A program made the translations under genes and the position numbers. Positions 1-64,000 of a DNA stretch of 64,000 nt are shown here, one piece after another (the stretch's first letter is position 1; each line of letters opens with the position of its first letter). The notes beneath the pieces are model-generated. The model saw only the letters and a program-made list of their open reading frames with translations, was not told the origin of the DNA and ran no database searches. The DNA comes from Micromonospora marina (GTDB lineage Bacteria; Actinomycetota; Actinomycetes; Mycobacteriales; Micromonosporaceae), in the NCBI RefSeq assembly GCF_900091565.1, contig NZ_FMCV01000018.1, positions 1 through 64,000 on the forward strand, in the 5' to 3' direction.

Positions 1-276
1 CTCGACGGCATCAAGAACAAGATCGAGCCGCCGGCCCCGATCGACAAGGACCTCTACGACCTCCCACCGGAGGAGTGGGGCGACGTCAAGCAGGTACCTG
101 GTTCCCTCACCGAGGCGCTGGCGGCGCTGGAGGCCGACCACGACTACCTGCTCGACGGCGGCGTGTTCACCGACGACCTGATCTCCACCTGGATCGACTG
201 GAAGAACGCCAACGAGGTCGACCCGGTGCGCCTGCGGCCCACGCCGCACGAGTTCGCGCTCTACTTCGACTGCTGA
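1..276 (+). CDS. glnA: glutamine synthetase type I, C-terminal part (partial)
   Basis: Only the last 91 codons are in the window; the 5' end lies upstream. The gene product condenses ammonium and glutamate to glutamine with ATP in the cytoplasm. The segment [11 protein letters not shown] carries the Tyr that is adenylylated in GSI-beta enzymes, so activity is probably controlled by GlnE. The protein ends in the typical HEFALYFDC tail. A strong hairpin follows 10 bases after the stop codon, so this is the end of a transcription unit. Confidence 0.95.
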
Positions 277-286
277 GCCGCCACCG

Positions 287-317
287 CCACCGCCCCCGCC
301 ACCCGCGGGGGCGGTGG
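287..317 (+). terminator. intrinsic hairpin after glnA
   Basis: A perfect 13-bp stem (CCACCGCCCCCGC pairing with GCGGGGGCGGTGG) with a 5-base loop lies just past the glnA stop codon. There is no U tract, as is usual for high-GC actinobacterial terminators. A GTG at 314 in the frame of the next gene lies inside the stem, which argues against that GTG being a translation start. Confidence 0.75.
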
Positions 318-418
318 TCGGCGGAAACGGCCTCGGGCCGGCCTCCGCCCTCGTACCGTCGAGACATGAACCCGCCTCACGACGAGCCGCCGACCGTTCC
401 GTGCCGGTGGAGCCGTCG

Positions 419-1558
419 GTGAGGCCGCGGCCCACCACCACCGCCACCACCCCGCAGATCCCCGCCGTCCTGACCCTCGGGGTGGAGGAGGAGTTCCTGC
501 TGCTGGACCCGGACACCGGCGAGAGCATGCCGGTCGCCGACCGGGTACGCGACGCGCTGTCCGGCACCGCCCGCGAGCAGAGCCGGCAGGAGTTCCGGCA
601 CAGCATGGTGGAGATGGTGACGCCGGTCAGCCCGGACCTCGGCGAGCTACGGGAGCAGTTGGTCACGCTGCGGCGGGCGGCGGCCCGGGCGGCCGGCGCG
701 GCCGGGGCACGGCTGGTCGCCGTCGGCGCCACGCCGGTCTGCGAGGCCCACCGCACGGTGCCCGACGAGCAGCGTTACCACGACATGTCCCGGCGGTTCG
801 GCCCGGTCGCCCACGACCCGGCGGTCTGCGGCTGCCACGTGCACGTCGGCGTACCCGGTCGGGAGCTGGCCGTGCAGGTCTGCAACCACCTGCGCCAGTG
901 GCTGCCGGTGGTGCAGGCGCTCACCGCGAACTCACCACTGCACGACGGGCGGGACACCGGGCATGCGAGCTGGCGTTCGATGCAGCTGGAACGGTGGCCG
1001 AGCATCGGGCCGACGCCGCACTTCGACTCCGCCGCCGACTACGACGCCACGGTGGCGGACCTGATCACCGCCGGGATCATGCTCGACGCCGCGATGGTCT
1101 ACTGGTACGCCCGCCCGTCCGCGTCGTACCCGACGGTGGAGGTCCGGGTCGGCGACGTCTGCCCCACCGTCGACGACACGGTGCTGGTCGCCGGGCTGGT
1201 CCGGGCGCTCGTGGCCACGCTGATCGACGACGTCCGGGAGGGCGTGTCCGCACCCCGTATCCGGGACTGCCTGGTCGCCGCCGCACACTGGCGGGCCGCC
1301 CACGAGGGCGTCGACGGCAAGCTGGTCGACCTGCGCACCGGGCGGCCCCGGCCCGCCTGGGACCTCATCGACGACCTGTTCGTCACGGTCACGCCCGCGC
1401 TGACCCGCCACGGCGACCTGGATCTGGTCCGGCGTGAGCTGGACCGGGTGCACCGGGACGGCACCGGCGCCACCCGGCAACGACGGATCATGGCCGGGAC
1501 CGGCGGGGACGTCCGCGCCGTGCTCGATCACCTGGCCGCACAGACCGTGTCGACGTGA
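419..1558 (+). CDS. carboxylate-amine ligase, YbdK/GCS2 family
   Basis: About 379 aa, the usual length for YbdK-type glutamate-cysteine ligase 2 family proteins, which form ATP-dependent amide bonds between a carboxylate and an amine; the true substrate is unknown. Visible family signatures are LGVEEEFLLLD near the N-terminus, the metal/ATP-site region with CGCHVHVGV at about residue 140, and SYPTVEVRVGD in the C-terminal half. The GTG at 419 is chosen because GGAG sits 6 bases upstream and because the in-frame GTG at 314 falls in the glnA terminator; a GTG at 401 is an alternative. A short reading frame at 366-422 ends in TGA overlapping this GTG, so translation may be coupled. It could act in mycothiol or ergothioneine-like thiol metabolism, but nothing nearby proves that. 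Confidence 0.85.
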   Translation: MRPRPTTTATTPQIPAVLTLGVEEEFLLLDPDTGESMPVADRVRDALSGTAREQSRQEFRHSMVEMVTPVSPDLGELREQLVTLRRAAARAAGAAGARLVAVGATPVCEAHRTVPDEQRYHDMSRRFGPVAHDPAVCGCHVHVGVPGRELAVQVCNHLRQWLPVVQALTANSPLHDGRDTGHASWRSMQLERWPSIGPTPHFDSAADYDATVADLITAGIMLDAAMVYWYARPSASYPTVEVRVGDVCPTVDDTVLVAGLVRALVATLIDDVREGVSAPRIRDCLVAAAHWRAAHEGVDGKLVDLRTGRPRPAWDLIDDLFVTVTPALTRHGDLDLVRRELDRVHRDGTGATRQRRIMAGTGGDVRAVLDHLAAQTVST

Positions 1559-1592
1559 GTCGATGACCGGCCCGGACCGCGCCCGCTACCGG

Positions 1593-2420
1593 TCAACGCA
1601 ACCCGGCGAACAGGTCGTCCTCGGGCGTGGCCGCGCCGGTGGTGTCCCGCACCCGCACGAACGTCTCCATGCCCATCAGCTCGGTGAACCGCTCCTGCCC
1701 CAGACGCAGGAAGAAGATGTTCTCCGCCTGGCTGGCGTGCGCGGCGAGCGAGGCGAACTTCTGCCCGCCGTAGGCGCGGGTGTCGACCCAGGTGGTGATC
1801 TCGTCGTCCGGCAGGCCCAGCGCCGGCATCTCGTCGGTCGCCTCCGGCTCGGGGAACTCCACCCCGATCTCCTTCATGACGGTGCCGAACTGCTGGAACG
1901 CGCTGCGCGGCACGGTGGTCCAGTAGACCTTGGCCGGGATGCCGGTCTGCTCGACAGCGGCCATGGTGATCCGGTGGGCCTGGATGTGGTCCGGGTGGCC
2001 GTAGAAGCCGTTCTCGTCGTAGGTCACCACCACGTCGGGGCGGTAGCGCCGGATCAGCTCGGCCAGCCGGTCGGCCGCCTCGGCCACCGGCGTGTTCCAG
2101 AACGCGCCGGGCGCCTCGTTCGTCGCCCAGCCCATCATCCCGGAGTCGCCGTAGCCGAGCGTCTCCACGTGGGTGACCTTCAGCGCCTCGCAGCTGGCGG
2201 CCAGCTCGGCGCGGCGCATCTCGACCACCGCCTGCGGGTCGCGCCCGGGGTCGCCCGGCTTGATCCCGCCGGGACCGTCGCCGCACCCCCCGTCGGTGCA
2301 TGTCACGAGCACTGTGGTGACGCCCTCGGCCGCGTAGCGCGCCAGAACGCCGCCGGTGCTCGTCGCCTCGTCGTCGGGGTGCGCGTGCACAGCCATCAGG
2401 GTCAGGGAACGATCGGTCAC
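1593..2420 (-). CDS. mca: mycothiol S-conjugate amidase
   Basis: 275 aa, full length. Mca cleaves mycothiol S-conjugates of toxins to a mercapturic acid and GlcN-Ins, a detoxification step confined to mycothiol-producing Actinomycetota. The zinc-binding motif AHPDDE is at residues 13-18 and GHPDH is at about 145-149, as in the LmbE/PIG-L superfamily. The close relative MshB shares these motifs; the longer C-terminal part with AYGGQKFASLAAHASQ and the length fit Mca better. It is transcribed away from the next gene and ends close to, and opposite, the upstream ligase gene. Confidence 0.9.
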   Translation of the reverse strand: MTDRSLTLMAVHAHPDDEATSTGGVLARYAAEGVTTVLVTCTDGGCGDGPGGIKPGDPGRDPQAVVEMRRAELAASCEALKVTHVETLGYGDSGMMGWATNEAPGAFWNTPVAEAADRLAELIRRYRPDVVVTYDENGFYGHPDHIQAHRITMAAVEQTGIPAKVYWTTVPRSAFQQFGTVMKEIGVEFPEPEATDEMPALGLPDDEITTWVDTRAYGGQKFASLAAHASQAENIFFLRLGQERFTELMGMETFVRVRDTTGAATPEDDLFAGLR

Positions 2421-2493
2421 CCCGTCACCATACGAGCATCGGCCGACGAACTAGCATTGCCCGGTCCGCAGACGGCGACGGAAGCGAGGCACG

Positions 2494-3207
2494 ATGGGTT
2501 GGCTCCAGCGGTTGCTCGGTGGCGGACGGGTCGAACTGGACCCCACACGTCAGCAGGAGCTGCTGCGGGACGTCCGGCAGTCCTACGGGGCGCACGCCCG
2601 TCTCCGGTTCCCGGAGCAGGCCGACGCGATCACCCGGCTGCTGTCCGATGACGACGGTCTCGTGGTGGCCGCCGGGATCGTCTGCGAGGCCGCCGACCAG
2701 GCGCACGCCGACCTGCTCGCCCAAGCGCAGGAGGTGTTCCGGCGCACCGGGCGGCGGCTGCTGGTGCACCGCCGCAACTACCGGCCCCTGTGGAAGGAGG
2801 CCGGGCCCGCGCTGCGCTGGCCGCTCGGCGCGCTGCCCAGCGGCCTGCACCCGTACGCGCAGCTCAGCGCCGCCGTGGCAGTGGTCGGCGGGCGGGCCGA
2901 CCGGCTGGACCGGGTGACCGACCCGCAGCCGTTCGTGACGCGCCTGTTCGAGGTGCTCGACCTGACCACCGCCGGCTGGGAGTTCGGCCGGGTGCGTGTG
3001 GACACCGACAGCGCGACGCTGGTGGAGCGGCTGATGGGCACCGGCGCGCGGGTGCTCGCGACGATGGACGACCCGCCCCGGCTGCCGCCTGCGGTGCGGG
3101 AGATGATGCGCCGCAACCACCGCATCGCCGTGTACGACCCGGCCGGTCCGCGTGTGGTCGGTGAACTGAACCTGGGCGCGCGGCTGCGCGAGACGCTGCT
3201 GGCCTGA
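2494..3207 (+). CDS. conserved hypothetical protein, 237 aa
   Basis: I do not recognise a family. The protein is soluble, with no signal peptide or membrane segment. An Ala/Leu-rich helical first half (residues 20-90) precedes a segment with alternating hydrophobic strands around residues 120-200. The ATG has GAGG four bases upstream. It is divergent from mca with about 70 bases between them, so the two may share a promoter region. Confidence 0.7.
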   Translation: MGWLQRLLGGGRVELDPTRQQELLRDVRQSYGAHARLRFPEQADAITRLLSDDDGLVVAAGIVCEAADQAHADLLAQAQEVFRRTGRRLLVHRRNYRPLWKEAGPALRWPLGALPSGLHPYAQLSAAVAVVGGRADRLDRVTDPQPFVTRLFEVLDLTTAGWEFGRVRVDTDSATLVERLMGTGARVLATMDDPPRLPPAVREMMRRNHRIAVYDPAGPRVVGELNLGARLRETLLA

Positions 3208-3262
3208 CCGGGCACCGCAGTCCCTGCCCCTATGCGCCCAGGGCTCCCGACCGGGCGACACG

Positions 3263-4294
3263 TCAACCGATGGCCTCTCGTGGATGAAGTGACACCGCCT
3301 CAAGGGGTGTTGCCGCTAACAGATCTGACTCGCGGTTCACGCGCCGGGCCGAGCGGGGCGCGGGAGCGGCCGGCCGGCCCACCCGGGCCACGTGCACGAT
3401 CCGCTCCGGCGCCACGTCCAGCAGTGTGCCGAGCGCGTCCCGGGTGGCGGCCACGTCGACGAGCTGACTGAGCGGATGCGCGGCCAGCCCCGCCGTGTGC
3501 AACGTCAGCCACGTCCGCATCAGCACCCGTCCGAACTCGACCTGTCCGGCCGCGTCCAGGCCCGGCGGCGCGACGAGCGCCAGCACCCCGCCGCCCTGCC
3601 CGAGCGGATCACCGCCCGCGGCGGCGAGCAGACGCGGCAGCCCGAGCGGGCGCAACACCCGGTACGCGGCGAGCGCCGCCCGCAGCCCGGTCGCCGCCGC
3701 CCGGTCCAGCCCGAGGCAGCTGTCGGTCAGCCCGTCGGCCCGGTAGCGCGGGTCCGACCGGTCCAGGCGCAGCCAGCGGCGCAGCTCCGCCACCACGGCC
3801 GGGTCGGCGTACACCTGCCGGTCGGCCGTGCGCAGCAGCGCGCGCAGCCGCCCGGCCGCCGGCACGACGCGGACCGCGCCACCGGCCCGCCGGGCGACCG
3901 CGTCCACCGCCGCGACCACGTCGGCGTCCGGGCCGGCGGTGAAGCGGCCCCGGTGGGTGCGCCGGTCCCACACGTCGGCGGTGCGGAACGGCGTCCGGTA
4001 CGGCTGCCGTCCCGGCCGCAGCCGCCCGGCACGCCGATCGGCCTCGTCGTGGTCGGCGGCCCAGTCCAGCCGCAGCCCCGCGTCGGCGGCGACGATCAGG
4101 CACGTCTCCACGAACGCGCCGAGCGACAGCCGCAGGTCCCGCCCGGCCCGATCACCGGCGGGCAGCGCGTCGGCCGGATCCCAGCCGACGGTGACCGCCC
4201 AGCGTTCGTAGCGCAACCGCCACGGCTGGGTGTTGTGCGCGCTCGGTGCCCGCCAGCACAGCGGCTCCAGCGCGCGGAACGCGGCGAGGTCCAT
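3263..4294 (-). CDS. nitroreductase-like FMN protein, Acg family
   Basis: 343 aa. The N-terminal APSAHNTQPW motif is the hallmark of Acg-type nitroreductase-fold proteins, which bind FMN; in this family the role ranges from flavin storage to oxidoreduction of small molecules. The ATG at 4294 has AAGGAG 8 bases upstream, better placed than the GTG at 4300 that overlaps the previous stop codon. It is the last gene of a four-gene operon with a GNAT, a small unknown protein and an adenylate-forming ligase, which suggests a redox tailoring role. An in-frame TTA codon at 3317-3319 (Leu326) implies dependence on the bldA tRNA. Confidence 0.75.
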   Translation of the reverse strand: MDLAAFRALEPLCWRAPSAHNTQPWRLRYERWAVTVGWDPADALPAGDRAGRDLRLSLGAFVETCLIVAADAGLRLDWAADHDEADRRAGRLRPGRQPYRTPFRTADVWDRRTHRGRFTAGPDADVVAAVDAVARRAGGAVRVVPAAGRLRALLRTADRQVYADPAVVAELRRWLRLDRSDPRYRADGLTDSCLGLDRAAATGLRAALAAYRVLRPLGLPRLLAAAGGDPLGQGGGVLALVAPPGLDAAGQVEFGRVLMRTWLTLHTAGLAAHPLSQLVDVAATRDALGTLLDVAPERIVHVARVGRPAAPAPRSARRVNRESDLLAATPLEAVSLHPREAIG

Positions 4295-4296
4295 GG

Positions 4297-5379
4297 TCAC
4301 CGCTCCTTGGCGTAGAACGCGTAGCCGTGCAGCGGGCGTCCGCCGAGGCGCCGGTACTGGGCCGCCGACGCCGGATTGTCCCGCCCGACGTACGTGCTGC
4401 GCAGCGCCGTGTAGCCGCCGTCGTGCAGGTTGTGGTGCAGGTGCGCGGACAGCAGCCGCTGGTAGCCGCGCCCCTGGAACTGCGGCACCACGCCCTTGAC
4501 GATCAGCACCGCCTCCCGGCGGTGCCGGCGCCGGGTGGCGAGCAGCCGCAGCTGGTTGACCGGGTTCAGGTCGCCGCGCACCGCGACCAGGAAGTCGCTG
4601 ATGTCCGGCACGCAGAGCACGAACGCCACCGGTCGCCCGTCGCGGGTCAGGTAGAGCAGCAGCGCGGAGTCGAGCAGGTACGCCAGCCCGTCGGTCTGCC
4701 GCCGCAGCTGCGCCGCCGAGATCGGCGTGTAGTAGCCGAGCTGGGCGAAGGAGTCGTTGAGCATCCCGCGCAGCAGTTCGAGCTGCTGGTCGAGCCGCCG
4801 GGTGCTCCCCCGGTGCAGGTCCAGCCGGGTGCCGTCGGGCTGCACGCCGAGTGCGGGCGGCGGTCCGGCCGGCGGCGGGACCGGGCAGATCCAGGTGTCG
4901 GAGACGAAGCGCCCGGTGAACCCGTACGCCTCGTACGCGTCCGGGTAGTGCGGCGGGTTCCACGCGCTGTCCACGAATCCCCGGTCGGCGTACCCGGAGG
5001 TGATCACGCCGCCGGCCTGGTTGGGCAGCAGCGCCACCGGCCCGAACAGCAGATCCCGGCCGGGCGTGGCGTGCGTGGTGATCGCGTCGAACAGCGGCCG
5101 GGCGGCCGGCGCGGTGAACTCGGTGAGCCCGAACAGCTGGCACCGGCGGCCCAGCTTCGCGTCGACGTCCGCGTCGGTGTGCAGCGTGGTCCGCCCGGCC
5201 ACGGTGCCGGTGGCGTCGCGCAGCACGTACATCGGCACGCCCTCACGCCACCAGCGGCGGATCTGCTGCCGGGGCGTCGGCACGTACCGGGGCTCGTCCG
5301 CGTACAGCCGGTCGGTGAGGGCGACGAAGTCGCGCAGGCCGCGCCGCCCGGTCACGCGCTCGAACCGGTGGCCGGTCAC
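4297..5379 (-). CDS. GNAT-fold N-acyltransferase-like protein
   Basis: 360 aa. The C-terminal third contains VVPQFQGRGYQRLL, which resembles GNAT motif A for acyl-CoA pyrophosphate binding. The N-terminal part (GLTEF, GPVALLPNQAGG, YPDAYEAYGF) matches the long two-half GNAT-like proteins often called hypothetical. It probably transfers an acyl group to an amine; the substrate is unknown. The GTG start overlaps the upstream TGA (GTGA), and the gene runs into the nitroreductase gene, so both are co-translated. Confidence 0.7.
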   Translation of the reverse strand: MTGHRFERVTGRRGLRDFVALTDRLYADEPRYVPTPRQQIRRWWREGVPMYVLRDATGTVAGRTTLHTDADVDAKLGRRCQLFGLTEFTAPAARPLFDAITTHATPGRDLLFGPVALLPNQAGGVITSGYADRGFVDSAWNPPHYPDAYEAYGFTGRFVSDTWICPVPPPAGPPPALGVQPDGTRLDLHRGSTRRLDQQLELLRGMLNDSFAQLGYYTPISAAQLRRQTDGLAYLLDSALLLYLTRDGRPVAFVLCVPDISDFLVAVRGDLNPVNQLRLLATRRRHRREAVLIVKGVVPQFQGRGYQRLLSAHLHHNLHDGGYTALRSTYVGRDNPASAAQYRRLGGRPLHGYAFYAKER

Positions 5380-5816
5380 CGGCGCACCGCCGGACCGGCA
5401 GTCTCCGCGCCCAGCGGCGTGAACTGCTCGATGTGGCCCATCGCGCCGTCCTCGGCCCGCCACGCGCCGTTGGAGTAGCCATCAGGGGAGGCGGTGTAGA
5501 GCCTGATGAACCCGGCGGTGGCGTTACGGGTGCCGTCGGTCAGCCACATCATCAGCCTTCGGTGGTGCCGGGTCCGGGCGAACCGCAGCAGCGCGTCCCG
5601 GTCGGTGAAGAACGCGATGGTGCCGAGCGTCAGCGGGAACTGCCAGTAGACGGTGTGCCAGCAGTAGCCGGACATGCGGCGCATGTCGCGCACCATCCGG
5701 ATCCAGTCGGGGGCCAGGCGCAGCAGCACCAGCGGGTTCGCGTACCGGGTGCCGCCGATGAACATGGCGCCGGCGCGGGCCTGGGCCGGGGCGCGGGAGA
5801 AGTCACGGGTACGCAT
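5376..5816 (-). CDS. small protein, dimeric alpha-beta monooxygenase-like or DUF4188-like
   Basis: 146 aa. A segment with YWQFPLTLGTIAFFTDRDAL, followed by a His-rich stretch (RHHRRLMMW) and a C-terminal GFIRLYTASPDGYSNGAW, resembles ABM-fold or DUF4188 proteins; I am not certain of the family. The fold is used by haem-degrading and polyketide monooxygenases, but no catalytic residue can be named here. It sits between the ligase and GNAT genes with a short gap and a GTGA overlap. Confidence 0.6.
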   Translation of the reverse strand: MRTRDFSRAPAQARAGAMFIGGTRYANPLVLLRLAPDWIRMVRDMRRMSGYCWHTVYWQFPLTLGTIAFFTDRDALLRFARTRHHRRLMMWLTDGTRNATAGFIRLYTASPDGYSNGAWRAEDGAMGHIEQFTPLGAETAGPAVRR

Positions 5817-5819
5817 CGT

Positions 5820-7382
5820 TCACCTCACCAGGTAGACGTTCTTGATCTTCTGCATGCCGGCGAACGGTCCGCCGTCCGGATCGTGCAGCTCGACCCGCAG
5901 GTCACCAGCGGTCGGGTCTTCCACCAGGGACTGCGCGAAGTCCCGCGACACCGAGGTGAGGTGCGCGCGTACCCCGTCACGGCACGCCTCGGCGAGCGCC
6001 GCGCGGGCCGCGGTGTCCAGCGGGCGGCGCAGCTCGACGTGGATCACCGGCCGGGTCTCCAGGCCCGCGTCCTCGTGCAGCGCCACGCAGAACCGGTTGA
6101 TCTCGGCGGCGTGCGGGTTGCCGGTGTAGAGGCCGTACTCGACGTCCTGCGGGTAGAGGTTCGCGCCCAGGTAGGACACGGTGGAGTCGCTGCGGCCGAA
6201 CAGCAGCAGCAGCGGCAGCGTCATCCGCTCCTCGGCCACCGCGGTCCGGAACTCGGCGCGGCGCACCGGGTCGGCGTGGATCAGCTCGACGATCCGCCGG
6301 TACGGCACCAGCAGCGCCTCGTCGCCCACGTTGTAACGCAGCCGGGGCTGCAGCACGTGCGGGCTGGCGACAGTGCACAGCAGTTCCCGCCGCTCGTTGG
6401 TCTCCAGGTAGGTGGCGAACGGGTTGTACTGGAACACCATCGGCAGCCGCTGCTCGCCCCGGCCGAGCAGTTCCGCGCGCAGTGCCGCGTCGGTGCGCAG
6501 CCGCCGCCGCAGCCACACCGTGAACCGGGTCTCCGCGCCGATGCCGATGGTCAGGTCCGACGCTCCGTACGCCGACCGCACCCGCACGAACCGCTGCTCC
6601 AGGTAGTCACGCAGCGCCTCGGTCATGCCCTCGCCGCCGCAACCGGCGAAGATCCGGTACCGCGACCACGGGAAGTCCTCGGCGTCGAGCCGGTCCCGCA
6701 GGTGTTTGAGGAACGGCGGGTACGCGGTCACCAGGTAGTCGTGGCCGGGACCGAACTCGCGCAGCGTGTCGACGATCTTCCCGAGGTCCGGGCCGGTGTT
6801 CTTCACGGTCGCGATCCGGGCCATCGCCGCGCCGGTGGTGGTGCCGGTCGCCCAGGCGCCCATCGAGTACGCGTTGATCACGAACGGCCGGCGCATCGGG
6901 AACACCAGTCCGGTGTAGCCGACGATGTCGCGGTGCACCGCGCGCAGTTCCCGCTCGCCGCGCGGCCAGTTGAACGGCCGCCCGGACGAGCCGGCCGACT
7001 CGTCGACCACCACGCCCCGCTCCGGCAGCCGCCCGTCCCGGCAGCGGGCCGAGGCGTCGTACGCCATCACGTACCCGCGCTTGTCGGTCTCCGGGAAGTC
7101 CCGCAGCCGGCGGCGCAGGCCGCCCGGGCGGGCCCGCAGGAACGCCTGGTAGGCGGGCACCCGCCGGGCGGCCCGCACGCACGTCGACCGCGCGTTCGCG
7201 GCGGCGAGGCGGTCCAGGAGCGGGTGGTGCCGCCGGGCCAACCACCGCCAGCCGGCCGGGTGGTGGGCGACGAGCCGGGCCAGCGCGGCGACCGCGCGGC
7301 CGGCGGGGGCCAGCGCGGCCTCGGCGGGCAGGGGCGTGTCGACGGTACGTGCGGCGACGTGTCGGTGCAGCATCTCGGCCAT
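5820..7382 (-). CDS. adenylate-forming ligase, PaaK/F390 synthetase-like
   Basis: 520 aa from the ATG at 7382, which has AGGA 8 bases upstream; longer starts are possible but lack support. The SAGSSGRPF loop is the P-loop-like A3 motif, YGASDL corresponds to A5, and FGRSDSTVSYLGANLYPQDVE resembles the C-terminal region of phenylacetate-CoA ligase and coenzyme F390 synthetase homologues. It should activate a carboxylic acid as acyl-adenylate. It heads a four-gene minus-strand operon with no carrier protein, so the acyl group may go to CoA or directly to an amine by the GNAT. Confidence 0.75.
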   Translation of the reverse strand: MAEMLHRHVAARTVDTPLPAEAALAPAGRAVAALARLVAHHPAGWRWLARRHHPLLDRLAAANARSTCVRAARRVPAYQAFLRARPGGLRRRLRDFPETDKRGYVMAYDASARCRDGRLPERGVVVDESAGSSGRPFNWPRGERELRAVHRDIVGYTGLVFPMRRPFVINAYSMGAWATGTTTGAAMARIATVKNTGPDLGKIVDTLREFGPGHDYLVTAYPPFLKHLRDRLDAEDFPWSRYRIFAGCGGEGMTEALRDYLEQRFVRVRSAYGASDLTIGIGAETRFTVWLRRRLRTDAALRAELLGRGEQRLPMVFQYNPFATYLETNERRELLCTVASPHVLQPRLRYNVGDEALLVPYRRIVELIHADPVRRAEFRTAVAEERMTLPLLLLFGRSDSTVSYLGANLYPQDVEYGLYTGNPHAAEINRFCVALHEDAGLETRPVIHVELRRPLDTAARAALAEACRDGVRAHLTSVSRDFAQSLVEDPTAGDLRVELHDPDGGPFAGMQKIKNVYLVR

Positions 7383-7397
7383 GACAGGAATCCTGTC
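7383..7397. promoter_or_regulatory. palindrome at the ligase operon start
   Basis: GACAGGAATCCTGTC is a perfect 7-bp inverted repeat around one base. It directly abuts the ATG of the ligase gene and contains its AGGA ribosome binding site. It could be an operator or an RNA hairpin hiding the ribosome binding site. No regulator gene is adjacent. Confidence 0.5.
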
Positions 7398-7784
7398 GAC
7401 GCCGCGACGCGGGCACATGAGCGACGGGACGGTACTGCGCTGAGTACGCGTACCCAGTGGACGACCACCCGGCCTGGACACGCTCAGTCACCATGGCGGC
7501 ACTCGTCTGGTGCGTCGTCCCTGGTCCGGTGACACTTCGCCGAGGACCGGGGGCAAGCGTGAACGCACGAACGGGCGCTTCGAGAAGGTGACCGAGGAGA
7601 CCTCGGAGACCGTGACCCGACGGTACCCGTCCTCGCTGGACACCGTACTCAATCTGGCGCGGCTGGCCCCCGAGGTGGCAAACGGGCTCGCGGACCGGCA
7701 TTCGCCGTTCGGGCCCGTGAGCGGCGGGCGTTGCCGTGGACCGTGCCGCTCATGGGCTCCCCGCCTCGGCGCTCGTACGGAGTA
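7383..7784. other. intergenic region between ligase operon and mrpG
   Basis: No convincing gene is present. The left end holds the palindrome at the ligase start and must hold the promoter of that operon. A small inverted repeat CCGAGG-AGA-CCTCGG (7592-7606) may help terminate the Mrp operon that ends at the right edge. The remainder shows codon-like GC periodicity but no recognisable protein. Confidence 0.5.
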
Positions 7785-8183
7785 TCAGGCCGTGCGGACC
7801 GGCGACGTCTCCTCCGGCTCGCCGGCCCGGTCCGCGCGGATCCGGTCGATGTGGCCGGCCAGTTCGTCGGTGATCAGCAGGTCCCGCCGGATGTCGTCGT
7901 GCGGGTACGCCGTCCGCCCGACCATGTGCGCCGCGACCGGGGCGGTGGCGAGCTGGAACAGGCCGACCAGGACCAGCGTGGTGATGTCTACCCCGGTACG
8001 CAGCCGCAGCGCGCAGCCGAGCAGCACCAGCAGCAGCCCGAGCACCTGCGGCTTGGCCGCCGCGTGCATCCGCGACAGCACGTCCGGGAAGCGGACCAGC
8101 GCGATGCCGGCGGCGACGCAGAGCAGGGCGCCGGCGACGAGACAGATGCCGGCGACGGTGTCGAGGATCTCGTCGGGCGTCAC
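7785..8183 (-). CDS. mrpG: Mrp cation/proton antiporter subunit G
   Basis: 132 aa with three predicted membrane helices and the family motif ALVRFPDVLSRMHAAAK. MrpG is a small membrane subunit of the multi-subunit Na+/H+ (or K+/H+) antiporter. Its start overlaps the stop codon of mrpF (GTGA-type coupling), and it ends the operon. The hydrophilic C-terminal tail of about 35 aa is longer than in Bacillus. Confidence 0.93.
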   Translation of the reverse strand: MTPDEILDTVAGICLVAGALLCVAAGIALVRFPDVLSRMHAAAKPQVLGLLLVLLGCALRLRTGVDITTLVLVGLFQLATAPVAAHMVGRTAYPHDDIRRDLLITDELAGHIDRIRADRAGEPEETSPVRTA

Positions 8184-8443
8184 TTCGGGCCTCTCCTGGA
8201 GGCGAACCGGGCGACGCTCACCGAGCCGACGAAACCGACCAGGGCGAGGACCACCAGGACCGGCAGCGCGGTGGCGTCCCGGCTGTAGGCCGCCTCGGTG
8301 GCGATGGCCGCGACCGCCACGGCGAGCAGCACGTCGGTGGCGACGGCCCGGTCGAGGATCGACGGCCCGCGGATGATCCGGACGAGGGTGAGGCCACCGG
8401 CCGCGACGAGCAGCACGGTGACGATCACGGCGACGACTGTCAC
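8180..8443 (-). CDS. mrpF: Mrp cation/proton antiporter subunit F
   Basis: 87 aa, three membrane helices, with RIIRGPSILDRAVATDVL, the MrpF signature. The GTG start overlaps the stop codon of mrpE by 4 nt. The protein is required for assembly of the antiporter in the cytoplasmic membrane. Confidence 0.92.
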   Translation of the reverse strand: MTVVAVIVTVLLVAAGGLTLVRIIRGPSILDRAVATDVLLAVAVAAIATEAAYSRDATALPVLVVLALVGFVGSVSVARFASRRGPK

Positions 8444-9039
8444 GTCGGTGCTCCTTCCAGTTCGGCCGACCCGGAGGGTTCGGCCTCGTCGTGGCGGATC
8501 CGGTCCCGCTCCTCGGCCGAGCCGACGGCGGCGACGATGCGCGCCTCCAGTTCCCGCACGCCGTGCCGGAACCGTTCCACCTCGTCGAGGCCCCGAATCC
8601 CGATCACGTGCACGTAGAGCGTCCCGGTACGCCGGTCGGCCTCCACGATGAGACTGCCCGGCACCAGCGACAGCGCCTCGGCGGTGAGGGTGAGGTTGAG
8701 GTCGGTGTTCACCCGCAGGCGCACCGCGATGATCGCCGAGTGCGGCTCCCCGGGCCGGACGGCCAGCCAGGCGACCTGCACCGAGGCGACCACGAGATCC
8801 CGCAGGAAGCGGACCAGGAACCGCAGCAACGGAACCGGCCGGATCCGGCCGGCGAACGTCACCGGGGGCAGCGGGAAGACCACCAGCAGCACGGCCGCGA
8901 CCACGAGCCCGCTGATCACGTTGGCCCAGCTGAAGGTGCCCCACAACAGCACCCAGACGGTGACCAGGCCGGTCACCGCGACGGCCCGGTTGCGCCGGCG
9001 GTCACGGGAGGTCAGCGGCGCTTTCGGCTGGCTGGTCAC
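8440..9039 (-). CDS. mrpE: Mrp cation/proton antiporter subunit E
   Basis: 199 aa. Two or three membrane helices in the first half are followed by a cytoplasmic domain with PHSAIIAVRL and LSLVPGSLIVEADRRTGTLYVHVI, the typical MrpE region. A charged C-terminal extension of about 40 aa follows. The GTG start overlaps the mrpD stop codon. Confidence 0.92.
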   Translation of the reverse strand: MTSQPKAPLTSRDRRRNRAVAVTGLVTVWVLLWGTFSWANVISGLVVAAVLLVVFPLPPVTFAGRIRPVPLLRFLVRFLRDLVVASVQVAWLAVRPGEPHSAIIAVRLRVNTDLNLTLTAEALSLVPGSLIVEADRRTGTLYVHVIGIRGLDEVERFRHGVRELEARIVAAVGSAEERDRIRHDEAEPSGSAELEGAPT

Positions 9040-10607
9040 GGCGGTCCCTCCGGGAACACGGCCTCGACGTACGGGGCCCGGCGCAACAGGTCGTCGGCGG
9101 CGTCGGTGCTGATGTCGAACAGCGGTCCGGCCACCACCGTAAGCGCGAGGCCGAGCACCACGAGGGCGGCGGTGGACACGGTCATCAGCCGGGGCAGCAC
9201 CGCCCCGCCCGGCGCCGGGCCGCCGTGCGGCTGTTCGGCACCGTCGGTACGGGCCGCCTGGTCGGCGTCGCCGGGCTCCGGCATGTCCGCGTGCGGTGCC
9301 CGCCAGAACGCGAGGTTCCACACCCGGGCGATGGCGTAGAGCGTGAGCAGGCTGGTGACCAGTCCACCGGCGACGAGCGCCCAGGCCAGGAACCCGCCGT
9401 CGTCGACGCCGGCCTGCACCAGGCCCAGCTTGCCGAGGAACCCGGAGAACGGTGGGATGCCGGCCAGGTTCAGGGCGGGCACGAAGAACAGCACCGCCAG
9501 CAGTGGTGACAGCCGGGCCAGCCCGCCGAGGCGGTCCAGCGCGGTGCTGCCGCCGCGTCGCTCCACCAGGCCGGCGGCGAGGAACAGCGTGGTCTGGACG
9601 GTGATGTGGTGCACCACGTAGAAGATCGCCGCGGACAGGCCGAGCGGGGTGGTCAGCCCGACCCCGAACAGCATGTACCCGATGTGGCTGACGAGGGTGA
9701 ACGACAGCAGCCGTTTGATGTCCGACTGGGCCACCGCGCCGAGGATGCCGACCACCATGGTCAGCGCCGCCGTCACCATGAGCAGGTCCGCGGTACGACC
9801 ACCGGGGAACAGCAGCGTCTCGGTGCGGATGATCGCGTACACGCCGACCTTGGTGAGCAGGCCGGCGAAGACCGCGGTGACCGGGGCGGGCGCGGTCGGG
9901 TAGCTGTCCGGCAGCCACGCCGACAGCGGGAACACCGCCGCCTTGATCCCGAACGCGAGCAGCAGCATGCCCTGGAGCACCAGGCGGGTGTCGTCGGGCA
10001 GCGCGTCCAGGCGGTCGGCGAGCTGCGCCAGGTTCAGCGTGCCGGTGGCGGAGTAGACCAGGCCGATGGCCACCAGGAAGATCAACGACGAGAGCAGGCT
10101 GACCACGACGTACGTGGTGCCGGCCCGGATCCGCGTCTCGGTGCTGCCGAGCGTCAGCAGCACGTAGCTCGCCACGAGCAGGATCTCGAAGCCGACGTAC
10201 AGGTTGAACAGGTCGCCGGAGAGGAACGCGTTGCACACGCCCGCGGTCAGCACGAGATAGGTCGGGTGGTAGACCGACAGCGGCGTCTCCTCGTTGCCGT
10301 CGGCCATGCCCTGCCCGATGGAGTAGACGAGCACGCACAGGGTGACCGAGGCGGACACCACGAGCATCAGCGCGGCGAGCTGGTCGGCGACGAGCACGAT
10401 GCCCATCGGCGCGACCCAGCCGCCGACCTCCACCACGAGCGGGCCGTCCAGTGAGGAGCGCACCAGGAGCATCGCGGCGACCGCGACGGTGGCGGCGAGC
10501 ACGACGATGCTGGCCCACCGCTGGGCGCGGGCGCGGCCGGCGAGCAGCAGGGTGAGGGCGGCACCGAGCAGCGGCATCACCACCGGCAGCGGGACGAGCC
10601 AGGTCAT
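9036..10607 (-). CDS. mrpD: Mrp antiporter subunit D (NuoN/NuoM-like)
   Basis: 523 aa, with about 14 membrane helices, homologous to the proton-pumping subunits of complex I. GIKAAVFPLSAWLPDSYPTAP carries the conserved TM7-region Lys. With MrpA it is thought to form the ion path. It overlaps mrpC by ATGA. A roughly 40-aa charged insert (PEPGDADQAARTDGAEQPHG) near the C-terminus is an unusual loop. Confidence 0.95.
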   Translation of the reverse strand: MTWLVPLPVVMPLLGAALTLLLAGRARAQRWASIVVLAATVAVAAMLLVRSSLDGPLVVEVGGWVAPMGIVLVADQLAALMLVVSASVTLCVLVYSIGQGMADGNEETPLSVYHPTYLVLTAGVCNAFLSGDLFNLYVGFEILLVASYVLLTLGSTETRIRAGTTYVVVSLLSSLIFLVAIGLVYSATGTLNLAQLADRLDALPDDTRLVLQGMLLLAFGIKAAVFPLSAWLPDSYPTAPAPVTAVFAGLLTKVGVYAIIRTETLLFPGGRTADLLMVTAALTMVVGILGAVAQSDIKRLLSFTLVSHIGYMLFGVGLTTPLGLSAAIFYVVHHITVQTTLFLAAGLVERRGGSTALDRLGGLARLSPLLAVLFFVPALNLAGIPPFSGFLGKLGLVQAGVDDGGFLAWALVAGGLVTSLLTLYAIARVWNLAFWRAPHADMPEPGDADQAARTDGAEQPHGGPAPGGAVLPRLMTVSTAALVVLGLALTVVAGPLFDISTDAADDLLRRAPYVEAVFPEGPP

Positions 10608-11062
10608 CTGACGCCCTCCGCCGCACCGGTGGTGAGCACCCGCGCCTCGGGGCTGCCGTCGGCGGTGTCGGTGTCCGAGGTGCCCGGTCCCTCGTCCCGG
10701 TCGGCCAGTTCCATGATCCGGCGGTCCTCGACGTCGTCCTGCACCTCGTCGTGCCCGTTGAGGTGCCAGCTCCGGTAGGCCAGCGCGAGCAGGAACGCGG
10801 TCATGCCGAGCGTGATCACGATCGCGGTCAGCACCATCGCCTGCGGCAGCGGGTCGGACATGTCCTCCTCAGCGGTGGTGCCGACGATCGGCGGGCCACC
10901 GGCCCGGCCGCCGGTGAGCAGCAGCAGGTTCGCGCCGTTGCCGAGCAGGACGACCCCCATCAGGACGCGGGTGAGGCTGCGTTCCAGCAGCAGGGTGACG
11001 CCGGTGGCGAACAGGACGCCGATGACCACGACGTAGACCAGGTTGGGAATGTTCGGGCTCAC
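10604..11062 (-). CDS. mrpC: Mrp antiporter subunit C (NuoK-like)
   Basis: 152 aa; three membrane helices with LMGVVLLGNGANLLLL and DPLPQAMVLTAIVI, the NuoK/MrpC signature. A charged tail of about 45 aa extends past the usual end. The GTG start overlaps the stop codon of the upstream gene. Confidence 0.93.
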   Translation of the reverse strand: MSPNIPNLVYVVVIGVLFATGVTLLLERSLTRVLMGVVLLGNGANLLLLTGGRAGGPPIVGTTAEEDMSDPLPQAMVLTAIVITLGMTAFLLALAYRSWHLNGHDEVQDDVEDRRIMELADRDEGPGTSDTDTADGSPEARVLTTGAAEGVR

Positions 11063-13893
11063 ACCAGCTCCTCTTCCCGCACGCCGGCCGGTTCGATCTC
11101 CTGTTCGTCGACCTCCTCCTGACGGTCCATCTCGGTGCCCAGGCTCCGCAGGATGTCCAGGACGAGGCCGACCACGATGAGGTAGACGCCCACGTCGAAG
11201 AAGACCGACGTCACGAAGTGCACGTGACCCAGCACCGGCAGGTGGAAGTCGAGCGTCGCGCTCTGCAGGAACTCGCCGCCCAGCAGCATCGCGACCACGC
11301 CGGTGCCGACCGCGACGAACAGGCCCGCGCCGAGCACCAGACCGGCGTCGACGGGCGCGGCGCCGTTGAGTTCGGTACGCCCACCGGCCAGGTATCGCAC
11401 GGCGAGCCCGAGCCCGGCGACCAGCCCGGCGGCGAAGCCGCCGCCGGGGGCGTTGTGGCCGGAGAAGAGCAGGTAGATCGAGAACAACAGGATGGTGTGG
11501 AAGAGCAGGCGGGTGACCACCTGGAGGATGACCGACTGCTGCCGGGAGGTCGCGCCGCTGGTCAGCCAGCGCGGGCGCGACGACTGCTGCCGGCCGGCGC
11601 CGGGGATGCCGCTGCGCAGGTCCAGCGCGCGGGAGCGGCGGAAGATCAGGCTGGCCACGCCGGTGGCGGCCACCACCAGCACGGCGATCTCGCCCATCGT
11701 GTCCCAGGCGCGGATGTCGACGAGCGTCACGTTCACGACGTTCTTGCCGCCGCCGTAGGAGACGGCCTCCGCCGGGAAGCCGACCGAGACCGGCACGGCC
11801 GTCCGGCTGCCCGCCGCCACGTACGCCATCCCGGCGGTGACCACGCCGACGGCGACGCCCAGCGCGACCCGCAACCGCCGGCTGGCGCGGGTCGGGCGGG
11901 CCGAGAACCGGCGCGGCAGCCGGCGCAGTACCAGCACGAACATCACGATCGTGACGGTCTCCACCAGGAACTGGGTGAGCGCGAGGTCGGGCGCGCCGTG
12001 CAGGATGAACATCAGCGCCGTTCCGTAGCCGGTCACGCCGACCAGGATCATCGCGGTCAGGCGGCGGCGGGCGCGCGCGGCCACCAGCGCCGCGACGACG
12101 ATGACCGCGCCGGCGACGGCCTGCAACGGGGTGTCCCAGAGCTGGAACCGCCGGGCCCACGGCGCACCGGCGAGCACCGCGCCGCCGGGCAGCACGACCA
12201 GCACCAGGAGGATGACGCCGAGGTAGAACGGCAGCGAACCGCGCTGGGTGGCACCGGTCAGTTCCACCGCCGCGCGGTCGACGGCACCGGCGATCCGGTC
12301 GTAGCCGGTGGTGCCGTCGAAGGGCAGCCGCGGCAGGTGGGGCCGGCGCCGGTGCAGCAGCAGGAACAGCCCGAGACCGCCGGCCACGGCCAGCGCCGAC
12401 AGGCCGAGCGCCGGGGTCAGCCCGTGCCAGAGGGCCAGGTGGTAGCCCGGGTCGGTGGTCGGGAACTGGTCGGCGTACGGCGCCAGCACCCGGTCCACAA
12501 CCGGGGCGAGGACGCCGACCGCGAGGCCGGCGAGGGCGAGCACCGCCGCCGGGCCGATGAAGGCCGGCTCGATCCGGTGCGGCCGGGTCTCGGCCACGCC
12601 CGGTTTGGTGGCGAATGCTCCCCAGAGGAACCGCGCGGTGTACGCGACGGTCAGCGCCGAGCCGGCCACCACGCCGGCGAGCACCACCAGTTCGGTCGTA
12701 CCGCCGTGCAGGAACGCCTCGAGCGCGGCCTCCTTGGCCACGAAGCCGATCAGCGGCGGCAGGCCCGCCATCGAGGCGGCGGCGAGTCCGGCGACCGCCG
12801 CGAGCACCGGCGCGCGGCGGCCCAGGCCGCTGAGCTCCCGCAGGTCGCGGGTGCCGGCGACGTGGTCGACGACGCCGACGACGAGGAACAGTGTGGCTTT
12901 GAACAGGGCGTGCGCCAGCAGCATCGCGGCACCGGCCAGTGCGGTGTCGCGGGTGCCCGCGCCGAGGATCACCATGAGCAGGCCGAGCTGGCTCACCGTG
13001 CCGTACGCCAGCAGCAGCTTCAGGTCGGTCTGCCGCAGCGCCGTCCAGCCGCCGAGGAACAGGGTGACCAGGCCGCCGGCCAGCAGGACGCCGCGCCACA
13101 CGGTGGCCTGGCCCACCGCGGGGCCCATCAGCGCGGCCAGGAACACGCCCGCCTTCACCATGGCGGCGGCGTGCAGGTACGCGCTGACCGGTGTGGGCGC
13201 GGCCATCGCGCGCGGCAGCCAGAAGCTGAACGGGAAGATCGCGGACTTGCTGGTCACGCCGAGCAGGACGAGCACCAGCGCGACGGTGAGGTAGCCGCCC
13301 TCGGGCAGGTTCCCGGCGATCTCCGACCACCGGTACGAGCCGGCGTGCTGGCCGAGCATCACGAAACCGGCGAGCATCGCCAGGCCGCCCAGTGTGGTCA
13401 CCAGCAGGGCCTGCATCGCCGCGCGGCGGCTGGCCCGTTCGGTCGGGTCGCTGCCGATCAGCAGGTACGAGAAGACGGTGGTGAGTTCCCAGCACACGTA
13501 CAGCAGCAGTAGGTCGTCGGAGACGACCAGGCCGAGCATCGCACCGGCGAACGCGACGAACACCGCGGCGAACCGGCCGAGGCCGGGATCGCCGGAGCGG
13601 AAGTAGCGCGCGCTGTAGGCCAGCACGAGGGCGCCGACGCCGCCGACGAGCAGCACCAGCAGCCAGGACAGGGTGCCCATGCGCAGGGCGATTTCCAGGC
13701 CGAGCTGCGGCACCCAGGTGGCGGTCTCGACGACCGGCCGGCCCGCGCGGACCGGCTCGGTCCGGGTCAGCGCCCAGATCAGCGCCGCCGCCGGTACGGC
13801 GGCCAGCAGGTAGAGGGCCCGCCTTCCGAGGAGGCGTACCAGCACGGGGGCGGCCACGGCTGCGAACGCATGGACCGCCACCAGAACCAGCAC
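11059..13893 (-). CDS. mrpA: Mrp antiporter fused subunits A and B
   Basis: About 944 aa. Residues 1-780 are MrpA, including the NuoL-like part with TSKSAIFPFSFWLPRAM and the MrpA C-terminal part with LHGAPDLALTQFLVE. Residues about 790-925 are MrpB, with LFSGHNAPGGGFAAGLVAG. A/B fusion is common in actinobacteria. The GTG at 13893 is preferred over the one at 13899 because GGGGAG lies 7 bases before it. This is the first gene of a six-gene operon that exports cations in exchange for protons and helps pH and salt homeostasis. The 242-base region upstream, shared with the next plus-strand gene, must hold both promoters; it includes a small inverted repeat CACCGG-CGT-CCGGTG at 14034-14048. Confidence 0.95.
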   Translation of the reverse strand: MLVLVAVHAFAAVAAPVLVRLLGRRALYLLAAVPAAALIWALTRTEPVRAGRPVVETATWVPQLGLEIALRMGTLSWLLVLLVGGVGALVLAYSARYFRSGDPGLGRFAAVFVAFAGAMLGLVVSDDLLLLYVCWELTTVFSYLLIGSDPTERASRRAAMQALLVTTLGGLAMLAGFVMLGQHAGSYRWSEIAGNLPEGGYLTVALVLVLLGVTSKSAIFPFSFWLPRAMAAPTPVSAYLHAAAMVKAGVFLAALMGPAVGQATVWRGVLLAGGLVTLFLGGWTALRQTDLKLLLAYGTVSQLGLLMVILGAGTRDTALAGAAMLLAHALFKATLFLVVGVVDHVAGTRDLRELSGLGRRAPVLAAVAGLAAASMAGLPPLIGFVAKEAALEAFLHGGTTELVVLAGVVAGSALTVAYTARFLWGAFATKPGVAETRPHRIEPAFIGPAAVLALAGLAVGVLAPVVDRVLAPYADQFPTTDPGYHLALWHGLTPALGLSALAVAGGLGLFLLLHRRRPHLPRLPFDGTTGYDRIAGAVDRAAVELTGATQRGSLPFYLGVILLVLVVLPGGAVLAGAPWARRFQLWDTPLQAVAGAVIVVAALVAARARRRLTAMILVGVTGYGTALMFILHGAPDLALTQFLVETVTIVMFVLVLRRLPRRFSARPTRASRRLRVALGVAVGVVTAGMAYVAAGSRTAVPVSVGFPAEAVSYGGGKNVVNVTLVDIRAWDTMGEIAVLVVAATGVASLIFRRSRALDLRSGIPGAGRQQSSRPRWLTSGATSRQQSVILQVVTRLLFHTILLFSIYLLFSGHNAPGGGFAAGLVAGLGLAVRYLAGGRTELNGAAPVDAGLVLGAGLFVAVGTGVVAMLLGGEFLQSATLDFHLPVLGHVHFVTSVFFDVGVYLIVVGLVLDILRSLGTEMDRQEEVDEQEIEPAGVREEELV

Positions 13894-14135
13894 ACACACT
13901 CCCCAAGATCGACCTGCGGTGTGTCAACCCTAACCGGCGATGTGGGGAGGCGGTATGTCGAGAGAATCACGCGAACGTGTGGTGTCGACTCCGCTCCGTT
14001 CCGGGTAAGGAGTGGGGTTCAACCCGCCCGGTACACCGGCGTCCGGTGCCGGCCTGCTTCCGCGTGCCCGGCTGGCAACGACGCTGAGCACGCACGGGGC
14101 TGTCGTGGCGGGCGCCGGCCGGTAGCGTCGCCGCC

Positions 14136-15083
14136 ATGGATGTCGACGACGTCGCCGGCCGGCTCGGCGTGCCCGCCGAGGAGATCGACCGGGTGCGCCG
14201 GCTCGCCGGTGACCGGCCCGCCGCGCCGCTGCCCGCCCGGGCGGACGCGCCCGCGCTGCTGGACCGGCTCGCGGTACGCTCCGACGACGCCGCCGAGATC
14301 CTGGCGGGCTGGCCGGAGCCCGGCTCCCCACTGTGGACCCCGGAGCTGCGCTGGCTGCTCGACCGCTCGACCGCCCTGGTCCGCGCCGACCTCGGTGGCC
14401 ACGCCTGGCTGACACCCGGCCCGGCGCTGCCCCGCGACCGGGGTCCGGCCTGGCGGCACCTCTACGTCTACGCGTACCTCGCCCTGGTCGACGCCGTCCG
14501 GGGCTACCACCGCGACCACGGCGTCCCCGACGACGTGTCCTGGGCGACGCTCGCGGACCTGGGCACCAACCTCGCTGTCGACCGGCGGATGAACGGCGAC
14601 GGCTGGCCGGTCATGCAGAGCTGGCTGACGCTGCACGTGCGCGGCGGCCTCTACGAGCTGGGCCGGCTCCAGCACCAGCGCGGCGACGCCGAGGCGGTCG
14701 ACCTGCACATCCCGGACGCGGGACCGCTGACCCCGGAGGCCGTCGACGCGTCGCTGGGACGGGCCCGCGTGTTCTTCCCGCGTCACTTCCCCGGCGAGCG
14801 CTACACCGCGTTCTCCTGCGGCTCCTGGCTGCTGGACCCGCAGTTGCGCGAATACCTGCCGGAGCACTCCAACATCGTCCGGTTCCAGCGGCGGTTCACG
14901 CTGGAACCCCACCAGGAGCAGGACACGCCGGACGGCGACGTCGAGGTGCTGCGGTTCGTGTTCCGCAGCCTGAGCACCCCGCTGGACCGGCTGCCGCGCC
15001 GCACCGTGCTCCAGCGCGCGGTGATCGACCACATGCGGGCGGGCCGGCACTGGCAGTGGCGCCGGGGCCGCTTCCCGATGTAG
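14136..15083 (+). CDS. GNAT-like acyltransferase domain protein
   Basis: 315 aa. The protein matches the actinobacterial family made of an N-terminal NAT_N-like domain and a GNAT-like C-terminal domain: DLHIPDAGPLTPEAVDASL, HFPGERYTAFSCGSWLLDPQL and a C-terminal TVLQRAVIDHMRAGRHWQWRRG. The substrate is unknown. It stands alone, divergent from the Mrp operon. Its stop codon directly abuts that of the next gene on the other strand. Confidence 0.75.
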   Translation: MDVDDVAGRLGVPAEEIDRVRRLAGDRPAAPLPARADAPALLDRLAVRSDDAAEILAGWPEPGSPLWTPELRWLLDRSTALVRADLGGHAWLTPGPALPRDRGPAWRHLYVYAYLALVDAVRGYHRDHGVPDDVSWATLADLGTNLAVDRRMNGDGWPVMQSWLTLHVRGGLYELGRLQHQRGDAEAVDLHIPDAGPLTPEAVDASLGRARVFFPRHFPGERYTAFSCGSWLLDPQLREYLPEHSNIVRFQRRFTLEPHQEQDTPDGDVEVLRFVFRSLSTPLDRLPRRTVLQRAVIDHMRAGRHWQWRRGRFPM

Positions 15084-15653
15084 TCAGGTCAGCGGCCGCA
15101 GGCCCCGGTCCGGCCCGGCACGCGGTGGCACCGGCGCTCCGCGCGCCAGCCAGTCGTCGAGCGCGACCGGGTCGCCGAACAGCAGCACCGGTGGCCCGGC
15201 CGGGTCGGCCGCCCAGGCCCGCATCCGCTGCCTCGTCCGGCCGAACCCGGTCAGGTGCCACACCAGGATCGAGTCGCGGGACAGCACGCTGCCCAGCGTC
15301 TCCCGGTTGCCGTTGCAGATCAGCTCTCCGCCGGCCAGGCGCCGCAGCGTACGCCGCAGCAGCCGCCGGAACGAGACACCGCGCGGATAGTCCAGGCCGA
15401 TCACCAGGTCGGCGCGGCCGAGGACCACGTCCCGCCAGCCGTGGTACGCGCCGTCGACGATCCACCTGTCGCGCCGGCAGATCGCCTCGATCCGGCGTCG
15501 CTGCTCGGCCACCGGCACCTCGACCCACCCGGGCTCCCACAGCAGGTCGTCGACCGGATGCCAGGGCAGACCGAAGCGCTGCGCCAGATGCGCGGCGAGC
15601 GTCGACTTGCCGGAGCCGTGGACGCCCTCGACCAGGATGCGGGCCGGGGTCAT
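15084..15653 (-). CDS. P-loop NTPase, adenylate kinase-like topology protein
   Basis: 189 aa. The Walker A motif GVHGSGKST starts at residue 10. DRWIVDGAYHGWRD and ADLVIGLDYPRGVSFRRLLRR match the FlaR/adenylate kinase-like group of small kinases whose substrates are not known. No partner gene is nearby; a small-molecule phosphorylation role is an inference from the fold. Confidence 0.8.
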   Translation of the reverse strand: MTPARILVEGVHGSGKSTLAAHLAQRFGLPWHPVDDLLWEPGWVEVPVAEQRRRIEAICRRDRWIVDGAYHGWRDVVLGRADLVIGLDYPRGVSFRRLLRRTLRRLAGGELICNGNRETLGSVLSRDSILVWHLTGFGRTRQRMRAWAADPAGPPVLLFGDPVALDDWLARGAPVPPRAGPDRGLRPLT

Positions 15654-15702
15654 GGCAGCAGCGTAGGCACCCTGCGCACCCGGCGCGATCCGGGCGGCCG
15701 GG

Positions 15703-17034
15703 TCAGTGCGCGACAGCGACGGCGGGCGCCGCCTCCAGCCCGGCGAGCCGGGAGGGCCGCACGACGACGAGCAGCACCAGCAGCGCCGCCACCATCCCGC
15801 CGGCCACCACCAGGGCCATCGCCACCGCGCCGGTGCCGAGCACACCCACCAGCGGCGCGGCGATCGCGCCCACACCGAACTGCACCGCGCCGAGCAGCGC
15901 GGACGCGGTGCCGGCTGCCTCGCCGTGGCGGGACAGCGCCAGCGCCGGCGCGTTCGGCATGGCCAGACCCGCCGCCGCCAGCACCAGCCACAGCGACACC
16001 AGCAGGGCGGGCAGCCCGCCGACGCCGGTCGCGGCGAACACCACCAGGGCGAGTCCGGCCACCGTGCCCGCCACCAGCGACGTCACCAGGATCCACTGCG
16101 ACGGGTAGCGGCGCAGCAGCCGCACGTTGTACTGGGTGGCGCCGATCAGGCCCACCGCGCCCGCGCCGAACGCCAGGGCGAACTCCTGCTCGTCGAGCCC
16201 GTAGGTGTCCTGCAGGACGAACGACGAACCCGCGACGTACGCGAACAGCGCGGCCATGGCGAGCCCGGCCACCAAAACCAGGCCGACGAAGACCCGGTCC
16301 CGGAGCAACCCGCCGTAGTTCATCACTGTCGCCACGACCCCGCCGCGCTGGCGGCGTGCGGGCGGCAGCGTCTCGGGCAGCGCGAGCGTGGCCAGCGCGA
16401 CGAGCAGCACCCCGAAGGCGGCCAGGGCCACGAAGACGCCACGCCAGTCGGTCCACCGCAGCACGCCGCCGCCCAGCGTCGGGGCGAGGACCGGCGCCGC
16501 GCCCATCACCAGCAGCAGCCGGGACAGCATCGTGGCGAACGCCGACCCGGTGAACAGGTCACGTACCACCGCCATCGCCACCACAGCTGTCGCGGCGACG
16601 CCGAGGCCCTGCACGACGCGCAGGACGCCCAGGACGGCGACGTTCGGGGCGATCACGCACAGCGCCGAGGCCACGATGTGCAGCAGGAGACCGGCGATCA
16701 GCGGGCGGCGCCGCCCGACCGCGTCCGACAGCGGCCCGATCAGCAACTGCCCGATGGCGAGTCCGGCGAGCGTGCCGGTGAGCGTCAGCTGGACCGCCGC
16801 CGACGTGGTCGCGAAGTCGGTGACGATCGCGGGCAGCGCGGGCAGGTACATGTCGATGGTCAGCGGCCCCACCGCGATCAGCGAGCCGAGGACCAGCACG
16901 AGCTTGAGCCGCTGTTCCCGGCTCATCAGGTCGCCCGGGGTGGACGTCGGGGTGGCATCGGTCGTCTGGGTCGTCTCGTCCCGGTCGGCGTACGGCTGGG
17001 CGCGAGAGGGTGCGGCACTCACACAGTGAGTCAA
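15703..17034 (-). CDS. MFS multidrug transporter, Bcr/CflA (DHA1) family
   Basis: 443 aa, with about 12 membrane helices. LGSLIAVGPLTIDMYLPALPAI in helix 1 and a GRRRPLIAG loop after helix 2 are typical of Bcr/CflA drug/proton antiporters. I chose the TTG at 17034 because GGAGG lies 5 bases upstream; GTG 17022 and ATG 17055 are alternatives, and an internal ATG before helix 1 has no ribosome binding site. It lies next to the E1/E2/ACP/KAS III operon and may export the cluster product or confer unrelated efflux. Confidence 0.85.
   Translation of the reverse strand: MTHCVSAAPSRAQPYADRDETTQTTDATPTSTPGDLMSREQRLKLVLVLGSLIAVGPLTIDMYLPALPAIVTDFATTSAAVQLTLTGTLAGLAIGQLLIGPLSDAVGRRRPLIAGLLLHIVASALCVIAPNVAVLGVLRVVQGLGVAATAVVAMAVVRDLFTGSAFATMLSRLLLVMGAAPVLAPTLGGGVLRWTDWRGVFVALAAFGVLLVALATLALPETLPPARRQRGGVVATVMNYGGLLRDRVFVGLVLVAGLAMAALFAYVAGSSFVLQDTYGLDEQEFALAFGAGAVGLIGATQYNVRLLRRYPSQWILVTSLVAGTVAGLALVVFAATGVGGLPALLVSLWLVLAAAGLAMPNAPALALSRHGEAAGTASALLGAVQFGVGAIAAPLVGVLGTGAVAMALVVAGGMVAALLVLLVVVRPSRLAGLEAAPAVAVAH
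17017..17031. promoter_or_regulatory. inverted repeat at the MFS transporter start
   Basis: ACTCAC-ACA-GTGAGT is a perfect 6-bp inverted repeat covering the first codons or the leader of the transporter gene, depending on the start used. It may be an operator, as efflux genes often have one, but it is short and no regulator is adjacent. Confidence 0.3.
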
Positions 17035-17105
17035 ATACGCCTCCGGTGGCCGCATTCCCGTACCGGCGAGAGGTAACGCAGGTCACGTGGCCCGGGCGGG
17101 CCTGC

Positions 17106-19214
17106 TCACCGGTGCAGCGCGTCGCCGAGCGCGGCCAGGTACGCTCCGGCCTGCGCCCCGTTGACCAGCCGGTGGTCGTAGGCGAGGCCCAGGTCCGCCA
17201 CCGTGCGCTCGCGTACCCCGCCGTCGCCGTCGAGCACCACCTCGCGGTGCACGTCCGGCAGCGACAGGGCGCAGGTGACGCCGGGCGGGATGATCGGCCG
17301 GGCCACCGTGACGCCGGGTGTGTCGTTGAGTGCTACCAGGACGTTCATGCCGGCCATGTCCTCCTCACGCAGCCGCCCGCGCAGCGCCTTCATCCGCAGC
17401 GCGACCACGGCGTCGGCGAGGTCACCGAGGTCCAGCCGGGCCGCGTCGCGGATCACCGGCAGGAACAGTCCGGTGCCGACGTCGACGGTGAGCCCGATCG
17501 ACGGCGCTTCCGCGTCGAGGATCCGGCCGTCGTCGGTGAGCCGCGCGTAGAGGCCCGGGAACCGCTCGTGCAGCGCCGCGACGGCGGCGATGACGACCTC
17601 GGTCAGGCCGACCGCGGCGCCGGTCTCGTCGGCGGCGCGGCGGGCGTACGAGAGCGCGGCCGTCACGTCGACGCGCACGGCGGTGAACGCCACCGGGATC
17701 TCCCGGTGCGACGTCGCCACCACGTCGGCGATGCGGCGTTGCGCCGGTGGCAGCGGCCGACCCGGCGGCACCGCCCGCGTCCCCACCGCCGCCGCCGGCT
17801 CCGGGTACGCCGCAGCGGGCGAGCCCGGACCGGAGCGGACCGGGGCGGGATCCGGCCGGACCGCGGCGGTCCCGTTCGGCGGCGGCAGCGGCACGGCCGA
17901 CGCGGACCGGATCCGGCCGATGGGCGCGCCCGGGGCGCAGTCGGTGCCGGCGGTCACCTCCTGGCGCAGCACGCCCGCCTGCGTGGCGGCCAGCTCCTCG
18001 ATCGCCTTGGACGTCTCGACCGCCGCGATCGGCTCGCCGGCCTCGACCGTCGCGCCGTCCGCGACCAGCCATTCCAGCAGCACGTAACTGTCGTCGTTGG
18101 GGTTGAGCCGGGGCACGTCCACCGGGACGCCCGACGGCGACGCCGAGGTCGGGGCGGACGGCGGCGGACCGCCAGGTGAGTGGTCGGTGCGCGGCACCGG
18201 AACCGCGGCGGGCAGGCGCATGATCCGGTCCAGGATCGCCTCCGCGCCGAGCAGCATCGTTCGTTCCAGGTGCGGCGCGGACGGAATGACCCGGTCGGCG
18301 GAGCTGACCAGCTCGACCGGGCCGCGCAGCAGCGGCCACGCCTCGGCGTGCAGGCGGGCGGCGACCTCGCTCCCCCACGTGCCGCCCGCGGTGCTCTCCT
18401 CGGCGACGATCACGCCGTGGGCGCCGCCGAGCAGGCCGCGCAGGCCGTCCACGTCCACCGGGTAGAGCCGCGCCGGGACCAGCACCTCGACCGTACGACC
18501 CCGCTCGGCGGCCCGCGTGGCGGCGGCGATCGCCCGGTCGGCGACCCCGCCCGGCGCGATGACGAGCGTCGGGGCGCCGGTGGCGTCCGGGTCGTGGACG
18601 CGGGCCCAGTTGCCGTCGTCGCCGCGCAGTTCGAAGGCGAGGCGGTCGTCGACGCGGCCGTCCACGTACCGCCGCCTGCCGTAGAGGACCTTGTCCTCGA
18701 ACAGCATGGCCGGTTCGTCGCGGCGCAGCGCGGCGGCCAGCACGTCGGCCGCGTCGTGCAGCGGGGACAGCTCGTAGAGCGCGAGGTGCGGAATGCCGAT
18801 GAAGTGCTTCTGCGGGCTCTGGCTGTGCGTCGCGCCGTAGCCGCGCCCGCCGCCGACCGGGCAGCGGATCACCACCCGCATCGGGGTGCGCTCGCCGTAC
18901 ATGGTGACGGACTTGGTGATCAGGTTGAGGATCGGGTCGAACGCGAGACCGGCGAAGTCGCCGAACATGATCTCGACGATCACCGTGTCGCCGCACAGCG
19001 CCAGGCCACCCGCGACGCCGGTGATGCCGTTCTCGCTCAGCGGCGTCGACAGCACCCGGTCCGGGTAGGCGGTGGAGAGCCCCTGGGTCACCTTGAACGC
19101 ACCGCCGTACGGGTCGGCGACGTCCTCCCCCAGCAGCCAGGCCCGCTCGTCGGCGGCGAACAGCGCGTGCAGGGCCCGGTTCAGGTTGCGGCTCACCCGC
19201 TCCGCGCGCGTCAC
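17106..19214 (-). CDS. 2-oxo acid dehydrogenase E1 beta / lipoyl / E2 fusion
   Basis: 702 aa combining three parts. Residues 1-325 are a transketolase-like E1 beta subunit (LLGEDVADPYGGAFKVTQGL, TPLSENGITGVAGGLAL). Residues about 360-435 are a lipoyl domain with the lipoylation Lys403 in ETSKAIEEL. Residues about 480-702 are an E2 acyltransferase domain ending in YDHRLVNGAQAG (His681; the usual Asp is Asn685). No clear peripheral subunit-binding domain is seen. With the E1 alpha encoded just upstream it should carry out thiamine-dependent cleavage of a keto substrate and transfer of the acyl group through lipoate. The same E1beta-E2 fusion is known in NapD/QncL, which load a ketose-derived C2 unit on an ACP, and an ACP gene is in this operon. 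The GTG start overlaps the E1 alpha stop codon. Confidence 0.88.
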   Translation of the reverse strand: MTRAERVSRNLNRALHALFAADERAWLLGEDVADPYGGAFKVTQGLSTAYPDRVLSTPLSENGITGVAGGLALCGDTVIVEIMFGDFAGLAFDPILNLITKSVTMYGERTPMRVVIRCPVGGGRGYGATHSQSPQKHFIGIPHLALYELSPLHDAADVLAAALRRDEPAMLFEDKVLYGRRRYVDGRVDDRLAFELRGDDGNWARVHDPDATGAPTLVIAPGGVADRAIAAATRAAERGRTVEVLVPARLYPVDVDGLRGLLGGAHGVIVAEESTAGGTWGSEVAARLHAEAWPLLRGPVELVSSADRVIPSAPHLERTMLLGAEAILDRIMRLPAAVPVPRTDHSPGGPPPSAPTSASPSGVPVDVPRLNPNDDSYVLLEWLVADGATVEAGEPIAAVETSKAIEELAATQAGVLRQEVTAGTDCAPGAPIGRIRSASAVPLPPPNGTAAVRPDPAPVRSGPGSPAAAYPEPAAAVGTRAVPPGRPLPPAQRRIADVVATSHREIPVAFTAVRVDVTAALSYARRAADETGAAVGLTEVVIAAVAALHERFPGLYARLTDDGRILDAEAPSIGLTVDVGTGLFLPVIRDAARLDLGDLADAVVALRMKALRGRLREEDMAGMNVLVALNDTPGVTVARPIIPPGVTCALSLPDVHREVVLDGDGGVRERTVADLGLAYDHRLVNGAQAGAYLAALGDALHR

Positions 19215-20113
19215 GCCGCCGCTCCGCGCGCGAGCGGCCGGGCCAGCACCTCGGCCGAGACCTCCGCGACCCGCTGCCGGGCCCGCGCGTCGGCGGCCGC
19301 GAACCGGTCCGGGTACGCCTCGGCGTACCGCTGGAGCCAGTCGAGGCGGCGCAGGCGACCGAGTTCGTCGGCGGGCCGGGTGTCGTCGCCCTTGCTGTGC
19401 GGTCCGAGCCGGACCGTGTGCTGCACCAGCACGTGCGGCGCCCGGGTGGCGCGGACCCGCTCGACGTGCGGCGCGGCGGCGGCGCGTACCTCGGTCAGGT
19501 CCAGCGAGTCGGACTCGCTGACGGTGATCCCGAACCCGGCGACCCGGCCGGCGATGGTGCCGGCGAGCTGGGCGGTGGTCGGGGTGGACTGGGCGATCCG
19601 GTTGTGCTCGACCACGACGAGCAGCGGCACCCGCCACAGTGCCGCCATGTTCAGCGCCTCGTAGACGGCGCCCTCGCCCCAGGTGCCGTCACCGATGTAC
19701 GCCACCGCTATCGCGTCCTGCCCGGTGCGGTTGAGGTGCAGTCCCACGCCGACCGCGGCGGGCAGGCTCTCCCCCTGCACGCCGGTGGACAGGAACCGGT
19801 CCCGGCGCAGGTGCTGGCTGCCGCCGTACCCGTGGCACACCCCGCCGTCGCGGCCCAGCAGTTCCGCCAGCAGGCCCTCCGGGTCGCCGCAGTGTGCCAG
19901 GTAGTGCCCGTGCCCACGGTGGTTGCTGAACACGAAGTCGCCGGTCAGCAGCGGGGCCAGCGCGACCGGGACGTACTCCTGGCCGAGGCAGGTGTGGGTG
20001 GTGCCGGCGAGGTGACCGTCGGCGTACAGGCGCAGCAGGTGCTCCTCGAAGCGGCGGATGAGCAGCCCGGTGCCGAGGTCGGCGTCGTCGAGCGGGGCCG
20101 GCGCGGTGCTCAC
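19211..20113 (-). CDS. thiamine diphosphate-dependent E1 alpha subunit
   Basis: 300 aa. The ThDP/Mg motif runs GDGTWGEGAVYEALNMA, and FSNHRGHGHYLAHCGDPEGLLAEL is the conserved E1 alpha active-site region. It pairs with the E1beta-E2 fusion encoded next to it. The GTG start overlaps the ACP stop codon (GTGA). Pyruvate or acetoin dehydrogenase subunits are the closest general family, but coupling to an ACP and KAS III suggests a dedicated NapB/QncN-like role in making an acyl-ACP extender or starter. Confidence 0.88.
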   Translation of the reverse strand: MSTAPAPLDDADLGTGLLIRRFEEHLLRLYADGHLAGTTHTCLGQEYVPVALAPLLTGDFVFSNHRGHGHYLAHCGDPEGLLAELLGRDGGVCHGYGGSQHLRRDRFLSTGVQGESLPAAVGVGLHLNRTGQDAIAVAYIGDGTWGEGAVYEALNMAALWRVPLLVVVEHNRIAQSTPTTAQLAGTIAGRVAGFGITVSESDSLDLTEVRAAAAPHVERVRATRAPHVLVQHTVRLGPHSKGDDTRPADELGRLRRLDWLQRYAEAYPDRFAAADARARQRVAEVSAEVLARPLARGAAA

Positions 20114-20349
20114 TCCGGCACGCCCCGCTGGGCGAGCAGCGTGCGCAGGTCGGCCACCGACCGCACGGTGCGGATCTCCCGGGGCGTCAGCGAGATCCGG
20201 TACGCGTCCTCGACGGCCGCGACGATCTGCAGGTGCCGCAGGCTCACCCACGCGGCGGTGGTCGCGGGGCCGGTCTGCGCGTCGACCTGGTCGACGGGCA
20301 GTTCCAACACGTCGGCGACGAGCCGCACCAGCCGGCTGGACATGCTCAT
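20110..20349 (-). CDS. free-standing acyl carrier protein
   Basis: 79 aa, four-helix ACP pattern. The phosphopantetheine Ser lies in AWVSLRHLQIVAAVE; the usual D before Ser is V. This form (W-x-S-L-x-H-L) resembles ACPs that carry glyceryl or glycolyl units in tetronate and NapC-like systems. It probably accepts the acyl group from the E2 domain and presents it to the KAS III-like enzyme. Its ATG overlaps the KAS III stop codon. Confidence 0.85.
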   Translation of the reverse strand: MSMSSRLVRLVADVLELPVDQVDAQTGPATTAAWVSLRHLQIVAAVEDAYRISLTPREIRTVRSVADLRTLLAQRGVPE

Positions 20350-21356
20350 ACCTCGATGATCGTACAGGCCCAGTGCGTGCCCCGGCCCAGCGAGATCAAC
20401 GCGACCCGGTCGCCGTCGTGCAGCTCACCGGCGCCGAGCAGACGGTTTAATCCGAACAGTTGGTCCGCCGCGCCGAGATGCCCGTACTCGGCCGCCAACT
20501 CCCGGTTGGTCCGCTCCGGCGGCACCTTGTGGGCCTCGGCCAGCGACGTCATGGCGCGTTCGTTGTCGGCGACCAGAATCAGCCGGGCCAGGTCGGCGAC
20601 GGTGACCCCGGCCCGCTCGCAGGCGCGTTCGGTGACCCGCGCCATCCGCTCGTCGAGGTGGCGGGCGTACTGCGCGAACTGCTCGGGGTCGTAGTCGAAG
20701 AACTCCATCACGTGCCACACGTCGCGGGCGGCGGGCGGCTCGGCGCCGGGTGCGAACGGCGCCGCCGCGCCGCCGCCGTCGAGCCGGTAGAACCCGGCGT
20801 AGCGGCCGTCGGTGGCGGCCTCGGTGGCCTGCCAGCGCAGCCGGGGGTGCCCGCGCCGGGCCACTGTGGCCACCGCGCCGTCGGAGAACACCATCGGCTG
20901 GGTGTCCATCCGGTTCCAGTACGCCTCGCAGGTCCGGTTCGCGGCCACCACGAGCGCGGTGGCGTACCCCGGGTGAGTGGCGAACTTCCCGGCGACGGTG
21001 TCGAGGCTGAGCACACCGGTGGTGCACGCCTGGGTGAGCAGCACCGCCTCGGCGCCGGACGCGCCGAGCCGGTACGCCAGGTCGGCGGCGGCGTCCCAGT
21101 AGAGGTGTTCGGTGAGGTCGGTGACGGCGAGCACCAGCAGGTCCACCCGGGTGGCGGGCAGCGCCGCGGCGTCCAGGGCCCGGCGGGCGGCCCGTTCGGC
21201 GAGGTCGGTCAGGCCCACGTCCGGCGCGGCGCGGTGCACCTGCCGGTAGCCGTAGCCGAGGACGCGGTTGACGTCGTCTGTGTACTGCGCCACCACGTCC
21301 GCGACGGGCGCCGGGTCGCCGAGCGCCTCACCGAAGGACACCAGCCCGAAGCTCAT
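20346..21356 (-). CDS. 3-oxoacyl-ACP synthase III-like protein with altered triad
   Basis: 336 aa, thiolase fold. The nucleophile Cys111 sits in LLTQACTTGVL. The place of the catalytic His (normally PHQAN) reads ADNERAM with Asp264, and the place of Asn (normally GNxxAAS) reads GHLGAAD with His293. It could condense, or transfer without decarboxylation, the acyl group held by the adjacent ACP; related KAS III enzymes form tetronate rings or ester bonds. It is the first gene of the ACP-E1-E2 operon. The in-frame TTA codon at 20448-20450 (Leu303) suggests bldA control. Confidence 0.82.
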   Translation of the reverse strand: MSFGLVSFGEALGDPAPVADVVAQYTDDVNRVLGYGYRQVHRAAPDVGLTDLAERAARRALDAAALPATRVDLLVLAVTDLTEHLYWDAAADLAYRLGASGAEAVLLTQACTTGVLSLDTVAGKFATHPGYATALVVAANRTCEAYWNRMDTQPMVFSDGAVATVARRGHPRLRWQATEAATDGRYAGFYRLDGGGAAAPFAPGAEPPAARDVWHVMEFFDYDPEQFAQYARHLDERMARVTERACERAGVTVADLARLILVADNERAMTSLAEAHKVPPERTNRELAAEYGHLGAADQLFGLNRLLGAGELHDGDRVALISLGRGTHWACTIIEV

Positions 21357-21401
21357 GCTCGACCGTCCCGCCGCAGATCCGCCGCTGCTTACCATTCCCC
21401 C

Positions 21402-23717
21402 ATGCCCCGAGAGCATCTCACGTCCCTGCCCGGAACTCCCTGGCACGTATGGCGTTCCGCGTTGCTCCGGTCGGCCGGTTTTCCGGCCGGCGGAATGAGC
21501 CGGTTCGCCGCTCCGGCGCTCGCCGAGGCGGCCGACCGGCACCTGCGCGGGGACGGCGACGCGGCGCGGTTCGCGGCCGCGTTCGACGCCGCCGCCGCCG
21601 ATCTCGGGCAGGCGGTCTACGACATCGCCTGCGACGACGCGTTCCGTACGGCGCTGACCTGGCAGAACCCGGCGGTCCTGCTCGCCGTCGACGCGATCCG
21701 GCGCGACGGGCCGCACGCTGCGCGCAACCTGCGTCGGCGGCACCGGGAGGAGGTGATCGCGAAGTACTGGCAGCGGTACTGCCTGAAGAACGACACGGTG
21801 GGCTTCTTCGGCCCGATCTGCTGGACCGAGCTGGGCGGCGGCGGTCCGATCGCGACAGTGCGTCCCGGCGCGGTGCTGACGCGTACCCGGAAGGTGTTCC
21901 TGGAGCGGTGGGGCCTGGACGCGCTGGCGGTGGCCTTCGCCCGCGTGCCCGGCGTGCGGGACTGGCTGCCGGTGCGGCTCGCCCCGCACCTGAGTCTGCG
22001 CGACCGCGTGCTGCGGCACCCGCACCACCCGCCGCAGACGCTGTCGGCGGCGACCGCCGCGCTGGTCACGCTGGCGCGGCGCGGACCGCGGGTGGCCGAT
22101 CTGGTCGCCGCGCTGCTCGCGGACCCGGCGAGCGGCTTCCGCCGGGCCGCGGACGTGCACGCGCAGCTCGACGATCTGGCCGGGCGCGGCGTCCTGCGGA
22201 TCGGCTTCGACCTGCCGGTCGACCTCACCGCCGAGGACGCGCTGCGCGAGCAGCTCGCCGCGATCGGCGACGACACGGCCCGCGAGCGGGTGCTCGGCGA
22301 CCTGGCCACCATCAGCGGCCTCCGGGACGCGGTGGCCGCCGCCGACGGCCCGGACGCGCTGGCCGCGGCGATGTCCGCGCTGGACCGGCGGTTCGTGGAA
22401 CTGACCGGCCGGGCCGCGCGGCAGCAGCCCGGCGAGGTGTACGCCGGGCGCACGCTCTGCCACCTGGAGACGGTACGCGACCTGGACGTCCGCTTCGGTG
22501 ACGCGCTGCTGCAACGGCTCGCTCCGCTGGAACCACTGCTGCTGTCGGCGCGGTGGCTGACCGCGGCGATCGGGGCGGCGTACGCCGACGCGCTGGCCGC
22601 CCTCTACCGCGACCTGGCGGCGGAGTCGGCCACCGGGGACGTCCCCCTGGCCGACCTGTGGTTCCTGGCGCAGGCGGTGGTGTTCGCGGCGGACCCGCCC
22701 GCCGCTGCCGTCACCGCCGAATTCCTTGCCCGGTGGGCCAAGGTGCTGGGCCTGGCCGACGCCGATTCCGACGCCCGGGAGCTGCGGTTCGACGCCGCGG
22801 AGCTGACCGAGCGGGTCGCCGCCGCGTTCCCCGCCGACGCGCCGGGCTGGGCCGGCGCCCGGATCCACAGCCCGGACGTGCACGTGTGCGCCCCGGACGA
22901 GGCGGCGCTGCTACGCGGGGACTTCACAGTCGTGCTCGGCGAGCTGCACGTGGCCCTCGCCGCGTTCGACACGCACTTCTTCGCGTACGGGCACCCGGAC
23001 CCGCGACGGCTGCGCGACGGGATGCGCGCCGACCTGCCCGGCGGCCGGGTGCGGCTCCTGCCGCCGGTGGACTGGCCCCGGCACACCGCCCGGATCGCGG
23101 AGTGGCTGCACGGGCCCGCCGACGCCCAGCTCGGGTTCGTCGACGCGCCCGGCGCCGACCCGGACCGGCTCGTGCCGATCACCGCCCTGACCGTGCGGCC
23201 GGACGACGACGGCACACCGGCGGCGCACGCCGACGACGGCCGCCGGTGGCCGCTGGTGGAGGTGTTCGCGCCGCTGTTCGACCACCAGGTGTTCGACACG
23301 TGGAAGCTGGCCGGCAACGCCGGGCGCACGCCGCGCGTCACAGTCGACGGCCTGGTGCTGGTCCGCGAGACGTGGCGCACCACTGTGGGCGACACCGGCC
23401 TGCACACGGTCAAGGGCGAGCGGGAACGCTACCTCGCGGTACGGCGCTGGCGGCTCGCGCTCGGCCTGCCCGAGCGGGTCTTCGTCCGGGTCGACACCGA
23501 ACTCAAACCCAGCTACGTGGACCTGACCAGCGGCGTCTACACCCGGCTGCTGTGCACGCTGCTGCGCGGCGCGCACGCCAAGGGCGGCGACGGGGTCGGG
23601 CTCACCGTCACCGAACTGCTGCCCGGCCCGGACGACGCCTGGCTGACCGACCGGGCCGGCCGGGCGTACGCCTCGGAACTGCGGCTACAGATCGTCGACC
23701 CGGCGCAGGTGCGGTAG
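21402..23717 (+). CDS. LanB-like protein (lantibiotic dehydratase N-terminal domain), copy 1
   Basis: 771 aa. The protein has the [16 protein letters not shown] start, EVIAKYWQRYCLKNDTVGFFGP in the first third and TELKPSYVDLTSGVYTRLL near the end, typical of the glutamylation-domain half of class I lantibiotic dehydratases. No C-terminal elimination domain (SpaB_C) is present. Family members use aminoacyl-tRNA: LanB transfers Glu to Ser/Thr, and PEARLs add amino acids to peptide ends. No lanthipeptide precursor or cyclase gene is nearby; the setting is an NRPS/PKS cluster. Its length equals that of the second copy, so the two are paralogues. The 45-base gap before it shows no clear ribosome binding site, so it may be leaderless. 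Its 3' end overlaps the end of the MFS-fused NRPS gene by 33 bases. Confidence 0.8.
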   Translation: MPREHLTSLPGTPWHVWRSALLRSAGFPAGGMSRFAAPALAEAADRHLRGDGDAARFAAAFDAAAADLGQAVYDIACDDAFRTALTWQNPAVLLAVDAIRRDGPHAARNLRRRHREEVIAKYWQRYCLKNDTVGFFGPICWTELGGGGPIATVRPGAVLTRTRKVFLERWGLDALAVAFARVPGVRDWLPVRLAPHLSLRDRVLRHPHHPPQTLSAATAALVTLARRGPRVADLVAALLADPASGFRRAADVHAQLDDLAGRGVLRIGFDLPVDLTAEDALREQLAAIGDDTARERVLGDLATISGLRDAVAAADGPDALAAAMSALDRRFVELTGRAARQQPGEVYAGRTLCHLETVRDLDVRFGDALLQRLAPLEPLLLSARWLTAAIGAAYADALAALYRDLAAESATGDVPLADLWFLAQAVVFAADPPAAAVTAEFLARWAKVLGLADADSDARELRFDAAELTERVAAAFPADAPGWAGARIHSPDVHVCAPDEAALLRGDFTVVLGELHVALAAFDTHFFAYGHPDPRRLRDGMRADLPGGRVRLLPPVDWPRHTARIAEWLHGPADAQLGFVDAPGADPDRLVPITALTVRPDDDGTPAAHADDGRRWPLVEVFAPLFDHQVFDTWKLAGNAGRTPRVTVDGLVLVRETWRTTVGDTGLHTVKGERERYLAVRRWRLALGLPERVFVRVDTELKPSYVDLTSGVYTRLLCTLLRGAHAKGGDGVGLTVTELLPGPDDAWLTDRAGRAYASELRLQIVDPAQVR

Positions 23718-26700
23718 CCACTCGGTGGCGTCCGCCGGCGCGTCGGGGGTCTCGGTGTCGAACAGACGCAGCCGGCGTACGCCGTAGGCGCCCACCGCCA
23801 CCACGGCCAGGGCCAGCCCGGACACCACGAACGCGAACCCGAGCCCCCGGCCGGGGCCGGTGCCGATCAGTGCGCCGACGCTTCCGGCCAGCGCGCCGCC
23901 CGGGGCGAACATCGGTTCCAGCAGCGACCCGCTCAGCGGCACCAGCACGGCGAAGCCCAGCGGCAACGTCGCCCAGGTCAGCGTCTGGATGATCGCCAGC
24001 ACCCGGCCGTGGAACCGCTGCGGCACCTTCACCTGGATGATCGACAGGTAGATGCCGTTGTGCAGGCCCAGACCCAGCCCCACGCCGAAGCTGCCGAGCG
24101 CCACCAGCAGCAGGCTCGGGCGGACTCCGCTGAGCACCAGGCTGATCGCCACACCGAACGCGATGGCGATCAGCGCGGGCATCCGGCGCCGGGTCGGGCC
24201 GCCCCACACCGCGATGGCGAGTCCACCCAGGACGGCGCCGAGCGCCTCGGCGAACGCCACGGTGCCGACCTGGCCCATCGAGCCGAACGCGAGCACCATC
24301 GGCGGCACCAGCAGCAGGCTCGCCAGGCACAGGTTGTAGAGCGAGAAGAAGCCGAGCATGGCCCGGAAGCCCGGTTCCGCCCACGCCATCCGCGCGCCGC
24401 CGACCAGCTCGGCCAGGAACGGCTCCTTGCGGCGGCGGCCGAGCAGGTCGGGGAACCGCACCGCGGCCAGCACACCGATCGCCACCACGTAGCTGACGAT
24501 GTCGATGACCAGGACTCCGGCCAGGCCGATCGCGGCGAGCAGGCCCGCCGCCAGCAGCGGCACCGCGAGCGAGCTGAGGCCGACCGCGAGCTGCGCGATG
24601 CCGTTGGCGTGCCCCAGGTAGCGTTTCGGCACCACCTGCGGGATCGCGGCGAGGTAGGTGATGCGTTGGAATACCGACGCCGCGCCGAGCACGCACACGA
24701 GCGTGTACACGGCCGCCAGCCCCAGCCGGTCGGTCCACAGCAGCAGCGCCAGCAACGCCTCCGCTGTCACCGCCGCCGCGCACGCGGCCAGCAGCACCCG
24801 GCGCCTGTCGAACCGGTCCGCGACGGCACCCGCCACCGGTAGCGTCAGCAGCGCCGGCAGGTAGGCGATCACCCCGGACAGGCCGAACCACAGCATCGAC
24901 CCGGTCTCCAGGTAGACCCACACCGGCACCGCCCACTGGGTCAGCGCCGAGCCGGTCGACGAGATGAGCTGGCTGGCGGTGATCGCCAGGAAACGACGTA
25001 CGCCCGGTTGCACGCCGGTCTCGGCGGTGACCGGATCGGTGCTGGTGGCGGCCAGTTGCCAGCCGTCACCCCGGAGCGGCGCGGCGGACGGCCCGGTGCG
25101 GCCGGGATGGGTGCGGGTGAGCACCTCGGCGAGCGCCTCGGCCCGCTGCTTGACGAAGTAGTGCCCGGCCTCGTCCAGGACCACGAGCGCGGTGGACTCG
25201 CCGAGGAAGCTCCACTCGCGGTACCGCTCCTCGTAGTACTCGGTGAGCACGTCGTGGGTGCCGACGACGGAGATCACCGGTGCGGGCACCCGGACCGGCT
25301 CACCGTCCAGCCACCCGGTGAACCGCTCCTGCGCCTCGGCGGCCTCCCGGCGTACGTGGTGGACGAACCGGTCGACCTGCGCCTGGTCCAGGTCGGCCAG
25401 CTCCGCGCCGATCGAGCGCAGGAACGTCTCGTACCGCCGGTCCGCGCCCCGCGAGTCGGCCCAGTCGACGAGCCGGCCGAGCATGTTGTCCGGCCGGGCG
25501 GTCGGGAACACGCCACCGGCGTAGATCGCCTCGATCGGGCGCCCCCGCTCGTGCAGTCGCCGGGCGATGCCGGTCAGCAGCGCGCCGCCGACGCAGTGGC
25601 CGTACAGGACCAGCGGCCCGTCCACCCGCTCCTGGATCTCGGCCACGCACCGCTCGACCAGCTCGTCGAAGGGCAGCTCGGTGTCGCGGACGCCGACGTC
25701 GTGGCCGGGGATCGCCACGGAGAACAGCGTGTGCCCGGCCGGCAGCGCGTCCGCGAGCGGCTGGTAGATGCTGGCGAGCCCACCGCCGTAGGGCACGCAC
25801 ACGTACGAGCGCACCCGCCGGCCCGCCGGGACCGGCCGGGTCAGCTCGTACAGCAGCGGACGCTGCCGCTCCTGGTCCGCCGGGGCGTCGATCAGCGCGG
25901 CCAGCCCCTGCACCGTCGGGTGCGCGAACACGTCCATCACGCCGACGTCGACCTGCCCGTACGCCTCGCGCAGCAGCGCCAGCATCCGGATCGCCAGCAG
26001 CGAGTGCCCGCCCAGCTCGAAGAAGTCGTCGTCCAGGCCGACCTCGGGCACACCTAGTACGTCGCGCCAGGTGGCGGCGACAGTCCGCTCGACCGGGGTC
26101 ACCGGGGGACGACGCTGCGCGGGGGCGACCCCGGACGAGGGTGCGGGCAGCGCGGCGACGTCGAGTTTGCCGTTTCCGGACAGCGGCAACGCGTCGAGCG
26201 TCACGAACGCCGACGGCACCATGTACTCCGGCAGCCGCCGCTTCAACGCCGCCCGCAGTTCCGCCGGGTCCGGGGCCTCGCCCGTCAGGTACGCCACGAG
26301 ACGCTGCTCGGCGGGCGTGGCGCCGCGCACGACGACGGCGGCCGAGCCGACGCCCGGCTGTTCGCGCAGCACCGCGGCGATCTCCCCCAGCTCGATCCGC
26401 AGGCCCCGAAGTTTCACCTGGTCGTCGATGCGGCCGAGGAACTCCAGGGTGCCGTCGGTGCGCCAGCGGGCCAGGTCGCCGGTGGCGTACAGCCGCCCGC
26501 CGGGCTCGCCGAACGGGTCGGGCACGAACGAGCCCGCGGTGAGTCCGGGGCGGTTCAGGTAGCCGCGGGCCACCTGCACCCCGCCGAGATGCAGCTGCCC
26601 GGCCACCCCGGCCGGCACCGGCCGCATCGCCTCGTCGAGCACGTATGCGCGGACGTTGCGGATCGGCCCGCCGATCGGCACCCGGGTCACGCCGGTCAGC

Positions 26701-29006
26701 GCGGCGGGCGTGGCCGCCCAGGCGGTGACGTCGATCGCCGCCTCGGTGGGGCCGTACAGGTTGTGCAGCGCGGCCGACGGGATCGCCGCGACGGCGCGGC
26801 GGGCCAGGTCCGCCGGCAGTTCCTCACCGCTGCACACGATCCGCCGCAGCGACCGGCAGCGGGTCGGGTCGGCCGGGCCGGCGGTGGACAGGAACGCGTC
26901 GAGCATCGACGGCACGAAGTGGACGGTGGTGATCCGCTCCCGTTCGATCAGCTCCCGCAGGTACGCCGGGTCGCGGTGCCCGCCCGGCGCGGCCAGCACC
27001 AGCCGGGCGCCCACGAGCAGCGGCCAGAACACCTCCCACACCGACACGTCGAACCCGATCGGCGTCTTGTGCAGCACCGCGTCGTCCGGGCCGAGCGCGA
27101 AGGCGTCCTGCATCCAGTCGAGCCGGTTGACGATCGCGGCGTGCTCGTTCACCACGCCCTTCGGCCGCCCGGTCGAGCCCGACGTGTAGATCACGTACGC
27201 CGCGTTGCCCGGTCCGGCGGTAGTGCCCCCGGCGGTGTGTGGCCCGTCCGGCCTGGTGTGCGGCCGGTCGGGCGTGGTGAGCGGCAGCACGGTGCCCGGG
27301 ACGGTGAGCCCGTCCGGCACCTCGTCTGCGAGCAGCACCCGGGCGCCGGCGTCGGCGAGCATGAAGGCGAGCCGCTGCGGCGGGTGGTCCGGGTCCAGCG
27401 GCAGGTACGCCGCACCGGCCCGGTGGATGCCGAGCAGCCCGGCGACCAGTCGGTGGGAGCGCGGCTCGTGGACGGCGACGACCGACTCCGGTCCCACGCC
27501 GTACGCGAGCAGCCGCCGCGCCACCTGCTCGGCGGCGGCGGACAGTTGCGCGTACGTCATCCGGGTGTCGCCGTCGACCAGCGCGACCGCGTCGGGCGTG
27601 CGGCGGGCCTGGGCGTCGAACAGCTCCGCCAGGGTGGTCCGGCGTACCGGCGCGGCGGTGGCGTTCCAGCCGGTCAAGACCTGGGCGTGCTCGGCGTCCG
27701 ACATGACCGGCAGCGCGTTCACCCGGGTCCGGGGCGCCGCCACGGCGGCGGCGAACAGCAGCAGGTAGCGGTCCGCGAACGCCTCCATCGCGGTGCGCTC
27801 GAACAGCGCGGTGCGGTACTCCAGCCGCAACTCGTCCCCGGCGATCTCCAGCGACAGGTCGTCCATGGCGCCGCCGAACGCCTCGCCCCGGCCGGTCGGC
27901 AGGTGGTGGAACGTGAGCTGGTACAGCGGCGGCACGCCCGGGTCGCGCCGTACCGCCAGCTCCTCGACGAGCTTCTGGAACGGCATGTCCTGGTGGTCGA
28001 GAGCGTCCAGCACGACCCGGCGGACCCGGCGGACGAGCGTCAGGAACGGTGGGTCACCCGACACGTCGACCCGCAGCACCAGCATGTTCATGAACATGCC
28101 GAGCAGCGGTTCCAGCTCGGCCCGGTCGCGGCCGGCCACCGGCATGCCCACCACCACGTCGTCGCTTCCGGACAGCCGGTGCAGCAGCGCGACGTAGGCG
28201 GCCAGCTGCACCATGAACGGGGTGGCGGCGGTCTGCTGGGACAGCTCCGGCAGCGCCGCCGTCACGTCGCCGGGCAGCGTGCGGCGGATGTCGGCGCCGT
28301 CGAACGTGAGCGTCGCCGGGCGCGGCCGGTCGGTGGTCAGCGCGTGCACGGCGGGCACGCCGGTCAGCGCCTCCCGCCAGTAGTCGCGCAGCTCGTCCCA
28401 CCGGGGGCCGTCGAGGCGGTCGCGTTCCCAGGCCGCGTAGTCGGCGTACTGGACGGGCAGCTCGGGCAGGTCCGGCGCGCGGCCCGCGACGGCGGCGGCG
28501 CACAGCTCGGTCAGTTCGGCGCGCAGGTGGAGCAGGGACGTGCCGTCGAGGATGACGTGGTGCCCGGCGAACAGCAGCCACCAGGTGTCCGGGCCGAGCC
28601 GTAGCAGCCGGGCCCGCCACAGCGGGGCGGCGTCCATCGGCAGGTCGAGACCTGCGTACTCGGCGACGATCCGGGCGCGGGCGGCCTCCCGCTCCGGCTC
28701 GGGCAGCACGGACAGGTCGGTGACCGGCAGCTCCACCGGGACCGTGGGGTGGATGTCCTGGTAGAGCCGCCCGCCGTCCAGGCGAAGCGTGGTGCGCATG
28801 GCCTCGTGCCGGTCGGTGACCGCCCGCAGCGCGGCGAGCGCCTGCGCCGGCCCGGCGCCCGGCGGCAGGGTGACCGCGTCGGTCATCGTGAACAACGGCT
28901 GACCGGGGCTGAGCTGGGCGGTGAACCAGACCCGCTCCTGGGCGTACGAGGCGGGAACGGTGTAGACGTCGCCCACCGAGGTGACGTCGTGGCGCGACTC
29001 GGTCAT
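23685..29006 (-). CDS. NRPS terminal module fused to MFS transporter: C-A(Ser)-PCP-TE-MFS
   Basis: 1773 aa. The C domain (about 10-435) has an intact GHHVILDG. The A domain (about 455-950) reads D-V-W-H-V-S-L-I-D in the specificity positions, the known Ser code. The PCP has Ser1002 in LGGHSLLA. The TE (about 1050-1305) has GHCVGG with Cys1138 where Ser is usual, then THD and EAGHYF for Asp and His. Residues about 1335-1765 are an MFS exporter of about 12 helices (LITASQ-like start, [12 protein letters not shown] loop). The protein should condense Ser onto the chain, release it through a Cys-TE and perhaps pass it to its own membrane part. NRPS-MFS fusions of this order are known from genome annotations. 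The ATG overlaps the PKS stop codon; this is the last gene of the main operon. Confidence 0.93.
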
Positions 29007-32000
29007 CCCGGCCGTCCCGGCCGGCGCAGGCGCGGGATGGGCGCCTCGACCGGTGGAGCGGCGCGCAGCGACTCGATCCGGGCGGCCATCGCCGCGACTG
29101 TTGGCGCGTCGAACAGCACCCGCATCGACAGCCGGGCACCCACCGCCTGCCGGATCCGCAGCACCAGCTGCGCGGCCACGAGCGAGGTGCCGCCGAGGCG
29201 GAAGAAGTCGTCGTGCGGGCCGACCTCGGCCACGCCCAGCACGTCCCGCCAGATCCGGGCGACCGTGGCGGTCAGGTCCCCGTCGGCGGCGGTCACCGTC
29301 GAGGTGGTGGCCGCCGTGGCCGAGGCGAGCCGCCGCTCGTGCCCGGCGACCGCCTCCACGGTGTAGGCGCCGACCGCCACCGAGCCGGTACGCCCCTCGG
29401 CGAGGACCCGCAGCGCCGCCCGCACTGCCGCATCCGGTGCCAGCCCGTCGTGGCCGGGTACGCCCTCGTCCCGCCACGCGCCCCAGGCCACCGACAGCAC
29501 AGGCGCCCGCCAGCCGTGCGGGCTGCGTGCGTACGCGTCGAGGAACGCGTTGGCGGCCGTGTCGTCGGCGCGGCCCAGGCCGCCGGCGAGCGCTGTCACC
29601 GAGGAGCTGAGCAGCACGAAGTCGAGCGGCAGGTCACCGAAGACCGCGCGCAGCGCCAGCGCGCCGGTGACCTTCGGCAGCAGTTCGGCGGCCGCCTCGG
29701 CCGGTCGCGACCCGGCGGACAGCCCGGTGTCGGGCAGCCGCGCGGCGTGCACGATGCCGTCGAGTCCGCCGAGGTCGTCCTCGATGCCGGCGCGTACCGC
29801 CCGCAGCGCGTCCACGTCTGTCACGTCGGCGCGCACGTGGCGGACCTGCGCCCCGGCCCGTTCCAGCGCCTGGACCAGGTCCGGCCGGGCGGTGCGTCCG
29901 ACCAGGACCAGCCGCGCGCCCCGGCGGGCCAGTTCGGCGGCGAACGCCCCGCCCACCCGGCCCAGCCCGCCGGTGATCAGGTAGCGCCCGCCGTCGCGCA
30001 CCACCGGCCCGGTACGCCGGCGCGGCGGCGCCGCCGCGAACCCGCGGGTCCAGCGGCGCCCGCCCAGCCGCAGCGCGACCGCCTCGGCCCGCTCTGCGCC
30101 GAGCAGTTCGTCCGCCAGCGCGTCCGCGCCCGGATCGGCCGGGTCGGCGTCGACCCAGTGGCAGCGCAGGCCCTGACGTTCCAGCGGCACCGAGCGCACC
30201 ACCCCGGCCACCGTGGCGTGTTCCGGGCGCAGCAGGTCGACGCCGGTCACGTCGGCCGTGCCGGCGGTCACCACGTCCAGCGCCACGTCGGCGGCCGGCA
30301 ACGCCTCCAGCAGCGTCAGCAGCGCGAGGTACCCGTGTTCCTGGGCCGCCGTCACGGCGCCGACGCCGGTGCCGGCCGGGTCGCCGTCGAGCGCCCACGC
30401 GTGCACGATCCGGGCGGCCCGGCCGTCGTCGGCGCACTCGTCGAGCAGGCGCTGGTGGTCGGCGACGCCGGCCGGGCGCAGCCGGTAGCCGTCCGGGCGG
30501 ACCGCGAAGGCCGGTCCGGGCCGGACCACCGTGACGTCCGCGCCGCGCTCGCGCAGCCGGTCCCCGAGCGCCTCGCCGCGCTCCCCGGCGACGAACAGCA
30601 GCAGCGGCCCGGGCGCCTCGCCGGGCGCGGCGTCGGGCAGTTGACGCCAGACCGGCACCTCGACCACGCCGTCGTCGTACCGCTCTTCGGTGGCCGGCGC
30701 GGCGGGTGCCGCCACCGGCGCCGGATCGATCCAGTGCCGGGCGCGCTGGTACGGGTAGCCGGGCAGCGGCACCCGGCGCGGCGTGCCGGACGCGGGCACC
30801 CGCACCGGAACCCCGGCCGTCCACAGCCGGCCCGCCGCCTCGTACGCGGTCTGCCGGTCGGTAAGCCGCTCCCCCGGCGCGGGCAGTGTACGCAGCGGCG
30901 ACCGGGCACCCGCCGGCAGGCTGAGCCGGGCGAGACCGGCGAGCTGCCGGCCGGGGCCGCACTCCAGGAGCAGCAGGTCCTCGGCGGCGCCGGTCGCGGC
31001 GAGCGCGGCCACCGTGGCGCCGAACCGGACCGGGCGGCACATCTGGTCGGCCCAGTACGCCGGGTCGGTGATCTGCTCGTCGGTGAACGGCGCGGCGGTC
31101 GCGGCCGAGAACACCGCCAGGTCCGGCGCCCGGCGCGGCACCGCCGCCACGAGCGCCGCGAAGTCGTCGCGCACCGCCGCCAGCAGCGGCACGTGCATCG
31201 CGTACGGCGACCGCAGCGGCGTGCAGCCGATACCGCGCTCGCGCAGGAGGACCTCGGCGGCGGCGACCGGTTCCGGCGCGCCGCCCACCACACAGGTGTG
31301 CGGGCCGTTGCTGATCGCCACCGCGACACCGTCGGGCAGCAGCGGCGCGATCTCGTCGGCGCCGCGCTGCACGGCGAGCATCCGGCCCTCCGGTGCGGCC
31401 TGGACCAGGCGGCCCCGGGCGGCGGCGAGCCGCAGCGCGTCCGGCAGGTCGAACACCCCGGCCACCGTCGCGGCGACCAGTTCGCCGACGGAGTGGCCGA
31501 TCAGCGCGTCGGGCGTGACGCCCCAGTGCCGCCACAGCGCCGCCAGCGCGTACTCGACGGCGAACAGCGCGGGCTGCGCCACCGCCGGTCCGGCCAGCCG
31601 TTCGTCCGCACCGGGTCCGGCGTCGAAGATCATCTCGTTCGCGTCCCAGCCGAGGACCGCGGCGCACTCGTCCACGGCGGCGGCGAACACCGGCTCGGTC
31701 GCGGCCAGGTGCGCGCCCATGCCGGGGTGCTGCGCGCCCTGACCGGGCAGGAGCAGGCCCACCCGGGGCGGCGCCGCGGCGTCCCCGGTGGCGCGGCGCT
31801 TCGGGTCGGTGAGCGCCGCCGCAGCGCGGGCCCGGTCGACGGCGACGACGGCGGCGCGGTGCCGGTGGGCCGGCCGGCCCTCCCGCAGCGTGTACGCCAC
31901 GTCGCGCAGCTCCACATCGGGCGCGCCGGTGAGCCGCTCGGCCAGCCGGGCACAGGCGGCGGCCAGCCCGTCGGGGGTCGCGGCCGACACCTGGAGCAGC

Positions 32001-33343
32001 TCGCCGCCGCCGTGATCCGGCTCCGGGGGTACGCGGGGCGGCGCCTCCTGGAGCACCAGGTGCGCGTTGGTTCCGCCCAGGCCGAGCGAGCTGACGCCGG
32101 CCCGCAGCGGTCCCTCGCCCTCCGGCTCCCACTTGGTCAACGTGGACACCACGTAGAACGGGCTCGCCTCGATGCCGATGTCGGGGTGCGGCCGGTCGTG
32201 GTTGACGGTGGGCGGGATGAGCCGGTGCCGCATCGACAGCACGGTCTTGATCAGGCCGATCACACCACCGGCCGCGCTGAGGTGACCGATGTTGGCCTTG
32301 GTGGACCCGACGCCGCACCAGCCGCGCTCGGCGGTCCGCCGCCCGTACGCGGTGCTCAGCGCCGCCAGCTCGATCGAGTCGCCGAGGACGGTGCCGGTGC
32401 CGTGCGCCTCGACGTAGCCGACCGAACGCGGGGCGACGCCGGCGACCGCGAGCGCCTGCGTGACCACCTCCACCTGCCCGGTGACGCTCGGCGCGGTGAA
32501 GCTCGCCTTGGCCGACCCGTCGTTGTTCACCGCGTTGCCGATGACCAGCGCCCGGATGTCGTCGCCGTCGGCGATCGCGTCGGAGAGCCGCTTGAGCACG
32601 ACCACGCCGACGCCGCTGCCGTAGACGGTGCCGTCGGCGTCCGCGTCGAACGGGCGGCAGTGCCCGCCGGCGGAGGTGTAGCCCTCGTCGGCGACGTACC
32701 CGACGCCGTGCGGCAGTTCCACGCACACCCCGCCGGCCAGCGCCGTGTCGCACTCGCCGCTGCGCAGCGCCTCGGCGGCCAGGTGCACCGCGACGAGCGA
32801 CGACGAGCAGGCGGTCTGCACGGTCATCGCCGGGCCGCGCAGGCCGAGCCGGAACGCGACGGCGCTGGCCAGGTAGTCCGGCTTGTTGCCGAGCGACACC
32901 CGCAGCTCACCGGCGTCCGCGAGCGCCCGCGGGTTCCGCCGGACGTTCAGCCACTGGTACAGGTCGGCGTTGCCGCCCGCGTACACGCCGATCTCGCCGT
33001 CGTAGCGAGCCGGGTCGCAGCCGGCGTCGGTGAGCGCGGCGTGCGCGTGTTCCAGGAACAGCCGCTGCTGCGGGTCGGTCAGCTCCGCGTCCCGCGGACT
33101 CATCCCGAACAGCTCCGCGTCGAACCGGTCCACGCCGTCGAGCACGGCGGCCACCGGCACGTACGCCGGGTCGTCGAGCTGCTCGGCGGTGACACCCCGG
33201 GCCAGCAGCTCCGCGCGGGTCAACCGGGTCAGCGACTCGGCGCCGACGACCAGGTTGCGCCAGAACTCCTCCGCCGACGCCGCCCCCGGTACGCGCAGGC
33301 TGAGCCCGACGATCGCGATCGGCTCCACTGTCTCGTTCGTCAC
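29003..33343 (-). CDS. type I polyketide synthase module KS-AT-KR-ACP
   Basis: 1446 aa. The KS (1-430) has the full Cys179-His314-His354 set (TACSSS, EAHGTGT, NIGHL). The AT (about 530-835) has GHSVGE and YAMH; this is neither the classic malonyl HAFH nor the methylmalonyl YASH, with malonyl more likely. The KR (about 1110-1290) keeps the nucleotide motif TGGLGRVGG, but Asp1261 stands where the catalytic Tyr should be (ADDTAAN). The ACP (about 1345-1420) has GGTSL. The module should add one two-carbon unit, probably leaving a beta-ketone. The GTG start overlaps the stop codon of the second LanB-like gene. Confidence 0.93.
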
Positions 33344-35655
33344 GCCATGACCTCCGGCTCGGCCGAATCGCTGATGTGCAGGCGCAGTTCGCTGGCGTAC
33401 CGGCGGCCCGCGGCGTCGGGCAGCCACGCCTGCCCGGGCACGGGCAGCAGCTCCGACACCGTCACGGCCACGTCGTCGCCACCGGCCCGCCGGGCGGCGC
33501 GCAGCAGCAGGCAGAGCCGGTTCGCGTAGACCGGGCTGCTCAGGTCCACGTAGGCGGGTTTGAGTTCGGTGGCCACCCGGACGAAGACCCGCTCCGGCAG
33601 GCCCAGCGCGGCCCGCCAGCGGCGGACCGCCAGGTAGCGCCGCGCCTGGTCGACGGCGTCGGCCAGGCCGGTCGCCCCGACGGTGGTGCGCCAGGTCTCC
33701 CGCGCCAGCACCAGCCGGTCGACTGTCACCCGGGGGTTGTGCGGGCGGTCGGTCATCAGCTTGAACGCGTCGCCCGCGTGCACCGCGATCAGGTCGGAGA
33801 ACACCTCGACCAGCGGCCAGCGCGTGCCGTCCGGACCGGTCGCCACCAGCACGCCGTCCACCTCGGACACGATCGCCGCGTTCGCCGGCACGAGCCGGTC
33901 GCGCGGTGCGCCGGGCGCGTCGGCGAACGCGAGCCGGTGGTCGTCCGGCCCGGACAGGGACGCCGACAGCCGCCCACCGACGCGGGGGAAGTCGACCGGG
34001 TAGAGCGGGCGCAGCCGCCGCGGGCCCAGGTCGGCCGCGTACGCGCGCCGCAGCCGCTCCACGTCGGGGTGACAGTGCGTGAACAGCTCGGCGTTGAACG
34101 TGGCGTACGCGGCGTGCAGCTCGCCGAGCACCGCCCCGAACTCGCCGGCGGCCAGCGCCTCGGGCGACTCGGCGAACAGTTGCAGGTCCGGGCTGTGCAC
34201 CCGGCCCGCGCTCCAGCCGGGGCGCGTCGCCGGGAACTCGGCGGCCACCCGGGGCGCCAGCTCGGCCGCGCCGAACCGCAGACGGGCCGTCCCGGCTGGT
34301 AGTCCGGCCAGCCCGAGCACCCGCTCCCAGCGGGCGGCGAACTCGGCGGCGACCCGGTCCACCGGCCGGTCGCCGGGCCCGAACAGCGGCCCCTGCGCGA
34401 CGAACCACAGGTCACCGAGCCGGACCTGCCCGTCGCCGCGCAGGTCGTCGTACAGGTCGCGCAGCGCGTCGCCGTACGCCGTGGCCAGTTCGGCGGTGAG
34501 CCAACGCGCCGCCCGCAGCGGCAGGGCCAGCGCCGGGGCCAGCGCGTCGAGCAGGCCGCCGCCGACTGTGAGGTCCACGTCGCGTGCGGTCTCCTCGTGG
34601 CACAGCGCCCGCCCGGCGTAGTTCTGCCCGGCCCGGCGGCGCGGCGGCAGCCCGGTGAGCGCGGTGAACTCGGCGTCCAGCGCGGACAGCGCGCCGGTGA
34701 GCGCGGCCGGGTCACCGGCGGCACCGGCGACCCGGGTCCGGGCGGCGGCCAGCCGGTCCAGCCCGGCCAGCGCCCGTGCCCGGCAGTCCGGCTCGCCGAT
34801 CGCGGCGATCCGCTCCCGCAGGCGGTCCTGCGCGGAGAGCCCCTGCGGCAGGTCGAAGTCCCAGCGCAGCAGCCCTCGTTCGACGAGCTGCGCGAGCAGG
34901 AGGAAACCCTCCTCGGCGCGGCGTACGCCGGTGTGCCCGTCGCGCACCAGGTCGTCGACGACGTCCCGGGCCGGGCGGGTGCCGTCGCACCGGCCCAGCG
35001 CGATCGACTCGCTCAACGACACCTGTTCCGGGCGCTGGGCGGGCCGGTGCACGACCCGGCCCTCCAGGTGCGTGTGCGGCGCCCGGACCGGGGCGAGCCA
35101 CTGCCGGACCCGCGGGTCGGCGGCGAGCCGGTCGGCGTACGCGGCGAGCGCCCAGTGTTCGAGGTGGACGGCGCGGCGGCGGAGCAGCCCGGGGCCGGGC
35201 ACGGCGGTGACGCCCGGCGCGCCGGGTGTCAGGGTGCCCCAGCACACCGGCCCGAAGAAGCCGATGGTCTCGCACTTGGCGACGTAGCGCTGCCAGTACC
35301 CGGCGACGACGTTCTCCCGGCCCCGGCGTCGTACGTTGCGTGGCGCGTCCGGGCCGTCGCGGACCAGCCCGTCCAGCGCCACCAGCGCCTCCGGGTTCTG
35401 CCAGGCGACGGCCTCGCGGAACAGCGGGTCGGCCGCGATCCCGCACAGCGCCGCCGACGACGCCCGGACGGCTGTGGCGTACGCGGCGGTGAACGCCGCC
35501 TCGTCCAGGTCACCGGAGAGGTGCCGGTCGGCGGCGTCGGCGCAGTCCGGCGCGGCGAACCGGTCCAGTCCGTCGGCGGGGAACCCGGCGCTGCGCAGCA
35601 GCACGTCCCGCCACACCGACCAGCCGGTGTCGCCGAGGGGGACCAGGTACGTCAC
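33340..35655 (-). CDS. LanB-like protein (lantibiotic dehydratase N-terminal domain), copy 2
   Basis: 771 aa, co-linear over its whole length with the plus-strand copy ([62 protein letters not shown]). It has no elimination domain. It lies inside the operon between an A-PCP-C-PCP synthetase and the PKS, with 4-nt overlaps on both sides, so it is made together with them. An aminoacyl-tRNA-dependent reaction on a carrier-bound or released peptide is the simplest idea, but this is inference. A second idea is a pseudo-enzyme or scaffold. Confidence 0.8.
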
Positions 35656-38600
35656 CGCGGCTCCTCCTCCGCCGCCGGGCGGCGCTGGACCCGCTGACGG
35701 CGCAGCGCGCCCCGGCGCGCTGCGCGTTCCACCGCCTCGTCCCCGGCGTCCTCGCCCGGCGCGCTGACGCTGTCCAGATGCGCGGCGAGCGCACGGACGG
35801 TCGGGTGGTGGAACAGGTCCACGACCCGCAGGCTCGTGCCGAGCAGCCGGTTGAGCTGCCGTTGCACGACCGCGACCGCGAGCGAGCCGCCGCCGACGTC
35901 GAAGAAGCTGTCGGTCGCGGCCACCTCCGGTACGCCGAGCACGTCGCACCAGACCGAGGCGATCCGCCGCTCGGTGGCGGTGGCCGGGCGGGCCGCGGGC
36001 AGCCCGGCGCGGCCTCCGGCCCGGTTCACCCGGGCGACGCGGGACACGTCGCCGGCCGTTCCGGCTTCGACGGCGGTCCAGGCGGGCAGCTCCGCCACCG
36101 GCCGCTCCGGGTCGGCGGTGCCGGCACGCAGCAGCCGCTCGACGTCGGCGAGCACCTCGGTGACCAGGGCCTCGCCGTAGACGTCCGGGTTGAAGACGAT
36201 CTCCACGCGCAGCCGCCCGTCCCGGGTGATGCCGTAGAGCGTGAGGTCGAACGGGGAGCCGGGCGCGGGCACCGGCACCGGTTCGGCGGTCAGGCCGGCC
36301 AGGTCCAGCCGGGGTTCGTCGAACGTGTACATGTTGAACAGCACCTGCACCAGCGGGCTGCGGTCGAGCAGGCCGCCCAGGCCGAGGCCACCGACGATGC
36401 GTTCGACGGGCGCCTCCGGGTGGGCGAGCGCGGCGAGCAGTTCCTCCCAGGCGGCGCGGACGTGCGCGGCGAAGCCCGCCCCGGGCGTCTGGCGCAGCCG
36501 CAGTGGCGCGATCTCGATGAAGAAGCCGACCATCGGTTCGAAGTCGGCGGCCCGCCGGTCCACTGTGGGGGTGCCGACCACCAGGTCGGGCAGGCCGGCA
36601 CGCCGGGCCAGCACCAGCGCGAACGCGGCGAGCACGACGGCTGCCGGGGTCGCGCCGAGCCCGGCGGCGAGGTCGGTGAGCGCGGCGGTGGCGGCCCGGT
36701 CCAGCCGGGTGCGCACCGTCGCGCTGGTGTAGGTCTGTTCGGCCGGCCGGTCCCGTCCCCCGGGTAGGCGCAGCACCGCCGGTGCCCCGGTCAGGTGGTC
36801 CAGCCACCAGTCGAGGTCGGCGGCGGCGCGGCGCCGGGACCGGTCGGCGCGCCAGGCCACGTAGTCGCCGTACGTGGCGGGCAGCGGCGGCAGCGGCGGC
36901 CCGCCCCCGAGCGCGGCCCGGTACGCGGCGGCGAGGTCGGCGTAGAACAGCGACTGGGACCAGCCGTCGAACACGGCGTGGTGGGCGTAGACGGCCAGCA
37001 CGTGCTCGTCGGCGCCGGTGCGGATCAGCTCGGCCCGCCACAGCGTGTCGGTGGCCAGCGCGAACGGTGTGGTGGCGTGCGCCGCGAGGTGACCGGCGAG
37101 GTCCGTGCCCGGGTCGAGGTCGCGCACCGGCAGCGGCACCGGCGTCGGCGGGTCGGCGACCGCGTACGGCACGCCGTCGCGCTCCGGGATGCGCCAGCGC
37201 AGGATCTGCTGGCGCTCCGCGACGGCGGTGAGCGCGGTGGCGAGCGCCGCCACGTCGAGCGGGCCGGTGAGCCGTTCGGCGAACGCGACGTTGTACGCCG
37301 ACGCGGCGGCCGGGAAGTAGCGGTCGAGGAACCACAGCCGCTGCTGCGCCGGGGACAGCGCTGGTGGCCGTCCCCGGACGACGGGGGCCGGGCCGGTCCG
37401 GGCGGCGGCGTCGGCGCGGGCGGCGATGCCGCGCGGCGTCCGCCCGGCCAGCACGTCCTCGATGGCGAGGTCGCGGCCGAGCCGTTCGCGCAGGTCGGCG
37501 ACCAGCCGCATCGCCGTGATGGAGTGCCCGCCGTGGTGGAAGAAGTCGTCGTCGCGGCCGACTGCGGGCACGTCCAGCAGCGCGGCCCACGCCTGCGCCA
37601 CGAGGCGTTCGGTGTCGGTGGCGGGCGGCTCGCCGGACGGGGCGGCGGCCGGTCCGGCGACGTCGAGCGCGGCCAGCCGCTCGGTGTCGATCTTCCCGTT
37701 GATGGTGATGGGCAGCGCGGGCAGGGTGCGCATCCGGGCCGGTACGGCGGCGGGCGGCAGCAGCCGGTGACAGTGGTCGCGCAGTTGGGCCACGTCCAGG
37801 CCGGTCGCCACGTACGCGACGAGTTCCTGACCGCCGGGGCCGGCGCGGACCTGGACGCTGGCCAGGTCGACGTCCGGGTGGCGGCGCAGCACCGCTTCGA
37901 CCTCGCCCAGCTCGATCCGCTGCCCCCGGATCTTGACCTGCCGGTCGGCCCGGCCGAGGAACTCCAGGTTCCCGTCCGGCAGCCACCGGGCCAGGTCACC
38001 GGTGCGGTACAGCCGCTCCCCCGGCTCGCCGGAGAACGGGTCCGGGAGGAACCGTTGCGCGGTACGGGCGGCGTCGAACAGGTATCCGCGGCCCAGCCCG
38101 GGACCACCGGCGAGCACCTCGCCGATCTCCCCCGGGCCCACCTCGCGCAACGCGTCGTCGACCAGGTGGATGCGATGGTTCGCGGCGGGCCGCCCGATCG
38201 GGATGGGCCGGGTCCACTCGCCGCTGCCCTCGAACCAGGTCACCAGCACCGTCGCCTCGGTCGGGCCGTACACGCTGATGAAGCGGCGTCCGCCCGCGGT
38301 CCAGCGGCCCACCTGTTCCGGGCCGGTCGCCTCGCCGCCGGTGACGACCAGCCGTACGCCTGGGAGCCGGCCCGGGTCCAGCAGCGGCAGGATCGGCGGC
38401 GGCAGCACCACCACGTCGACGGACTGCTCGGCGCAGATCCGGTAGAGCCGGGTCGGGTCGGCCCGTTCGGCGTCACCGGCGAGCACGACGGTGCCCCCGG
38501 CGGCGAGCGGGGCGAGCATGTCGGCCACCGACGCGTCGAACCCGATCGACGCGAACGCCAGGCACCGGGTCGCCGCGTCGAACCCGCAGAACTCCGCGAT

Positions 38601-39125
38601 CGAGGTGACCTTCTCGGTCAGCGCCCGGTGCTCGATCACCGCGCCCTTCGGCTGCCCGGTCGACCCGGACGTGAACATCGCGTACGCGGTGGTGCCGAGC
38701 GTCGCCGGGGTCGGCTGCCAGAGCGCGGTGCCGGCGGGGACGTCCAGCACGGTCCGGCCGGTGAACGCCCCGCCGACGGGCGTACCCACCACGACGCGCA
38801 GGCGGGCCTCGGCGGCCAACTCCCGCAACCGTCCGGGTGGCAGCGCCGGGTCGAGCGGGACGTACCCGGCACCGGCCGCCTGCACGCCGAGCAGCGCGAC
38901 CACCAGGTCCGGGCGGCGGTCCACGCAGACCCCGACCAGGTCGTCCGCGCCGACGCCGTGGGCGCGCAGCGACGCGGCCAGCGCGGCGGCCCGGCCGACC
39001 AGGTCGGCGTAGCTCAACGTCCGTTCGCCCTGCACCACGGCCGGGGCGCCGGGACGCCGCCGGGCGTGCGCCGCGACCAGGTCGGGCAGGCACTCCTGCG
39101 GGAAGGGCAGCTCGGGACCGGTCAT
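35652..39125 (-). CDS. NRPS A-PCP-C-PCP
   Basis: 1157 aa. The A domain (about 15-510) has specificity positions D-A-A-V-V-G-V-V-L, a hydrophobic pocket for which I have no confident match. PCP1 has GGHSI. The C domain (about 610-1030) has a full AHHAVFDG motif. PCP2 has GGGSL near residue 1085. The last C-PCP pair has no A domain, so PCP2 must be loaded in trans or receive a chain from another enzyme. A charged tail ([22 protein letters not shown]) may be a docking element. The ATG overlaps the KS gene stop codon. Confidence 0.92.
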   Translation of the reverse strand: MTGPELPFPQECLPDLVAAHARRRPGAPAVVQGERTLSYADLVGRAAALAASLRAHGVGADDLVGVCVDRRPDLVVALLGVQAAGAGYVPLDPALPPGRLRELAAEARLRVVVGTPVGGAFTGRTVLDVPAGTALWQPTPATLGTTAYAMFTSGSTGQPKGAVIEHRALTEKVTSIAEFCGFDAATRCLAFASIGFDASVADMLAPLAAGGTVVLAGDAERADPTRLYRICAEQSVDVVVLPPPILPLLDPGRLPGVRLVVTGGEATGPEQVGRWTAGGRRFISVYGPTEATVLVTWFEGSGEWTRPIPIGRPAANHRIHLVDDALREVGPGEIGEVLAGGPGLGRGYLFDAARTAQRFLPDPFSGEPGERLYRTGDLARWLPDGNLEFLGRADRQVKIRGQRIELGEVEAVLRRHPDVDLASVQVRAGPGGQELVAYVATGLDVAQLRDHCHRLLPPAAVPARMRTLPALPITINGKIDTERLAALDVAGPAAAPSGEPPATDTERLVAQAWAALLDVPAVGRDDDFFHHGGHSITAMRLVADLRERLGRDLAIEDVLAGRTPRGIAARADAAARTGPAPVVRGRPPALSPAQQRLWFLDRYFPAAASAYNVAFAERLTGPLDVAALATALTAVAERQQILRWRIPERDGVPYAVADPPTPVPLPVRDLDPGTDLAGHLAAHATTPFALATDTLWRAELIRTGADEHVLAVYAHHAVFDGWSQSLFYADLAAAYRAALGGGPPLPPLPATYGDYVAWRADRSRRRAAADLDWWLDHLTGAPAVLRLPGGRDRPAEQTYTSATVRTRLDRAATAALTDLAAGLGATPAAVVLAAFALVLARRAGLPDLVVGTPTVDRRAADFEPMVGFFIEIAPLRLRQTPGAGFAAHVRAAWEELLAALAHPEAPVERIVGGLGLGGLLDRSPLVQVLFNMYTFDEPRLDLAGLTAEPVPVPAPGSPFDLTLYGITRDGRLRVEIVFNPDVYGEALVTEVLADVERLLRAGTADPERPVAELPAWTAVEAGTAGDVSRVARVNRAGGRAGLPAARPATATERRIASVWCDVLGVPEVAATDSFFDVGGGSLAVAVVQRQLNRLLGTSLRVVDLFHHPTVRALAAHLDSVSAPGEDAGDEAVERAARRGALRRQRVQRRPAAEEEPR

Positions 39126-40771
39126 CGTCGCGCCTCGATCCAGTGCCGGGTCCGCCGGAACGGGTAGCCGGGCAGCGGCACCCGCCGGCCGGGCGGCACG
39201 GGCAGGTCGGCACCGGCGCGCCAGGCACGGACGGCCTCGTCGCCGTCCACCGGGTCGCCGGCCGCGAGCGCGGTCAACCCGGTCACCGCCTCCCCCGCGT
39301 CGGCGCAGGCGACCGCGTCCCGGTACGCCAGCCGCCGCCGTCCCACCGCGAGCGTGTGCGCCACGTCGGCCACCGCCAGGTCGCCCTCGGCCAGCCGGAC
39401 GGCCAGCCGCCGGGCCAGTTCCCGCAGCGCCGCCGGGCTGCCCGCGGACAGTCCCAGCACCACCGGGCCGGGTGCCCCGGCGTCCGGCCGGTCCGCCGCG
39501 GTTGCGGGCTCGACCAGCACGTGCGCGTTGGTGCCGCCGAGACCGAACGAGCTGACGCCCGCACGCCGCTGTCCGGCCCACGGCCGGGTCTGCGCGTCCA
39601 CCTCGGCGCCCGCGGCGGCCAGGTCGACGTCGTCGTGCGCGGCGGCGAAGTGCGCGGTGCCCGGCACCTGTCCGGTGCGGACCGCGTACACGGCCTTGAT
39701 CAGGGAGAGCACGCCCGCCGCGGCGTCCAGGTTGCCGAGGTTGCCCTTCACCGAGCCGAGCAGCAGCGGGGCGCGGGCGCCCCGGCGTACCCGGGTCAGC
39801 GCGTCCACCTCGATCGCGTCGCCCACCGGCGTGCCGGTGCCGTGCCCCTCCAGGTAGCCCACGTCGGCCGCGTCCCACCCGGCCGACGCCAGCGCCTCCG
39901 CCATCACCGCCGCCTGACCGGACACGCCCGGCACGGTGAAGCCGGGCCGGTCGGCGCCGTCGTTGTTCACCGCCCACCCGGCCAGCACGGCGTACACGTG
40001 GTCGCCGTCGGCGCGGGCGTCGGCGAGCCGCTTGAGCACCACCGCCCCGGCGCCGTTGCCGAACACCTGCCCGGTGGCGGCGGCGTCGTACGGGCGGCAC
40101 ACCCCGTCGGTGGCCAGCAGCCCACCGGGCCGCAGCCGGTAACCGGCCTGCCGGGTGGAGACCACCGCCGCGCCGCCCGCGATAGCCACGTCGCAGCGGT
40201 AGTCCAGCAGGCTCTGCCCGGCCTGGCACACCGCGACGAGCGCTGTCGAGCAGGCGGTCTGGACCGCCACGGCCGGGCCGGACAGCCCCAACGCGAACGC
40301 GGTCCGCGTCGGCAGGTAGTCGCAGCCGGAACCGGTCAGCGCGTCGTCCCAGTCCTCGGCGAGCGCGCCCGTCGCCGGGGCCAGCGCGGCATTGCCGAGC
40401 AGGTGGTGGTGCAGGTAGCGGTTGGGCGCGCACCCGGCGAACACGCCGATCTGGGCCGGGTCGCGGTCCGGGTCGATCCCGGCGTCCTCCAGGGCGTGCC
40501 AGGCGACCTCCAGGAACAGCCGGTGCTGCGGGTCGAGCAGCGCCGCCGCCGCGGCGGGATAGCCGAACAGGTCCGCGTCGAAGCCGTCCAGGTCGTCGAG
40601 CCGGCCGAACGCCGGCACCCAGTCCGGGCCGGTGGGCGTGCCCTTCCCCACCGGGGTCCGGTGCACCGAGTCCACTCCGGCCAGGAGGTTGCGCCACAGC
40701 GCCTGCGCGTCGGCCGCGCCGGGCACCCGGCAGGACAGGCCCACCACCGCGATCCGGTCGTCCTCGCTCAC
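39122..40771 (-). CDS. stand-alone ketosynthase lacking AT, one catalytic His replaced
   Basis: 549 aa. The KS fold is complete with Cys174 (QTACSTA) and His310 (EGHGTGT), but the second His is Asn347 (GNLGNLDAAAG). After the KS and its linker, the protein jumps directly to VPLPGYPFRRTRHWIE, the motif that normally follows an AT domain, so an AT seems to have been removed from an ancestral KS-AT. Such KS0-like domains usually transfer a chain without decarboxylative elongation. No ACP is attached. It lies between two NRPS genes, with 4-nt overlaps at both ends. Confidence 0.9.
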   Translation of the reverse strand: MSEDDRIAVVGLSCRVPGAADAQALWRNLLAGVDSVHRTPVGKGTPTGPDWVPAFGRLDDLDGFDADLFGYPAAAAALLDPQHRLFLEVAWHALEDAGIDPDRDPAQIGVFAGCAPNRYLHHHLLGNAALAPATGALAEDWDDALTGSGCDYLPTRTAFALGLSGPAVAVQTACSTALVAVCQAGQSLLDYRCDVAIAGGAAVVSTRQAGYRLRPGGLLATDGVCRPYDAAATGQVFGNGAGAVVLKRLADARADGDHVYAVLAGWAVNNDGADRPGFTVPGVSGQAAVMAEALASAGWDAADVGYLEGHGTGTPVGDAIEVDALTRVRRGARAPLLLGSVKGNLGNLDAAAGVLSLIKAVYAVRTGQVPGTAHFAAAHDDVDLAAAGAEVDAQTRPWAGQRRAGVSSFGLGGTNAHVLVEPATAADRPDAGAPGPVVLGLSAGSPAALRELARRLAVRLAEGDLAVADVAHTLAVGRRRLAYRDAVACADAGEAVTGLTALAAGDPVDGDEAVRAWRAGADLPVPPGRRVPLPGYPFRRTRHWIEARR

Positions 40772-43089
40772 GCCCGTCCCTCCCCGCCGCCGGCGGCCCG
40801 CGCGGCGGCGCGGCGGGCCATCCGGCGGCCGACCGCGGCCAGCCGGCCGTCCTCCGGTACGCCCGCGGCGTCCCCGGGCCTGGCCAGGTGCGCGGCCAGC
40901 GCCGCCACCGTCGGGAACTCCACCAGCCGGGCCAGCGGCACCCGGCGGCCGAGGTGTTCCTCCAGGTACCCCTGCACCAGGGCGAGCTGGAGCGAGTGCC
41001 CACCCGCTTCGAAGAAGTTCACCAGGCGGTCCACGGCGGGCAGTCCGAGCACGGCGCACCAGCCCGCGGCGATGGTCTGCTCGACCGGTCCGGACGGCGG
41101 CCCCCCGGCGTCCGGGCGTCCGGCGTCCGGGTCGGGCAGGGCGGCCTGGTCGAGCTTGCCGGTCGGCCCGATCGGCAGCTCCGGCACCGCCACCACCGCC
41201 CGGGGCACCATGAAGTCCGGCAGTACGGCGGCCAGCCGTTCCCGCAGCGCTGCCGTCTCGACGAGCGCCCCGGCCACACCGACCACGTACGCGACGATCT
41301 CCTGCTCGCCCGCGCCGGACGCATCGTGCCGCGCCACCACCGCCGCGCGGGCCACCCCGGGTAGCGCCGCCAGGCACGCCTCGATCTCGCCCAGCTCCAC
41401 CCGGTGGCCACGGATCTTCACCATCCGGTCACCGCGACCCAGGTAGACGAGCATGCCGTCGGGCAGCCGCCGCGCGACGTCCCCGGTCCGGTACGCGCGC
41501 ACCCCGTCGTGCTCGGCGAACCGGGCCGCGGTCAGCTCCGGCAGGCCCAGGTATCCGAGCGCGACGTGCGGGGTCCGCACGACCACCTCGCCGGTGAGGC
41601 AGACGGGACGTCCGGCCGGGTCGGTCAGCACCACCTCGACGTCCGGCAGCGGATGCCCGATCGGCACGACCGCCCGCTCCGGGTCCACGCCCGGCGGCAG
41701 GTGGTGCTGCGCGGCGAAGCTGATCTCGGTGGTGCCGTACCCGTTGACGAACACCACGCCCGGCGCGAACGACCGCCGGGCCAGCACCACGTCGTGCCGG
41801 GTGACCTCCTCGCCGCCGAGAACCACGGCGCGGACCGACGGCAGCCGCCCGCGCTCGCCCAGACTCGCCACCACGTACCGGAAGACGGTCGGGGTGGAGT
41901 GGTAGACGGTCACCCCCCGATCGGCGAGCGCACCGGTCAGGTGACCGAGGCCGTGCGTGCGGACGTCGACCGGCACGGCGGCGGCGCCGGACAGCAGCGC
42001 GCTGAACGTGTCGGTGACCGCCATGTCGTAGCCGAACGAGGTGAGCACACTCGTGCGGTCGTCCGGCCGGACGGCGAAGTTGCGCACGTGGTTGCGGACG
42101 CCGAACAGCACGTTGCGGTGGCTCTGCACCACGCCCTTCGGCTTGCCGGTGGACCCGGAGGTGTAGAGCACGTACGCCGGGTCGTCCGGTCGTGCGGGCC
42201 CGGTCGGCGCCGGCACGGCGGGATCGCCCCGGCGCGTCGTCACGACCGGTAGCCGCAGCCCGGCGTCGGCCGCGAGCGCGGCGGCCCGCCCGGCGTGGTC
42301 GGGATCCGCGACGATCGCCCGGACTCCGGCGTCGCGCAGCATCGCGGCCAGCCGGGCCGCCGGGTACGCCGGGTCCAGCGGCACGTACGGCGACCCCGAG
42401 GCCAGCGCCGCCAGGATGCCGGTGATCGTGGCGACGCCGTGGCGGCACAGCACCGCCACCGGTGCCGCGGCGTCACCGGGCCCGGCCAGCGCCTCGGCGG
42501 TCGCGGCGACTGCGGCACCGAGTTCCCGGTAGGTGACAGTCGCGTCGTCGGCGAGCACCGCCGGCCGGTCCGGGTACGCCCGCACCGCCGCCGCGAACGC
42601 CGCCGGGACGGTGTCGCCGCGTACCCGATCGGCCTCGGTGCCGTCGCCGCCGTGCAGCCGCCAGAGTTCCGGGGCCGGGCGCCGCTCGTAGCGGGCCGAC
42701 GGCAGCACCCCCGCCGAGGCGGCGTCCGGATCCAGGGTGGACAGGACGTCGGCCAGGTCGGCGCGGAGGTCGTCGGCGTACTCGGCGGGCAGCCCGGACA
42801 CGGCGACGCCGGCCAGGTCGGTACTCACCTCGACGGTGGCGTCGACCGGACGGCCCGGCGGTGCCGGGCGCACCGACCGGCACAACTCCCGGATCGGCGC
42901 GTCCACGGTCAGGTCCAGCGTCACCGGATCGTCGCCGTGCCGAAGCGTCACCACCGGGGATCCGGTGTACCGGCGAACCACCAGAGCCGTGGCGGTGAGG
43001 ACGACGGCGGCCGGGTCGACGCCCGCGGCGTGCGCCCGGGCGGCGAGCCACGGCGGCAGGCCGAGCGGGTGGGGCGGTGCCGGGCTCAC
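40768..43089 (-). CDS. NRPS, truncated C remnant-A-PCP
   Basis: 773 aa. Residues 1-140 look like the C-terminal half of a condensation domain (AVVLTATALVVRRYTGSPVV) with no HHxxxDG. The A domain (about 165-690) has YTSGSTGKPKG, an unusual YGTTE core and specificity positions D-M-T-H-V-G-G-F-A that match no common substrate in my knowledge. The PCP has GGHSLQ. It probably loads an unusual acid or amino acid as a starter or for transfer in trans. The GTG overlaps the stop codon of the PLP protein, perhaps the enzyme that makes its substrate. Confidence 0.9.
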   Translation of the reverse strand: MSPAPPHPLGLPPWLAARAHAAGVDPAAVVLTATALVVRRYTGSPVVTLRHGDDPVTLDLTVDAPIRELCRSVRPAPPGRPVDATVEVSTDLAGVAVSGLPAEYADDLRADLADVLSTLDPDAASAGVLPSARYERRPAPELWRLHGGDGTEADRVRGDTVPAAFAAAVRAYPDRPAVLADDATVTYRELGAAVAATAEALAGPGDAAAPVAVLCRHGVATITGILAALASGSPYVPLDPAYPAARLAAMLRDAGVRAIVADPDHAGRAAALAADAGLRLPVVTTRRGDPAVPAPTGPARPDDPAYVLYTSGSTGKPKGVVQSHRNVLFGVRNHVRNFAVRPDDRTSVLTSFGYDMAVTDTFSALLSGAAAVPVDVRTHGLGHLTGALADRGVTVYHSTPTVFRYVVASLGERGRLPSVRAVVLGGEEVTRHDVVLARRSFAPGVVFVNGYGTTEISFAAQHHLPPGVDPERAVVPIGHPLPDVEVVLTDPAGRPVCLTGEVVVRTPHVALGYLGLPELTAARFAEHDGVRAYRTGDVARRLPDGMLVYLGRGDRMVKIRGHRVELGEIEACLAALPGVARAAVVARHDASGAGEQEIVAYVVGVAGALVETAALRERLAAVLPDFMVPRAVVAVPELPIGPTGKLDQAALPDPDAGRPDAGGPPSGPVEQTIAAGWCAVLGLPAVDRLVNFFEAGGHSLQLALVQGYLEEHLGRRVPLARLVEFPTVAALAAHLARPGDAAGVPEDGRLAAVGRRMARRAAARAAGGGEGRA

Positions 43090-44441
43090 CGCTGGTCCAG
43101 GACGGCGGCGACCACGTCGGCGAGCGTGGACACCTCGGCGTCCGCCTCGGCGACGCGGAAGTCGTCGCAGTAGCTGCCGGTGCCGTGCACCACGATCTCG
43201 TACCCGGCCGGCACCAGACCCCGGTCGACGGCGTTGCAGACGCCGGTCAGCGCCATCAGGATCGACCACTCCCGTAGCCGCTCCGGGTCGTCGGGCAGCG
43301 ACAGGCCGGCGTTCGCGAGCCACTGCCGGGCGGCCGGATAGCGCCGCACGCACTCGCGCCGCGACACCACGACGCCGTCGCCGCCGTGCCGTTCGATGAG
43401 CGCGTTCATCGCCGTGGAGGTCACCGGGCGGTGGGTGTAGAACGTCGGGTCGAGAACCTCGGCCGGGTCGTCGGTGACCGCCGGGAAGCGCAGGTCGGCG
43501 TCCTGCGTCCAGACGCCCCGGCTCTCGTCGAGCGTGTACGCCGGGCAGTCGCGCCGCTCGAACGAGCCGTGGCGCAGGCTGAGCACCATGTCCGGCGTGC
43601 CGAGGTGCTGCACGAGCAGGAAACCGGGCCGGTCGGCCGGATCGGCGTCGCCGGCCGCCTCCAGCACGTCGCGGCCCAGGTTGTAGCCGAGCAGGCCGAA
43701 CGCGCTGGACACGGCGTGGGCGTGCCAGCGCGCACCGGTGGCCGGCGACACGTCGGCTTCGAAGGCGGCCCGAGCGGCGTCGGCGACCAGGTAGTTGCGC
43801 AGATCCAGCGTGTACCAGAGCGTGACGCCGTGCTTGTCGTGGACGGTGCCGGCGTACTCGTCGACGAACGCGCGGCCGAGCGCCTTCACGCCCTCCGGGT
43901 CCGCGCCGGTGTACCGCAGCAGCGGGTTGACCGCACGGGTCGCCGGGTCGGCGGCGAGCGCGTCGTGGCGGAACTTGTGCCGCGTCGCCGCCGGCGCCAG
44001 CACCACGATGGACAGCTGCTCCGGCGTGACCAGCCCGGCCGCGTACGCGCGGGCCACCGAGTCGCGCAGCGCCACGCCCTTGTTGCCGGAGGTCGGGGTG
44101 ACGATGCACAAGCGCTCGCCGGTGCGCCGGATGTGTTCCACCGCCCGGCCGACGATCACCAGGGAGGCGAACGTCTTCGTGGTCCGGGTGCCCGGGTTGG
44201 CGGTGAGGTCGAGCATCGTCAGGTCGTGCCCGCCGTAGTGGCCCAGCGGGGACCAGCCGACCGTGGCGGCGGCGTAGAACTCGCGTACCGCGGGGGTCAG
44301 CTCGGGCAGGTCGAAGCCGGGCGCGAAACCGGGTGTGCCGGGCGCGTCGCCGGGGACCGCGCCGCACCGCCGCACCGCCGACGCGATGACGTCGTAGTAG
44401 TCGGTGATCATGTTGCGGGTGGCCGGGGTGGTCACTGTCAT
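43086..44441 (-). CDS. PLP fold-type II-like protein, possibly DUF6002 family
   Basis: 451 aa. TRTTKTFAS supplies a likely PLP Lys and TPTSGNKGVAL matches the SGNxG phosphate loop of cysteine synthase and threonine synthase relatives. The protein is longer than cysteine synthases, with extra N- and C-terminal parts (RNMITDYYDVIASAVRR, GTGSYCDDFRVAEADAE). I recall a similar family annotated DUF6002 in NRPS clusters but cannot confirm it. A beta- or gamma-replacement or elimination on an amino acid is likely, to supply a non-proteinogenic monomer. It is coupled to a Rossmann protein by ATGA. Confidence 0.65.
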   Translation of the reverse strand: MTVTTPATRNMITDYYDVIASAVRRCGAVPGDAPGTPGFAPGFDLPELTPAVREFYAAATVGWSPLGHYGGHDLTMLDLTANPGTRTTKTFASLVIVGRAVEHIRRTGERLCIVTPTSGNKGVALRDSVARAYAAGLVTPEQLSIVVLAPAATRHKFRHDALAADPATRAVNPLLRYTGADPEGVKALGRAFVDEYAGTVHDKHGVTLWYTLDLRNYLVADAARAAFEADVSPATGARWHAHAVSSAFGLLGYNLGRDVLEAAGDADPADRPGFLLVQHLGTPDMVLSLRHGSFERRDCPAYTLDESRGVWTQDADLRFPAVTDDPAEVLDPTFYTHRPVTSTAMNALIERHGGDGVVVSRRECVRRYPAARQWLANAGLSLPDDPERLREWSILMALTGVCNAVDRGLVPAGYEIVVHGTGSYCDDFRVAEADAEVSTLADVVAAVLDQR

Positions 44442-45589
44442 CGGGGTTCCTCCAACACACTCCGGGCCGGTGCCGGCGGCACCGTTCGCAGATGGTCACG
44501 CAGGGCGGTGAACCGGCCGGCGACCTCGGGCAGCTCGCTCGCGTGCCAGCCGCCGGCCAGGTCGGGCCGGTACGCCGCCAGCGCCGCCCGGGCGCGCTGC
44601 GGGTAGCTGACCTGGCCGCCGCCGACCTCGACGCCGTCGCGGCGCCCGGCGGCCGTGTTCCACGCGACCGCCTGCGCCACCGGCAGCTCGGCGGGCAGCC
44701 GCAGCTCGGTCCGGCCACCGGTGAGCCGGACCGGGTAGCCGCCCGGGAGTCCCAGCGGCCCGGGCAGGCTCGCCGTCACCTCGTCACCGGTGGCGAGCGC
44801 CGCCACCAGGGCGGCCCCGGCGTGTCCGGCGAGCGAGTTCAGCTCCGGCCGGGGCAACGCGCGGTAGCCGGCGAGCAGCCCGGTGACGTCCGGGACGGGC
44901 CGGCCGTCCAGCCAGGCGCGTACCTCGGCGGTGTCGTCGCCGTCCGGGCCGGGCGCGGCGAGGTGGGCGTGGTGACCGAGCACCGCGAGCCGGCGCGGCC
45001 CGGGACGCCCGAGCGCGGCGTCCAGGCACGCGGCGAGCGTCGCCACGTTGCCGATGCCGCAGCGCACCGGCAGGTCCAGCGCGGCGAGCAGCGGGTTGAC
45101 CGCGTCCGGGAACGCGCCGTTGACGAGCGTCGCGCCGGGCGCGCCGACCACGAGAGCGGCGGCCAGCCGGGACACCAGCTCGGCCTGCAACGCCAACGTC
45201 ACCCCGAAGCCGGCCGCGGCGATCAGGTCCGTCCAGGCCGACGGTGCCGCCGCCCGCTCGTACGGCGACTGCGCGGACACGGCGCAGACCAGCACGTCGG
45301 GGCGGAGCCGGGCCATCGAGGCGGCGTCGGCGGCGTACCCGTCGCCCGGGCCGACGGCGGGCTCGGCGGTGAACGGCCGGGCGGTGAGGTCGACCGGGGT
45401 TCCGGCGACTGCGGCGCGCACCCGCGCGGCGCGGGCGAGCGCGAGTGCGGCGTCCGGGTCGCGGGCCAGGACCGTCACGCGCAGCGGCGCCGGGGTGCGC
45501 GTCGCGGCCAGCGCGTGGCACAGTGAGCGGGCCAGCCGGCCGGCGCCCACCACGACGACGTGCCGCGCGTCAGCGGGCCCGGCTGACAT
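44438..45589 (-). CDS. Rossmann-fold NAD(P)-binding protein
   Basis: 383 aa from the ATG at 45589, which overlaps the preceding gene by 20 bases. The nucleotide site VVVVGAGRLARSLCHALA is at residues 10-27. LVNGAFPDAVNPLLAALDLP is reminiscent of the asparagine loop region of malate/lactate or opine-type dehydrogenases. The substrate is unknown. Paired with the PLP protein it may reduce or oxidise an amino-acid intermediate; the pair recalls SbnA/SbnB in logic only, not in clear sequence. Confidence 0.65.
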   Translation of the reverse strand: MSAGPADARHVVVVGAGRLARSLCHALAATRTPAPLRVTVLARDPDAALALARAARVRAAVAGTPVDLTARPFTAEPAVGPGDGYAADAASMARLRPDVLVCAVSAQSPYERAAAPSAWTDLIAAAGFGVTLALQAELVSRLAAALVVGAPGATLVNGAFPDAVNPLLAALDLPVRCGIGNVATLAACLDAALGRPGPRRLAVLGHHAHLAAPGPDGDDTAEVRAWLDGRPVPDVTGLLAGYRALPRPELNSLAGHAGAALVAALATGDEVTASLPGPLGLPGGYPVRLTGGRTELRLPAELPVAQAVAWNTAAGRRDGVEVGGGQVSYPQRARAALAAYRPDLAGGWHASELPEVAGRFTALRDHLRTVPPAPARSVLEEPR

Positions 45590-48203
45590 CGCGTCCCGCC
45601 TCGGTGACCCGGTCGACCCAGTCGGCGAACGACCCGGCACGCAGGCAACTCGCCGGGGACACCTCCAGCCCGGCCATCTCCCGTACCCGCAGCGCCATCC
45701 GCAGCGCGGTCAGCGAGTGCCCGCCGAGGGCGACGAACGTGTCGTCGTCCTGCACCGCGTCGACGCCGAGCGTGGCCCGCCACGCCTCGCGCAGCTTGTC
45801 GGTGAGGTCGCTGCCCCGGTCCGGGGCGGGTTCGGTGGGCCGGGGCGGTGGCGGTGGCAGCTCCAGCCGGGCGACCTTGCCGTTGGGCAGGCGCGGCAGC
45901 CGGTCGACCAGGACGATCTGGTCCGGGCGCATCGCGGGCGGCAGCGCCGAGGCCAGGTGTCCCTGGAGCAGCCCGATGGTCAGCAGATGGTCGGCGGGCT
46001 CGTCCCGGGGGGTCGCGGCGGGCGGCGGGTCCTGCGGCCGTACGGCGTAGACGTAGCTGACGTCGGCGTCCGCACCGACGTTCCAGTCGCCGATGTCGTG
46101 CACCTCGAACCCGGCCGCGCACAGCAGCTCGCGCACCTGCGGCGTGGTCACGCTGCTGCGCTCGACCTCCAGGCAGACCTGGCGGATCCGGGGCCAGTGC
46201 TCGGGACGCAGCCCGCGCAGCACGCCCAGCTCGGCACCCTCGGTGTTGATCTTCAGCAGGTCGACGCGGTCCAGCTCGAAGCGGTCCAGCAGGTCCGACA
46301 GCGTCACCGTCGGCACCACGTGCGCCACCGGGGCGAGGCGGCGGCGGGCGTCCGCCAGGAGCGCCGCCTGCTCGGTCTCGTCGGCGTCGCCGCCACCGTT
46401 GCGGTAGTGCGACCGGACCAGGTCGGAGGCGGCGCCGGCGCGGTCGGCGCCGAGCCCGGACAGGTAGCTCAGCGCCGGGAAGGAAGTCAGCTCGGCGGTG
46501 CCCGCCGCGTCGGTCACGGCGGCCTCGACGACCGACGCGGACCCGGCGTAGAGGCCCAGGTTGGCGCGCAGGTACGGCAACGTGTCCGGGTTCGGCTCGA
46601 CCGCGACCAGGCGCACGTCACGCGCCTGCCGGGACGCCCAGAGCGAGAACAGCCCGATGTTGGCGCCGACGTCGAGGACCACCGCGCCGTCGCCGACGCG
46701 GACACCGAAACGGGCGTACTCGGACTGGTCGAAGATCTGCCGGTAGAGGAAGACCGCCTCGTCCGGCGACGCCGCGGTGACCGCCATGCCGTTCGGCAGC
46801 GGGAACCGCGGCAGCCCGCCGACCGCCGGGGCCCGCCGCGGCTGCGGCACCACGTACCCGACCAGACGCGGGCCGTCGTCGGTGTCCGGGACGGTCACCA
46901 CCACCGCGTCGTGCACGGCGGGATGCGCGCGCAGCACGGCGGCCACCTCGCCCGGCTCCACCCGGACCCCCCGGATCTTGACCTGGTCGTCGGCCCGGCC
47001 GTGGAACTCCAGGAAACCCGGCGGCGCGATCCGCACCAGGTCACCGGTGCGGTAGAGCCGCGCGCCCGGCCGCGCCGGGTCGGGGCGGAAGCGCTCCGCC
47101 GTCCGCTCGTCGTCGCGCAGGTAGCCCAGCCCGACCGCGACCCCGCCGATCCACAGCTCGCCGGTCTCGCCCGCGGGCACCGGCCGCAGGTCGTCGTCGA
47201 GCACGTGGGCGGTGACGCCGTCGATGACCCGGCCGATCGGGGCGATGCTGCCCGCGTACGGCTCGGCGCAGTCCCAGTAGGACACGTTGATCGAGGTCTC
47301 GCTCGGGCCGTACCCGTTGAACAGCTCGCACGGCAGCACCTCGCGCAGCCGCCGGACCAGCCGCATGTCCAGCGCCTCGCCGCCGCACAGCACCCGCCGC
47401 AGCGTGACGCAGCCGGCGAACTCCGGCTCGTCGAGCACGTGCCGCAACATGGTCGGTACGAAGTGCGCGGTGGTGACCGACTCCCGCTGGATCAGCCGCA
47501 CCAGGCCGAGACTGTCGAACTGCAGGCCCGGCCCGGCGACGACCACGGCGCCGCCCGCGATCAGCGGGGAGAGGATCTCGTGCACCGACGCGTCGAACCC
47601 GATCGACGCCTTGTGCAGCACCCGGTCGTCGGCGGTGAACCCGAACCGGCGGTGGCCCCAGACCAGCCGGTTGACCAGCCCGGCGTGGTGCAGCACGACA
47701 CCCTTGGGCCGGCCGGTGGAGCCGGAGGTGAACAGCACGAGCGCGGCGTGCTCGCCCGGCGGCAGCCAGCCGGTGCGGTCGGTCAGGTCGGCCGGCGACC
47801 CGGCCCGCGCGGTACGCACGTCCCGCCAGCCGGTGGACGCGGGCGCGGCGACGGCGGGCGGACGGTCGGCGTACAGGACGAGCCGGGGCGTGGCCGCCGC
47901 GAGCATCTGCTCGGCCCGGCCCGACGGCAGCTCGGGGTCGACCGGCACCGCGACCGCGCCCACCGCGAGCGTCGCCAGCAGCGACGTCACGTAGTCGGCG
48001 GACAGGTTCAGGTGCAGGCCCACCAGGTCACCCGGCCGCACGCCGGACCGGCGCAGCAGCTCGGCCGTCGCGCCGACCCGCTCCCACAGCGCCGCATAGC
48101 TCAGCTCGCCGTCCGGGCCGACGATCGCGGGCCGGTCGCCGTCGGCGCCGGCGGGCCGGTGCACCAGGTCGGTCAGGTAGCGCGGGCCGGTCATCACGCT
48201 CAC
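45570..48203 (-). CDS. NRPS A domain interrupted by FkbM methyltransferase, plus PCP
   Basis: 877 aa. The A domain core runs to motif A8 (RADDQVKIRGVRVEPGE) at about residue 430. Then a FkbM-type SAM methyltransferase domain follows (VVLDVGANIGLFSLWASRQA, VDLLKINTEGAELGVLRGL), about residues 480-700, and only after it comes the A10 motif (LPRLPNGKVARL). The PCP has GGHSLTA. Specificity positions are D-A-H-H-L-G-G-I-N, not a common code. The enzyme probably activates, methylates (FkbM members are mostly O-methyltransferases) and holds a monomer, perhaps as the chain start because no C domain precedes it. The GTG at 48203 overlaps the upstream stop codon; an ATG at 48194 is the alternative. Confidence 0.92.
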   Translation of the reverse strand: MSVMTGPRYLTDLVHRPAGADGDRPAIVGPDGELSYAALWERVGATAELLRRSGVRPGDLVGLHLNLSADYVTSLLATLAVGAVAVPVDPELPSGRAEQMLAAATPRLVLYADRPPAVAAPASTGWRDVRTARAGSPADLTDRTGWLPPGEHAALVLFTSGSTGRPKGVVLHHAGLVNRLVWGHRRFGFTADDRVLHKASIGFDASVHEILSPLIAGGAVVVAGPGLQFDSLGLVRLIQRESVTTAHFVPTMLRHVLDEPEFAGCVTLRRVLCGGEALDMRLVRRLREVLPCELFNGYGPSETSINVSYWDCAEPYAGSIAPIGRVIDGVTAHVLDDDLRPVPAGETGELWIGGVAVGLGYLRDDERTAERFRPDPARPGARLYRTGDLVRIAPPGFLEFHGRADDQVKIRGVRVEPGEVAAVLRAHPAVHDAVVVTVPDTDDGPRLVGYVVPQPRRAPAVGGLPRFPLPNGMAVTAASPDEAVFLYRQIFDQSEYARFGVRVGDGAVVLDVGANIGLFSLWASRQARDVRLVAVEPNPDTLPYLRANLGLYAGSASVVEAAVTDAAGTAELTSFPALSYLSGLGADRAGAASDLVRSHYRNGGGDADETEQAALLADARRRLAPVAHVVPTVTLSDLLDRFELDRVDLLKINTEGAELGVLRGLRPEHWPRIRQVCLEVERSSVTTPQVRELLCAAGFEVHDIGDWNVGADADVSYVYAVRPQDPPPAATPRDEPADHLLTIGLLQGHLASALPPAMRPDQIVLVDRLPRLPNGKVARLELPPPPPRPTEPAPDRGSDLTDKLREAWRATLGVDAVQDDDTFVALGGHSLTALRMALRVREMAGLEVSPASCLRAGSFADWVDRVTEAGRDVSRAR

Positions 48204-49204
48204 CGCGTCCTCGTCGCGACCGCGACGATCGCCATCCGGGGCACCTCGGCCACGAACTGCCCGTCGGCCCGGTAGACCAGCGGACGGGCCGGCACGTCGT
48301 CGCGGCCGAGCGCGGCCAGGTAGCCGGTGTGGTCGAAGTGGCGGGTCAGCAGCGCCCACACCTCGCTGTCGGTGAGCGTGGCGAGGAAGTCCCGCACCCC
48401 GTACATGTCGCCGACGTAGTCGCGCATGCCCGAGTAGGCGGACTCGGCGCTGCCGCCGCGCACGATCAGCGGGTCGTACAGGTCGACGACGCGTACCGGC
48501 AGCCCGGCCGCGTCGAACAGGCCGGTCAGCTCGGCGCGGCTGAAGTGCCGGTAGTCGTGGCCGCCGGCGGCGTGCGGGTGCACCACCTCGCCGAAGAACC
48601 CGGCCATCGGGCTGGACTCGTCGAAGTCGTGCAGCACGATCCGGCCGCCGGGGCGGACCACCCGGGCCGCCTCCGCCACCGCCTGCGGCCGCCGGTCCGC
48701 CGGGATGTGGTGCGTGCCGTACGCGAGCAGCACCGCGTCCACGCCGGCGTCGCGCAGGAACAGGAAGTGCGCGGCCTGGCGGACGGCGGGCAGGCCGTGC
48801 GCGAGCGCCTTGTCGACCATGTGGCCGGACAGGTCGCCGGTGATGAACGCGAGTTTGGACTCGAAGCAGGCGGACTGGCTGCTCGCGGCTCGGGCCACTG
48901 TGCCGTCACCGCCGAGCACGTCGAGGATGAGCGTCACCGGGGCGGCGGCGTCCGGGGTGGCCAGGTCCAGCAGCCGCCGCATGCCGGCCCAGCGGACGAG
49001 CGTGTCCCGCTGGGCCCGGCGGTAGGAATCGCCCCGGCCGGTGGTGTCGGTGTCGAACTCGCTGACCGTGCCGGCCAGTTCCGCCAGCGCCTCGTCAGCG
49101 CCCGGTCGCCCGAAGTCGAGCAGTTCGCGCAGTTGCGGGTGAAGGGTCGCCACGGTGTGCAGGTAGTCGCGCAGGGCCAGGGACGGAAGGTACGGCCGGC
49201 TCAT
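48200..49204 (-). CDS. class I SAM-dependent methyltransferase
   Basis: 334 aa. SAM motif I is LILDVLGGDGTVARA at about residues 95-110, and VRPGGRIVLHDFDES is the post-motif region. The N-terminal helical part (LRDYLHTVATLHPQLRELL) is not of the caffeate-O-methyltransferase dimer type I know. It is the first gene of the ten-gene main operon, so the operon promoter should lie within the 160 bases before it. The target is unknown: a monomer, a carrier-bound chain or the final product. Confidence 0.8.
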   Translation of the reverse strand: MSRPYLPSLALRDYLHTVATLHPQLRELLDFGRPGADEALAELAGTVSEFDTDTTGRGDSYRRAQRDTLVRWAGMRRLLDLATPDAAAPVTLILDVLGGDGTVARAASSQSACFESKLAFITGDLSGHMVDKALAHGLPAVRQAAHFLFLRDAGVDAVLLAYGTHHIPADRRPQAVAEAARVVRPGGRIVLHDFDESSPMAGFFGEVVHPHAAGGHDYRHFSRAELTGLFDAAGLPVRVVDLYDPLIVRGGSAESAYSGMRDYVGDMYGVRDFLATLTDSEVWALLTRHFDHTGYLAALGRDDVPARPLVYRADGQFVAEVPRMAIVAVATRTR

Positions 49205-49308
49205 GAACACCTCGGCGCACGCGACAGTATGCCGCCTCGTCAGCGACGTCCCTTCGGCGAACGGATGGCAGACTTTAACACCGCTTCTGGCCGGTTCACC
49301 AGGTCGAA

Positions 49309-49334
49309 TACCGGACATTGTGGAAGGTCCGGTA
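49309..49334. promoter_or_regulatory. inverted repeat upstream of the main operon
   Basis: TACCGGAC and GTCCGGTA form perfect 8-bp arms separated by 10 bases, so their centres are about 18 bp apart. It lies about 105 bases before the methyltransferase start and 32 bases after the type II thioesterase stop codon. It may be a regulator site for the main operon or a terminator hairpin for the thioesterase gene; it lacks a U tract. Confidence 0.45.
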
Positions 49335-49365
49335 CGGGTACGAGTCCTTACCCGCTCTTTGTCGC

Positions 49366-50130
49366 CTAATCCGCCACAGCGGTGTGACTGGCGACGATGT
49401 GTCGCATTAGGTCGATGATTTCCGGCAGATGGTCGGAAAGGAAGAAATGCCCGCCGGGAAACACGTGCCGCAACGGCTCGGTGACACATTCCCGCGCCCA
49501 CCCCGCGGCCCGGTCCGGGTCCACGTGTTCGTCCCGGTCGCCGAGCAGCACGTGCACCGGCACCACAAGCGGCGGCTCGGGCCGGTAGACGTACCGCTCG
49601 GACAGCGCGAAGTCGGCGCGTACAGCGGGCAGGACCAGCTCCATCAGGTCGCGGTCGGCCAGCAACGCGACCGGCGTGGCCCCGAAGTCCCGCAACGCCT
49701 CGACCAGACCGGCGTCGTCGAGGTCGTGCACGCGCCGCCGTACCAGCCGGGTCTGCGGCGCCTCCGCGCCGCCGACCAGCAACGCCAGCGGCGCGGGCGC
49801 ACCCCGGCGGCGCAGCTCCCGGGTCACCTCGAACGCCACGAGCGCCCCCAGGCTGTGGCCGGCCAGCAGGAACGGCCCGGACGCCCGCTCGATGACGGCT
49901 GTCGCCAGCGCGTCCACCAGCTCCGGGAGGTCGTCCACCGGCGCCTCGTGCAACCGGGCGCCCCGGCCCGGCATCAACGCGACCTGCACCGACAGCTCCG
50001 GCGCGGCCAGTTCCTGCCACTGCGCGAAGGAGGCGGCGACACCACCGGCATACGGGAAGACGAACACCTGGGCGTCGCCGGTCGAGGACCCGGCCGGCCC
50101 GAACCAGCGACCCCCACTCACCTGGGACAT
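49366..50130 (-). CDS. type II thioesterase
   Basis: 254 aa alpha/beta hydrolase. FVFPYAGGVAASFAQW, GHSLGALVAFE (Ser nucleophile), GDRDEHVD and GGHFFLSDH follow the order typical of external thioesterases that clear mis-primed carrier proteins of NRPS/PKS lines. Unlike the integrated TE of this cluster it keeps Ser. It precedes the main operon on the same strand, with 161 bases between, so it belongs with it. An ATG at 50142 is another possible start; neither has a strong ribosome binding site. Confidence 0.9.
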   Translation of the reverse strand: MSQVSGGRWFGPAGSSTGDAQVFVFPYAGGVAASFAQWQELAAPELSVQVALMPGRGARLHEAPVDDLPELVDALATAVIERASGPFLLAGHSLGALVAFEVTRELRRRGAPAPLALLVGGAEAPQTRLVRRRVHDLDDAGLVEALRDFGATPVALLADRDLMELVLPAVRADFALSERYVYRPEPPLVVPVHVLLGDRDEHVDPDRAAGWARECVTEPLRHVFPGGHFFLSDHLPEIIDLMRHIVASHTAVAD

Positions 50131-50278
50131 GGCCAGGAGCATAGGGCGCGCGTCGGCCACGGGGTGGCCGCACGGACCGCTCCGGCACGCCCACGCCGGC
50201 ACCGGCCGGTGCTACGGTGGACCCCGGGCGAGCCGGACGTGGCCGTCCGAGCGCGAAGACCGCACCGGGAGACCAGAC

Positions 50279-50308
50279 ATGGCGGGTGACGACGACATCT
50301 CCGGGTGA
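50279..50308 (+). CDS. candidate leader peptide of the ABC-F gene
   Basis: A nine-codon frame (MAGDDDISG) has GGGAG 8 bases before its ATG and ends 117 bases before the ABC-F start. Antibiotic-resistance ABC-F genes are often controlled by ribosome stalling on such a leader. The run of three Asp codons is a plausible pause point. There is no direct proof of translation. Confidence 0.4.
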   Translation: MAGDDDISG

Positions 50309-50378
50309 GACCGGACATGTGACCGACCGCAGGCGAGCGCCGTGGTCGTGTCGTCGTACCCGAGACCGTGTCCCCCGC

Positions 50379-50399
50379 CGGGCGGCTGTGGTCCGCCCG
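50379..50399 (+). promoter_or_regulatory. hairpin between leader peptide and ABC-F gene
   Basis: CGGGCGG pairs perfectly with CCGCCCG around a 7-base loop, ending 26 bases before the ABC-F ATG. It could act as an attenuator terminator or hide the translation start. It lacks a T run, and GC-rich hairpins are common in this DNA, so support comes mainly from its position after the leader frame. Confidence 0.4.
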
Positions 50400-50425
50400 C
50401 CCTCACCTTCGAGGTCGTCTTCCCG

Positions 50426-52063
50426 ATGTCCGACTCGTTCATCGTCTGCTCGAACCTGACCTTCTCCTGGCCGGACGACACCCCGGTGTTCCAGGGCCTC
50501 TCCTTCACCCTCGGCGGCGGCCGGACCGGACTGGTCGCGCCGAACGGCGCCGGCAAGAGCACGCTGCTCAAGCTGATCGCCGGCGAGTACCGCCCGTCCG
50601 CCGGGTCGGTCACCGTCGGCGGCGTGCTGGGCTACCTCCCGCAGAGCCTGCCGCTGGCCGCCGACCTGACAGTGGCCGAGGTCCTGGAGATCGCCCCGCT
50701 GATCGCGGCGCTGCACGCCATCGAGGCCGGCGACGCCGACGAGAAGCACTTCACCACCATCGGCAACGACTGGGACGTCGAGGAGCGCACCCGCGCCCAG
50801 CTCGACCGGCTCGGCCTCGGCGACCTCGCCTTCGACCGGCGCCTGGGTACGCTCAGCGGCGGCCAGGTGGTCGCCCTCGGCCTGGCGGCGCAACTGCTCA
50901 AGCAGCCCGACGTGCTGCTCCTTGACGAGCCCACCAACAACCTCGACCTCGGCGCCCGGCACCGGCTCTACGACGTGCTGGAGCATTGGCACGGCTGCCT
51001 GCTGCTGGTCAGCCACGACCGGACGCTGCTGGACCGGATGGACCGCATCGCCGAACTGGACCGGGGCGAGATGCGGTTCCACGGCGGCAACTTCAGCGCG
51101 TACGAGGCGGCGGTGCGGGCCGCGCAGGAGGTGGCGGAGAAGAACGTCCGCAGCGCCGAGCAGGACCTCAAGCGGGAGAAGCGGGAGTTGCAGGAGGCCC
51201 GCGAGCGAGCGGCCCGGCGGGCCGGTAACGCCGCCCGCAACCTGAACAGCGCCGGCCTGCCGAAGATCGTCGCCGGGACCATGAAGCGCAACGCCCAGGA
51301 GTCCGCCGGGCGGGCGAGCGAAATGCACTCGGGACGGGTCGACGGCGCCCGGGCACGGCTCGACGAGGCCGAGCGGGCGCTGCGCAACGAGAAGACGATC
51401 GCGGTGGAACTGCCCGCCACCACGGTCCCGGCCGGACGCACGCTGCTGGCCGCCGAACGGGTCCGGGTCCGGCGCGGCGAACGGCAGGTGTTCGCCGACG
51501 ACGGGATCGACCTGACGATCCGCGGCCCGGAGCGGATCGCCCTGCTCGGCGACAACGGTGCGGGCAAGTCCACGCTGCTGCGCCTCATCGACGGCGACCT
51601 GGAGCCCGAGAGCGGCCGGATCACCCGCGCCGACGGCCGGATCGCGTACCTGTCGCAGCGGCTGGACCTGCTGGACCTGGACCGTACCGTGGCGGAGAAC
51701 CTGGCCGCGTTCGCGCCGCAGGCCCCGGATGCGCAGCGGATGAACCTGCTCGCCCGCTTCCTGTTCCGCGGCCCGCGGGCGCACCTGCCGGCCGGGGTGC
51801 TCTCCGGTGGTGAGCGGCTGCGCGCCACGCTCGCCTGCGTCCTCGGCGCCGAACCGGCGCCGCAGCTCCTGCTGCTCGACGAGCCGACGAACAACCTCGA
51901 CCTGGTCAGCGTCGCTCAGCTGGAGAACGCGCTCAACGCCTACCGGGGCGCGCTGTTGGTGGTCAGCCACGACGAGCGGTTCCTCGCCGCGATCGAGGTC
52001 GGGCGCTGGCTGCGCCTGGCGCAGGGACGCCTGGTGGAGACCGGCCCTCCGGACGCCGGCTGA
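50426..52063 (+). CDS. ABC-F family ATP-binding protein, probable self-resistance
   Basis: 545 aa with two ATPase domains and no membrane part. Site 1 has APNGAGKST, LSGGQ and LLLDEPTNNLDL. Site 2 has GDNGAGKST, LSGGE and a second LLLDEPTNNLDL. A charged Arg/Glu-rich linker (about residues 215-350) is the region that reaches the ribosomal P site in this family. Antibiotic-resistance ABC-F proteins dislodge drugs from the peptidyl-transferase centre or exit tunnel. Position beside the cluster suggests self-protection and a ribosome-targeting product; a housekeeping EttA-like role is less likely here but not excluded. The ATG at 50426 opens with MSDSFIVCSNLTFSW, as in the family. Confidence 0.9.
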   Translation: MSDSFIVCSNLTFSWPDDTPVFQGLSFTLGGGRTGLVAPNGAGKSTLLKLIAGEYRPSAGSVTVGGVLGYLPQSLPLAADLTVAEVLEIAPLIAALHAIEAGDADEKHFTTIGNDWDVEERTRAQLDRLGLGDLAFDRRLGTLSGGQVVALGLAAQLLKQPDVLLLDEPTNNLDLGARHRLYDVLEHWHGCLLLVSHDRTLLDRMDRIAELDRGEMRFHGGNFSAYEAAVRAAQEVAEKNVRSAEQDLKREKRELQEARERAARRAGNAARNLNSAGLPKIVAGTMKRNAQESAGRASEMHSGRVDGARARLDEAERALRNEKTIAVELPATTVPAGRTLLAAERVRVRRGERQVFADDGIDLTIRGPERIALLGDNGAGKSTLLRLIDGDLEPESGRITRADGRIAYLSQRLDLLDLDRTVAENLAAFAPQAPDAQRMNLLARFLFRGPRAHLPAGVLSGGERLRATLACVLGAEPAPQLLLLDEPTNNLDLVSVAQLENALNAYRGALLVVSHDERFLAAIEVGRWLRLAQGRLVETGPPDAG

Positions 52064-52077
52064 CCGGCAGGGCCCGG

Positions 52078-53106
52078 TCAGACCGCCGGCAGGCGGACGA
52101 CGAACCGGCACCCGCCGGTGACGTTGTGCGCGTCAACCCGCCCGCCGTGCGCCTCGACCAGTCCGCGCACGATCGCCAGGCCCAGCCCGCCGCCGGCCGG
52201 CGCCGCCTCGTCGGCGCCGGCCGGTGCGGGGGTACGGGCCCGGGTGCCCCGGAACGCCACGTCGAACACCCGGGGCAGGTCCGCCTCCGGGATGCCGCCG
52301 CAGGTGTCGGAGACGGCCAGCCACGCGTCGTCGTCGTCCCGGCCGGCGTCGATGCGCACCGTGCCGTCCGGCGGCGTGTACCGCACCGAGTTGACCAGCA
52401 GGTTCGTCACGACGCGGGCGAGTTCGGCCTCGGCGGCACGGACGGTCGGCCAGCCGGTCTCCGGGGCGACGACACGCACCCGCCGGTCGGCGGCCAGCGG
52501 CGCGGTGGCGGCGATCGCGTCGGAGACCACGTCGCCGAGCGGGACCGGGGACAGCGCGGGCCGCAGCGCTCCGGCGGTGATCCGGGACAGCTCGAACAGG
52601 TCGTCGACCAGCCGCGTCATCCGGTCCGTCTCGACCCGGATCCGGCGGTGGTACTCGGCCACCGCCGCCGGCTCGTCGACCACCCGGTCCTCCAGCGCCT
52701 CCGCCATCGCCCGCAGCCCGGCCAGCGGCGTACGCAGGTCGTGCGAGACCCACGCGACCAGCTCGCGGCGGCCGGCCTCCAGCTGCCGTTCCCGCTGCCG
52801 GGCCTGGTCGGCCCAGACCGCCGCCTGCGCCAGCCGACGCGCGAACGCCACCCCGACGGCGAGGCTGACCGCCGCGGACGCCGCCACCGTCACGAGGACG
52901 ACCTGGAGGTCGTGCGCGGACAGGAACATGGCCTGGGCGACGGCCGTGACGCCCGCCGTCACCGAGGCGATCGTGACCGCCAGCAGCACCGCGATGTGCG
53001 CGAGGATCGACCGGTGGCGCACCAGCCGCAGCGCGCCCACAGCGAGCGCGCCGACGGCCGCACCGGCGAGGAGGGCGTAGAGCCCGATGACCATCAGTTC
53101 GTTCAC
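52078..53106 (-). CDS. sensor histidine kinase
   Basis: 342 aa. Three membrane helices lie in residues 1-105 with almost no extracytoplasmic domain. Then come the H box VSHDLRTPL, N box NLLVNSVRYTPPDG, G1 VSDTCGGIP and G2 GGGLGLAIV. A short sensor of this type may perceive a signal in the membrane. The GTG start overlaps the response regulator stop codon, so the two form one operon. Confidence 0.92.
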   Translation of the reverse strand: MNELMVIGLYALLAGAAVGALAVGALRLVRHRSILAHIAVLLAVTIASVTAGVTAVAQAMFLSAHDLQVVLVTVAASAAVSLAVGVAFARRLAQAAVWADQARQRERQLEAGRRELVAWVSHDLRTPLAGLRAMAEALEDRVVDEPAAVAEYHRRIRVETDRMTRLVDDLFELSRITAGALRPALSPVPLGDVVSDAIAATAPLAADRRVRVVAPETGWPTVRAAEAELARVVTNLLVNSVRYTPPDGTVRIDAGRDDDDAWLAVSDTCGGIPEADLPRVFDVAFRGTRARTPAPAGADEAAPAGGGLGLAIVRGLVEAHGGRVDAHNVTGGCRFVVRLPAV

Positions 53107-53801
53107 CGGGACGCCTCCGACGGCTCGTACCGGTAGCCGACGCCCCACACGGTGACGATGCGGCGCGGCTGCGCCGGGTGGTCCTCGATCTTCTCCCGCA
53201 GACGCCGGACGTGGACGGTGACGGTGGACTGGTCGCCGAAGCGCCAGCCCCACACGCGGTCCAGCAGCTCGGCCCGCGACCAGGCGCGTCCCGGGTTCGC
53301 CAGCAGGAACGCGAGCAGATCGAACTCCCGCACGGTCAACGACAGCGGACGCCCGCCGCGCTCGGCGACGCGCCGGCCGGTGTCCGCGGTGAGGTCGCCG
53401 TCGCACAGCACCCCGGCCGGTCCCCGGTCCTGCGGGGCCGCGCGCCGCAGCACCGACCGGATGCGCAGCACCAGTTCGCGCGGGGAGAACGGCTTGGTCA
53501 CGTAGTCGTCCGCGCCGACCTCCAGCCCGGCGACCCGGTCGGCCTCGTCCCCGAGCGCGGTGAGCATGACCACGGGCAGGCCGGGCAGGCGGCGACGCAG
53601 CCGGCGGCACACCTCGATGCCGTCGAGACCCGGCATCATCAGGTCGAGGACCACCAGGTCGGGTGGCTCCTCCTCGGCCGCGGCGAGCGCCTCGGGCCCG
53701 TCGAAGGACAGCCGGACCCGGCAGCCGTCCTGTTCCAGGTACCGCCGGACGACGTCGCTCACCGTCCGGTCGTCGTCGACGACGAGCACGTAGCGCCCCA
53801 T
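53103..53801 (-). CDS. OmpR/PhoB-family response regulator
   Basis: 232 aa. The receiver domain has the phospho-acceptor Asp53 (LVVLDLMMPG) and Lys in TKPFSPREL. The C-terminal winged helix (LTVREFDLLAFLLANPG, VTVHVRRLREKIED, VWGVGYRYEP) binds DNA. It is divergent from a DM13 protein gene; the palindrome between them is a candidate binding site. It could regulate the DM13 gene, the neighbouring cluster or neither. Confidence 0.95.
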   Translation of the reverse strand: MGRYVLVVDDDRTVSDVVRRYLEQDGCRVRLSFDGPEALAAAEEEPPDLVVLDLMMPGLDGIEVCRRLRRRLPGLPVVMLTALGDEADRVAGLEVGADDYVTKPFSPRELVLRIRSVLRRAAPQDRGPAGVLCDGDLTADTGRRVAERGGRPLSLTVREFDLLAFLLANPGRAWSRAELLDRVWGWRFGDQSTVTVHVRRLREKIEDHPAQPRRIVTVWGVGYRYEPSEASR

Positions 53802-53861
53802 GGGTCAGACGCTACCCACCGGCGTCCCGGTGCGGCGGCCCGCGGTCGACCCGTAAGCGGT

Positions 53862-53877
53862 CGGAAAGATCTTTCCG
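53862..53877. promoter_or_regulatory. 16-bp perfect palindrome in the divergent promoter
   Basis: CGGAAAGATCTTTCCG lies between the response regulator and DM13 genes, 61 bases from one start and 26 from the other. It stands out as AT-richer than its surroundings. It is a good candidate operator for autoregulation or for control of the DM13 gene. Confidence 0.55.
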
Positions 53878-53902
53878 CCGGGTACGCGCCTACTGTCGGA
53901 GC

Positions 53903-54466
53903 ATGGGCAGAAGACGTGTGGTGTTGTCGGGGCTCGCCGTCGTGGTCGTCACCGGTCTCGCGGTGGGTCTGTACCTGTTCCAGCCGTGGCGGCTGGTGAC
54001 CGACCGTGAGGTACGCGAGACGCTGCCGTCGGTGGCGGAGCCACAGCCGGCCGGTACGACCGGCCCGTCGGCGACCGGCGGGGCGCCCGCCGACGTGCTC
54101 CTCGCCGCCGGTGACTTCGTCACCCACGAGCACGACACGTCCGGCCGGGCGCAGCTGGTCCGCCTCGCCGACGGCCGCCGCCAGCTGCTCCTGCGGGGAC
54201 TGGACACCTCGGACGGCCCCGACCTGCGGGTGTGGCTCACCGACCGGGAGGTGCTGCCCGGGCGTGCCGGCTGGCAGGTGTTCGACGACGGCCGCTGGGT
54301 CGAACTGGGCCGGCTCAAGGGCAACATCGGCGACCAGGCGTACGACATCCCGGCGTCGGTGGACCTGGACGGGTTGCGCAGCGTGTCGATCTGGTGCAAG
54401 CGGTTCGCGGTGTCGTTCGGCGCGGCGCCGCTGGCCGCGACGGGAACGGGACCGGCTCCGGCCTGA
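53903..54466 (+). CDS. membrane-anchored DM13 domain protein
   Basis: 187 aa. One N-terminal membrane helix (VVLSGLAVVVVTGLAVGLYLF) is followed by a Pro/Thr-rich linker and a DM13 domain: GDFVTHEHDTSGRAQLVRL, GPDLRVWL and VSIWCKRFAVSFG. DM13 domains are proposed to take part in extracytoplasmic redox, with the Cys in IWC as a key residue. It is probably anchored outside the membrane. It is divergent from the two-component genes. Confidence 0.85.
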   Translation: MGRRRVVLSGLAVVVVTGLAVGLYLFQPWRLVTDREVRETLPSVAEPQPAGTTGPSATGGAPADVLLAAGDFVTHEHDTSGRAQLVRLADGRRQLLLRGLDTSDGPDLRVWLTDREVLPGRAGWQVFDDGRWVELGRLKGNIGDQAYDIPASVDLDGLRSVSIWCKRFAVSFGAAPLAATGTGPAPA

Positions 54467-54503
54467 CGGCAGTGCCCGCCCGGTGCTGGGCTACGCTGCG
54501 GGA

Positions 54504-54690
54504 AGCGCTGGTTCACCCGGGCGGCGACGGCCGGGTGTCGTAAGAGGGAACCCGGTGGGAATCCGGGACTGCCCCGCAGCGGTGAGCGGGAACGACAGCC
54601 GTCAACAGCACTGGGCCACGGCCTGGGAAGCGACGGCCGGTAGGCGACCTCGTGTCCGGCCCGCGAGTCCGAAGACCTGCCCGCGTCGCG
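54504..54690 (+). ncRNA. cobalamin riboswitch upstream of a thioesterase/LysE pair
   Basis: The core shows the conserved elements in order: GGGAACCCGGTGGGAATCC, ACTGCCCCGCAGCGGTGAG, AGCACTGGGCC, CTGGGAAGCGACGG and the B12 box CGCGAGTCCGAAGACCTGCC at 54662-54681. A GC hairpin (54687-54708) follows at once and may be the expression platform. The gene downstream is an acyl-CoA thioesterase, not a known B12 target. It would lower expression when adenosylcobalamin is abundant. The rest of the 363-base gap (to 54829) holds only leader sequence. Confidence 0.9.
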
Positions 54691-54829
54691 CGTACCACCG
54701 GTGCGCGCCGCCGTCGACCTCGCGGGTGGGTCGGGCGGGTGACACGCCGTGCGCAGGGCCGTCGGCGTTCCCTCGACGTGCACACCCAAGCCGGTCGGCG
54801 GTCCGCTTCTGCGAGGACGGAACCGCACA

Positions 54830-55342
54830 GTGCCCGACATCATCACGCTCACCGGCCGACCACCGTCGGCCTCGCACCTGACTTTGTCGCAGATCATGGA
54901 CCAGCACCACACCAACCTGATGGGCACGGTCCACGGCGGGCGCATCCTCAACCTGATCGACTCGGTCGCCGGGGTGGTCGCCGCCCGCCACTCCGACGGC
55001 CCGGCCGTCACCGCCGCCATCGACGAGACCGCGTTCCTGCGGGCGGTACGCGTCGGGGACGTGGTGCACGTGGACGCCCGGATCACCTGGGCCGGCCGCA
55101 GCTCGATGGAGGTGGCGGTCAAGGTCAGCGCGGACCGGTGGGACCGCGCGGTGCCGCCGGTGGACGTGGCCACCGCGCATCTGGTGATGGTGGCGGTGGA
55201 CGACGAGGGGCAGCCCCGGCCGGTGCCGCCGCTGCGCACCGAGACCGAGGGCGACCGGCGGCGCTACCGGGAGGCGCAGATCCGGCGCGAGCACCGGCTG
55301 GCGCTGCGCCGGGCGCTGCTCGACGGCGCCGGGGAGGGCTGA
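54830..55342 (+). CDS. hotdog-fold acyl-CoA thioesterase
   Basis: 170 aa. MDQHHTNLMGTVHGGRILNLID and DETAFLRAVRVGDVVHVDARITWAG match the single-hotdog acyl-CoA thioesterases (YciA/BACH type), which hydrolyse acyl-CoA to acid and CoA in the cytoplasm. The GTG at 54830 is chosen because the family starts about 20 residues before this motif; the ribosome binding site is not strong. It lies under a cobalamin riboswitch and 3 bases before a LysE-type exporter gene. Confidence 0.88.
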   Translation: MPDIITLTGRPPSASHLTLSQIMDQHHTNLMGTVHGGRILNLIDSVAGVVAARHSDGPAVTAAIDETAFLRAVRVGDVVHVDARITWAGRSSMEVAVKVSADRWDRAVPPVDVATAHLVMVAVDDEGQPRPVPPLRTETEGDRRRYREAQIRREHRLALRRALLDGAGEG

Positions 55343-55345
55343 GCG

Positions 55346-55969
55346 GTGCTCGGGCTCTCCGCGGCCACGCTCGCCGGTTACCTGGCCGCCATCGTGGTGC
55401 TCATGCTCACACCGGGACCGGACATGATGTTCGTGCTCGCGAACGCCACCCGGTACGGCCCGCGGGCGGGCGCGGTGGCCGCGCTCGGGGTCGCCGCCGG
55501 GGAGGCGGTGCACGTCGCCGCCGTGGTGGCCGGGCTCGCCACCGTCATCGCCGCGTCCCCGGTGCTGTTCACCGCGATCCGGTGGGCCGGTGCGGCGTAC
55601 CTGATCGTGCTGGGGCTGCGGGCGCTGCGCGGCACGGGCCGGCCCGGCGCGCGTGCGGACCGGCCGGTCGGCGGCGCCGGGCGGGCGTTCCGCCGCGGGC
55701 TGCTGACGAACCTGCTCAACCCGAAGATGATCCTGTTCAGTGTGGCGTTCCTGCCGCAGTTCGTGCGGCCCGAGTCGGGCCCGGTGGCGGCGCAGCTGGT
55801 GCTGCTCGGCGTGCTGTTCGTCGCGGTGCAGCTCGCCGTGGACCTGGTGCTCGGCGTGGGCGCGGGGCGGTTCGCCAGCCGGTGGGGCGACAGCCGCTGG
55901 TCGCGGCGCGTGGACCGGCTCTGCGCGGTCGCCTTCGTGGCGCTCGGCGTCCGGCTGGCCGCCGGCTGA
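55346..55969 (+). CDS. LysE/RhtB family exporter
   Basis: 207 aa with six membrane helices. VLMLTPGPDMMFVLANATRYGPRAG and GLLTNLLNPKMILFSVAFLPQFV are the family signatures. These proteins export amino acids or small acids. With the thioesterase gene just before it, and under the same riboswitch, it may export an acid released from CoA when B12 is scarce; this is inference. Confidence 0.92.
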   Translation: MLGLSAATLAGYLAAIVVLMLTPGPDMMFVLANATRYGPRAGAVAALGVAAGEAVHVAAVVAGLATVIAASPVLFTAIRWAGAAYLIVLGLRALRGTGRPGARADRPVGGAGRAFRRGLLTNLLNPKMILFSVAFLPQFVRPESGPVAAQLVLLGVLFVAVQLAVDLVLGVGAGRFASRWGDSRWSRRVDRLCAVAFVALGVRLAAG

Positions 55970-56003
55970 GACGCACCGACTCCGTCACGCCGAGGTGGCG
56001 GCA

Positions 56004-56849
56004 TCAGAGGTGCTCCGACCCCGCCACCTCGGCGAACTGGCGATGATCATGATGGGTGTCCCGGTTCGGTTCCGCCGGCGCCCGGAACACGGCCGGCCGC
56101 TCGCGGTCCAGGTGCAGGCGCAGCAGCACCCAGCCCAGCGACACGCCGCCGATGAACACGTACGCGGGCCGGGTGCCGAACGTGTCCCAGCAGGTGTGCA
56201 GCGTGACGGTGGCGGCGAAGGTGAGCAGGAACGCCGCCAGCTTCCGGCCACCGGGCGCGGCGGCGAACGTGAACAGCGCGGCGGCGGTCAGCCCGGTCCA
56301 GGCCAGGTGCGCGGCGGGCGCGGTGAGACCGCGTACCAGCAGTGTCTGCTCCACCGCGCCGAGACTGCCCTGCGACCCGACGAACGCGGCGAACGCGTAG
56401 CCCACGGTCTCCAGCGCGGCGAACCCGGTGCCGGAGGCCACGCCGATCACCAGCCCCTGCGCCGGGGACCGGTGCCGCCGCCACAGCAGCAGGACGCCGG
56501 CCGGCACGATCAGCTTGGCGGTCTCCTCGGCCAGCCCGACGAGCGCCATCGGCAGGACGCCGAGGCGGTGCAGTGTGCCGTACTCCAGCCAGCCGGCGGC
56601 GACCACGCCGATCACGCCGCCGAGCAGCGCGGCGACGCCGACGACGGAGCCGGGGACCGGGCGGCGCGCCGGCCGCCCCTGGGCGAAGGTCAGGAACGTG
56701 GCGGGTGCGACGGACGCGCCGAGCAGGATCAGCGCCGGCACGAACGTGACGGTCCCGGTGCCGGCGAGTGTCTCCAGCACCAGCAGGTGGAGCCCGACGC
56801 CGACGAGCAGGACCGCCACCCACGCCCAGCGGCGTCCGGTATTCCCCAT
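56004..56849 (-). CDS. PrsW-family intramembrane protease-like protein
   Basis: 281 aa, about eight membrane helices. GLAEETAKLIVPAG supplies the EExxK motif, with ETVGYAFAAF and a His in LHTCWDTFG as further likely metal-site residues. PrsW members can cleave anti-sigma factors, but actinobacterial homologues are mostly uncharacterised. It is divergent from the riboswitch-nrdA unit and has no linked sigma or anti-sigma gene here. Confidence 0.8.
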   Translation of the reverse strand: MGNTGRRWAWVAVLLVGVGLHLLVLETLAGTGTVTFVPALILLGASVAPATFLTFAQGRPARRPVPGSVVGVAALLGGVIGVVAAGWLEYGTLHRLGVLPMALVGLAEETAKLIVPAGVLLLWRRHRSPAQGLVIGVASGTGFAALETVGYAFAAFVGSQGSLGAVEQTLLVRGLTAPAAHLAWTGLTAAALFTFAAAPGGRKLAAFLLTFAATVTLHTCWDTFGTRPAYVFIGGVSLGWVLLRLHLDRERPAVFRAPAEPNRDTHHDHRQFAEVAGSEHL

Positions 56850-57302
56850 ACCGCCGAGTATCGCGCCCGGCGGCGAGCCGCGGCATCGGGGGTAGGCACA
56901 GTGGACGGTGAGATCATTCCGACACGCCGACACGACATCTGGTGTTGCAAGGAAGCCCTCACCGCCATATATGGTGGCTCTCGCAGCTGGTTCGGCCGGG
57001 CCTTCACTGGTCCGTCCGAGGCAAGAGGGAACCCGGTGGAAGTCCGGGACTGCCCCGCAGCGGTGAGTGGGAACGACAGCCGTCAACAGCACTGGGCCAC
57101 CGGCCTGGGAAGCGACGGCCAGTAGGCGGCCGGCGACCCCGGTCGGGCCCGCGAGTCCGAAGACCTGCCAGCGCGCCGTGCGCCTCCGCGTACGGCGGTC
57201 GGAGGTCGCGCGGGACGACCGACGCCAGCAGCCGGGACGGCCGTTGCGCCGCGCCCGTTGGCGTCTCCCGCCGTCTCCGGACGGTGACAGCGAGGAGAGG
57301 TC
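56850..57302. other. intergenic region with nrd leader
   Basis: This 453-base gap holds the divergent promoters of the PrsW-like gene and nrdA and the cobalamin riboswitch. An ACCGCCATATATGGTGG inverted repeat at 56961-56977 lies at the promoter side of the riboswitch and could be an NrdR-like or other operator; it is AT-rich in its centre. The last 130 bases are leader with GGAGAGG just before the nrdA ATG. Confidence 0.55.
56986..57172 (+). ncRNA. cobalamin riboswitch upstream of nrdA
   Basis: P1 is formed by GCTGG (56986-56990) and CCAGC (57168-57172). Inside are GGGAACCCGGTGGAAGTCC, ACTGCCCCGCAGCGGTGAG, AGCACTGGGCC and the B12 box GCGAGTCCGAAGACCTGCC. The core is nearly identical to the riboswitch 2.4 kb upstream. 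In Streptomyces the class Ia nrd operon is known to be repressed by B12 through such a riboswitch when the B12-dependent class II enzyme can work; the same logic fits here. Confidence 0.95.
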
Positions 57303-59699
57303 ATGACGGTCGTACAGGAGAGTCCCCCGTCCGGAACCGGCGGGTCCGAGGTCCGCCGGCCGGCGATGCGGGTACGCAAGCGCGACGGCGGCGCCGAGCC
57401 GGTGGACGTCAACAAGATCGTCCGGGCGGTGGAGCGCTGGGTCGCCGACCTGGACGAGGTGGACCCGCTGCGGGTGGCCACCAAGACGATAAGCGGGCTC
57501 TACGACGGGGCGACCACCGCCGAGCTGGACCGGTTGTCGATCCAGACCGCGGCGGAGCTGATCGGCGAGGAGCCGCAGTACTCGAAGCTGGCGGCGCGGC
57601 TGCTGGCCGCGTACGTGGACAAGGAGGTCCGCGGTCAGGGCGTGGCGAGCTTCAGCCAGTCGATCGCGTACGCGCACGGGCTGGGGCTGATCGGCGACGA
57701 GACGGCGGCGTTCGTGGCCCGGCACGCCCGCAAGCTCGACGACGCCGTGGACCCGGACGGCGACCTGCGGTTCGAGTACTTCGGACTGCGCACGGTGGCG
57801 GACCGCTACCTGCTGCGGCACCCGGAGTCCCGGCTGGTGGTGGAGACGCCGCAGTACTGGCTGCTGCGGGTGGCCTGCGGGCTGTCCCGCACCCCCGGCG
57901 AGGCGGTCGGCTTCTACCGGCTGATGTCCACCCTCGCCTACCTGCCCAGCTCCCCCACGCTGTTCAACTCCGGCACCCGGCACACCCAGATGTCGTCGTG
58001 CTTCCTGGTCGACTCGCCGCGCGACGAGCTGGACTCGATCTACGAGCGGTACCACCAGGTGGCGAAGCTGTCGAAGTTCTCCGGCGGCATCGGCATCTCC
58101 TGGTCGCGGGTGCGCGGCCGGGGCGCGCTGATCCGGGGCACGAACGGCCGGTCCAACGGGATCGTGCCGTTCCTCAAGACGCTCGACGCCGGGGTGGCCG
58201 CGGTCAACCAGGGCGGCCGGCGCAAGGGCGCGGCCTGCGTCTACCTGGAGCCGTGGCACCCGGACGTGGAGGAGTTCCTGGAGCTGCGGGACAACACCGG
58301 CGAGGAGTCCCGGCGTACGCACAACCTCAACCTGGCCAACTGGATCCCGGACGAGTTCATGCGCCGGGTCGAGGCCGACGGCGAGTGGTCGCTGGTCGAC
58401 CCGTCGGACGCCCCGGAGCTGCCCGACCTGTACGGCGAGGCGTTCGACGCCGCGTACCGGGCCGCCGAGAAGAAGGCGGTCCGCACGGTGCAGGCCCGGG
58501 ACCTGTACGGGCGGATGATGCGCACGCTCGCGCAGACCGGCAACGGCTGGATGACGTTCAAGGACACGTCGAACCGGCTGTCCAACCAGACCGGTGAGCC
58601 GGGCAACGTCATCCACCTGTCCAACCTGTGCACCGAGATCCTGGAGGTCAACGACGACGCCGAGACCGCCGTGTGCAACCTCGGGTCGGTCAACCTCGGC
58701 GCCCACGTCACCGCCGACGGGGTGGACTGGGATCGGCTGCGCGCGACGGTCCGCACGGCGGTGGTCTTCCTCGACCGGGTGATCGACATCAACTACTACC
58801 CGGCCGAGCAGGCGGCGGCGTCGAACCCGCGCTGGCGGCCGGTCGGGCTCGGCCTGATGGGACTGCAGGACGCGTTCTTCACGCTGCGCCTGCCGTTCGA
58901 CTCGGCGCAGGCCAAGGAGCTGTCCACGCGCGTGCAGGAGGAGATCCTGCTGACCGCGCTGGAGACCTCCGCCGGACTGGCCGAGCAGTTCGGCCCGCAT
59001 CCGGCGTACCCGCAGACCCGGGCCGCCAAGGGTGACCTGCACCCGGACCTGTGGGGCGCGGAGCCGGCGCAGACGCAGCGGTGGGCGGCGCTGCGCGAGC
59101 GGATCGCCGCGGGCGGGCTGCGCAACTCGCTGCTGGTGGCGATCGCGCCGACCGCCACGATCGCGTCCATCGCCGGCTGCTACGAGTGCGTGGAACCGCA
59201 GGTGTCCAACCTGTTCAAACGCGAAACCATGTCCGGGGAGTTCCTCCAGGTCAACACGTACCTGGTGCGGGAGCTGAAGGCGCGCGGGCTGTGGACGCCG
59301 CAGGTCCGCGACCGGATCAAGCGGGCCGAGGGCTCGGTGCAGGACATCACCGAACTCCCCGCCGAGGTGCGCGAGCTGTTCCGCACCGCCTGGGAGCTGC
59401 CGCAACGGGCGCTGATCGACCTGGCCGCCGCCCGCGCCCCGTTCATCGACCAGTCCCAGTCGCTGAACCTGTTCCTGAGCGCGCCGACCATCGGCAAGCT
59501 CTCCTCGATGTACCTGTACGCCTGGAAGGCCGGGCTGAAGACCACCTACTACCTGCGATCCCGTCCCGCCACCCGCATCCAGCAGGCCACCGTCGCCCCG
59601 GTGCCCACCCCGGTCTCCGGCGTGGTCTCCGCCGTCAGCGACGACGAGGCGCTGGCCTGTTCCCTGGAGAACCCCGAGAGCTGCGAGGCATGCCAGTGA
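57303..59699 (+). CDS. nrdA: ribonucleoside-diphosphate reductase class I, alpha subunit
   Basis: 798 aa. The N-terminal ATP-cone (MRVRKRDGGAEPVDVNKIV) is for allosteric control. SSCFLVDS, NLCTEIL and CNLGSVNLG hold catalytic Cys residues, and PTATIASIAGCYECVEP is the conserved barrel region. The C-terminal ESCEACQ carries the shuttle Cys pair. It reduces NDPs to dNDPs aerobically with NrdB. It lies under a cobalamin riboswitch, which implies a second, B12-dependent reductase elsewhere in the genome. Confidence 0.97.
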   Translation: MTVVQESPPSGTGGSEVRRPAMRVRKRDGGAEPVDVNKIVRAVERWVADLDEVDPLRVATKTISGLYDGATTAELDRLSIQTAAELIGEEPQYSKLAARLLAAYVDKEVRGQGVASFSQSIAYAHGLGLIGDETAAFVARHARKLDDAVDPDGDLRFEYFGLRTVADRYLLRHPESRLVVETPQYWLLRVACGLSRTPGEAVGFYRLMSTLAYLPSSPTLFNSGTRHTQMSSCFLVDSPRDELDSIYERYHQVAKLSKFSGGIGISWSRVRGRGALIRGTNGRSNGIVPFLKTLDAGVAAVNQGGRRKGAACVYLEPWHPDVEEFLELRDNTGEESRRTHNLNLANWIPDEFMRRVEADGEWSLVDPSDAPELPDLYGEAFDAAYRAAEKKAVRTVQARDLYGRMMRTLAQTGNGWMTFKDTSNRLSNQTGEPGNVIHLSNLCTEILEVNDDAETAVCNLGSVNLGAHVTADGVDWDRLRATVRTAVVFLDRVIDINYYPAEQAAASNPRWRPVGLGLMGLQDAFFTLRLPFDSAQAKELSTRVQEEILLTALETSAGLAEQFGPHPAYPQTRAAKGDLHPDLWGAEPAQTQRWAALRERIAAGGLRNSLLVAIAPTATIASIAGCYECVEPQVSNLFKRETMSGEFLQVNTYLVRELKARGLWTPQVRDRIKRAEGSVQDITELPAEVRELFRTAWELPQRALIDLAAARAPFIDQSQSLNLFLSAPTIGKLSSMYLYAWKAGLKTTYYLRSRPATRIQQATVAPVPTPVSGVVSAVSDDEALACSLENPESCEACQ

Positions 59700-60718
59700 C
59701 CACCACCGCACCGACCCGGCACATGCTGCTCGACCCCGGCATGGACCTGACCCTGCGGCCGATGCGCTACCCGCGCTTCTTCGACCGCTTCAAGGACGCG
59801 ATCAAGAACACCTGGACGGTCGAGGAGGTGGACCTGCACTCCGACCTGGCCGATCTGGCGAAGCTGTCCCCGGCCGAACGGCACCTGGTGTCCCGGCTGG
59901 TGGCGTTCTTCGCCACCGGCGACACCATCGTGGCCAACAACCTCGTGCTCAACCTCTACCAGCACGTCAACTCGCCCGAGGGCCGGCTCTACCTGTCCCG
60001 GCAGCTGTTCGAGGAGGCGGTGCACGTCCAGTTCTACCTGAACCTGCTGGACACGTACGTGCCGGACGAGAAGGAACGGTTCGCCGCGTTCGCCGCGGTG
60101 GAGAACATCCCGTCGATCGCCCGCAAGGCCGAGTTCTGCTTCCGGTGGATCGACTCCGTCTTCGACCTGCGGGAACTGCGGACCCGCGCGGACCGGCGGG
60201 CGTTCCTGCTCAACCTGATCTGCTTCGCCGCGTGCATCGAGGGTCTGTTCTTCTACGGCGCGTTCGCCTACGTCTACTTCCTGCGGTCCCGGGGCCTGCT
60301 CAACGGGCTGGCCTCCGGCACCAACTGGGTGTTCCGGGACGAGTCGATGCACATGGCGTTCGCCTTCGACGTGGTGGAGACCGTACGCGCCGAGGAGCCG
60401 GACCTGTTCGACGACGAGATGCAGCGGCAGGTGAAGGAGATGCTGTCCGAGGCGGTGGAGTGCGAGGTGAGCTTCGCCGAGGACCTGCTGGGGCAGGGCG
60501 TACCCGGGATGTCGCTGGCCGACATGCGCGAATACCTCCAGCACGTGGCCGACCGGCGCCTCGCCGTGCTCGGCATCGCCCCGATGTACGGCAGCGGCAA
60601 CCCGTTCGCGTTCATGGAGTTGCAGGACGTGCAGGAGCTGTCCAACTTCTTCGAGCGCCGGGTGTCGGCGTACCAGGTCGGGGTGACCGGCTCGGTCACG
60701 TTCGACGACGACTTCTGA
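59690..60718 (+). CDS. nrdB: ribonucleoside-diphosphate reductase class I, beta subunit
   Basis: 342 aa. Di-iron ligands appear in FEEAVHVQFY (Glu, His and, four residues on, the Tyr expected to hold the radical) and RDESMHMAF. The protein supplies the radical for NrdA. The ATG at 59690 overlaps the nrdA end by 10 bases; a GTG at 59696, with GAGG 7 bases before it and a GTGA overlap, is an equally good start. A strong terminator follows. Confidence 0.96.
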   Translation: MPVTTTAPTRHMLLDPGMDLTLRPMRYPRFFDRFKDAIKNTWTVEEVDLHSDLADLAKLSPAERHLVSRLVAFFATGDTIVANNLVLNLYQHVNSPEGRLYLSRQLFEEAVHVQFYLNLLDTYVPDEKERFAAFAAVENIPSIARKAEFCFRWIDSVFDLRELRTRADRRAFLLNLICFAACIEGLFFYGAFAYVYFLRSRGLLNGLASGTNWVFRDESMHMAFAFDVVETVRAEEPDLFDDEMQRQVKEMLSEAVECEVSFAEDLLGQGVPGMSLADMREYLQHVADRRLAVLGIAPMYGSGNPFAFMELQDVQELSNFFERRVSAYQVGVTGSVTFDDDF

Positions 60719-60726
60719 CCGCCGCC

Positions 60727-60755
60727 CCCGCCCCGGCCGTCACGGCCGGGGCGGG
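60727..60755. terminator. bidirectional terminator between nrdB and the MFS gene
   Basis: A perfect 13-bp stem (CCCGCCCCGGCCG with CGGCCGGGGCGGG) around a TCA loop lies 9 bases past the nrdB stop codon. The stop codon of the opposing transporter gene is the loop triplet itself, so one arm is coding for that gene. It should stop transcription from both sides. Confidence 0.8.
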
Positions 60756-61975
60756 ACCGGGCTCTCGCCGGGCAGCGCCGTCGCGCGGACCCGCCCGATC
60801 AACGCCACCACGGCGAGCGCCATCACGGCCACCACCACGAACGCGCTCCGCAGGTCCAGCGCGCCGGCGAGCAGGCCGATCACGGGCGCCGCCAGCAACG
60901 CGCCCGGCCACTGGCCCATGGCCACCACCGAGACGCCCTCGCCCGAGGTGAGGCCCGGCTGCTCCCCGGCGAAGCCGAGCACCGTCGGGGTCACGCACGC
61001 CAGGCCGAAGCCGAGCAGTCCGAAGCCGGCCATCACCGCCGCCGGATGGGGGTACGCCACCGGCAGCGCCACGCCGACGGTGGCCACGAGCGCGGACAGC
61101 CGGACGAAGCGGATCCGCCCGAACCGGCCGGCCAGCCGGTCGCCGAACAGCCGGGCGACGGTGGCGGCCAGCGACAGGCAGGTGTACGTCGCAGCGGCCA
61201 GCACCGCTGCGGCGCCTGCCACCTCGGTCGCGTACAGGGCGCTCCACTGGGCGCCGGCCATCTCGATGAACGAGGCGAGGAAGGCGATCACCGCGAGCAG
61301 CAGCAGCTGCGGGGTGAACCGGTCGCGCAGCCGTCGCCGGTCCTCGCCGTCCTTCGTCTCCTGCCGGGGCGTGTCGGGCAGCCAGCGGTGGGTGCCGACC
61401 AGCAGCGCGCCCAGCAGGACGCTGGTGACCGCCATCTGCGCCGACGGGGACATCCCGATCGCGGCGGCGCCGGTGCCGCAGAGGCCGCCGGCCAGCATGC
61501 CGATGCTGAACCCGGCGTGGAAGGTGGACAGGATGGGCCGCCCGTACCGCTTCTGCACCTCGACCGACTGGGCGTTCATCGGTGTGGCCAGCAGGTTCGC
61601 CGCGAAGCCCCAGACCGCGAGCCCGCCGACCAGCGCCACCACGGTGGTGGACGCGGCCAGCAGTGGGGCGTTGACCAGGATCAGCGCGGCCCCGGCCAGC
61701 GCCAGCCGGCGCGTGTTGATCCGGCTGATCAGCACCGCCACCACGACCAGGGAGATCAGCTCCCCGGCATTGGTGGCGATGTTCGCCAGGCCCCAGCCGG
61801 TGTTGCCGACGCCCACCGCGTCCCGCACCTCCGGCACGCGGGCCGACCACCCGCCGATGGCCAGGCCCATGATGACGAAGAGCAGCGCCACCGACCAGCG
61901 GGCCCGGACGGCCGAGCGGGGCACCGGCGGCGCGGGCTGCTCCGTCGTGTGCTGGTTCGTCGAGGTGTCCGTCAT
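60740..61975 (-). CDS. MFS transporter
   Basis: 411 aa, about 12 membrane helices. GGWSARVPEVRDAVGVGNTGWG in the first loop and MAGAQWSALYATEV in the second half fit the FucP/YbjJ-like MFS group. The substrate is unknown. The ATG has GAGAGG about 10 bases upstream. It follows a stand-alone condensation-domain gene on the same strand with a 38-base gap, so it may export a product of that gene set. Confidence 0.88.
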   Translation of the reverse strand: MTDTSTNQHTTEQPAPPVPRSAVRARWSVALLFVIMGLAIGGWSARVPEVRDAVGVGNTGWGLANIATNAGELISLVVVAVLISRINTRRLALAGAALILVNAPLLAASTTVVALVGGLAVWGFAANLLATPMNAQSVEVQKRYGRPILSTFHAGFSIGMLAGGLCGTGAAAIGMSPSAQMAVTSVLLGALLVGTHRWLPDTPRQETKDGEDRRRLRDRFTPQLLLLAVIAFLASFIEMAGAQWSALYATEVAGAAAVLAAATYTCLSLAATVARLFGDRLAGRFGRIRFVRLSALVATVGVALPVAYPHPAAVMAGFGLLGFGLACVTPTVLGFAGEQPGLTSGEGVSVVAMGQWPGALLAAPVIGLLAGALDLRSAFVVVAVMALAVVALIGRVRATALPGESPVPPRP

Positions 61976-62013
61976 GGTCGTCGTACCTCTCTCCGATCGC
62001 TCCGCCGGAACTC

Positions 62014-63453
62014 CTACCCGATCGCGTGGTCGAGGAAGCACGCACCGTCAGGGAGGCGTACCCGCGCCGGGGTGGTCGCGGGGTCGGTGACCAGCGCCGA
62101 CACCACCGCCACGTAGTCGTCGATCAGGCCGCTCACCAGGTCGTCGCCGAAGACGCCCCGGTTGCGGATCACCACGCCGCCGGCCCGGTCGTCGTCCACC
62201 ACGACGATCGGCGAACCGCGCTTGACCCAGACGGGCAGGCACTGGGGCGGCACGTCCGCGGCGACCACCGGCGGCGGTGTGCCGGGCACGGGCCGGGCGG
62301 TGACGTCGACCGGCTCCACGAGTAGCTCCGGGCAGTGCAGCACCGGCGACGCGGACGCGGCGGACTGGAACCAGGCGTCGAACAGGTGGTTGTCCGGCCA
62401 GGGGCGGATCGCCGCGAAGTCGGGGTGGACCGCCCGGGCCAGCCGGTGGAACGCGGTGGCGTGCGCGACCGCCTCGGCCAGCGACGCGTGCGCGGCGTCG
62501 ACCACGGCGCTCATCGGCGTGTCCGGCGCGACGTCGACCGGCAGGTAGACGTTGTTTGTGAACTGCCCGACGAGCTGCCGGGACAGCGGGCTCTCCCGGC
62601 CCAGCGTGGTGGTGCCCAGCACCACCCGGGGCCGGCCGGCCCGCCGGGACAGCAGCACCAGGTACGCGGCGAGCAGCAGCACGTACGGGCTGGTGCGGGA
62701 CCGGCGGGCGGCCGGGCGCAGCCGCGCGGTGACCTCGGGCGGGAACGCGAAGCGGGTGGCCACCTCAGCGCTGAGCGCGACGTCCGGCGCCGGCGGCGAC
62801 GCCGGGAACAGCTGGTACGGCTCCACCGGCCGCAGCCGGTCCCGCCAGTACGCGCCCCGGACGGCGGCGCCGACGCCGTTCCCGGCCTGCTCCGCCTCCT
62901 GGAGCGCGGCGAGGGCGCAGTGGTCCACACCCAGTGGTGGCTGCGGATCGGCCGCGCCGAGCCGGGCCGCGTACGCGTGGCACAGGTCCTCCACCACCAC
63001 GCGGCACGACCAGCCGTCGGAGACCATGTGGAAGAAGCAGAGCGCGAGCAGGTGCTCGGTCTCGGAGAGCCGGACCAGCGCGGCCCGCCACAGTGGCGCC
63101 CGGCCGGGGTCGAACGCGTCGTTGCGGTGCGCGTACGCGATCCGCTCGACGCGGTCCTGCTGCTCGGCCGGCGGCAGGCCGGACAGGTCGACGTACTCCA
63201 GCGGCGACTCCACGTACGGCAGGATCTGCACCCGGGGCTCCACGCCGATGCGATCGAACCGCATCCGCAGCGCGTCGTGCCGGTCCACCACGTCCTGCAT
63301 CGCCTGCCGCAGCACGTCGGTCCGCAGGGTGCCCCGTAACCGGCGGAACTCCACCACCACGAGCCGGGAGGCGCCGGGGTGAGCCGGGTCGAGCGCGGTC
63401 ATGAACTCCCACATCATCTGCTGGCCGGGGGCCAGCGGGAACGTCGTCGGCAC
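62014..63453 (-). CDS. stand-alone NRPS condensation-domain protein
   Basis: 479 aa, a complete C-domain fold with nothing attached. The active-site motif is FHMVSDG: the first His is Phe, while the second His and the Asp-Gly are kept. LSRQLVGQFTNNVYLPVDV is the typical latch-side region. Free C domains can form amides or esters between carrier-bound and free substrates. The GTG at 63453 has GGGGGAG 5 bases upstream. An in-frame TTA at 63337-63339 (Leu39) suggests bldA dependence. It lies 13 bases after a glycosyltransferase gene and 38 before an MFS gene. Confidence 0.88.
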   Translation of the reverse strand: MPTTFPLAPGQQMMWEFMTALDPAHPGASRLVVVEFRRLRGTLRTDVLRQAMQDVVDRHDALRMRFDRIGVEPRVQILPYVESPLEYVDLSGLPPAEQQDRVERIAYAHRNDAFDPGRAPLWRAALVRLSETEHLLALCFFHMVSDGWSCRVVVEDLCHAYAARLGAADPQPPLGVDHCALAALQEAEQAGNGVGAAVRGAYWRDRLRPVEPYQLFPASPPAPDVALSAEVATRFAFPPEVTARLRPAARRSRTSPYVLLLAAYLVLLSRRAGRPRVVLGTTTLGRESPLSRQLVGQFTNNVYLPVDVAPDTPMSAVVDAAHASLAEAVAHATAFHRLARAVHPDFAAIRPWPDNHLFDAWFQSAASASPVLHCPELLVEPVDVTARPVPGTPPPVVAADVPPQCLPVWVKRGSPIVVVDDDRAGGVVIRNRGVFGDDLVSGLIDDYVAVVSALVTDPATTPARVRLPDGACFLDHAIG

Positions 63454-63466
63454 TGCCACTCCCCCT

Positions 63467-64000
63467 TCAGGCCGCCACCGGCGGCGCGGCCACCGGCAGG
63501 ACCGGTCGGCGGTCCGCACCGTCCGGTCGGTGGTCCGGCCGGTCCGGCTGGTAGTCCGCCTCGTCCGGCGCGCGGAAGCCGGTGAAGAGCAGGTCGGGGC
63601 GGCCGAGCCGCAGCGACGTGACGAACGCGGCCCCGTCGAAGAGCGTCTCGATGGCCGCGCAGGCCATCGACTCGGCCACCGCGCGCGGTCCCCGGTCGCC
63701 GCCGAGCCGTCCGGGTGTCTTCGCGGCGACCACTGCGGCCGCGACGGCCGGCACCGCGAGCAGGCTGCGCCCTCCGCTGCGCCGGGCGGTCAGCAGCCCG
63801 GCCAGCGCGGTCACCGCGAGCGTGCTGGCGGTGTTGAGCACGAACCGGCGGCGGTGCGGGTGGGCGAGGCAGAGCCACTGCTCGGAGCGCCCGTACGTGG
63901 TGAACCGGTAGGCGACCGCGCGGAACGTGTCGGCGACGCCGGTGTCGTGGGTGATCACCCCGCCCGGGTCGGTGAGCAACGCGTAGCCCGCGTCGGTGAG
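63467..64000 (-). CDS. glycosyltransferase-like protein, C-terminal part (partial)
   Basis: The last 177 codons of a minus-strand gene whose start lies beyond the window. LTDAGYALLTDPGGVITHDTG followed by YRFTTYGRSEQWLC looks like the end of a family 2 glycosyltransferase catalytic domain (as in MftF-like enzymes), then a weakly hydrophobic segment and a Pro/Asp/Arg-rich tail. The assignment rests on a short segment. It is the first seen gene of a set with the C-domain and MFS genes. Confidence 0.6.
   Translation of the reverse strand, partial: LTDAGYALLTDPGGVITHDTGVADTFRAVAYRFTTYGRSEQWLCLAHPHRRRFVLNTASTLAVTALAGLLTARRSGGRSLLAVPAVAAAVVAAKTPGRLGGDRGPRAVAESMACAAIETLFDGAAFVTSLRLGRPDLLFTGFRAPDEADYQPDRPDHRPDGADRRPVLPVAAPPVAA

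Follow-up and report, generated by a model that had tools for sequence, protein, structure and literature searches.

In naphthyridinomycin-type producers, a four-gene kit is thought to put a C2 piece of a sugar on a carrier protein. The question raised by the present locus is whether four overlapping genes of Micromonospora marina, located in the 64 000-nt stretch of DNA analyzed here (the window), make up such a kit, and where the unit loaded by it could go.

Composition of the cassette

The four genes lie on the minus strand at 17106–21356 and overlap by 4 nt at every junction. Both the coordinates and the Pfam domains agreed with the KAS III, ACP, E1alpha and E1beta–E2 assignments made earlier from the letters alone (the sequence-only reading). 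The features are as follows:

20346..21356, minus strand: KAS III-like acyltransferase, NapE/DinQ homologue; start ATG; Cys111-His293-Asp298
20110..20349, minus strand: discrete W-x-S-L ACP, NapC/DinT homologue; Ser36
19211..20113, minus strand: E1alpha, ThDP-dependent, NapB/DinU homologue (Pfam E1_dh and E1 tree)
17106..19214, minus strand: E1beta–lipoyl–E2 fusion, NapD/DinS homologue (Pfam and E1beta tree)
18210..19214, minus strand: E1beta part of the fusion, residues 1–335
17919..18080, minus strand: lipoyl domain of the fusion, Pfam residues 379–432; Lys403
17115..17756, minus strand: E2 catalytic domain of the fusion, Pfam residues 487–700; His681, DHRxxNG, Asn685

The KAS III-like protein matched ACP_syn_III and ACP_syn_III_C, and the fusion carried Transket_pyr, Transketolase_C, Biotin_lipoyl and 2-oxoacid_dh in one protein; the PP-binding match of the ACP was weak (22.0 bits, the cut-off being 20.8). 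The predicted catalytic and attachment residues (K403, H681, S36, C111, H293 and D298) were intact. As the identical gene order recurs in loci L036, L037, L038 and L057, the arrangement is not a product of chance; in L037, L038 and L057, however, the KAS III and ACP genes do not overlap but are ∼70 nt apart. The host genome encodes a lipoamide dehydrogenase and a lipoyl synthase, both scoring above cut-off.

Relation to the nap and din cassettes

NapB-C-D-E (naphthyridinomycin) and DinU-T-S-Q (dnacin B1) make up a four-gene set of the window type (PMC7570522), with an E1alpha, a discrete ACP, an E1beta–lipoyl–E2 fusion and a KAS III. The sequence-only reading had taken the KAS III gene for an addition in front of this scheme, a claim that has to be withdrawn: DinQ is tabulated as a NapE homologue in the dnacin paper (PMC7570522), and a KAS III gene accompanied the E1beta–E2 fusion in 17 of the 17 loci with such a fusion. 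For these two reasons the cassette is, as judged by sequence, a further member of the known NapBCDE-type set rather than a novel kit, and the operon is the full counterpart of napB-C-D-E and dinU-T-S-Q. It is situated in an NRPS–PKS–LanB cluster, which would extend the range of ketose-to-ACP C2 loaders beyond the pathways of tetrahydroisoquinoline antibiotics. A literature search, in which a small part of the queries named the genus, brought up no paper on the present cluster; we make no claim that none exists.

Identity to the dnacin-like locus L039 was 57% for KAS III, 55% for the ACP, 60% for E1alpha, 57% for E1beta and 37% for E2. Gene lengths in L039 equal the eight printed for DinP, R5, Q, S, T, U, W and R6, while DinR4 (909 versus 894 called) and DinV (706 versus an open frame of 546) disagree; because of these mismatches we go as far as calling L039 dnacin or a very near relative.

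The gene order differs, being KAS III–ACP–E1alpha–E1beta/E2 in the window and E1alpha–ACP–E1beta/E2–KAS III in nap and din. Unlike the nap and din assembly lines, that of the window ends in a thioesterase (the last module is C-A-T-TE); no reductase (NAD_binding_4) domain was detected in the window proteins scanned, and the terminal C-A-T-reductase module of tetrahydroisoquinoline clusters, present in the dnacin-like locus, is absent. A further difference is the presence of two LanB-like genes, whose products had no match in PDB at E ≤ 0.001 by sequence search.

Placement of the E1 and E2 components

In quick trees built without bootstrap from the nap-type rows and nine references (housekeeping, acetoin-type and unassigned), both E1alpha and E1beta of the window joined L039 and further nap/din-like loci in a single 17-row group, with SH-aLRT support of 85 (E1beta) and 89 (E1alpha). 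The split between the nap-type rows and the nine references had a support of 100 (E1beta) and 95 (E1alpha), and the window E1s stood apart from the host's own as well as from pyruvate and acetoin-type E1s. The NapB/ACP/NapD logic suggested earlier is supported by this placement; clustering with branched-chain or acetoin dehydrogenases, named at that time as the contrary pattern, was not seen in the E1 trees. On the nap-type side, which is also that of the window, RenH of renieramycin (a long branch) split off first in the two trees; unlike the window, RenH has E1alpha and E1beta in one gene (L142, 19002–21023), with identities to the window of 33% (E1beta) and 39% (E1alpha).

The E2 motif of the window, HRLVNG, is unlike the HRxxDG of 2-oxo acid dehydrogenase complexes. 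Its Asn was present in 81 of the 82 readable nap-type rows; the four other E2s of the host have Asp (three) or Gln (one).

We propose that E1alpha and E1beta with thiamine diphosphate would cleave a ketose phosphate, the C2 unit, oxidised to glycolyl, passing to the lipoyl group on Lys403. The E2 domain (His681) would then transfer it to the Ser36 phosphopantetheine of the ACP, not to CoA, and the lipoyl group would be reoxidised by the host lipoamide dehydrogenase. The product of the cassette is probably a short alpha-hydroxyacyl thioester destined for the adjacent NRPS–PKS, glycolyl-S-ACP being the most likely one. A ketose is the best reading of the donor, although a ketose and a 2-oxo acid cannot be told apart by sequence.

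A loader of the 2-oxo acid dehydrogenase type would decarboxylate a 2-oxo acid (pyruvate, 2-oxobutyrate or a branched one) and leave a plain acyl group on the ACP. This would resemble pepteridine, for which priming of a carrier from pyruvate and 2-oxobutyrate by an E1 and an E2-T-C fusion is supported (PMC5384830), and the best NCBIfam matches of the cassette are indeed pyruvate dehydrogenase subunits, every one below its cut-off. The position of both E1s among the nap/din-like sets, in trees with housekeeping and acetoin-type references, argues against such a loader, which we consider unlikely. One could also think of the E1 pair as a plain two-component transketolase, as are Rif15 (PMC6002545) and AziC5/C6 (PMC9570651), that would deliver a ketol unit to a small molecule, the E2 being a relic; however, none of the three residues concerned (lipoyl Lys, E2 His, ACP Ser) has been lost, and the E2 shares one open reading frame with E1beta, which makes this reading very improbable.

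The KAS III-like protein

Once glycolyl-S-ACP is formed, the KAS III would take the glycolyl group on Cys111 and pass it to the carrier domain of a module that lacks a functional A domain; in the window, this would be the C-T end of gene 35652–39122. That it moves a hydroxyacyl unit from the discrete ACP to such a carrier is a plausible reading of its active site, to which we give somewhat less than an even chance. The Cys-His-Asp set is that of the acyltransferase ChlB3 and was present in 38 of the 38 family rows. ChlB3, which transfers 6-methylsalicyl from carrier to carrier, and CerJ, which puts malonyl on a sugar, share with the window protein the thiolase fold and this residue set, but their identity to it is only 22–23%.

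The same protein could be a bond former that joins glycolyl to a beta-ketoacyl chain, with release as a tetronate-like ring. In tetromadurin, a FabH-like enzyme encoded next to FkbH and an ACP is assigned a ring-forming role with glyceryl-ACP (PMC7489565); the window has a PKS module, the best PDB sequence match of the KAS III is DpsC, a C–C bond former, and FabHs ranked at the top in Foldseek. In alignment to 2ebd, however, the FabH His is replaced by Val262 and the FabH Asn by His293, so that the FabH Cys-His-Asn set is not kept; because these two residues are missing we ranked a FabH-type C–C role lower. The family is also present in clusters where only NRPS modules are in view (L042 and L044), and ring formation seems, by comparison with FabH and ChlB3, improbable on balance. 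Loading of the ACP by the KAS III, instead of unloading, is given as probable for DinQ in section 2.3 of the dnacin paper (PMC7570522). With its catalytic His, the E2 is equipped for acyl transfer as it is, and KAS III is absent from the locus in 62 of the 87 E1 rows, both of which speak against a loading role; we rate it as more doubtful still than ring formation. Our preferred reading, transfer from the ACP to an NRPS carrier, would provide a testable role for NapE/DinQ, the role otherwise stated being the guess of the dnacin authors in that section.

Proposed acceptor module and carrier types

The window holds one A-less C-T module (35778–37358):

36084..37358, minus strand: C domain of the A-less C-T module in the A-T-C-T protein (35652–39122); HHAVFDG; putative ester-forming site
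35778..35963, minus strand: T domain that follows this C domain in the A-less module; GGGSL; candidate carrier for the unit

At this site the C domain would esterify the glycolyl hydroxyl with the upstream acyl chain, after which the PKS module would extend the product; ester formation followed by extension is less assured than the transfer itself. An ester is more in keeping with the acyltransferase-type active site and the A-less C-T module of the window than a tetronate or a hydroxymethyl ketone would be. Alternatively, a different A domain may charge the A-less module; two such modules occur within a single C-A-T-C-T-C-T protein of L059. The dnacin-like locus L039 has a module with a degraded A domain at the point for which the dnacin paper describes the A domain of DinL as inactive (PMC7570522).

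A-less C-T modules were rejected as a marker of KAS III clusters, being common beside E1/E2 without KAS III as well: C was followed by T in 28 cases and by A in 52 without KAS III, versus 24 and 31 in KAS III loci (counts that take L050/L161, L061/L155 and L059/L163 twice and place L092 and L064, with KAS III on another contig, among KAS III loci). The contrast that survived is one of carriers: a discrete W-x-S-L ACP with KAS III, and a C-fused carrier near E1alpha without it. The discrete ACP was found in 24 of the 25 rows with KAS III versus 3 of the 62 without, and a C-T gene ≤3.5 kb from E1alpha in none of the 25 versus 26 of the 62. The phosphopantetheine Ser and the Trp of W-x-S-L were present in 31 of 31 ACP rows. 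L128 has a W-x-S-L ACP, but no KAS III was found when its genome was searched.

The 87-row count is a corrected one: KAS III genes missed by the gene caller were added for the window, L037, L038, L056 and L058, E1alpha–E1beta read-throughs in L100, L105 and L123 had been called fused, and the ACPs of L059 and L070 were added to the carrier count. L097, L103 and L132 stand outside the 87 rows because none had an E1 gene that passed. Some rows depend on one another: L046 and L066 come from a single genome, and window-type Micromonospora loci may overlap between sets. The 80 E1 loci are the best 80 of 576; consequently, far members of the E1 family lie outside the sample. Loci with E1alpha, E1beta and E2 but no KAS III, many of them from Streptosporangiaceae and of an unnamed pathway, have the same E1/E2 family as the window; their E1beta and E2 are separate genes, and the C-T carrier gene often adjoins E1alpha.

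A family shared with glyceryl loaders

In the KAS III tree, the window grouped with nap/din-like rows and L140 at support 97; in the annotated neighbourhood of L140, neither E1/E2 nor FkbH is beside the KAS III. Among the 21 loci with a member of this KAS III family, E1/E2 was seen beside it in 5, FkbH in 8, both in 5 and neither in 3; thus a C2 (E1/E2) or C3 (FkbH) loader adjoins the family member in 18 of 21. That no FkbH-type loader is in the window, as noted earlier, was upheld by tblastn (no match at E ≤ 1; a degenerate query gave one 98-aa match, E 0.054). FkbH was also searched for elsewhere in the host genome and was not found, the identical search, as a control, being positive in 4 of 9 genomes.

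The FkbH–ACP glyceryl loaders (L040–L050, L052, L053 and L143) have the same KAS III family as the window and partly the same ACP type; FkbH stands there in place of, or next to, E1/E2, and the NRPSs of L040–L046 contain A-less C-T modules, as does the window. With some reservation, one could speculate that NapE-like KAS III proteins form a general trans-loading family that moves small alpha-hydroxyacyl units from a discrete ACP of the W-x-S-L type, loaded by FkbH or by an E1/E2 fed with ketose, to A-less NRPS carriers to give esters. The window cluster would be a clear example, with an A-T-C-T protein, its second module so fed, and then a PKS. If KAS III replaces the A domain, then E1/E2 or FkbH together with KAS III would be a portable route for glycolyl and glyceryl esters in nonribosomal peptides. 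In four inter-domain stretches read by eye (two in L042, one each in L044 and L141), sequence resembling the N-terminal part of FkbH occupies the place of the A domain.

Organization of the cassette

The four overlapping genes read from sequence alone occupy 17106-21356 of the minus strand, and the 4-nt overlap was seen at 3/3 junctions. Every cassette domain was backed by Pfam, the ACP barely. The cassette and its neighbours are:

15703-17055, Bcr/CflA-type efflux gene, after the cassette
low end 17106, minus strand, E1beta-lipoyl-E2, last cassette gene, 702 aa, Pfam match
third cassette gene, minus strand, E1alpha, 300 aa, Pfam match
second cassette gene, between KAS III and E1alpha, minus strand, ACP, 79 aa, Pfam match only just
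top end 21356, minus strand, KAS III, first of the four genes, 336 aa
21402-23717, plus strand, LanB-N-like gene (LanB1), diverging upstream of the cassette
23685 to about 29006, C-A-T-TE-MFS, NRPS part
29003-33340, KS-AT-KR-ACP, PKS module
33340-35652, minus strand, second LanB-like gene
35652-39122, A-T-C-T protein, NRPS
39122-40771, stand-alone KS without AT
40768-43086, A-T protein
43086-44441, DUF6002 protein between NRPS genes (PF19465, 653.7 bits)
45570-48215, A domain, FkbM-type methyltransferase (inside or adjoining A) and T

The operon is real and conserved, a further example of a known cassette in surroundings new for it. Outside the cluster, on contig C59, the host encodes a lipoyl synthase and a single lipoamide dehydrogenase that scores above cut-off; no FkbH was found in a search of the host genome, whereas the control search gave matches in 4 of 9 genomes.

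The two LanB-N-like genes, 52% identical to each other, each matched PF04738 only. LanB1 recurs in six Micromonospora loci (L036-L038 and L056-L058), and in Rugosimonospora (L065/L144) a relative of 34-37% identity has a PKS gene and the KAS III-ACP-E1 genes nearby. SnaE is a precedent for LanB-type genes in an NRPS-PKS cluster (PMC11212132, text available in part).

Relation to the naphthyridinomycin and dnacin genes

In the available portion of PMC7570522, NapB, NapC, NapD and NapE are paired as homologues with DinU (306 aa), DinT (76), DinS (754) and DinQ (336), respectively. In the dnacin-like locus L039 the cassette has an E1alpha of 306, an ACP of 76, an E1beta-E2 of 754 and a KAS III of 336 aa; genes of 223, 280, 486 and 613 aa have the lengths printed there for DinP, DinR5, DinW and DinR6, while those printed for DinR4 and DinV disagree. 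Because of this agreement, a matter of gene lengths and not of accession, we take L039 to be the dnacin cluster or a very near relative. Identity of the window to L039 was 57% for KAS III, 55% for ACP, 60% for E1alpha, 57% for E1beta and 37% for E2. Given the listing of DinQ as the NapE homologue and the match of L039, the window KAS III is therefore NapE, which belonged to the set from the start; it was not ‘added in front’, as the sequence-only reading had it.

The likeness to NapB/NapD claimed in that reading was borne out by phylogeny: in quick trees, all without bootstrap, the E1 subunits fell in a clade with sequences from nap/din-like loci (our own label, from shared neighbour genes), apart from acetoin-type and host E1s. 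The E1beta tree (48 sequences) had one clade of 17 (the window with six further Micromonospora sequences, that of Rugosimonospora L065 and nine labelled nap/din-like) with SH-aLRT 85, or 91 once L128 joins. Support was 100 for the split of 39 nap-type sequences from nine references: three host E1s; Streptomyces, Paracoccus and Enterococcus plasmid E1s; two acetoin-type; one unassigned. The E1alpha tree, with long branches flagged, concurred (17 sequences at 89, split from references 95). In both E1 trees, RenH of the renieramycin symbiont branched off first among the nap-type sequences; its gene on the renieramycin plasmid (L142, 19002-21023) combines E1alpha and E1beta. In the KAS III tree the window group joined L065 at 97 and, with nap/din-like sequences and L140 added, again at 97.

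Active sites and fold

Cys111, His293, Asp298 and Asp264 were present in 38/38 sequences of the KAS III family; among seven outside sequences Cys, His and Asp occurred together in one and Asp264 in none. The first three align with Cys113, His296 and Asp301, the residues used by ChlB3 (PMC9573744, available in part). In the alignment to FabH of Aquifex (2ebd), Val262 stands in place of the catalytic His of PHQAN, and GNTSAAS becomes GHLGAAD, Asn being replaced by His293 and the final Ser by Asp298. In VIA-align the AlphaFold model (mean pLDDT 87) was nearest to ChlB3, NatS, DpsC and CerJ (Z 38.6 to 37.5); FabHs started at 37.1, and matches within 1 Z count as tied. Foldseek put FabHs at the top. 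The modelled fold does not decide between acyltransferase and FabH.

The window E2 (17115-17756) carries DHRLVNG. Asn in this motif (HRxxNG instead of HRxxDG) was found in 81/82 readable nap-type E2s, three more being unreadable; of the four other E2s in the host, three have Asp here and one has Gln. HRxxNG may distinguish E2s that transfer acyl groups to a carrier protein; we know of no published meaning of this Asn. The lipoyl Lys column had K in 59/85 sequences, with 22 gaps (the match missed the lipoyl domain) and four apparent misalignments.

Distribution of the cassette

Full-length KAS III relatives (37-100% identity, E<=4.7e-59) occurred in 21 of 397 genomes of the order, host included, with a gap to the next match (E 1.3e-23, 30%). 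The same part of the cluster was present in three other genomes of the genus (L036-L038) and in three named Micromonospora loci (L056-L058), some of which may be the same species.

The E1beta alignment was used for a profile search of genome contigs, and the best 80 of 576 relatives were taken; the nearest named one among them was from M. chalcea DSM 43026 (96% identity). With the window and L036-L039 added to these 80, the E1beta-E2 fusion was found in 17 loci (window, L036-L039, L056-L061, L063, L065, L067, L070, L090, L091), and KAS III was inside the locus in 17/17. L062, where a contig end cuts E1beta, may be an exception: a search of its draft genome for KAS III found none at E<=1e-30. 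KAS III was in the locus for 8 of the remaining 70 E1s (L040-L043, L046, L066, L069, L114); for L092 and L064 it was on another contig.

Upstream of E1alpha, many E1-E2 loci without KAS III (L068-L134, mostly Streptosporangiaceae) have in common a C-T gene, carrier genes and an AMP-ligase, a recurring cluster for which we know of no name. Genes resembling those for methionyl-tRNA synthetase and an N-hydroxylase, together with a cupin gene, accompany the KAS III family in L047-L049, L052 and L053 (by eye); elsewhere the family lies beside phenazine-type genes (annotated in L143; by eye in L051, L054, L055).

Role of KAS III and predicted product

The part going beyond routine interest is the role proposed for KAS III, which would pass a hydroxyacyl, likely glycolyl, unit from the discrete ACP to the T of the A-less C-T module (35778-37358). 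The 21 KAS III loci of the 397-genome search had E1/E2 in five, an FkbH loader in eight, both in five and neither in three. FkbH makes glyceryl-ACP (PMC7489565), and for glycolyl the 2012 NapB/NapD work is cited (PMC5384830), both sources being available in part.

In the window A-T-C-T protein, C and T are just 41 aa apart, and the HHAVFDG and GGGSL motifs are intact. The DinL A domain is called inactive in the available text of PMC7570522; we take one ORF of L146 as DinL, and in this presumed DinL a stretch of 577 aa separates C from T and scores only 22.9 bits against AMP-binding (cut-off 29.9). FkbH-type clusters have C-T pairs about 180-400 aa apart with no A match. Four C-T gaps (L042 729-1739 and 3282-4340; L044 2098-2751; L141 3975-5030) looked FkbH N-terminal-like by eye; Pfam found nothing in them.

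If the T of the A-less module were charged with glycolyl, the C domain would form an acyl-O-CH2-CO ester, and a PKS module would then extend it. This prediction argues for an ester over the hydroxymethyl ketone or tetronate. Alternatively, another A domain may charge this T, or the unit may be a plain acyl group.

As to the proposed transfer by KAS III, C-T pairs were present too in the control, E1/E2 loci without KAS III, where most of them form a single gene close to E1alpha. A one-gene C-T near E1alpha occurred in 26/62 sequences without KAS III versus 0/25 with it; the discrete W-x-S-L ACP, in 24/25 with KAS III versus 3/62 without. The reading that suits this contrast is that KAS III is retained when the carrier being loaded is a free-standing protein and has to hand its cargo over to the assembly line.
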